IMG/VR virus record: IMGVR_UViG_3300036791_000393
Span: 1 to 25,965 of that record
Strand: one strand, 5' to 3'
Length of the DNA stretch: 25,965 nucleotides
Origin: a virus
Both the position numbers and the translations under genes were made by a program. Every line of letters starts with the position of its first letter. Position 1 is the first letter of the stretch. Below, one piece after another: positions 1 to 25,965 of this stretch. The notes beneath the pieces are model-generated. The model was not told the DNA's origin, searched no databases, and was given only the letters and a program-made list of their open reading frames with translations.

Positions 1-579
1 CTGCGCCGCCTCGTAGGTCAGCCGGTCCTGATACTTCGCCGAGATCAACTGAATCTCGTTCATCTTCTGATCGATGTTCAGCTTCTTGTTATTCCAGACC
101 GCGTTGTACTCCTTGAGCGAGGCCTCGTTGTTTTGCAGCAGCTTCTCGTTCGCCGCCTTCCACTCCTTCATTTTCTGATCGTAGAGGGCGAGGTTTCCCT
201 CCTTGAAGCCCTGCACGCCGGCCGCAAAGGCGTTGAGCGCGGTCGTGGCGTGCTGGCGCGAGAACGCACCCGCGAGCGCGGACAGCGCGACCAGTGGGCC
301 GAGCCACTGTTGCATGCCCTCCTGCATGTTCGCCTTGGGCGGCTCGGTTTCGCGCCCGAGCTGCGGAGCGGCCGGACCTGGCGCGGCATTCTCCTTGAGA
401 GCGGCGTTGATCACCGGCGCTTTCTCGCGTTGCTCCTGGCCGACCAGCGCCTCCTGCCGCTTCTGGCTTGCCGACATCTGCGTCATGAGTTGGTCGCTTG
501 GGCTCGGCGGTGGTGCGACCTTTCCGCCTGACGGCTGGTCGAGTACATCGGGGCGATCGAGCACGGTGTCGGTGTCCAT
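1..579 (-). CDS. Putative phage DNA-ejection/internal virion protein, partial (C-terminus beyond window)
   Basis: The frame is open from an ATG at 579 to the window edge, giving 193 codons without a stop, so the C-terminus is missing. The start lies one base after the TGA of the upstream gene. Residues 1-85 are Pro/Gln/Ala-rich and look disordered. Around residues 85-125 is a hydrophobic Ala/Leu-rich segment (WLGPLVALSALAGAF). After that comes a charged, Lys/Asn/Gln-rich helical region likely to form a coiled coil. A disordered head, a short hydrophobic stretch and long helices are typical of podovirus ejection (pilot) proteins, and the location at the distal end of the tail operon fits that. 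No family is recognised with certainty; a tail-fibre or needle component is the alternative. Confidence 0.75.
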   Translation of the reverse strand, partial: MDTDTVLDRPDVLDQPSGGKVAPPPSPSDQLMTQMSASQKRQEALVGQEQREKAPVINAALKENAAPGPAAPQLGRETEPPKANMQEGMQQWLGPLVALSALAGAFSRQHATTALNAFAAGVQGFKEGNLALYDQKMKEWKAANEKLLQNNEASLKEYNAVWNNKKLNIDQKMNEIQLISAKYQDRLTYEAAQ

Positions 580-580
580 G

Positions 581-2050
581 TCACGTCGCCTTCGACAGGT
601 TGATGTTGAGGCCCGACAGGCCGGCGGTCAGGCCGAACGCCTGGATTGCGCTCGCGATCGATTGGTTGAACGCGGTGTCTTGCTGAATCTGCATGTTCGC
701 CGCGGTGGTGAGCGCGCTGGTCGCCTGCCCGGTCTCGCCGAGACCGGTCTGCACGAGCTGATCGATGAACTGCTGCTGCATGCTGATCGCTTGCGCGTTG
801 ATCTGCTCCACGCCTTGCAGGTAGTCGCTGCTCTGGTGCGGGTCCTGCCCGTGACTGGCGTAGAGCTGGTAGAGCTGATTGAGTTGCTGCTGTTTCCAGG
901 TCGAGATTTCCGACATCTGCGGCGCCGTGATCTGCTGGTTTGCCGCTGCGGTCAGGTTCTGCTGCCCGGTGGCGCCGAGCGACGATCCGAGGCCCGACAG
1001 TTGCTGCGCCTGTGGCGGCAACGCCGGCTCGCCCTTGATGAGGGTCGAACCCAGCAAGGCGAGCGGCGCGAGCGGGGCGGCCGTCTTGAGCCCGCTCATG
1101 ACGGTGCCCAGCGTGGAGCCAATTCCGGAAGCGCCCGCCTTCCCTCCGGCCGCACCGGCGTCGAGTGCGTCGCTTGCGGCCGGAGCCGCGTCGCCGGTAG
1201 CGGACAGGCCGCCGGTATCGAGCGCGGATGTCGCGGCGTTGGCGGGCCCGGCAGTGCCTGCCGGGACATCCCCGAGGCCCGCGGTAGTGATGCTGCCGGC
1301 GGGCAGACCCGGAGCCGCGGTCGCCCCGCCCGGGAACGTGCCGCCGCCTGTGACCGCGCCGGTGGTCGGGTCGACGGTCTCGAAGCCAAGCCAATTCGAT
1401 GGGTTCAGCGAGGCATCGCTCGCCGCCGCGCCGAATCCGCCGCCGCCGGTGTCCAGCACGCCCGTGGCCGATCCGGCGTCCAGCGCAGACAGGGGAGCCG
1501 TGACGCCGCCCGCCGCCGGGATGGCCGTGCCTGCCGCGCCGGCCGCGGCTGGTGCCGCCTCGAGCGCCGATGCGGTCGGGATGCCCGCCGCGCCAGCCGC
1601 CCCAGCGTCGAGGGCGCCTGTGCCCGCCCCGCCCAAGGCCCCGAGATCGGTGAGGCCCGCGCCGGCCGTAGCGCCCAGGTCGGCCAGCCCCGCGGCGCCG
1701 GCATCCGCCCCCGCGAGACCGCCGAGCCCGGCAATCCCCTCCCCCGCACCAGCAGCACCGGCCGCGCCCGCTGCAAGATCGCCGACGCCGGCCGCGCCGA
1801 ACGCACCGAGACTGGACAGCCCGCCGGCCGCTGCGGCCTCCCCCAGGCCCGCCGCGCCCGCCCCGGCAAAGTCCGCCGCACCGGCGGTTGCCGCGGTCGC
1901 GCCGACATCGGCTGCCGCGGTCGCCCCAGCATCGATCGCGGCCGGGGCGGCGAAGTCGACGACCGCGCTGACCACGGCGGCAACCGCGTCGAAAAACGAG
2001 CAGAGGCCGGGATTTGCCGGTTCCGTCGGGATGCGGTCGAGACCGATCAT
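581..2050 (-). CDS. Ala/Gly-rich low-complexity virion protein, putative ejection protein (489 aa)
   Basis: ATG at 2050 overlaps the upstream TGA as ATGA. Residues about 20-340 are extreme low complexity, dominated by Ala and Gly with regularly spaced Leu, Asp and Thr, almost silk-like. Residues about 345-489 differ: Gln-rich amphipathic helix with repeated QQQ and NQ motifs, as in internal virion proteins. Because the first part is so GC-rich, long open frames also appear on the other strand and in other frames. This frame is chosen for its coupling on both sides and its plausible C-terminal domain. Position after the tail-nozzle genes suggests a protein ejected with the DNA or an internal core protein. 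Function is inferred from position and composition only. Confidence 0.75.
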   Translation of the reverse strand: MIGLDRIPTEPANPGLCSFFDAVAAVVSAVVDFAAPAAIDAGATAAADVGATAATAGAADFAGAGAAGLGEAAAAGGLSSLGAFGAAGVGDLAAGAAGAAGAGEGIAGLGGLAGADAGAAGLADLGATAGAGLTDLGALGGAGTGALDAGAAGAAGIPTASALEAAPAAAGAAGTAIPAAGGVTAPLSALDAGSATGVLDTGGGGFGAAASDASLNPSNWLGFETVDPTTGAVTGGGTFPGGATAAPGLPAGSITTAGLGDVPAGTAGPANAATSALDTGGLSATGDAAPAASDALDAGAAGGKAGASGIGSTLGTVMSGLKTAAPLAPLALLGSTLIKGEPALPPQAQQLSGLGSSLGATGQQNLTAAANQQITAPQMSEISTWKQQQLNQLYQLYASHGQDPHQSSDYLQGVEQINAQAISMQQQFIDQLVQTGLGETGQATSALTTAANMQIQQDTAFNQSIASAIQAFGLTAGLSGLNINLSKAT

Positions 2051-2508
2051 GGTTGCTCCGATGCCATAGAATAGACGGTTTCGATGGTGTTGAAACCCAT
2101 TTTTTCTAGGATTTGCCCAATGTTATGCGAGTTCTTTGATCTATAGTGGTAGAGTTTCACGCCCATCGTGTTGAAACAGTTGATACTTATGGCAATCAGC
2201 CCGCGAATTATCAGACCGCGGATCGGGTCCTGTGCCACATAGAGGAACGAGCTCGACGCGGTGAGCACGGTGCGCCGGTGCGGATGCGTCGACAGGATGC
2301 AGCCGAAGTACCCGACGAGGCGGCCGTCGCGGCGCGCGGTGAAAACGTGCAGTTTTCCACTGCGGCAAAGTGACTCATAGAGCGCCCAGTCGACATCCAT
2401 CGCCGCATCGCCCTTGTTGGATGCGAATTCGTTCCAATGCGCGTCGACGTGCGGCTCGATCTCGGGGCGCACCGCGGTGAATTTCTCGACGGCGTAGGCG
2501 ATGCTCAT
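2047..2508 (-). CDS. GNAT-fold acetyltransferase-like phage protein (153 aa)
   Basis: The protein has the usual GNAT order. A beta pair, VFTARRDGRLVGYFGCIL at about residues 54-71, is followed by a strand and helix after SSSFLYVAQDP. A helix runs through IRGLIIRGLIAISINCF, and the C-terminal part includes YHYRSKNSHNIGQILEKMGF, resembling the GNAT motif B region (N-x-x-x-x-x-LEKxGF). The gene overlaps both neighbours by ATGA. GNAT-like proteins occur in tail and internal-core modules of several podoviruses, but whether they acetylate anything is usually unknown. The canonical acetyl-CoA pyrophosphate loop (Q/RxxGxG/A) is not clearly visible; the nearest is around DPIRGLIIRG. Catalysis is therefore uncertain, and a structural role of the fold is possible. 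Confidence 0.8.
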   Translation of the reverse strand: MSIAYAVEKFTAVRPEIEPHVDAHWNEFASNKGDAAMDVDWALYESLCRSGKLHVFTARRDGRLVGYFGCILSTHPHRRTVLTASSSFLYVAQDPIRGLIIRGLIAISINCFNTMGVKLYHYRSKNSHNIGQILEKMGFNTIETVYSMASEQP

Positions 2509-2855
2509 GTCAGGCCCAAGGCTTGCTCGAGCAGGACGTGCTCCTGCGCGTGATCATCCATCCACGCAAACCATTCGTCGTCGTCGGACAGGTCGACGCT
2601 CGAAAGGTCGATCCCCTGAACGCCGGTCCAGTCGCGCAGCGCGTTGTGAATTTGCTGGTGCGCGTCGAGCCACTGCTTCACGATCGCCTTCTCGTCCGAC
2701 CAGCTTAGGATCGCGTAGTCGGGGATGAACCGCGGCGGCGACTGCTTCAGGCCGAGCGCAACCATTTGCAGGTGTTCCAAATAGTGCTCGTTGAGCCACA
2801 CGCCGAACCCAGTCGGATCGTCGGGAAAGACGACGTTGTGAAAAAAGATCGGCAT
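2505..2855 (-). CDS. Small helical phage protein with three HxxxH motifs (116 aa)
   Basis: ATG at 2855 shares one base with the stop of the nozzle-like gene (TGATG), and the stop overlaps the GNAT-like gene start (ATGA). The protein looks mainly helical and contains three evenly placed H-x3-H pairs: H24/H28, H66/H70 and H102/H106, the last followed by E110. Helix-borne HxxxH pairs are characteristic of metal-binding bundles of the hemerythrin or ferritin type, but I do not recognise the family. Metal binding is inferred from the His spacing. Location inside the tail operon suggests a virion or assembly role. The middle segment, residues 78-97, is acidic. Confidence 0.8.
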   Translation of the reverse strand: MPIFFHNVVFPDDPTGFGVWLNEHYLEHLQMVALGLKQSPPRFIPDYAILSWSDEKAIVKQWLDAHQQIHNALRDWTGVQGIDLSSVDLSDDDEWFAWMDDHAQEHVLLEQALGLT

Positions 2856-4603
2856 CAGAGCGACCCTTTCGAGAACATGTCGCCGCGGCCTTCGTATTCG
2901 ACGACGATCGCGTTGATGGTGTAGCCGGAAAACTGCCCGGCGAGGCTAGCGCCGAGCGTGATCCCCGCGGCGTCGCCCTGGTAGCGCGTCCACAGGAATC
3001 CGCTTCCGGTGAACGTGATCACCGCGGCCGACCCGTTGACCCATATAACCTGAGCGCCAGCACCGTTGATCCACTTCACCGGCGTCGCGACGAGATACTG
3101 CGTGGGCAGAGATTCGTTCTCGCTGTCGCTGGTCGCCGAGATCGTTCCGGGATTGACGCTCGATTGCGCCACGCCGATGCGGATCGTTTTTTTCTGCGTG
3201 TAAGGCTCGCCGTTCCCCGACAGCGCCGTGATGATCAGGAACGGAACCGATGTCGTGATCGACTGCAGGAGCTGCGTCACGTCGGCGCCGGACGACCCGA
3301 ACGTTTCGAGCGCGCCCGCGATCGGTGCCGAGCAGATCGCCTCCACGCCGTTGCCCTGGCTCACGACGAACCACCGCTTGTTCATGAACGCGAGCATGAG
3401 CGAGCGGGTGATGCCTTGGCGCGGATCGATGTAGCGCACGAGCAGCAGGTAACAGCGAATGTTCGCCATGTCGTTGAGCGCGGCCTGCAACGGCTGGCTG
3501 AAATCGATGGCCTCGAAAATTCCGTCCATCTCGTTGGAGATTTTCTCGACCGACGCGCCGAACACCGCGTAGACGCCGACCTTGTTGGCGAAGATGATCA
3601 GTCGGTTGTAGCTCAGGATCGAAAGCGGAAACGTGGTGCCCTGATCGGACGACAAGGTGATGATGGTAAACAGCGTCGTCGATCCCGACACCGTGATGGT
3701 GCCAATCTGCTTGATCGAGTTATCGCCGAAAATATAGAGGTAGTTGTTGAGCGCGCGCAGCGCCGTGATCTGGTGCACGAGGTCGGCGTCGGGGATTGTC
3801 GTGATGCCCGATGCATCGGCCGACGCCGAATCGTCAAACCCGCCGGTGCCGGTCCAGAACAGTTGGCGCGCGCCGGCCAGCCACACCCGCCCCTGAAACA
3901 CCGCGATCGTGGTGGGCACGATCGACAGGATCGGCCATATCTTCCCGGTCGCGGTCGCGCCGGAGCCGCCGGAAACCGCGCTGATGGTGACGGTGAGCGT
4001 GTCGCCCGCCTTGTAGCCCGAGCCGGCCGCGGTCAGGGTGAGGCCGACCACGACGCCGCCGACCACCTGCACGGTGGCGGTTGCGCCCCCACCCGATCCG
4101 CCGGTGATTGCGGCGGTGGCGCCGCCCGTGTAGCCCGAGCCGCCCGCCGTGACGGTGAACACCGGCGACACGCCGCCCGCCGTGACGAACGCCGTCCCAT
4201 CCCAGGTGGAGTATCCCGCGGTCGGATCGGCGATGAGGATGCGCGCCGACTGCCATTGCGTCATGTCGGGATTGGTGAACGTGCCGGCGTTGGCGAATTT
4301 CACGAACGCGCCGGTCGAGGCGTTGACCTGGTAGCCGGCCCCGCTCGCCGTGAACGCGATGATGTAGTCCGTGTTGTTGTAGTTCGCGTAGAAGAACTTC
4401 TGCACCGTCTCGCCGGTGAGCGTGGCGAGGGCGGCGAGAGGCGCCGGCACGGTCTGCAGGCGATTGCGGCCGATCGGCTGCAGGTTTTCCAGCCACGCCA
4501 GCCGCTCACGCGCGAGGTCGTAGCGCGTGTTCTGCGTGTCCATCGTCTCGAAATTGTTGAAGACGATGAACTTGTGTCCGGCGGCAGCCTGTTGCTGAGG
4601 CAT
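2855..4603 (-). CDS. Tail nozzle / packaged-DNA stabilisation-like structural protein (582 aa)
   Basis: After an N-terminal segment around residues 25-50 (DLARERLAWLENLQPIG), repeated beta-rich blocks with YIIAFTASG, RILIADPTAGYSTWDG, VWLAGARQLFWTG, LYIFGDNSIKQIG and LIIFANKVGVYAVFG follow. Such short blade-like strands, each ending in an aromatic/Gly turn, are typical of the beta-propeller nozzle proteins of podoviruses (P22 gp10 / T7 gp12 type). Residues about 149-221 carry an inserted Gly/Thr module with GSGYTG and GSGYKAG that recurs in two neighbouring virion proteins. Order after the connector-like gene fits a tail nozzle. The assignment rests on pattern and order, not on recognised sequence identity. 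ATG at 4603 lies one base after the upstream stop. Confidence 0.8.
   Translation of the reverse strand: MPQQQAAAGHKFIVFNNFETMDTQNTRYDLARERLAWLENLQPIGRNRLQTVPAPLAALATLTGETVQKFFYANYNNTDYIIAFTASGAGYQVNASTGAFVKFANAGTFTNPDMTQWQSARILIADPTAGYSTWDGTAFVTAGGVSPVFTVTAGGSGYTGGATAAITGGSGGGATATVQVVGGVVVGLTLTAAGSGYKAGDTLTVTISAVSGGSGATATGKIWPILSIVPTTIAVFQGRVWLAGARQLFWTGTGGFDDSASADASGITTIPDADLVHQITALRALNNYLYIFGDNSIKQIGTITVSGSTTLFTIITLSSDQGTTFPLSILSYNRLIIFANKVGVYAVFGASVEKISNEMDGIFEAIDFSQPLQAALNDMANIRCYLLLVRYIDPRQGITRSLMLAFMNKRWFVVSQGNGVEAICSAPIAGALETFGSSGADVTQLLQSITTSVPFLIITALSGNGEPYTQKKTIRIGVAQSSVNPGTISATSDSENESLPTQYLVATPVKWINGAGAQVIWVNGSAAVITFTGSGFLWTRYQGDAAGITLGASLAGQFSGYTINAIVVEYEGRGDMFSKGSL
3941..4159 (-). 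repeat. Gly-Tyr beta-module in the nozzle-like protein
   Basis: Encodes residues about 149-221 with two GSGY motifs and intervening GGGATATV segments. It is similar to modules at 5061-5282, 6599-6931 and 6224-6397. The repeat is in the protein, not the DNA, and lies inside the nozzle-like CDS. Confidence 0.6.
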
Positions 4604-4604
4604 G

Positions 4605-5510
4605 TCACAGCCTCGCGAAGCGACGGCGCCAGTTGTTGTAATAGTTCGTCACGCGCGCCGACTGCTTGGTCGCGTTGATCTCGGAAACGCGAGACTTGTA
4701 TTTCTTCTCCCAATAGTCGTTGACATCGATCTTTTGCATCTTCGTCACGAGCAGGTAGGCGGCATAGAATTGCACCGCGTCGCTCAGCGGATCGATGATC
4801 TGAAAGTCAACGTCGGTCAGATTGACCAGCGGGTTCGGCGTCGACAACGCATCGATGTCGAGCCCGTAAGGCTGGTCGGGGACCGGATAGAGGTAGAGCT
4901 TCTGCATTTCGGTAAAGAGCGACCATACGCCGGGGTAGCGGAACTGGGACGTGTTCGCCCGACAGAACGCCTGGTACGGGCCGAACGGCATCCACGACGC
5001 GGCCCAGCGCTGGACGCCCCAGATCACCGCAACGCCCTTGATGTCGAAGACATTGAACATGGCAATCGCGGTGCCGGTCGCGCCGGTGCCGGGGCCGCCG
5101 TCCGTGATCGTCACGCTCGGCGTCGAGACGTACCCCGTGCCCCAGCTCGTCATGTTGATTTGCGTAATGACGCCGCCCGCAATGAGCGCGACCGCCGTTG
5201 CCTGCGTGCCGCCGGCCGGGGGCGCCCCGATGGTCACGATCGGGCTGGTGTAGCCCGTACCGCCGGCCGTAAGCAGGATGCCCATGACGCCGCCGGTGAG
5301 CGGATAGGTTTCCTGCTGCGTGATGGTCGATCCGCCGAACTGATTCGGCGCGACGTAGGTCGAAAACAGGGTGCGGACGCAATGCGTATCGAGCGACACG
5401 CGCTTGCGGGCGCCGTTCACGGCATTGGTGAATTCAGATTGCGTCCAGTCGACCGAGCTGAGGTCGTGCAGCAGCTCCTGGACCTGAAGGATGTAGTCCT
5501 GCAGTTGCAC
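4605..5510 (-). CDS. Head-tail connector / tail-tube A-like protein (301 aa)
   Basis: The likely start is GTG at 5510; the only nearby ATG is out of frame. Residues 1-50 (helical, LQDYILQVQELLHDL... WTQSEFTNAVNGARKRVSLDT) and 158-301 (YLYPVPDQPYGLDIDAL, then the helical DAVQFYAAYLLVTKMQKIDVNDYWEKKY) resemble podovirus tail-adaptor proteins of the P22 gp4 / T7 gp11 functional class. That class has a helical bundle with a C-terminal helix packing below the portal. Residues about 77-150 form an inserted Gly/Thr/Tyr module (GGTGYTSP and GTGYVSTPSVTI) that also occurs in the two flanking structural genes. Function is inferred from architecture and gene order. Confidence 0.8.
   Translation of the reverse strand: MQLQDYILQVQELLHDLSSVDWTQSEFTNAVNGARKRVSLDTHCVRTLFSTYVAPNQFGGSTITQQETYPLTGGVMGILLTAGGTGYTSPIVTIGAPPAGGTQATAVALIAGGVITQINMTSWGTGYVSTPSVTITDGGPGTGATGTAIAMFNVFDIKGVAVIWGVQRWAASWMPFGPYQAFCRANTSQFRYPGVWSLFTEMQKLYLYPVPDQPYGLDIDALSTPNPLVNLTDVDFQIIDPLSDAVQFYAAYLLVTKMQKIDVNDYWEKKYKSRVSEINATKQSARVTNYYNNWRRRFARL
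5061..5282 (-). repeat. Gly-Tyr beta-module in the connector-like protein
   Basis: Encodes residues about 77-150 with GGTGYTSP and GTGYVSTPSVTI. It matches the module of the nozzle-like protein, including the GxATAxxxxxxGxV spacing between the two Gly-Tyr motifs. Confidence 0.65.
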
Positions 5511-5513
5511 GGA

Positions 5514-5948
5514 TCATCGCGGGTTCGCTCGCCGCGCCTCTGCTTGGTCCGCCGCTTCCATGAGCTTGTTTGGCCGCGGCGCCCGCGGTGACTGCGTGGC
5601 GGACGGAAGATCGGTCTCGTCTTCCGACACCTCGACCATGCGGAAGCGCACCGGCTTGAACTCGAGCTTGCCGAACCACTTCGTATGATTGTCGGCGCGG
5701 ATCACCTCGGGCGTGTTCCAGCCGTGCCGCTTCTGGCAATACACCAGCATCTCGGCGTCGAGCTCGGACTGCCGCTCGTCCTCGCCGAGCGGGCGCCAGC
5801 CGAAAATGTGGTTTGCGGCGTCGGGCGGGAGGGTCTGCGCCTTGCCCGTCTCGAACGTGTACGGCACGCCGTCGAACCGATCGGCGATGGTGAAGTCGTT
5901 GCTGTTGACGACGCGCACGCCGCCGACCGTGACCTCCTGCGTGTCCAT
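5514..5948 (-). CDS. Hypothetical phage structural/assembly protein (144 aa)
   Basis: ATG at 5948 shares a base with the upstream TGA (TGATG). The protein has a beta-rich start, then a helical central part with CQKRHGW (residues about 71-77), and a charged Pro/Ala/Arg tail from about residue 110. No family is recognised. Its place between capsid-associated and connector genes suggests a head-completion or neck protein, but nothing in the sequence proves it. Coupling on both sides and codon use like its neighbours support a real gene. Confidence 0.8.
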   Translation of the reverse strand: MDTQEVTVGGVRVVNSNDFTIADRFDGVPYTFETGKAQTLPPDAANHIFGWRPLGEDERQSELDAEMLVYCQKRHGWNTPEVIRADNHTKWFGKLEFKPVRFRMVEVSEDETDLPSATQSPRAPRPNKLMEAADQAEARRANPR

Positions 5949-7168
5949 CAGCTATTCACCATCAGTTGCAGGATCGACGTGTCGTTGACGCCGCCCATCG
6001 TGATGCCGGAGAACACGATCGATCCGGTCGCGATCGAGGTGCCCTGCGCGACGCCGAAGTTGCCGGCGACGAGCAGCTTCTGCAGGCCGAAGCCCGGGTC
6101 CTCGATCGAGAGCGCGCCCGCGGTCGACGTGAGCACGCCGCGCGCCGGGCGGGGCTGCAGGAGGTTGTTGTTGTTGAGGCCGGTCGTGCCAGGCGTCAGC
6201 AGGCCCAGCGAGGACTCCCACACGTTGCCGACCGTGTAGCCGACGCCCGAGCCGCCGGTGAGGCCGGTCAGGCCCCAACTCATGATCGCGGTCGCCGCGA
6301 CGCCGCCCGCGAGCGCGCCGGTGGTGTTGGCAAAGGTGATCCCCGGAACGGTCGTGTAGCCGTAGCCGTAGTTCGTCACGACCAGTCCGGTGAGCGTGCC
6401 GGAGCCGGTGAGCGCGCCCGACGTGATCAGCGCGCCTGCGGTCGACGGGAAGGCCGGGTTCTGACCCTGCGCCGTGAACACGCTCGGCGGCATGTTGGTG
6501 ATCTGGCCGGGCGGAACGTAGGGCTGCACGAGGCCGGTTGCCGGAAGGGTGTAGGGTGAGGTCGGCAGGCCCGGATAGTTCTGGAATTGCGGCACCACGT
6601 AGTAGTTCGGCACCGACGTATAGCCGGCGCCCGCATTGGTCAGCGTGACCGTGCTGATACCGCCGCCCGCGGTGAGCGTGCATGTCGCCGTCGCCTGAAT
6701 GCCGCCCTGCGGCGGCGGATCGATCAGGATCAGCGGCGGAACGAGGAAGCCCGAGCCCGCCTGCGTCACGGTCGGCGCCGACAGCGCACCGCCGATGATG
6801 ACGTAGCCCGCCGCGGTGCCGCCCGGGTTCGATGAGCCGGCCGCAAACGAGACCGTCGTGCCGGTCTGCGTCGGGCCGATGCCGTTGGTGCCGCCCGAGC
6901 CCGCATTGGTGATCAGCGCGCTCGTCGTCACGCCGGACATATTCATGAGGCGATAGTTGTAGCCGTCGCAGTCGATGGAATTGGTCGAATCTCCCGGAGA
7001 GGCGAGCGCGCGCCAGGAATACGCAACCGGGTCCCACCACTGCAGCGCCGTCTGATTGCCGAGTGCAAACAGGTAATTCCCGGGCGGGGGATAGAAATAC
7101 TCGCCGCCGGCCAGCGTGACCGGAAACGCGCCGGAGGTGTTGAAAACAAAGGGTCCGCCGAGTCGCAT
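5948..7168 (-). CDS. Gly/Thr-rich beta-repeat virion protein (406 aa)
   Basis: ATG at 7168 lies 12 bases after the capsid stop, preceded by the Shine-Dalgarno-like GAGGAGAAA. The N-terminus (residues 1-75) is aromatic-rich (YFYPPPGNYLF, LQWWDPVAYSW). The rest holds several Gly-rich beta modules: around residues 128-190, with GSGF and NAGAGYTSVP, and around 258-315, with YGYGYTTVPGITF and GSGVGYTVGNVW. The modules match those in the connector-like and nozzle-like proteins. This suggests a surface-exposed decoration or spike protein, or a beta-structured adaptor. Position directly after the major capsid protein suits a head decoration or head-tail protein. Function is inferred; the family is not recognised. 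Confidence 0.8.
   Translation of the reverse strand: MRLGGPFVFNTSGAFPVTLAGGEYFYPPPGNYLFALGNQTALQWWDPVAYSWRALASPGDSTNSIDCDGYNYRLMNMSGVTTSALITNAGSGGTNGIGPTQTGTTVSFAAGSSNPGGTAAGYVIIGGALSAPTVTQAGSGFLVPPLILIDPPPQGGIQATATCTLTAGGGISTVTLTNAGAGYTSVPNYYVVPQFQNYPGLPTSPYTLPATGLVQPYVPPGQITNMPPSVFTAQGQNPAFPSTAGALITSGALTGSGTLTGLVVTNYGYGYTTVPGITFANTTGALAGGVAATAIMSWGLTGLTGGSGVGYTVGNVWESSLGLLTPGTTGLNNNNLLQPRPARGVLTSTAGALSIEDPGFGLQKLLVAGNFGVAQGTSIATGSIVFSGITMGGVNDTSILQLMVNS
6224..6931 (-). repeat. Gly-Tyr beta-modules in the 406-aa virion protein
   Basis: Two stretches, residues about 80-190 (6599-6931) and 258-315 (6224-6397), contain GSGF, GAGYTSVP, GYGYTTVP and GVGYTVG motifs of the same type as in the connector-like and nozzle-like proteins. 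Confidence 0.6.
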
Positions 7169-7180
7169 GGGAATTTCTCC

Positions 7181-8188
7181 TCAGATCGGCAGGAAGTTCA
7201 GGCCGTCGATCTTCTGGTGTGCCTTACACTTCACGTTGACGAGCTGGATCAGGGTGACGACCGCGCCGAGATAGCCGAGCTGGCCGTTGACCAACGTCGA
7301 CTCGAACCCCGTGAAGGCGAACGCCGCCTTCTCGCCGATGTAGGCCGACAGGTAGTTGTGGTTGATCAGGTACAGCGTGCCCTCGGGGCAGTACGGATCG
7401 GGGTAGAACGGCACGCCGGCCACATCGAGCGCCTCGAACAGCGCCTCGACCTTCGTCGCTCCGAACGACTGCGAGGGCGTGACCACGTAGCGCTCGGCCG
7501 ACGTGAAGTCCTGCGCGAGGTTCGCCCAGGTGCCGAAGCCCATCAGGCCGAAGGTCGGCTTCTCGCCGGTGACCTTGGTGCACTGCGCGATGTACTGCAG
7601 CATCAGATTGCGGGTCGGCGTGGTGGCGCCGCCGTTGTGCACGTAGGTCGATTTCCAGAACGTGTTGGCCGGCCGGTTGATGCCGCCGTAGGACGCCGCG
7701 AAGGTGCCGTCGTCGATCGCGGCCGGCAGGCCGACCATCGATTGCGAATTCGAGATGTTGTTGTAGATGTCGGTGGCGAAGCGATCGAGCGTCACATTCG
7801 TGACATCGTTCATGCGCGCTTCGATCAGCGGCACGACCGAGTAGTCGAGCTGCACCATGCCTTCGAGGCCGAGGAACGGGATCGCCGAGAGATAGCCGGC
7901 GAGGTTGAACTCGGCATTCTGCAGGCCCGGGATGGTGCCGGGCTGATTGAACGAGCCGTCGTATCCGATGTTCTGAATCGACACCATCGGGTTGCCCTGC
8001 AGCGGCACCGTGATCGGCGACAGGCCGCCCGACGCGACCTGTGCGTGGGCGAGCATGGCCGCCATGAAAGGCGTCGACTTCCAAAGCTGGACGTACACCT
8101 TGGGGAGGAAGGCGCGGCGGGTCACGCTCGCGAGCTCGGCGGCGATGGCGCCCTGTGCCGGGACGATTCCAGTGCCAAATTGCGGCAT
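7181..8188 (-). CDS. Major capsid protein (335 aa)
   Basis: The 335-aa product has the size and composition of an HK97-fold major capsid protein. It has an N-terminal arm and helix (ELASVTRRAFLPKVYVQLWKSTPFMAAML), then extended strand segments (SPITVPLQGNPMVSIQNIGYDG). A helical P-domain-like stretch follows (VVPLIEARMNDVTNVTLDRFATDIYNNI), then an A-domain with FGLMGFGTWANLAQDF and VAGVPFYPDPYCPEGTLYLINHNYL. The motif of a predicted-cheap surface loop followed by GTLYLIN is common in capsid proteins of phages infecting Alphaproteobacteria. A GGGGAG Shine-Dalgarno site precedes the start by about 10 bases. The gene directly upstream encodes a charged coiled-coil protein, as expected for a scaffold-capsid pair. 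Confidence 0.9.
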   Translation of the reverse strand: MPQFGTGIVPAQGAIAAELASVTRRAFLPKVYVQLWKSTPFMAAMLAHAQVASGGLSPITVPLQGNPMVSIQNIGYDGSFNQPGTIPGLQNAEFNLAGYLSAIPFLGLEGMVQLDYSVVPLIEARMNDVTNVTLDRFATDIYNNISNSQSMVGLPAAIDDGTFAASYGGINRPANTFWKSTYVHNGGATTPTRNLMLQYIAQCTKVTGEKPTFGLMGFGTWANLAQDFTSAERYVVTPSQSFGATKVEALFEALDVAGVPFYPDPYCPEGTLYLINHNYLSAYIGEKAAFAFTGFESTLVNGQLGYLGAVVTLIQLVNVKCKAHQKIDGLNFLPI

Positions 8189-8202
8189 GGCTTATGCTCC
8201 CC

Positions 8203-8730
8203 TTACGCGGCCCGGCCGCGTTTGATTTCGGTGATGACCTTGTAGGCTTCGTTGCGCGCAGCCTTGGTCGGATCGGTGAGAAGCTCGGCCATCGGCGTGC
8301 CGTCGATCCCGGGAATGTCCCAGGTGCCGGTCTGCTCGGCGGGCGGGGTCGCGGGGCGGCGCGCCTGGTAGAGATCGGCGCCGGCCTCGTAGTCGGTGAT
8401 GCCGTACTTGGTCATCACCGCCTCGACCTCCTTGATCTGATCCTCGCTGTAGCCGCGCGTGACGAGGCCGCGGCGCTGCGCGGTCAGGCGCTGCTCGGTT
8501 TCCCGGCGCTCCTCCTCGAGCTTGCGTTCCTCTTTCTCGCGCTCGCGCTCGGCGGCCATGTCGGCGCGCAAGTCCTCGACTTCCTGACTGGGGAAGCGTC
8601 GGTGCGGGTCCACCTTCTTGACGGCGTGGATGAAGTCCTTGCGCGTCTCCTTGTTCTGGGAGAGCTTCATGGCGAGCTCGGCCAGATCCTCGATCACGTC
8701 CTTGCTGTGTCCGTCGATCAATCGCGCCAT
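8203..8730 (-). CDS. Putative scaffolding protein (175 aa)
   Basis: A highly charged helical protein. Residues about 50-90 are dominated by Glu, Arg and Lys (EREREKEERKLEEERRETEQR) and should form a coiled coil. A C-terminal helix ends in EIKRGRAA. Scaffolding proteins of tailed phages are typically small, helical and charged, have basic C-termini that contact the capsid shell, and are encoded just before the major capsid gene, as here with a 14-bp gap. GAGG lies 5 bases before the ATG at 8730. No protease or delta-domain is visible. Alternative: a capsid-associated minor protein. Confidence 0.75.
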   Translation of the reverse strand: MARLIDGHSKDVIEDLAELAMKLSQNKETRKDFIHAVKKVDPHRRFPSQEVEDLRADMAAEREREKEERKLEEERRETEQRLTAQRRGLVTRGYSEDQIKEVEAVMTKYGITDYEAGADLYQARRPATPPAEQTGTWDIPGIDGTPMAELLTDPTKAARNEAYKVITEIKRGRAA

Positions 8731-8737
8731 CGCATCC

Positions 8738-8947
8738 TCACCGGAACGGCATGCCCTTGCGGGCCATGCTGGACGACGTGTAGGTCACGCCCTTGCGCTC
8801 GTAGCCGGCGTTGCGACGGCCCGGCTGCTTGTCGAGCTGGAAGCCGCAAAAGCCCGGATTGCTCGGCGGATTGGCGTAGTGCTCCGCGCGCTTCTCGCTG
8901 TTGAGCGCGCCGGTTGGGCGGATCGCCGGATGGTCGCGCCAGGTCAA
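8738..8947 (-). CDS. Small phage protein, TTG start (69 aa)
   Basis: The frame reads to a stop at 8738-8740. The best start is TTG at 8945-8947, overlapping the upstream TGA as TTGA and preceded at about 7 bases by AGGGGA, a good Shine-Dalgarno site. No ATG is available before the conserved part. The sequence is Arg/Asn/Gly-rich, contains NPPSNPGFCGF and ends RKGMPFR. It resembles the product of the adjacent upstream gene (PSYPEFGGF ... HKGKPI), suggesting a tandem duplication. Function unknown; a minor head protein is likely from location. Confidence 0.65.
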   Translation of the reverse strand: MTWRDHPAIRPTGALNSEKRAEHYANPPSNPGFCGFQLDKQPGRRNAGYERKGVTYTSSSMARKGMPFR

Positions 8948-9141
8948 ATCGGTTTCCCCTTGTGCGCGGTCGGCGAGCGCTCGAGCGCCATCGACGGGTT
9001 GCGCTGATCCTTGATCTTGGACGCGCCGGAGAAGCCGCCGAACTCGGGGTAGCTCGGGATGTTGCGGAACTGCCCATCCTGCTTCTTGCGCTCGCCGAGC
9101 TTTCCGGCGCGCACCTTCGGACGAAACAGATTGTCGGCCAT
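8944..9141 (-). CDS. Small phage protein (65 aa), probable paralogue of its downstream neighbour
   Basis: ATG at 9141 is preceded by GGGAGAG. The product is basic and Gly-rich: MADNLFRPKVRAGKLG at the start, NIPSYPEFGGF in the middle, HKGKPI at the end. The pattern N-x-P-S-x-P-x-F-x-G-F followed by a terminal K-G-x-P is shared with the next gene. No known domain. It lies within the head-gene cluster and is translationally coupled to the next gene through TTGA. Confidence 0.7.
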   Translation of the reverse strand: MADNLFRPKVRAGKLGERKKQDGQFRNIPSYPEFGGFSGASKIKDQRNPSMALERSPTAHKGKPI

Positions 9142-9152
9142 GGCTCTCTCCC

Positions 9153-9518
9153 TCACCCGTGCTCGAGGATGGTGAGCACGGCACCCGGCTGCGCGCCGAT
9201 CCCGTTCCATCCGCACCCGCACGGAAGATTGTCGAAAATGAACTTGTCGCCCGGCTGCATGGTGATCGAGCCGGCGCCGTTGATGACCGCGACGCCGACC
9301 GGGGGCGCACCTCCGGCCGGCACCGGCGGGTAGACCCCCAGCGCTCCGATGTTGACGTTCGCCGGACAGATCGCCACGGCGACCGTGCCGGAGTTGATGA
9401 AGATCAATCCGGTACGGGTCGGATTGGCCGGCAGCACGGGCTGCGACGTGAGCCCAACGGTGGTTCCCCACCCGATCGGCAGTGAATTTGTGGTGTTGCC
9501 GCCAGTGCTGAGTGCCAT
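9153..9518 (-). CDS. Small beta-rich phage structural protein (121 aa)
   Basis: The sequence is rich in Gly, Pro, Thr and hydrophobic residues with alternating strand patterns (TGLIFINSGTVAVAICPANVN, GSITMQPGDKFIFDN). It looks like a compact beta-sandwich or jelly-roll, as in decoration or head-fibre base proteins. CGCGWNG near residues 100-106 has two Cys close together. Location between the Pro/Ala-rich protein genes and the scaffold supports a head-associated virion component. Family not recognised. Confidence 0.75.
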   Translation of the reverse strand: MALSTGGNTTNSLPIGWGTTVGLTSQPVLPANPTRTGLIFINSGTVAVAICPANVNIGALGVYPPVPAGGAPPVGVAVINGAGSITMQPGDKFIFDNLPCGCGWNGIGAQPGAVLTILEHG

Positions 9519-9531
9519 CGTCGCCCCCGGA

Positions 9532-10197
9532 TCAGACCGGCCACTCGGCCCAGCTCAGCGACTGACGCGCGGCCTGCGCCTGCGCGGCGGTGCCGGCCGT
9601 GGTGGCGAGCGTGCCGGGCGGCAGGATCACCGAGCCGTCGAAGTCGTAGTTGATCGGCGTGGCGTTGGTGGTCGTCACCGCCCCAAACGACAGCAGCGTC
9701 GGGCCGACGAACATGTTCGTGCCCATGGTGTTGACGAGGGTCGCGGCCGAGTAGCCGGTGCACACCGACGTGATGCCGGCGCCGCCCGAGGCGTTGAAGC
9801 CGAGTGCATTGCGGATGGTGAGGAGGGTCAGCGTGCCGGGCGCGGTGACCGCCTGGCCGACGCCGGGCTGCACGTACAGCGTGACATCCGACACGACGGT
9901 CGTCGCGTTCAGGAGGCCGTAGCTGTAGCGGATCAGCTCGACGTTCTTGCCGGAGCCGAGCGGATTCCAAATCGTGAAGGTCGAGACCAGGTTGGTGGTC
10001 TGCACCGGGACCGTGGTGCCGGCCGCCGCGGTGTTGAGATGGAAGACGTTGCCGGCGCGCGCCGCGGAATAGAATTTGCCGTGCAGCTCGCTGGCGAGAA
10101 GTTCGCCGGACTGGCCGGCGGCGACCGGGGCGTTCGCTGCGACGGCAGCGGCGTTCGCATTGACGTTGAGGCCAATGGTGCCAAAAATGACGGGCAT
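9532..10197 (-). CDS. Phage structural protein, possible capsid decoration/head protein (221 aa)
   Basis: ATG at 10197 follows a strong AAGGAGA Shine-Dalgarno site at about 6 bases, the best in this region, implying high expression. After an Ala-rich N-terminus (residues 8-25), the protein is beta-rich with many Thr/Val/Asn strands (TTNLVSTFTIWNPLGSGKNVELIRYSYGL). It ends in an Ala/Gln helix and SLSWAEWPV. Strong expression and location near scaffold and capsid suggest a decoration or minor capsid protein. No family is recognised. Confidence 0.75.
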   Translation of the reverse strand: MPVIFGTIGLNVNANAAAVAANAPVAAGQSGELLASELHGKFYSAARAGNVFHLNTAAAGTTVPVQTTNLVSTFTIWNPLGSGKNVELIRYSYGLLNATTVVSDVTLYVQPGVGQAVTAPGTLTLLTIRNALGFNASGGAGITSVCTGYSAATLVNTMGTNMFVGPTLLSFGAVTTTNATPINYDFDGSVILPPGTLATTAGTAAQAQAARQSLSWAEWPV

Positions 10198-10234
10198 TTG
10201 CGTTCTCCTTTAGGTCCGGCAGAGCGCGCCGGGA

Positions 10235-10429
10235 TCAGTTGCCGGGGATCACCGGCGGGGTGATGCCAAGCTCGAAAGCCTGGTCATTGCGAAGGATGCG
10301 AAGCTCGTCCTGTTGCGAGCTTCCGGCCTGCTGCTGCAGCAGATTCGAGATCACGCGCAGCTCGACCGCGGTGAGCGTCTCGGCGCTGGTGCCGGAAAGG
10401 GTCGGAAATCCGCCGATGTAGGTGGTCAT
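10235..10429 (-). CDS. Hypothetical small phage protein (64 aa)
   Basis: ATG at 10429 overlaps the upstream stop (ATGA). The central helix, residues about 15-48, is amphipathic (ETLTAVELRVISNLLQQQ), followed by DELRILRNDQAFELGITPP. It resembles short helical head-assembly proteins in composition, but no family is recognised. Coupling to the upstream Pro/Ala-rich gene and conserved spacing support a real gene. Confidence 0.65.
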   Translation of the reverse strand: MTTYIGGFPTLSGTSAETLTAVELRVISNLLQQQAGSSQQDELRILRNDQAFELGITPPVIPGN

Positions 10430-10854
10430 GCGGCTTCTCCCATCGGATTGGGTTCGGGCGGCGTGGCGCCGGGAGCGGGAGCTGGTGCGAGGCCGGGCGG
10501 CGGTGCGGCGCCCATCGGGCTTCCGCCCTTCGAGGCCTGCGCCATCTGCATGATCGCGGCCGGGACCATCCCGGAGCTCTGCTCTTTGCCGAAGTTGGCG
10601 GTGAGCGCGCGCAGCGCGTTGAGCACCGCGGCGTATTTCTTCGATCCGACCGGGTAGGCCGAGAGCGCCTTGTGCATCGCCGGCAGGATCGCGTGGACCA
10701 TGGCGTCGGCCGCCGCCTCGTTGCCGGCGCCGTTACCGGGCGCCAACGCAGGACTTGCGCCCGGTCCAGTCGGGCCGCCCGCCATGTTTCCCGGAAGGGA
10801 GGGCTTTCCGGGCATTGCTCCGGCGGGCGGCATTCCTGGAAGGGGTGGCGTCAT
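10426..10854 (-). CDS. Pro/Ala/Gly-rich phage protein with helical core (142 aa)
   Basis: Residues 1-45 and 110-142 are disordered Pro/Gly/Ala repeats. Residues about 46-108 form a likely helical core (DAMVHAILPAMHKALSAYPVGSKKYAAVLNALRALTANFG). Short proteins of this architecture are common next to portal or scaffold genes of alphaproteobacterial phages, where they are annotated as hypothetical. It is the first gene after the intergenic island at 10.86-11.13 kb and probably starts a transcription unit. Its Shine-Dalgarno is weak (AAGG about 12 bases upstream of the ATG). Confidence 0.7.
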   Translation of the reverse strand: MTPPLPGMPPAGAMPGKPSLPGNMAGGPTGPGASPALAPGNGAGNEAAADAMVHAILPAMHKALSAYPVGSKKYAAVLNALRALTANFGKEQSSGMVPAAIMQMAQASKGGSPMGAAPPPGLAPAPAPGATPPEPNPMGEAA

Positions 10855-10905
10855 GCAAAATCAATACCTTGCGAGACGCAATTGATGTTCACCTTTAGAA
10901 AGTTT

Positions 10906-10922
10906 TGTCAATTGACTGATCG
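10906..10922 (-). promoter_or_regulatory. 16-bp repeat element, copy 1, with TTGACA -35-like box
   Basis: Plus-strand 10907-10922 reads GTCAATTGACTGATCG, and its first ten bases are a perfect palindrome. The minus strand gives TTGACA at 10906-10911, pointing to the gene that starts at 10854. Spacing to a -10 box is unclear, so promoter function is tentative. Two related copies occur at 11109-11124 (one mismatch) and 17940-17955 (one mismatch). Confidence 0.5.
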
Positions 10923-10931
10923 CAAACGAAA

Positions 10932-10959
10932 ACCCCGGCCGCCAATCGCAAGCCGGGGT
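10932..10959 (-). terminator. Rho-independent terminator, probably bidirectional
   Basis: Stem ACCCCGGC (10932-10939) pairs with GCCGGGGT (10952-10959) around a 12-base loop. On the minus strand the stem is followed by TTTTCGTTT, on the plus strand by CTTTTTAT. It lies 27 bases after the stop of the 14-codon ORF and upstream of the next leftward gene, so it would end the short transcript. The strand given is that of the micro-ORF. Confidence 0.85.
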
Positions 10960-10986
10960 CTTTTTATCCCTGAAAGGCCGGGCGCC

Positions 10987-11031
10987 TTAGCGCTTGTGCC
11001 GACGACGACCGCGCTTGTGCCGACGAGCCAT
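10987..11031 (-). CDS. 14-codon Arg/Lys/His-rich micro-ORF (MARRHKRGRRRHKR)
   Basis: On the minus strand, AGAGGAGG (11037-11044) stands 5 bases before ATG at 11031, and the frame ends with TAA at 10987-10989. The peptide is 14 residues, eleven of them Arg, Lys or His, built on a repeated RRHKR unit: the DNA contains a near-exact duplication of GCGCTTGTGCCGACGA. It has the strongest Shine-Dalgarno site in its neighbourhood, a promoter-like sequence upstream and a terminator downstream, with no other gene in the unit. No homologous family is known to me. An RNA-binding (arginine-rich-motif) or DNA-condensing role is speculation. The ORF could instead be a translated leader or attenuator. Confidence 0.55.
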   Translation of the reverse strand: MARRHKRGRRRHKR

Positions 11032-11085
11032 GCGTGCCTCCTCTGGGTTGCCCGTGTGACCGGGTGGGATGACAGTGCGCCGGCT

Positions 11086-11113
11086 ACGATAATGCTTTAA
11101 CAAAGCCTGTCAA
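11086..11113 (-). promoter_or_regulatory. Probable promoter of the micro-ORF
   Basis: The minus strand reads TTGACA (11108-11113), 16 bases, then TATCGT (11086-11091), matching a sigma-70 promoter at -35 fully and at four of six -10 positions. Transcription would start near 11079, giving a leader of about 48 bases before the micro-ORF ATG. The -35 overlaps the second copy of the 16-bp repeat. Confidence 0.5.
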
Positions 11114-11124
11114 TTGACTGTTCG
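11108..11124 (-). promoter_or_regulatory. 16-bp repeat element, copy 2
   Basis: Plus-strand 11109-11124 reads GTCAATTGACTGTTCG, one mismatch from copy 1. It contains the same GTCAATTGAC palindrome and lies just beyond the end of the methyltransferase gene. It covers the -35 of the micro-ORF promoter, a position suited to an activator or repressor site. Confidence 0.5.
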
Positions 11125-11131
11125 GTAACGA

Positions 11132-11803
11132 TTATATCTTTATGGCGAGCCGACCGGTGTAATCGATCCGGTTGAGCATGACGGGCAGGCGCTCGCGTTC
11201 GATGTACTCGTCGACCGCCTTGCGCGCGCCCTGCCAGTGCCCGTAATCGTCGACGATCACGACGCCGCCTTTCGACAGGCGCGGCCAGAGATGGGCCATC
11301 TCGTGCGCGGTCGATTCGTACCAATCGGTATCGAGCCGCATGAGCGCGATCGCGGCCGGCGCCTGGCGCGGCAGCGTGTCCTCGACCCGGCCCTCGACGA
11401 GGTGGACGCACTGCGCCGGGTAGCCGGTCTCGAGCACGTTGGCGCGGACCTCATCGCGCGGGCAGAACACTTGCATGCCGTAGCCGCGCGGGCCGCCGGC
11501 AGGCTGGCCCATAAAATTGACATCGACATCGGCCGGGTTCGTCATGCCGGCGAAGGTGTCGAACAGGTGGATGTCGCGGATTGCGCTCGTGCGCGCGAGC
11601 GTGCCGATCATCGCCATTATGCTGCCGCCGCGCCACACGCCGCACTCGACGAAATCGCCGGGGATGTCGCATCGCACGATGTACGCGACCGCGTGGCACA
11701 GCGCTGCGATCCGCTCCGGGCTGGTGAGCGTGTAGTGTTGCACGCGCCGGATTATGTCGTTGATCCAGTCCGGCTCGTCGAGCAGAAACTTGGTTTCCTT
11801 CAT
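11132..11803 (-). CDS. TylF/MycF-type SAM-dependent methyltransferase (223 aa)
   Basis: The start is ATG at 11803, overlapping the upstream TGA (ATGA); a longer in-frame extension reads through the preceding gene and is rejected. The protein has a class I SAM-binding site, FVECGVWRGGS (residues 51-61), with acidic FDTF (D82) at the end of the second strand. It also has LMRLDTDWYES (154-164) and the signature GGVVIVDDYGHWQGARKAVDEY (179-200). These are hallmarks of the macrocin-O-methyltransferase family, Mg-dependent enzymes that methylate sugar hydroxyls. With the upstream glycosyltransferase-like gene it suggests glycan modification, perhaps of a virion protein or host surface polysaccharide. 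It is an unusual insertion between portal and capsid genes. Family call is firm; substrate unknown. Confidence 0.9.
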   Translation of the reverse strand: MKETKFLLDEPDWINDIIRRVQHYTLTSPERIAALCHAVAYIVRCDIPGDFVECGVWRGGSIMAMIGTLARTSAIRDIHLFDTFAGMTNPADVDVNFMGQPAGGPRGYGMQVFCPRDEVRANVLETGYPAQCVHLVEGRVEDTLPRQAPAAIALMRLDTDWYESTAHEMAHLWPRLSKGGVVIVDDYGHWQGARKAVDEYIERERLPVMLNRIDYTGRLAIKI

Positions 11804-12867
11804 AGGCCGAGGGCTTTCCAGGCCGCCAGGATGTTCGCGTAGTCGTCCGGCTTCCACACGATGCGCTGATCGGGACCGGACCACGGCCATTGACCGCCGA
11901 CCTCGAGGCCCATGCTGTTGCGTAGAAAAGCCACCGTGGCCGGCCGATAATCATCGTTGTCCGGCCGCGCCGGCATGAATATCAGCCACGGCCGCGTGCC
12001 GAACACCGCGAGCATGGATGGACCGTTCGAGACGAACAGATTGGCCTTGGCGCTTTCGTACAGCGCCATGCGCATGTGAATGTCGCGCGAGGCCGCCGGG
12101 CAGGTCACAAAATCCCCAAGCGGCTCATCGGCCCTCGCGGTGTCGCGCACGAAGATGACCCGCTCACCCTGCATGCGGAGATACTCGGCAAAGGACATCC
12201 ATGCGTCGGGGTTGCTGTTGCGATCGACATCGTAGTCGGCCTCGCGCAGTGTGATCGTCACAGGCCCGTTCAAAACGAACCCTTTCGGAGAGTGGAACGT
12301 CGGCACCTTCTCGCCAGCGCGCGCGGCCGCGACGACATCGCGCAGCACATAGACTTCCTTCTGCCGGCCGCGCCATGCCGAGTCGTCCTCGACGGCGCCG
12401 ATCAGCCCCAGCATGGGACGCACGACGTTCTCGAACATCTGCGCCATGGCGGGCGTCTTGAGCCCGGTTTTGCCGTCGCGGCCGAACCAGAACGCGACCT
12501 TGAGCGGGGCCGGCGCACCTTCCCGCACGCGGGTCATCTCGGCATCGATGAGCCAATGCGGAAAGTCGTAGTTGAGCGGCGCGGTGGTGCAGTTGTAGCA
12601 GACGTAATCGGCGCCGAGCGCGGGATCGGGCGGCGGGAGGGTGCGGTTTTCCACGTCGGAACCGAGCTTTCCGACCACCTCGCGCGCGGTTTCAAGCACC
12701 GCCCCCTCGAGGATGACGGCACCGGCCATTCCGACCAGCGGCAGCGGCACGTTGCCGTCGCCGTCCGGCTCATGGCACAGCATGATCAGCGCATAGGCGG
12801 GCCGCGCCTCGCGGGCGAGCCCCGAGAAATGATCGAGCAGGGCGATCACGTCCGATTTGACGGTCAT
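11800..12867 (-). CDS. Glycosyltransferase-like (GT-B fold?) protein (355 aa)
   Basis: ATG at 12867 overlaps the portal stop (ATGA). The N-terminal part has a DGDGN loop at about residues 34-38. The C-terminal half (about 210-355) has VTITLRE, AWMSFAEYLRMQGERVIFVRD, MRMALYESAKANLFVSNGPSMLAVFGTRPWLIF and a final RIVWKPDD. This order (a 'no-choice' Gly-Pro loop after a helix, then a strand with a Pro-rich turn, and a C-terminal D-D) is seen in the nucleotide-sugar binding half of GT-B glycosyltransferases. It forms an operon with a sugar-methyltransferase-type gene, which supports a glycan-modifying role. I cannot name the family, so the function is an inference. Confidence 0.7.
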   Translation of the reverse strand: MTVKSDVIALLDHFSGLAREARPAYALIMLCHEPDGDGNVPLPLVGMAGAVILEGAVLETAREVVGKLGSDVENRTLPPPDPALGADYVCYNCTTAPLNYDFPHWLIDAEMTRVREGAPAPLKVAFWFGRDGKTGLKTPAMAQMFENVVRPMLGLIGAVEDDSAWRGRQKEVYVLRDVVAAARAGEKVPTFHSPKGFVLNGPVTITLREADYDVDRNSNPDAWMSFAEYLRMQGERVIFVRDTARADEPLGDFVTCPAASRDIHMRMALYESAKANLFVSNGPSMLAVFGTRPWLIFMPARPDNDDYRPATVAFLRNSMGLEVGGQWPWSGPDQRIVWKPDDYANILAAWKALGL

Positions 12868-14582
12868 GCGGCCTTCGCGCGGTGCGGTTTCTGCTGCGCA
12901 AGTTCCGGATTGGCCTTGATCGCCTCGGCCTTCGCCTTGAGCCGCGCGCGCAGCGAGTGGATCATGTTGTCGGCGTTGGGCGGGTTGATCAGGCGGATGA
13001 ACATCTCCTGATCGATCGCCTGCGCCTTGAGCAAAATTCCGGCGTCTTCCTTGGCCTCGTCGGCGAACAGCGGAGAATGGCTGTGCCCGGCCACGCGCAG
13101 CTTGAACGCCGCGGCGAGCTGCGCCAGCACGAACTCCTTGCCGTCGTCCGCCTTGAGGAGCGTGTCGTCGTTCTTGGCCTTGAGCTTCATGCCGACATCG
13201 CCGAGCTTCATCAGCGACTGCTCGAGCCCCACGCCGATCTTGCGGATGCGCGCCGACCCGGTGGTGGCGAGCTGCTTGGCGTGGCCGCGTCCGCGCACAC
13301 CCGCCTCGCCCTTGCCGGTGACGGTCTCGGTCAGGCCGGACGCCTCGAGGAAGATCGCCCCGATCGCCTGGAATTCGGCGAACAGGTCTTCCGGCATGTC
13401 GGGGGCGAGCGTGTCGACCTTGGCGCCGGTGTTCATCGGCTCGACCACCCACGAGCCTGGCCCGCCGAGCGCCGATGCCTTCTCGTCCTGCAGGCCGGTG
13501 AAGCCCGAGAACACCTTGGCGGGGTCGACCTGCCGCTCGAGGATGTCGGCGATCTGGTCGAGTCGCTCGTTGGTCCAGCGCTGCAGCGGGATCAGCCGCT
13601 CGATATGCGCCTCGCCCCAGAAATATTCCGGCAGCGTGTAGGGACGGATGTGGATGAACGGGTGCTCGTTGGGCAGAAAGATGTTCGATTGACTGCCCCA
13701 CTCGGCGAACTTGGCCGGCGTTTCCTTTGCCATGTCGTCGACCGTATCGCGCGAGTCGGAAATGACCTCCGAGCCCTCGCCATTGTCGACGGTCACGAAG
13801 ATCGCGTAATCCTCGGTGATGTCGTCCCAGACATAGACCTCGGTGAAGTTGGCGGACGGCGCATCGCTCATCGGCTCGTAGGTCGGCTTGGGCTCGTAGT
13901 CGAGCGGCACCGAGCCGACCACCGGGCCGGAGATGTTGGTGCCGCCGGTCTGCGACACCTCGAGCATGTGGGCGAGCACGGGCGGATAGTCGGATGTCTT
14001 CGGCCCGAATTCGATCGTCAGCTTGGGCAACAGGTCGAGCTTTCCAGCGCGCGCGAGGCGCAGGACCGTGTTGTCCCAATCGAGCGAATAGGTGTGCGTG
14101 AACGCCTCCTGGCTGTCGAGATCGGGGTCGCTCTCGTCGAACACGCCCATCGCGGACGGCAGCACGGTGCGGCCAAACAATTCCTCGCGCTCGCTGTTCC
14201 ACCCCATTTTGATGAACATCGAGTCGTAGACCAGCGACCACAGCAGGTTCACGCCGTACTGCGCGGCGAGGCCGGAATCGCGGAATGTGTCGTTCCAGTC
14301 GTCTTCTGCGGCGAGCATCTGCTTGACGATCGCCTCGGCCGAATTGCGCGGCGCCGAGATCGAGAACCGGGCGTGGTCCTCGGCGAACAGGAACGCGGCA
14401 ACGAGGTCCATGTGGGCGTAGAGGCGATTGTAGCGCACCGTCTCCTGCCCGTAGGTGCCGTAGAGGAAGTAGCGCTTGCGCCGATCGTAGATCGCCCTGC
14501 GGTCCTCCTGCGATTGCTTGCAGACCGAGGCGATCCACTGGACTTTCTCGTCGCGTTTTGCCTTGTTGCGCGGGATGATCAT
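12864..14582 (-). CDS. Phage portal protein (572 aa)
   Basis: 572 residues, a usual portal length. The N-terminal region (YFLYGTYGQETVRYNRLYAHMDLVAAFLFAEDHARFSISAP) and the following NSAEAIVKQMLAAEDDWNDTFRDSGLAAQYGVNLLWSLVYDSMFIKMGW match the wing and stem of portal proteins. The centre (WGEAHIERLIPLQRWTNERLDQIADILERQVDP) is the typical clip/stem region, and the C-terminus is helical and Lys/Ala-rich. It lies directly after the terminase cluster and overlaps it by ATGA, as is standard for packaging modules. AAGGGGG lies 4 bases before the ATG. It forms the dodecameric ring at the head vertex through which DNA is packaged. Confidence 0.9.
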   Translation of the reverse strand: MIIPRNKAKRDEKVQWIASVCKQSQEDRRAIYDRRKRYFLYGTYGQETVRYNRLYAHMDLVAAFLFAEDHARFSISAPRNSAEAIVKQMLAAEDDWNDTFRDSGLAAQYGVNLLWSLVYDSMFIKMGWNSEREELFGRTVLPSAMGVFDESDPDLDSQEAFTHTYSLDWDNTVLRLARAGKLDLLPKLTIEFGPKTSDYPPVLAHMLEVSQTGGTNISGPVVGSVPLDYEPKPTYEPMSDAPSANFTEVYVWDDITEDYAIFVTVDNGEGSEVISDSRDTVDDMAKETPAKFAEWGSQSNIFLPNEHPFIHIRPYTLPEYFWGEAHIERLIPLQRWTNERLDQIADILERQVDPAKVFSGFTGLQDEKASALGGPGSWVVEPMNTGAKVDTLAPDMPEDLFAEFQAIGAIFLEASGLTETVTGKGEAGVRGRGHAKQLATTGSARIRKIGVGLEQSLMKLGDVGMKLKAKNDDTLLKADDGKEFVLAQLAAAFKLRVAGHSHSPLFADEAKEDAGILLKAQAIDQEMFIRLINPPNADNMIHSLRARLKAKAEAIKANPELAQQKPHRAKAA

Positions 14583-15070
14583 GATGCCCCCTTGTGCCGC
14601 GCGACCACCTTTGGCGTCGGCCCGCGCAGCGGTGCGTTGACGAGGCGATCACCCTGCCGCACCGGGACCGCCACGCCGCCGTCGCGGAATTTTCCGCCGG
14701 TTGCGATCGTCATCGTGTCGCTCATCCCGTTCGGCATGCAGGTCGGAACGGGGCGGCCGGCGGCGTCGAGGCCTACTTTTCCGCCGTATCCGCCGACCGT
14801 GATGTCCTGAAACTTCGCCGCCGCCGCCACCTTCGGCCGCGGGGCCGCGCGCTCGCCCGCGGCGGGATCGTTCATGTTGGTCATGCCGGCGCGCTCGGTG
14901 ATGGAGCGGATCGTCTTGTCGTAGCCGGGCGATTTTTTTGCCACATGAAAACCGCCCGGTATCCATTTGACCTTGAGCGCGCCGCACTTCGGACACGGCG
15001 GATGATCGCCGTCGGCGGTCCACTCGTTGCGGCATCGTCGATTGAGGCAGCCCCATGTGCGGATGATCAT
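14579..15070 (-). CDS. Zinc-ribbon-containing phage protein (163 aa)
   Basis: ATG at 15070 follows GGAGGAC at 4 bases and overlaps the upstream TGA. The N-terminus has four Cys arranged as C8-x4-C13 ... C26-x2-C29 (WGCLNRRC, PPCPKCG), a zinc-ribbon of the FmdB/rubredoxin-like type. The rest is Gly/Ala-rich and basic, with DTMTIATGGKFRDGGVAVPV. It lies between the packaging HTH gene and the portal. A DNA- or RNA-binding packaging accessory is possible. Family is not recognised beyond the ribbon. Confidence 0.8.
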   Translation of the reverse strand: MIIRTWGCLNRRCRNEWTADGDHPPCPKCGALKVKWIPGGFHVAKKSPGYDKTIRSITERAGMTNMNDPAAGERAAPRPKVAAAAKFQDITVGGYGGKVGLDAAGRPVPTCMPNGMSDTMTIATGGKFRDGGVAVPVRQGDRLVNAPLRGPTPKVVARHKGAS

Positions 15071-15360
15071 ATGTCCTCCACCGCCGGGCCTTCGGCGATC
15101 CATTCCCGGTCACGGCGCCGAAACCGCAGCCGGCCGGCGCGGATGTCGAGTATCGCCTGCGTCATCCTGATCCGCGTGTGCTCGGCGATGCCCATCTCGC
15201 CGTGGATCATCTCGTTGAGCGCCTGCCGCGAGATGCCGACGAAATCCGCGAACGACTTGAGCGGCACGCGCTTTCCGCCCAGCGTCTCCCCGGCCCGATC
15301 GTGTCGGTAGCGCTTCAACTCGCGCACGATCTCCTCGCGCGGCAGCGGGCCGGGCATCAT
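15067..15360 (-). CDS. HTH DNA-binding protein next to terminase (97 aa)
   Basis: Starts at ATG 15360 overlapping the terminase stop (ATGA; a second ATG at 15357 is equally possible). The core PLKSFADFVGISRQALNEMIHGEMGIAEHTRIRMTQAIL (residues about 33-70) is a Cro/C1-type helix-turn-helix, with the recognition helix around SRQALNEMIHG. The C-terminus is Arg-rich (RRRDREW). Small terminase subunits recognise DNA with HTH domains but are usually encoded upstream of the large subunit. Here an HTH gene lies downstream and no convincing small subunit is seen upstream. It could be the small subunit, an antitoxin-like protein or a late regulator. HTH fold is well supported; role uncertain. Confidence 0.75.
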   Translation of the reverse strand: MMPGPLPREEIVRELKRYRHDRAGETLGGKRVPLKSFADFVGISRQALNEMIHGEMGIAEHTRIRMTQAILDIRAGRLRFRRRDREWIAEGPAVEDI

Positions 15361-17219
15361 GTTTTCACCGGCACCGGCATCTTGATGTTCTGCGTGCGCA
15401 GGAAGTTCATCACGATCTCCTCGACCTTCTGCGGCCCGCCGCGCTCCGCGTCGCGCTGTGCCTTCTCGAGCGTGAGCCCCTGCGCGATCAGCCGCGGCTG
15501 CACCCACTGCCGCCATGCCTCGTGCGCCAGCGCATTCGCAATCACCCGATCGTCCTTCGAGCGCCCCGAGCCATGGATCATCGAGCCCTCGCGCACGATC
15601 TTCTTGCACTCCTCCAAGGTCGCCACCGAGCGCACGCGACAGCGCTTGAGGTCGAGCCCGTCGCGAAACTTGGTGAGCAGAACCTCTTTGTTCTCGCCCG
15701 ACATCTTCCATTGCATCATGCCGGACGACCCGTTGATGCGGTCCACCCGGCGATAGAAGTAGTAGCGCATCGCGCCGAGACAGTTGCGGATGTTCTTGTT
15801 TTCCTCGGTCGCCGGAATCTTCGCGACCTGCTGGCGCAGCTTGTCGAGCTCGTCCTGCACGGTCTGCCCCGGCCCGGTGATTTCCAGGTTGAGCATCGCG
15901 TTGCGATAGTATCCGGCGAGATGCGCGATCACCCAGGCGCACTGATAGGTCGAGACGTTCGGCGTGCAGAACTCGGCCACCTGATAGCAGAGGTCGGCAA
16001 AGCAGCGGTGCACCGCGATCACGGTGCGGTCCGCGTCCTCGCTCGACCCGTAGGCCGGATCGCACCCGATCGCGTAGTGACCGTTCGGATCGGCCGCCTC
16101 CCACACGCGCAGCTCGGCCCGCCCGGCCTGCTTCGGAGGCACCTGCTGGCATTCGGTCTCGGTCCACTCCTTCGTCAGAAGGTAGCGGAACGGCACGAAC
16201 GCCTGCTCCCGCGCATAGCGCGTCGCGTCGGTCAATGTCTCGTTCTTGAAAAACGTCGAACCGGTGACGACGAACGCATCCTCCGGCATCCACGGGAACA
16301 TCTCGTCCATCTTCATCTGGTCGCCGTCGCACTCGTCGTCCAGCTTCCAGCGATACCAGGCGACCTGCTCGGCCGTGATGGTGAAGTCGTAGGCCTTCTT
16401 CACCGACCGGATGCGCGAGCGCTCGAGCGCATTCAGGGGCGACTTCTCGCCCGGCGCATAAAGCGGAAAATACGGATGGTTCTTCGGGTAGGCGTAGAGC
16501 TCGTTCCGCCACCAGCCGACAAAAATGGCGCGCTGCGTCGGCGACGACACCGCCTTTTCCCACATCTCCTGGAAATGATTCGGCCCGTTCGCGGTCGTCT
16601 CGTAGACCTGCAGGCGATGCGGATTGAGCGCCGACATCGTGGCGCGCAGCTCCTTCAAATCCTCCTCCGAGCCCCAGAACGCCACCTCGGTCGCGTGCAG
16701 GAAGTTGTACGCACCCGACCGCCCGAGCGAGCCCTTGGTCTTCTGCTTCACCCCCGCGACCAGGTAGGCGAGAAAAGAGCCATTCGCGAGCAGCAGCATG
16801 TCGCGGTTGTGCACCGGCCGCATCATCTTGTGCGTCTTCGGCAGGTTGTTGAAAAACACGTTGATGATGTTGCGGAACTGCTCGCGCGACTGCTCGGTGT
16901 GCGTCGCAAACGCCCCCGCGGTCCCGGGATATTCCATCTCCCAGAACACATCCAAGGCGATGAAAAATGTCGTCGCCCCAATCTGCCGCGACTTGAGGAT
17001 CACGAACGTCGTCGCGCCCTCCGCCAGCCCCTTGCACATCTCATCGAAGATGTAGCGCTGCGTGCCCAGCATCGTGAACGCCTGCAGCCCAAAATCCTTC
17101 GTCATGACCTTGAGCCGCGCGCACCATTTCAGAAACCGATCGCGCGGGAACGGCGCCACCGGGGCCAGCGCCCGCATGGCCGGCGTCGGCTCGAGATCGG
17201 GCGGCGCCAGCGCGTCCAT
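15357..17219 (-). CDS. Terminase large subunit (620 aa)
   Basis: Residues 75-84, LKSRQIGATT, are the Walker A-like loop of phage large terminases (SRQxG(A/W)TT type). A Walker B-like strand with a catalytic acid follows around LHATEVAFW (174-182). The nuclease half carries GCDPAYG (385-391, D387) and a DDR pair (D556, D557) near ANALAHEA. The family is the ATP-driven motor plus headful nuclease that packages DNA through the portal. ATG at 17219 shares a base with the previous stop (TGATG), and the stop overlaps the HTH gene. Length is typical for the family. Confidence 0.95.
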   Translation of the reverse strand: MDALAPPDLEPTPAMRALAPVAPFPRDRFLKWCARLKVMTKDFGLQAFTMLGTQRYIFDEMCKGLAEGATTFVILKSRQIGATTFFIALDVFWEMEYPGTAGAFATHTEQSREQFRNIINVFFNNLPKTHKMMRPVHNRDMLLLANGSFLAYLVAGVKQKTKGSLGRSGAYNFLHATEVAFWGSEEDLKELRATMSALNPHRLQVYETTANGPNHFQEMWEKAVSSPTQRAIFVGWWRNELYAYPKNHPYFPLYAPGEKSPLNALERSRIRSVKKAYDFTITAEQVAWYRWKLDDECDGDQMKMDEMFPWMPEDAFVVTGSTFFKNETLTDATRYAREQAFVPFRYLLTKEWTETECQQVPPKQAGRAELRVWEAADPNGHYAIGCDPAYGSSEDADRTVIAVHRCFADLCYQVAEFCTPNVSTYQCAWVIAHLAGYYRNAMLNLEITGPGQTVQDELDKLRQQVAKIPATEENKNIRNCLGAMRYYFYRRVDRINGSSGMMQWKMSGENKEVLLTKFRDGLDLKRCRVRSVATLEECKKIVREGSMIHGSGRSKDDRVIANALAHEAWRQWVQPRLIAQGLTLEKAQRDAERGGPQKVEEIVMNFLRTQNIKMPVPVKT

Positions 17220-17458
17220 CAGCGCCCCTGCAGCATCTCATCGAGAGAGCGCCCATAGAACCCAGGCACAGAAAGATCGCTGAAGAGGACCGCCGCCTCA
17301 GGCTCCCCGAACGGGTCCAGAAACTCCCCCCGCCCCACCCCCAACTTATCCACAGATTTCCGCGTCCACGGCCACCGAAACCTATCCCGCAATACCGCCG
17401 GGACGTGCTCGCCCCCCATCCCAAGCCGATCCGCCGCGCTCAGCCTCATCCGAAACAT
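17219..17458 (-). CDS. Short hypothetical ORF preceding the terminase gene (79 aa)
   Basis: The frame ends at 17219 and overlaps the terminase start as TGATG, a typical coupling. ATGs at 17458 and 17449 and a TTG at 17494 are candidate starts; none has a good Shine-Dalgarno site. I chose 17458 because TTGACT at 17489-17494 looks like a -35 box. The protein is compositionally plausible (RFRWPWTRKSVDKL... PGFYGRSLDEMLQGR) but no family is recognised. By position it could be a vestigial or divergent small terminase subunit, although no HTH is seen. Moderate confidence that it is translated. Confidence 0.45.
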   Translation of the reverse strand: MFRMRLSAADRLGMGGEHVPAVLRDRFRWPWTRKSVDKLGVGRGEFLDPFGEPEAAVLFSDLSVPGFYGRSLDEMLQGR

Positions 17459-17678
17459 GAGCCGCAGAACACAACCGATTGAGCCAAAAGTCAATCTGGG
17501 AACACGACAGACCCATTTTTATCCGGGGGGCGGGACGTACTGGGCGCCCTCCGCTCACACTCACGCGACCCATCGGCCTGGTGCGCGCCCGCGCGCGAGT
17601 GGCATACCATGCTACCGTGCAGGGGGCCGCAACCCATTTGGGGACAATGCATTGGGTGAGCAATATCAATAGGTTACC

Positions 17679-17706
17679 GCGATGCAATATCTCATATGTG
17701 CATCGC
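17679..17706. repeat. 28-bp inverted repeat, arms GCGATGCA / TGCATCGC
   Basis: Left arm at 17679-17686 and right arm at 17699-17706 are perfect 8-bp complements with a 12-base AT-rich spacer, itself partly palindromic (ATAT-CTC-ATAT). It is the longest perfect inverted repeat I noticed in the non-coding DNA. It could be a protein-binding site or part of a packaging site. Confidence 0.6.
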
Positions 17707-17939
17707 AATGAGTGCGGTGCAAAACGGACGCGCGGGGAGGAGAACGGTCGACCACAGGGAGACGTTCGATTTACGCGGATCGATTGTCTTGTCGTCGCGC
17801 TTGGTTCCGTGGATAGACGCTGCGCCCGCGTGGGAGCGGGCTTGCTGGTCCTCGCTACGCTGCGGGCGGCTTTTATTCTTGTTGTGCCTCCGGCGGACCG
17901 GCCTTCCGGTGACCAGCGTAGGGGGGCCGTAAGTTGAAA

Positions 17940-17955
17940 GTCAATTTACTGATCG
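17940..17955. promoter_or_regulatory. 16-bp repeat element, copy 3
   Basis: Reads GTCAATTTACTGATCG, one mismatch from copy 1 (third base of the central TTG changed, so the palindrome is broken). The minus strand gives TTGACT, which could serve as a -35 for the terminase unit, but a convincing -10 is not seen. Confidence 0.4.
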
Positions 17956-18027
17956 AAGTGTTTGATTATTCTTGCATTTCGACCAGACAATAGGAATTCA
18001 GTCTTATGCTCAAATCATTCAGAAGGG

Positions 18028-18213
18028 TCACGCGATCCCGAGCAGCGGCACGAGCTTGAGCAGGAGGACGATCAGCACGACGGCGAAGACGATGATCTGG
18101 ACGACCTTGGTGATGAAGGGGTCGGGGGAGAAGCGCTCGGCGGCGTACCAGATGATGAGGGCGACGACGACCGTGATGATGATCGGGACGAGGGCGGCGA
18201 GGAGCATGTGCAT
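18028..18213 (-). CDS. Holin-like small membrane protein with two spans (61 aa)
   Basis: 61 residues: span 1 at about 4-24 (LLAALVPIIITVVVALIIWY), a short charged turn with SPDPFITK, then span 2 at about 36-57 (VVQIIVFAVVLIVLLLKLVPLL). Two closely spaced spans with a charged loop in a protein of this size is the class II holin pattern. It would permeabilise the inner membrane for lysis. AAGG is 8 bases before the ATG at 18213; a second in-frame ATG lies two codons on. No endolysin or spanin is next to it in the window, so the lysis role is inferred from topology only. Confidence 0.65.
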   Translation of the reverse strand: MHMLLAALVPIIITVVVALIIWYAAERFSPDPFITKVVQIIVFAVVLIVLLLKLVPLLGIA

Positions 18214-18216
18214 GGG

Positions 18217-18465
18217 TCAGCCCTTCAGGAACGAGTAATACGTTGTGAGAACGGCCTCGATGTCCTTTGGTTCGTATCCGCCGGCCGAGCACACCTTGGT
18301 GGTCTCGGCGATGCAGAAGCGGCGGCGCTCGCGATCGGCATTTTGCTCGACGACGGCTTTGAGCTCGTCCAGCTTCTTCTGAGCCACCTCGGGGGCGCTT
18401 GGCGCGGCCGTGGATGCGGCTTCGATAGCCTGCTTGTCGGCGGGGCTGAGGTTGAGTTTGCTCAT
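18217..18465 (-). CDS. Hypothetical charged helical protein (82 aa)
   Basis: ATG at 18465 overlaps the winged-helix gene stop (ATGA), and its stop lies 3 bases before the holin-like ATG. Composition suggests an N-terminal helix (SPADKQAIEAA), then a Pro/Ser linker and a long helix (EVAQKKLDELKAVVEQNADRERRRF). A C-terminal segment with two Cys follows (FCIAETTKVCSAGGYEPKDIEAVLTTYYSFLKG). No family is recognised. Context in the late or lysis cassette is the only hint. Confidence 0.7.
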   Translation of the reverse strand: MSKLNLSPADKQAIEAASTAAPSAPEVAQKKLDELKAVVEQNADRERRRFCIAETTKVCSAGGYEPKDIEAVLTTYYSFLKG

Positions 18466-18749
18466 TGGCGGGTCTCCTTGTGCTCGTGGCTGATTGCTTT
18501 GGCCTTGTCCTTGGGTGGGATCGAGTAGCCGAATCCGCGATGCGTGATGATGCGGATGCCGCGCGGCTTGAGCTTCGGCCGCATCTTGCAGATGACGATC
18601 TTGAGCATGTTGTCGCATTCGACCGCCGCGCCCGCCCAGATTGCCCCGATGATTGCTTCCTTGTGGGCGACTTCGCGCGCCATGAGGATGTCGAACACCG
18701 CCTTTTCGCGCGGCGTCAGGCCCCACAGGATTGCGCGGTCGGTCGTCAC
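18462..18749 (-). CDS. Stand-alone OmpR/PhoB-type winged-helix regulator (95 aa)
   Basis: GTG start at 18749 overlaps the preceding stop (GTGA) with GAGGAG 6 bases upstream. The sequence LTPREKAVFDILM ... EAIIGAIWAGAAVECDNMLKIVICKMRPKL ... IRIITHRGFGYSIP has the order of an OmpR/PhoB effector domain. It has the N-terminal strand pair, a recognition helix including DNMLKIVICKMRPKL, and the characteristic R-G-x-G-Y-x-x-x wing. There is no receiver domain. It would act as a phage-encoded transcription regulator, perhaps of late genes. Which sites it binds is unknown; the 16-bp repeats are the obvious candidates. Confidence 0.8.
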   Translation of the reverse strand: MTTDRAILWGLTPREKAVFDILMAREVAHKEAIIGAIWAGAAVECDNMLKIVICKMRPKLKPRGIRIITHRGFGYSIPPKDKAKAISHEHKETRQ

Positions 18750-18880
18750 TCGAACTCCTCAAACGTCCTGATACGTTCTTCCAGCTTGTCCACGCGACGT
18801 TGAAGAAAAGCACATAAAAAAATCAGGACTAGTGCCGACAGGGGAATCGCCCAAAAGGCTGGATCATTCCCGCAGTTCAC
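18746..18880 (-). CDS. Small one-span membrane protein (44 aa)
   Basis: GTG at 18880 overlaps the upstream stop (GTGA). The stop overlaps the GTG of the winged-helix gene. Residues about 8-26 form one hydrophobic span (FWAIPLSALVLIFLCAFL), preceded by a Cys (residue 3) and followed by a charged coiled-coil-like tail (RRVDKLEERIRTFEEFE). It may belong to the lysis cassette or be a membrane-anchored regulator, but no family is recognised. Support comes from double coupling and coherent topology. Confidence 0.55.
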   Translation of the reverse strand: MNCGNDPAFWAIPLSALVLIFLCAFLQRRVDKLEERIRTFEEFE

Positions 18881-19029
18881 GGCCGCACCCCGTATGCGAT
18901 GCAGCGGACCTGCCAGGCGGTGCGCGGCTCGTAGTATCGCTCGAGGAGCGCGGCCATCGCGTCGAGGCATGCGGCGCGGTTGGGGAACGGGGCGATGCCG
19001 GCGTGCCACACGATCATGAGGGCGATCAT
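18877..19029 (-). CDS. Hypothetical small protein (50 aa)
   Basis: A 51-codon frame between the DUF1376 gene and the one-span protein. ATG at 19029 (second ATG at 19017) and stop at 18877-18879 overlapping the next GTG. Sequence includes IVWHAGIAPFPNRAACLDAM and YEPRTAWQVRCIAYGVRP, a plausible compact fold with three Cys. The start lacks a strong Shine-Dalgarno. No function is recognised. Confidence 0.5.
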   Translation of the reverse strand: MIALMIVWHAGIAPFPNRAACLDAMAALLERYYEPRTAWQVRCIAYGVRP

Positions 19030-19044
19030 CGCGCGCGGAACATG

Positions 19045-19548
19045 TCAGGGGCTCCAACCTTTGCGTTTCACGATTTGCTCCAACTCGCTAAGCCCGCTTT
19101 CGTCCTCTGACTCAGACAAGGAAGAAAGAGAAGTACTTATGTGACTGTGACTGCCACCCATTTGCTTAGCATTTGCTTGCCTTAATTCATGGTTTTTAGG
19201 CGCGGGCCGCTGAAGCAATTGCCGAGCAAATGCTGTCTTCAACCCACCCATTTGGCCGGCTGCGGCCCGTTTCTGTTTTATCGCCTCCTGCTTGACGAGT
19301 TCGGCCTCGACACGCTTGTGTTTCCAGCCGGGTTGAAACAGCGGCTCGATGTGCGGGCGCACTGCGTCGACCCAGATTCTGAGCGGTAGGCGAGTGATTT
19401 TGGCGAGCTTGACATCATCGTCGGGAAGCCCGCTCGTGCGCCAATAGTGCATGATGAGCAGCAGGTACGCGCCGTGCTGCACGGTGCTCAGGTGGCCCGT
19501 GTCGGCGAGATAGTCCGCGACATAGAGCGGCATCCATGGGCGCGACAT
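19045..19548 (-). CDS. DUF1376 (YdaU-like) prophage protein (167 aa)
   Basis: The N-terminus RPWMPLYVADYLADTGHLSTVQHGAYLLLIMHYWRTSG is the clear DUF1376 signature (W-MPLYV.DYL.DT..L.. .HGAYLLLL..YW..G). This domain is found in prophages of Proteobacteria, often fused to or beside replication-initiation genes, and is annotated as a replication-related protein. The C-terminal half is low-complexity and Ser/Asn/Gln-rich (SHSHISTSLSSLSESEDESG), then ends with a short helix. Start ATG at 19548 is 11 bases beyond the GcrA stop. Exact role is unknown. Confidence 0.85.
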   Translation of the reverse strand: MSRPWMPLYVADYLADTGHLSTVQHGAYLLLIMHYWRTSGLPDDDVKLAKITRLPLRIWVDAVRPHIEPLFQPGWKHKRVEAELVKQEAIKQKRAAAGQMGGLKTAFARQLLQRPAPKNHELRQANAKQMGGSHSHISTSLSSLSESEDESGLSELEQIVKRKGWSP

Positions 19549-19559
19549 TCATAGCTCGC

Positions 19560-20036
19560 TCATCTCGGCCGCCGGTTTATCGACAAGGCGGTGTGGGCCG
19601 GACAATAGGGCTGACCGTTTTGAAGGTCGGCCGGCCCGCCGCAGAAGAAAAAAACCGCCGTGCTAGGATCGCCATACGGCCACCGGCATGTGTTGTTCGT
19701 CAGCTCAAGCACGGAACGCCGCTGCGAAATCGCCACCTCCTCGATCGTCGGCGGTCGCGGGATCTCCACGACCACGACCGGGATCGACCGAGCGCGCCAT
19801 TTCCGGACATAAGGTTTGCGCACGCGGGGACGACCTGGGCCCGTGTTCGGTGGCCTCGACAACTTCATCCCCGATCGGCCGACCTTGCCGATCACAGCAT
19901 TTCGCGTGACCGCCCGACCGATCCGGCTGCTGATCTCGTCCGCGATTTCGCTGGCCGTCAGATTCTCGGCGACAAGCTCGCCGAGCAACGTTACGCGCTC
20001 GTCAGTCCAGAAAGTCTTGTCCGCTGAAACAGGCAT
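19560..20036 (-). CDS. GcrA-type cell-cycle regulator (158 aa)
   Basis: The start is ATG at 20036, with AGGAAA about 6 bases upstream. The N-terminal WTDERVTLLGELVAENLTASEIADEI and RNAVIGKVGRSGMKL match the GcrA DNA-binding helix-turn-helix, with the conserved N-A-V-I-G-K. The C-terminus keeps the Cys/His cluster C117 (CRWPYGDP), C132 (FFFCGG) and C145/H148 (PYCPAH). GcrA in Caulobacter and relatives works with sigma-70 and responds to GANTC methylation. A phage-encoded copy could redirect host transcription or serve the phage late programme. Length, 158 aa, is normal for the family. Confidence 0.9.
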   Translation of the reverse strand: MPVSADKTFWTDERVTLLGELVAENLTASEIADEISSRIGRAVTRNAVIGKVGRSGMKLSRPPNTGPGRPRVRKPYVRKWRARSIPVVVVEIPRPPTIEEVAISQRRSVLELTNNTCRWPYGDPSTAVFFFCGGPADLQNGQPYCPAHTALSINRRPR

Positions 20037-20067
20037 GCGTTTTTCCTGCGCGTTTAAAGGGCTACAT

Positions 20068-20571
20068 TCATGGAAGCCATCCCCAGCGAGTCCCGCAGGC
20101 GATGCCGGAAATGGCGGTCTCACTGCACGAAAAATTTTGAGCGATCTGTTTGAGAAGAAGGCCGCTCGCTCTTAGGCGTCTGATTTCCCGCACATCCTCA
20201 GGAGAAAAAATTGCTTTGTGATTATCCGATCCCCGCGTGCCGTTGCGGCCCCTCGTATCCCTGTCGAGGTTGTTTTGGGCAACCGTTCCCGGAGAAAGAT
20301 GTGCGGGATTCACGCACCTGCGATTGTCGCAACTGTGCATGACGACCAATCCCGCAGGAACCGGTGCGCACGCGAATTCATATGCAAAGCGGTGAGCGCC
20401 GACGTTTCTTTTTCCGTTCCACACAACGCCATAGCCGTTGCCGTCGCGAGCGCGCAGCCAGGGCCAGCAGCCCGAGGGGCCACCCGATTTGTCGCAATGC
20501 GACCAGAAAGTATCTCGAATAGCCAAAGCGTTCCCCGTGGCGTTGGAACTAGACGCACGCAACAAACGCAA
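20068..20571 (-). CDS. HNH homing-type endonuclease with C-terminal HTH (167 aa)
   Basis: Residues about 35-48 (CWPWLRARDGNGYG), AHRFAYEFA (59-67) and HSCDNRRCVNPAHL (79-92) are the H-N-H / treble-clef motif of the HNH_3 family. The C-terminal FSPEDVREIRRLRASGLLLKQIAQNFSCSETAISGI is a helix-turn-helix as in HNH homing endonucleases. Such genes are usually free-standing mobile invaders that cut DNA. The start is uncertain: TTG at 20571, one base after the Cro-like stop, or TTG at 20526 preceded by GGGGAA. No ATG precedes the motif. Apart from mobility it has no known phage role. Confidence 0.85.
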   Translation of the reverse strand: MRLLRASSSNATGNALAIRDTFWSHCDKSGGPSGCWPWLRARDGNGYGVVWNGKRNVGAHRFAYEFACAPVPAGLVVMHSCDNRRCVNPAHLSPGTVAQNNLDRDTRGRNGTRGSDNHKAIFSPEDVREIRRLRASGLLLKQIAQNFSCSETAISGIACGTRWGWLP

Positions 20572-20572
20572 C

Positions 20573-20797
20573 TCAGGCGACGGCCGTTTTCATGCTCCAA
20601 AGGAGCGGGTCGGCGGTGTGGCCGGCGCTTTCCAAAATCTCGGTGAACAGGACGTATGAGTTAGGCGGTAGTCGCTCGCGCTCGCGCCACATGTTCGCGG
20701 CGTGCGGGACCAAACCGAGCAATTCAGTGGCTCGGCGGTCGCCGATGACTTCGAGAACCTCACCTACGGTTAGGAGATGCTTGCGCCGCGCAGCCAT
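20573..20797 (-). CDS. Cro-like small HTH protein (74 aa)
   Basis: ATG at 20797 (a GTG at 20812 is in frame but lies inside operator O1). The sequence VGEVLEVIGDRRATELLGLVPHAANMWRERERLPPNSYVLFTEILE has the Cro-type order: helix-turn-helix with WRERERLPPN at the end of the recognition helix and a long C-terminal helix. It is divergent from the XRE repressor gene with operator O1 between, the classical layout of a phage switch. If the -35 at 20826-20831 is used, the transcript would start near 20796 and be leaderless or nearly so. Family is inferred from pattern. Confidence 0.75.
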   Translation of the reverse strand: MAARRKHLLTVGEVLEVIGDRRATELLGLVPHAANMWRERERLPPNSYVLFTEILESAGHTADPLLWSMKTAVA

Positions 20798-20802
20798 GTG
20801 TG

Positions 20803-20831
20803 CTTTTCTCACGCCACGTGAGTGGCGTCAA
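20803..20831 (-). promoter_or_regulatory. Candidate leftward promoter with operator in the spacer
   Basis: Minus strand reads TTGACG (20826-20831), then 17 bases, then GAAAAG (20803-20808). The -35 is good and the -10 poor. Operator O1 occupies most of the spacer. Start would fall close to the Cro-like ATG. Confidence 0.35.
20808..20822. promoter_or_regulatory. Operator O1, CTCACG-CCA-CGTGAG
   Basis: CTCACGCCACGTGAG has two 6-bp half-sites related by dyad symmetry. It overlaps a second dyad (ACGCCAC / GTGGCGT, 20811-20828). The same half-sites recur at 21499-21513 and 21530-21544. It sits between the divergent Cro-like and XRE genes. Confidence 0.75.
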
Positions 20832-20886
20832 GTAGCGTGTTTGTGCGAGTGGAATGATGTTCGTGTATCTAGCACACTCTCGGCCC

Positions 20887-21207
20887 ATGGCCCGAGAAGT
20901 TGAGAATCCACAATCGGTTGATGCAATTTCGCATCGCCTCCTTTTGCTCAGGAAGGCGCTCGGTTATTCACAGCCCGCCCTCGCGCAATTGCTCGGCCAG
21001 GCATCCGGAACGTGGGCTATGTACGAGACCGGCGATCGGCGCATCTCGCTCGACGAGGCGCTGAAACTCTGCGCCCGATTTGGTGCCTCACTTGATTGGA
21101 TTTACAGGGGAAATATCCATTCCATGCCGGCCGATCTCGCCGAAAAAATCCAGATCCAAGTGCAGCTTGAGGTCGCCCAGCAGAAGCCTACCCGCCGGCG
21201 ATCTTGA
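20887..21207 (+). CDS. XRE-family repressor (CI-like, 106 aa)
   Basis: HTH of the XRE family: ISHRLLLLRKALGYSQPALAQLLGQASGTWAMYETGDRRISLDEALKLCARFGASLDWIYRG, with the standard arrangement of S-Q-P-A-L-A-Q-L-L-G in the recognition region. No peptidase (LexA-like) domain follows, so it is a short repressor of the Cro/C2 type. The start is uncertain: ATG at 20887 (MAREV...) suits a promoter with TTGTGC at 20841-20846 and TGTATC at 20864-20869, while ATGs at 20854 and 20857 are also in frame. It is divergent from the Cro-like gene and near three identical operators, so it is probably the lysogeny repressor. Confidence 0.85.
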   Translation: MAREVENPQSVDAISHRLLLLRKALGYSQPALAQLLGQASGTWAMYETGDRRISLDEALKLCARFGASLDWIYRGNIHSMPADLAEKIQIQVQLEVAQQKPTRRRS

Positions 21208-21370
21208 CGACGTTTTCGGCGACGCTCTCCAGCGGCTGCCATTCGATTAGATCGTGCACCAGCGCCAGAATTGCGAGCGCCTGCGCCTTATCCTCGGGAA
21301 GTTGAACAAATACTTGTGCCGCCAATCGTTTTAGGCAGGCGGCCCGTTCTTCAGCCTGCTCATGTTGCAT
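21188..21370 (-). CDS. Hypothetical small helical protein (60 aa)
   Basis: 60 codons from ATG 21370, convergent with the repressor gene and overlapping its 3' end by 20 bases. The sequence is amphipathic (EERAACLKRLAAQVFVQLPEDKAQALAILALVHDLIEW). No Shine-Dalgarno is obvious. It may be a real short gene in the switch region; weak support. Confidence 0.4.
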   Translation of the reverse strand: MQHEQAEERAACLKRLAAQVFVQLPEDKAQALAILALVHDLIEWQPLESVAENVVKIAGG

Positions 21371-21434
21371 TGCCGCACCCGGACTTTGTAATGCATTTCA
21401 CACGTTCCAAGGTATCACGTGCGGGGACGACACG

Positions 21435-21454
21435 TAACGGTCACAGTGCCGTTA
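21435..21454. promoter_or_regulatory. Second palindrome type, TAACGG ... CCGTTA
   Basis: TAACGG (21435-21440) and CCGTTA (21449-21454) are perfect complements. Inside, CAC-A-GTG extends the dyad to about nine bases with a one-base bulge. It is unrelated to the O1-O3 half-sites, so a different protein may bind it. Confidence 0.5.
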
Positions 21455-21498
21455 AATACCTTCTCACGGTCAAATTAATATGATCAACTTTTGTTTCA

Positions 21499-21513
21499 CT
21501 CACGGATCGTGAG
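21499..21513. promoter_or_regulatory. Operator O2, CTCACG-GAT-CGTGAG
   Basis: Same half-sites as O1 and O3 around a GAT centre. It lies directly upstream of the -35 of the rightward early promoter, and its centre is 31 bp from that of O3, close to three DNA turns. Confidence 0.75.
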
Positions 21514-21522
21514 AATTCCCGG

Positions 21523-21551
21523 TTGACTTCTCACGCCGCGTGAGCGATGGT
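21523..21551 (+). promoter_or_regulatory. Rightward early promoter (PR-like)
   Basis: TTGACT at 21523-21528, spacer of 17 bases, GATGGT at 21546-21551. The start would be near 21558, giving a leader of about 17 bases before the ATG at 21575 with GGAGGG at 21565-21570. Operator O3 fills the spacer, so a bound repressor would block polymerase. The -10 is weak. Confidence 0.55.
21530..21544. promoter_or_regulatory. Operator O3, CTCACGCCGCGTGAG
   Basis: Perfect dyad, 7-1-7 (CTCACGC-C-GCGTGAG). It is located between the -35 and -10 boxes of the rightward promoter. The most symmetric of the three operators. Confidence 0.8.
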
Positions 21552-21574
21552 GTTGCCCTCATCTGGAGGGTCCC

Positions 21575-21889
21575 ATGTCACCGGTCTACGTCATCCGCTG
21601 CAGCTACGACGAGGCGCTGCTCGATCGCTACTACGTGTCCGAACAGGCGGTCGTGCTCGACCTGGCCGGCGGGCACATCCCCACCCGGCACGTCGGCGGC
21701 ATCGACTTCTACGACACCGAAGAGAATTTTGCCCGCTCGGTGACTGAGGACATCGCCCGCGCGCTGGCGAACTACCTCGACCAGCAGAACGACGGGGTCA
21801 CGCCCGACCAGCGCGATTTCATCGAGCAGTGGTGCGGCCTAGCGATGGCACGCGGCTTGCCGGTGCGCGAACTCACGTTCTCCGCATGA
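21575..21889 (+). CDS. First early gene, hypothetical (104 aa)
   Basis: ATG at 21575 with GGAGGG 5 bases upstream; first gene after the rightward promoter. The sequence has a strand-rich start ([29 protein letters not shown]) and a helical second half ([20 protein letters not shown] ... [19 protein letters not shown]). No family is recognised. As first early gene it could be an anti-host or regulatory protein, which is speculation. It overlaps the next gene by ATGA. Confidence 0.8.
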
Positions 21890-22059
21890 CCGACTTTGTT
21901 CGCCCGTTCGATCGCATCTGCGTCCCGGTGCGGCTCAAGGTCTCCACCCGCATGTCGCAGGACGTGTACGGCTACTGCGCCGACCACCACATCACCATGG
22001 CCGAGGCGTACCGGCGCGGCATGCAGAAGCTGATCGAAGAGGAAAGGCAGAAGCAGTGA
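21886..22059 (+). CDS. Small RHH-like DNA-binding protein (57 aa)
   Basis: ATG at 21886 overlaps the preceding stop. The sequence [41 protein letters not shown] has a beta strand followed by two helices, matching the ribbon-helix-helix (CopG/Arc/MetJ) plan. It would dimerise and bind DNA through the strand. It precedes the annealing-protein gene (GTGA overlap). Role is probably early regulation; family inferred. Confidence 0.65.
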
Positions 22060-23441
22060 ACGTCCCCGCAATCAGGCCCGCGCCAGCCGTCTCGCGCTTC
22101 ACGCCCGATCAGGTCGACCTGATCAAGCGCACAATCTGCCAGAAGGCGACCGACGACGAATTTCAGTTGTTCATGTATCAATGCGACCGCACCGGCCTCG
22201 ATCCGTTCGCGCGCCAAATCTATGCGATCAAGCGGTGGGACCAGCAGGCCGGGCGCGAGGTCATGGGAATTCAGACCTCGATCGACGGCTTTCGGTTGGT
22301 CGCCGGCCGCACGCACGAATACACCGGCCAAGTCGGCCCGTTCTGGTGCGACAAAGACGGCGAGTGGCGCGACGTGTGGACATCGAAGGAGCCGCCCGCC
22401 GCGGCGCGCGTCGGTGTGCTGCGCGCCGGCTTCCGCGAGCCCTGCTGGGGCGTCGCGCGCTTCGATGCCTATGCCCAGCGCAAGAAGGACGGTGGCTTGA
22501 CGCGCATGTGGGCCGCGATGGGCGACGTGATGATAGCGAAGTGCGCCGAGGCGCTGGCGCTGCGCAAGGCGTTCCCGCAGGAGCTTTCCGGCCTCTACAC
22601 GGCCGACGAGATGGCGCAGGCCGACGAGCCGCGTCCGCTCAAGAAGGACGCGCGCGCCGAGTACCACGCGCTGCTCGCCGAGACGGACGCACTGGCCGAT
22701 GAGGCTGCGATCAAGCGGTGGTGGACGGACAACGCGGCGCGCGTCGCCAAGATGCCGGCCGAGTGGCGCACCGAGCTCGTGAACGTGCTCGATGTGAAGA
22801 TCGCGGCCATCGCGGCGGGCGAGGAGCCGGCGCGGGCCGGAGAGATCGTCGCCGAGGGCTGGACCGATCGACAGGCCGCGAGCCTACAGAGGGCGGCCGC
22901 GAGCCATGAGCCGCCGCCGCCCGACGAGACGCCGCCCGAATGGGACAGCAAGTGGGACGCGCTCGGCCCGGTGAAGCAGGCCGGCATCCTGTGCAAGGAG
23001 CCAGCGTTTTGGCAATTTCTGAAGGAGCAATATCTGATTGCCGGCGAGATGACAGACAAGATGGCCGCCGAGTGCGTTCGCCAAGTGTGTCGCGTCAAAT
23101 CGCGCGCCGACATCCTCGAAGGCGACAAGTCGAACGATTATTGGATGGACCTCGTGGCTCGCTACCGCGCATGGCAGCGCGAGCCCGCCATCGTCGAATC
23201 CCCGCGCCAACCGGACAACCGCGCGGCGGACGCGGGCGCCTCTGACCGTTCCCCTCCTCCCACCCCAGCAGAGGCGCCCGAAGTCCTTGAGCAGGTCGAT
23301 GATGAACTTTGGGAGGCTGCCATCAAGGGCGAGGCTGCATTGGAAGCCGAGTGGGCTGCCACACATCCCGCCCACCAGGCGAAGCTGCAAGAGCGCATGG
23401 ACACCGTGCACCGGCCGCGCGCGCGGAAGGGGGCGGCATGA
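22056..23441 (+). CDS. Bet/RecT-family single-strand annealing protein with long C-terminus (461 aa)
   Basis: GTG at 22056 overlaps the previous stop (GTGA), with GAGGAAAGG upstream. Residues 1-200 fit the lambda Red-beta/Bet family. These include [71 protein letters not shown], and [28 protein letters not shown]. It would anneal single strands in phage recombination. Residues 200-461 are an unusual extension, charged and linker-rich with Pro/Ala stretches. A partner exonuclease (YqaJ or Exo) is not in the window. Confidence 0.92.
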
Positions 23442-23551
23442 CCGGCTGGTCGCATCTCCTCTGGCTCGGCCTGCTGTTCGACATGGCGTGCCTCGCGCTG
23501 TTCGCGTGGTTCGCATATCCGGCGCCGGTGATGGACGAGGACGCGGCATGA
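23438..23551 (+). CDS. Small membrane protein (37 aa)
   Basis: 37 residues with one long hydrophobic span ([23 protein letters not shown]). It overlaps the preceding gene (ATGA) and the following gene (ATGA), so it is well placed in the early operon. Family unknown. Short membrane proteins in early phage operons are sometimes superinfection-exclusion or host-takeover factors, which is only a guess. Confidence 0.6.
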
Positions 23552-23826
23552 CGCCCGAGCTCAAGTCGATGCTGGTCTCCGGATTCCGGCCGCCCTGGCA
23601 GGATCGCGAGGTGCTCGCCCTGTGTCTCGGTGTGGTCGACAACACGCTCGAGGCGTGGGTCGCGCAGAGCGTCATCCCCGCTCCTCGTAAGCGCGGCGGC
23701 AAGCTGCTCTGGAAGTGGTCCGAGGTCGACGAATGGCTTACCGTGGGGAAGGCCGGGGGGCCGGCCGACAAGGCTGAGGAGATTCGCAATGGAACGAGAG
23801 CGGCCGCGGCTGCTGCGCGTCACTGA
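23548..23826 (+). CDS. AlpA/excisionase-like HTH protein (92 aa)
   Basis: ATG at 23548 overlaps the previous stop. WQDREVLALCLGVVDNTLEAWVAQSVIPAPRKRGGKLLWKWSEVDEWL is the MerR-type winged HTH of AlpA/Xis proteins: a recognition helix, then the G-x-x-L-W-x-x-x-E-V-D-x-W-L wing. The integrase gene starts inside its end (38-bp overlap), as in xis-int pairs. It would bind att-adjacent sites to steer excision or activate the integrase. The C-terminus is low complexity (RAAAAAARH). Confidence 0.8.
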   Translation: MTPELKSMLVSGFRPPWQDREVLALCLGVVDNTLEAWVAQSVIPAPRKRGGKLLWKWSEVDEWLTVGKAGGPADKAEEIRNGTRAAAAAARH

Positions 23827-24781
23827 CGACAGCTTCGCTGCGCTGATCAGGCTATTTCGGCTGACATCGAAGTGGACCCTCCCGCAGGCCAAGGGCGGCT
23901 ATGCGGACGGCACCAAGCTTAATTGGTCGCGCGAACTCGACTTCATGGCGCGGCCGGATTGCCTCGGAGCGCTGACCGTCCAGGAAATCCGCCCGTCGCT
24001 GGTGCAGGCTTTTTTCGATGGGATCGACGATCGGCCTGGCAAGCAGAAAATCGCCATGGCGGTTCTCAAGCAACTCGAGCGGTGGGCGATCGTCCGCGAG
24101 TTGCTGCCGATGCCGATCACGCTCGGCGTCGAGATCGGCGACAGCGACGGCGGCCATATCCCGTGGACCGACGATCACGTCACGCTGGCCGAGCGTGAGG
24201 CACGGCCGGACCTGGCCCGCGTGGTGACGCTCGCCGCCAACACCGGGCAGCGCGGCTCCGACTTGGTGCGCATGGGGCCGACCGACATCGAACTCTACAA
24301 GGGCATTCGAGGCATCCTCGTCGCCCACACGATGAAGATCAAAAAGCAGGTGTGGATACCGATCACCGCCGAGCTCGAGGCCGCGATGGCGACCTGGGAG
24401 CGCCGGCCGGGGCCGTTCCTGACGAAGCCGGATGGCTCACCGTGGACCCGCGTGGCTCTGGGCAGGGCATGGGCATGGGAGCGCGACCACAATCCAGCGC
24501 TCGCCCCATTGCGCCTGGAGGCCCTTGCGCTCGACCCCGTCGCCGCACCGCGCCGCGATCTCGGTCTCGTCGTCCACGGTCTCCGCGGGACCGCCTGCGT
24601 CCGCCTCAAGCGGGCCGGCGCCACCGAGCTGCAGATTTCCGACATGATCGGGATGTCGCCCGCCATGGTGGCACTGTACTGCCGCTTCTCGGCGCAGAAG
24701 GAGAACGCCGCGGCGGCGGTCATCCATCTCGACCGGGCACGGGCCTCTTCCCGCGCGTCTCGAGAGAGCAACGGAGAGTGA
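23789..24781 (+). CDS. int: Tyrosine recombinase / integrase (330 aa)
   Basis: ATG at 23789 with GAGGAG 8 bases upstream. The catalytic set is visible: R155 (NTGQRGSDLVRM), K185 or K186 (MKIKKQVWIP), H263-x2-R266 (VHGLRGTACVRL) and nucleophile Y297 (MVALYCRF). It performs site-specific integration and excision. Length is normal for a phage integrase with a reduced arm domain. It overlaps the Xis-like gene and shares the early operon with the annealing protein. The attachment site is not identified; no tRNA is seen next to it. Confidence 0.93.
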   Translation: MERERPRLLRVTDDSFAALIRLFRLTSKWTLPQAKGGYADGTKLNWSRELDFMARPDCLGALTVQEIRPSLVQAFFDGIDDRPGKQKIAMAVLKQLERWAIVRELLPMPITLGVEIGDSDGGHIPWTDDHVTLAEREARPDLARVVTLAANTGQRGSDLVRMGPTDIELYKGIRGILVAHTMKIKKQVWIPITAELEAAMATWERRPGPFLTKPDGSPWTRVALGRAWAWERDHNPALAPLRLEALALDPVAAPRRDLGLVVHGLRGTACVRLKRAGATELQISDMIGMSPAMVALYCRFSAQKENAAAAVIHLDRARASSRASRESNGE

Positions 24782-24784
24782 TCG

Positions 24785-24967
24785 ATGATTACGTTTTTCA
24801 GGAATTGGTTTGACGAAAACAAGGTTCCGCACCTGTCGATCGAGGGCGGCGTATGGGCTGTGCTCGGAATTCCGATCCTGCCCTACCTCGAAGTAGATTT
24901 TTGGTGGACCGACAAACGAACGGAAGGAAAACAAGAGGGCCTTCATTTCTGGTTTCGCAGGGGATAA
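24785..24967 (+). CDS. Hypothetical small protein (60 aa)
   Basis: ATG at 24785 follows GGAGAG in the end of the integrase gene. The product is hydrophobic and aromatic-rich (FFRNWFDENKVPHLSIEGGVWAVLGIPILPYLEVDFWW) and then charged (TDKRTEGKQEG). Its base composition is less GC-rich than the neighbours, suggesting recent acquisition. No family is recognised; could be an accessory gene. Confidence 0.55.
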   Translation: MITFFRNWFDENKVPHLSIEGGVWAVLGIPILPYLEVDFWWTDKRTEGKQEGLHFWFRRG

Positions 24968-25067
24968 CCCATTGAAATGACAGAGCGCCCTAATCTCGCA
25001 AGTTTGGGCACGGTCCTTTTAGGCCAACGCCTTAGCGGCGCGCTCCATCTCAAATCGCACCCAAATT

Positions 25068-25090
25068 ACCGCCCGGCAATGTCGGGCGGT
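25068..25090. other. GC-rich hairpin between the 60-aa gene and the methyltransferase gene
   Basis: ACCGCCCG (25068-25075) pairs with CGGGCGGT (25083-25090) with a 7-base loop. It is not followed by a T run on the plus strand, so it is not a standard intrinsic terminator. It may be a binding site or an mRNA processing structure in the 149-bp gap before the methyltransferase gene; the rest of the gap shows nothing else. Confidence 0.45.
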
Positions 25091-25116
25091 GCCAACACGT
25101 ATGCGGACGGAACCCG

Positions 25117-25872
25117 ATGAAGCTCGTCCTGTCCCTTTTCCCCGGCATCGGCCTTCTCGACATGGCTTTCGAGGAGGCGGGGTTCTGCGTCGTCCGCGGG
25201 CCGGACCTCCTCTGGGGCGGCGACGTGCGCGACTTCCACCCGCCGGCCGGAGTGTTCAATGGCGTGATCGGCGGGCCGCCCTGCCAGATTTTCTCGAGGA
25301 TGCGCCACATCAACCCGAAGGCCGGGCAGGCGCACGGGAACATGATCCCCGAGTTCGAGCGCGTCGTCGAGGAGGCCAAGCCGGATTGGTTCCTGATGGA
25401 GAACGTGCCCGAGGCGCCCACCCCGGTAGTCGCGTGGTACGCGCTCGCGACGCAGACCATCCGCGACGTGTGGGTGGGGGGCGAGACGAGCCGCCAGCGG
25501 GTCTTCACCTTCGGGCTGCGCCACCACGGCTACGTCAACGGCGTGCCGCCCTTCCGGATCGAGACGCTCGCCCTTCACCGCACTGACCCAGAACCGGCCG
25601 CGCTCGCCGGCGGAGCTCGCCGCGTCCCAGTGAAGCTCGGCGGCAGCGGAAAGGTGAAGGCATCGCGCCGCGTCTGCGCTGGCGACTCCAAGACGGCCGA
25701 AGGCTTCGCGGTCGCGCGCCGCAATCAGGGTCTGCCGGACGATTTCGACCTGCCGCCCTTTACGGTCGCCGCGAAGGTCAAGGCCGTCGGCAACGGCGTG
25801 CCGCTCGCGATGGGCCGCGCCGTGGCGAAGGCGGTGCTTTCGTCTGCATATGCGAAGACACTGAGGGAGTAG
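25117..25872 (+). CDS. DNA cytosine-5 methyltransferase (251 aa)
   Basis: Motif I LFPGIGLLDMAFEEAGF (residues 7-23, SAM binding), motif IV GGPPCQIFS (52-60, catalytic C56), motif VI ENV (95-97), motif VIII RQRVF (126-130) and motif X VGNGVP (224-229) are all present and in order. It would methylate C5 of cytosine in a short target. The 251-aa length is short, so the target-recognition region between motifs VIII and X is small. A phage orphan enzyme of this type usually protects its DNA from host restriction. The target is not predictable from sequence. Confidence 0.93.
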   Translation: MKLVLSLFPGIGLLDMAFEEAGFCVVRGPDLLWGGDVRDFHPPAGVFNGVIGGPPCQIFSRMRHINPKAGQAHGNMIPEFERVVEEAKPDWFLMENVPEAPTPVVAWYALATQTIRDVWVGGETSRQRVFTFGLRHHGYVNGVPPFRIETLALHRTDPEPAALAGGARRVPVKLGGSGKVKASRRVCAGDSKTAEGFAVARRNQGLPDDFDLPPFTVAAKVKAVGNGVPLAMGRAVAKAVLSSAYAKTLRE

Positions 25873-25878
25873 CAGAAA

Positions 25879-25965
25879 ATGACAATTCCACACGACGTTC
25901 CAATCTTCACGATAAACCTCGACAAGAAGTGCGCCGAGTGCGGCAAAGCCAACGGCGTCGCTGAA
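25879..25965 (+). CDS. Start of a small protein with a CxxC motif, partial
   Basis: ATG at 25879, six bases after the methyltransferase stop, with GAGGGAG upstream. The 29 codons seen read MTIPHDVPIFTINLDKKCAE and CGKANGVAE, with a C-x2-C (CAEC) that suggests a zinc-binding protein. The rest lies beyond the window. Confidence 0.6.
   Translation, partial: MTIPHDVPIFTINLDKKCAECGKANGVAE

Follow-up and report, generated by a model that had tools for sequence, protein, structure and literature searches.

A conserved family of Arg/Lys-rich micro-genes between the portal and capsid genes of uncultivated tailed phages

Tailed phages are thought to pack their DNA by motor force and small cations alone. 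Phage-encoded peptides that are very short and rich in Arg and Lys are known from the Microviridae (phiX174, G4, alpha3 and SpV4), whose J/VP8 packaging peptides include SpV4 VP8, a 38-residue protein (pI 12.9) located on the inner side of the capsid (PMC11281519). The adenovirus core peptide mu (protein X) has 19 residues and is present in 100-300 copies per virion (PMC7998265), and baculovirus P6.9 is an Arg-rich late DNA-packing protein (PMC12159748).

Here we describe a 14-codon gene in a virus record of 25,965 bases (the window), and a family of 10-16-residue peptides encoded in the portal-capsid interval of its relatives. Like J/VP8, these micro-peptides are highly basic, short and encoded with capsid genes. 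However, J/VP8 peptides end in a C-terminal hydrophobic anchor that is buried in the capsid protein, whereas the micro-peptides have no hydrophobic C-terminus. J/VP8 peptides also come from ssDNA T=1 phages, whereas the micro-peptides, which can occur in tandem copies, come from tailed dsDNA phages: the surrounding module holds terminase, portal and tailed-phage capsid genes, so this is not a ssDNA microvirus genome. Mu, which binds DNA and helps to condense it, is likewise a small basic peptide, from a dsDNA virus of similar genome size. A viral protease releases mu from a precursor of 79 residues, whereas the micro-peptides are complete ORFs with their own Shine-Dalgarno (SD) sites; we claim no homology. 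P6.9 is longer than the micro-peptides and, unlike them, is Ser/Thr-rich, phospho-regulated and encoded by an unrelated virus.

Two regulatory systems also bear comparison. The arginine-rich motifs of phage N proteins (lambda, P22) share with the micro-gene a short Arg-rich sequence, a phage transcription unit and a nearby hairpin, but N recognises one specific boxB loop and extends into regions that bind NusA and RNA polymerase, and the micro-gene has neither a conserved loop nor the extra sequence. Amino-acid attenuators resemble it in having a tiny ORF followed by a terminator. Their leader peptides conserve codons of the one amino acid that is sensed, whereas the micro-ORFs swap Arg and Lys, and an attenuator controls read-through into a promoterless gene, whereas a TTGAC-type element, recognised by consensus, follows the terminator in the window and in several relatives. 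Judged from sequence, membership in the J/VP8, mu, N-type antiterminator and attenuator classes fails where tested. In function, the nearest systems would be J/VP8 and mu, with P6.9 as a longer analogue.

The micro-gene unit in the window phage

The initial annotation described a self-contained unit of promoter, leader, SD site, 14 codons with an internal RRHKR duplication and terminator, and all of these elements are present on the minus strand (Table 1). The encoded peptide contains 7 Arg, 2 Lys and 2 His, so that 11 of its 14 residues are basic, and RRHKR occurs in it twice. With a leader of ~48 nt, the whole unit spans only ~120 nt. Taken singly, its signals are unremarkable. The putative promoter is the best consensus match within positions 1-18000 (10/12), with TATCGT as a weak -10, but promoter matches (4, versus 2.2 in shuffles) and terminator matches (14, versus 12.2) in these 18 kb are hardly above shuffles alone. 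The case for a gene is strong because the elements combine and because they are conserved. We counted as comparable any ORF of 8-25 codons with a strong SD site and at least 70% R/K/H. The window holds exactly one, against 0 to 0.007 per window in random sequence simulated with the same statistics. This simulation rules out a chance ORF, as do the opposite strand and the remaining sequence of the relatives' contigs (see below); the micro-ORF is a genuine protein-coding gene.

Table 1. Coordinates of the micro-gene unit, its promoter elements and the surrounding head genes in the window
Feature	Position	Strand	Evidence
Micro-ORF, 14 codons + TAA, MARRHKRGRRRHKR	10987..11031 (ATG at 11031, TAA end 10987)	minus	sequence; family conservation; coding signature
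Shine-Dalgarno site AGAGGAGG	11037..11044, 5 nt upstream of ATG	minus	sequence; SD also in relatives, by search criterion
Leader hairpin CCCG-GTCACA-CGGG, then GCAAC	11051..11064	minus	17-leader stem test
Putative sigma-70-like promoter, TTGACA (11113-11108)-16-TATCGT (11091-11086)	11086..11113	minus	consensus match
Promoter element copy 1; palindrome GTCAATTGAC at 11109-11118 overlaps -35	11095..11131	minus	repeat search
Intrinsic terminator hairpin + T-rich tail	10931..10960	minus	-21.8 kcal/mol
Promoter element copy 2, upstream of the downstream head/tail operon	10893..10929	minus	repeat search
Third element copy, 2 mismatches, CAGTAAATTGACT, upstream of the terminase/portal operon	17938..17951	minus	element scan
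Terminase	17219-15357	minus	
Small helix-turn-helix-like 96-aa protein between terminase and portal	15067..15357	minus	position conserved, sequence divergent in relatives
Portal gene; in relatives, the constant neighbour upstream of the cassette	12864..14582	minus	matches annotated portals of MW202825 and MW202753; PHROG 332 head-tail connector weakly
First downstream gene, 142-aa Pro/Gly/Ala-rich protein	10426..10854	minus	ORF list; similar ORF start after cassette in relatives
Scaffold-like protein	8730-8203	minus	
Major capsid protein, downstream boundary of interval statistics	7181..8188	minus	PHROG 9953, E 3.4e-24

Leftwards, the gene order is terminase, portal, micro-gene, Pro/Gly-rich protein, several small proteins, scaffold-like protein and major capsid protein. 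In the window, more than 1.6 kb separate the cassette from the portal, with a TylF-type (macrocin) O-methyltransferase (11135-11821 on the minus strand, within the ORF at 11132-11890; Pfam PF05711, E 3e-45) and another ORF inserted between them. The micro-ORF of the nearest relative, L002, starts 95 nt past the portal stop, and the methyltransferase therefore looks like inserted cargo.

The shared promoter element, GATCAGTNAATTGAC, links the micro-gene to its neighbours. In the promoters of both the micro-gene and the downstream operon, the palindrome GTCAATTGAC covers the -35, and the two 37-nt repeat copies in which it lies are 76% identical. In L002 the element reads GATCAGTGCATTG at both flanking positions and again upstream of the terminase operon (3606-3619), in L011 and L017 it reads GACYTGRCACTATTCGC at both flanking positions, and L028 and L112 have still other sequences. 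An element that differs between phages and matches within each phage is what would be expected for the sites of one diverging regulator. A candidate for this regulator is the small helix-turn-helix-like protein whose gene lies between those for terminase and portal; its PHROG matches to regulators are sub-threshold (E 0.12-0.14). The element is clear in the window, L002, L011, L028 and L112, weak in L003 and absent in the remaining loci tested. A clade-wide rule is ruled out by its clear presence in five phages only, and we claim it for the window sub-clade. Since the element is common to the capsid and terminase operons of the window phage, the micro-gene fits the late programme; the initial annotation had tied it to that programme from the promoter repeat, and the third copy upstream of the terminase operon bears this out.

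Self-containment holds for the window phage but is not universal. In the window sub-clade the micro-gene has its own leader and typically lies 60-130 nt past the portal. In six other phages (L012, L020, L021, L107, L109 and L110) the micro-ORF starts within the last portal codons, which implies translational coupling, and in L019 it starts just past the portal stop. Nearly all cassettes examined end in a strong intrinsic terminator.

The leaders hold one further feature, absent from the initial annotation's list and conserved in position among relatives: in MARR-type cassettes, a small GC-rich hairpin stands 18-27 nt ahead of the ATG. Because MAFFT aligned the stems poorly, we used a positional shuffle test. 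The summed stem score of 17 leaders was 193.5, compared with 72 in shuffles, and none of 500 shuffles scored as high. Pairing is kept while the stems vary (CCCG/CGGG, CCAGC/GCTGG, CTGGC/GCCAG, CCGC/GCGG), and the loops vary in both size and sequence. This pattern fits an element that protects the mRNA or exposes the start site better than it fits a protein-binding loop. Rfam gave no match at gathering score in the window and seven relatives, nor at E up to 1 in L025, and a known RNA family was rejected on this basis.

Distribution and coding signature in relatives

Relatives, all of them metagenomic or uncultivated, were retrieved via their portal and capsid proteins, independently of the micro-ORF. 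In 74 of the first 90 portal loci, one or more basic ORFs of 8-25 codons, each behind an SD site, lie on the coding strand within 1.5 kb past the portal; the opposite strand has no such ORF. Several of the misses are contig ends, and several others have an extended form (21-34 residues) in which a variable N-terminus precedes the same basic tail. The initial annotation had made its reading depend on conservation of the ORF and its SD site, and the larger set bears this out: 116 of 131 portals that are <93% identical are followed by at least one SD-preceded basic micro-ORF. The number of copies per locus in this set is 0 in 15, 1 in 55, 2 in 51 and 3 or more in 10, from an automatic count with small errors in both directions. 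The ORF counted for the window is a different, spurious one, L134 scored 0 yet has a copy 2.5 kb downstream, and some extra ORFs are doubtful (e.g. L036, L037, L049 and L184).

The cleanest figure comes from a stricter definition, applied to 132 loci with both portal and capsid genes. These gave 113 matches in 280 kb of portal-to-capsid interval. The remaining 1,073 kb of that strand held none, and the 1,353 kb of the opposite strand held 3. In the reverse test, two degenerate peptide patterns were run on viral contigs, and 88 of 96 micro-ORFs directly follow a portal gene on the same strand. The remaining eight are near contig ends, seven of them with a capsid gene ~1.4 kb downstream. The micro-gene is thus locked to the portal-capsid junction.

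In freshwater relatives the cassette takes a tandem form, with two or three consecutive micro-ORFs that each have their own SD site. L147, for example, encodes MYKSVKRSRRGKRR, MAKRKGRKAKR and MRKGRKGRKARR. The divergent relative L201 has five tandem basic micro-ORFs (3466-3770), MARRHRRGRRR and four of 15-17 residues, one of them with a TTG start. Two GenBank phages carry two micro-ORFs each, MW202825 (MYKKHKRSRKTRR and MARKARKTRKGRK) and MW202753 (MRKAYKKTRKTRR and MARAKRKGRKARK), and all four are unannotated in these records.

The records instead place hypothetical proteins on the opposite strand, over or next to the micro-ORFs (8246-8506, minus, in MW202825, our L024; 4740-5038, minus, in MW202753, our L025). 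These calls are probably spurious, and annotation has overlooked the micro-genes over the same stretch.

The cassette is absent from one sub-clade (L062, L067, L073, L081, L093-L102 and L180) and from single phages such as L010 and L139. As it is missing in some members, the gene is not essential everywhere; it is advantageous and old, and not indispensable in every background. Distant cultivated phages with a similar capsid or portal (Mx8, Mx9, BUCT555, Mwe-JY13 and two Bradyrhizobium prophages) all lack the cassette, which rules out a wider family that includes them, and no cultivated member was found among 50,697 phage records. The family shows that as few as 10-16 codons can make a gene that selection keeps stably in the head module, at times in several copies, across phages whose portals share only ~31-35% identity.

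Several other ORFs occupy this region. Some of the cassette-less sub-clade keep a longer ORF: in L095, L099, L093 and L180, ORFs of 20-25 residues with Pro-Met-Lys repeats (e.g. MYGKKPMKSPMKPMKKGPMREQKRK) lie in the micro-gene position, ~1.37-1.39 kb before the capsid gene. L010, whose portal is nearly identical to that of the cassette-bearing L011, has two inserted opposite-strand ORFs at the cassette site (3935-5217) that look, by eye only, HNH-endonuclease-like. In freshwater relatives (L143, from 3173; L102, L067, L073 and L085) the portal is followed by a conserved ORF of ~50-60 residues that contains a GDQPR motif. This ORF is present even where micro-ORFs are lacking, and the L143 copy has no PHROG match.

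The initial annotation had named synonymous bias across relatives as the decisive test, and this bias is present. The coding set comprises 125 distinct DNA sequences that encode 98 distinct peptides. From 203 equal-length pairs at 70-97% identity, pN/pS is 0.24 in the ORF frame, whereas the two alternative frames give 2.7 and 3.2; pN is biased somewhat downward because the ORFs were selected as basic, a bias that leaves the location statistics unaffected. The median over 39 independent pairs is 0.23. Between the window and L002 there are five synonymous changes per 10.8 sites and five nonsynonymous changes per 28.2, which are small numbers. Conservation, location and coding frame together support the earlier claim of a gene for a cationic micropeptide among the structural genes.

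The peptides share a design. Arg (42%) and Lys (25%) dominate the 88 short peptides, all of which lack acidic residues and Pro, and 84 of which also lack W, F, L and I; the C-termini are Arg or Lys. Gaps between residues other than Arg and Lys are exactly three in 67% of cases, compared with 17% in composition-preserving shuffles (0 of 1000 as high), and in 64% after reduction to 50 sequences. The residues at these triplet positions are Gly, Ala, Ser, His and Thr, as in RKA-RKG-RKA-RK or RRH-KRG-RRR-HKR. The RRHKR duplication noted initially is present and proves to be one case of this general basic-basic-small rhythm. Arg and Lys interchange freely and all six Arg codons are in use. The family thus keeps a charge and a geometry rather than any particular codons or a hydrophobic fold. 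At three residues per turn, the small residues would all fall on one side of an extended, polyproline-II-like chain. The Pro-Met-Lys ORFs in the micro-gene position fit this extended-chain idea and are no proof of common descent.

Longer variants (25-31 aa) gave no match in PHROGs or Pfam. The 10-16-residue, almost purely Arg/Lys peptides form an unannotated family, which may be listed, undescribed, in a published catalogue of phage small genes (Cell Reports 2022, as cited in PMC11323111).

Possible roles of the peptide

We propose that the family, in which (Arg/Lys)(Arg/Lys)(small or His) triplets form peptides of 10-16 residues encoded in one to five copies in the portal-capsid interval, acts in the phage head. 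The peptide would be made late and abundantly, and its evenly spaced basic pairs would bind nucleic acid non-specifically, probably in an extended conformation. It may then act during head assembly or DNA packaging in the manner of a viral protamine-like core peptide, either carried into the head with the DNA or priming the portal or procapsid for it. A non-specific polyanion binder would explain the near-pure charge, regular spacing, Arg/Lys exchange, copy number, late co-regulation and portal-side place together, and copy numbers from 0 to 5 are as expected for a dosage-type product. We put the probability of this reading, a late peptide that binds nucleic acid like a protamine and serves head assembly or DNA packaging, at about 50%.

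Simple arithmetic bears on where such a peptide might act. With ~+9 on each peptide, several hundred copies in one head would cancel only a few per cent of the phosphate charge on a genome of 35-43 kb, and thousands would be needed to neutralise a large share of it. Bulk compaction is therefore doubtful, and a local role, at the portal, on the first DNA or as a capsid lining, is likelier.

The strict place beside the portal, with portal-gene overlap in several phages, could also point to an assembly factor that binds protein. Such a peptide would bridge or neutralise acidic portal, scaffold or capsid surfaces during procapsid assembly, need no contact with nucleic acid, and find suitable partners in the window's portal (net charge -21) and scaffold-like protein (net charge -4). 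However, overlap and location suit any head role equally well. The peptides have no conserved hydrophobic or aromatic anchor save the Tyr of one paralogue, and pure charge with triplet spacing suits a polyanion better than a single protein surface. We regard an assembly factor of this kind as a minority possibility. Cationic peptides often bind ribosomes, nucleic acid enzymes or membranes, and a late peptide directed at the host ribosome, nucleases, RNA polymerase or membrane would draw on these common targets and gain dose from tandem copies. It would also be expected in early or accessory regions and with a hydrophobic face, yet the micro-ORF is confined to the portal-capsid interval in all sampled phages, 84 of the 88 peptides lack W, F, L and I, and the promoter element is common to structural operons, all of which makes a host-directed role very unlikely.

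RNA offers another kind of polyanion, and the initial annotation had listed RNA binding, antitermination and nucleic-acid compaction as possible roles. An Arg-rich peptide might bind a hairpin in the late phage mRNA, for autoregulation, antitermination or mRNA protection. Arg-rich motifs of about this size bind RNA hairpins, as phage N peptides bind boxB (PMC11480772), and the conserved leader hairpin of MARR-type cassettes could offer a site. The variable loops and differing stem sequences speak against a specific site, as does the lack of any Rfam match in the window and seven relatives, and phages with portal overlap keep the peptide although they have no separate leader. The peptide is also too short for an additional interface with RNA polymerase or Nus factors. 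We consider an RNA-binding regulator unlikely, and the evidence leans towards nucleic-acid compaction over RNA binding or antitermination. The unit could also act only as RNA, with the ORF as an attenuator or as an accident inside a small RNA; a short ORF with a strong terminator in a unit of this size does resemble attenuation, and the initial annotation had allowed for a regulatory leader. Purifying selection in the ORF frame contradicts this, as do the free exchange of Lys and Arg, incompatible with an attenuator that senses one tRNA, and the downstream operon's own promoter in several phages, as judged by consensus. Moreover, the ORF is kept amid entirely different RNA where it overlaps the portal gene, and each ORF of the tandem arrays has its own SD site. 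A leader or non-coding RNA is scarcely credible.

For the protamine-like reading, the fullest form is one we hold tentatively, at somewhat short of even odds: a clade of tailed dsDNA phages may encode protamine-like virion peptides as tandem genes of 10-16 codons with a triplet design. No smaller gene dedicated to structure or packaging would then be known from tailed phages, and these would have been overlooked since gene callers and family searches ignore ORFs so short. If the packaging role is true, a protamine-like strategy would be added to those of tailed phages, and the family would supply very short natural DNA-binding peptides, such as MARRHKRGRRRHKR and MARKARKGRKARK, that are easily synthesised and tested.

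Outside the head module, the plus strand of the window encodes a RecT-family recombinase (22056-23441; PF03837, E 2.3e-31) and an integrase-like protein just under the Pfam cut-off (23630-24781), which suggests that the window phage is temperate.
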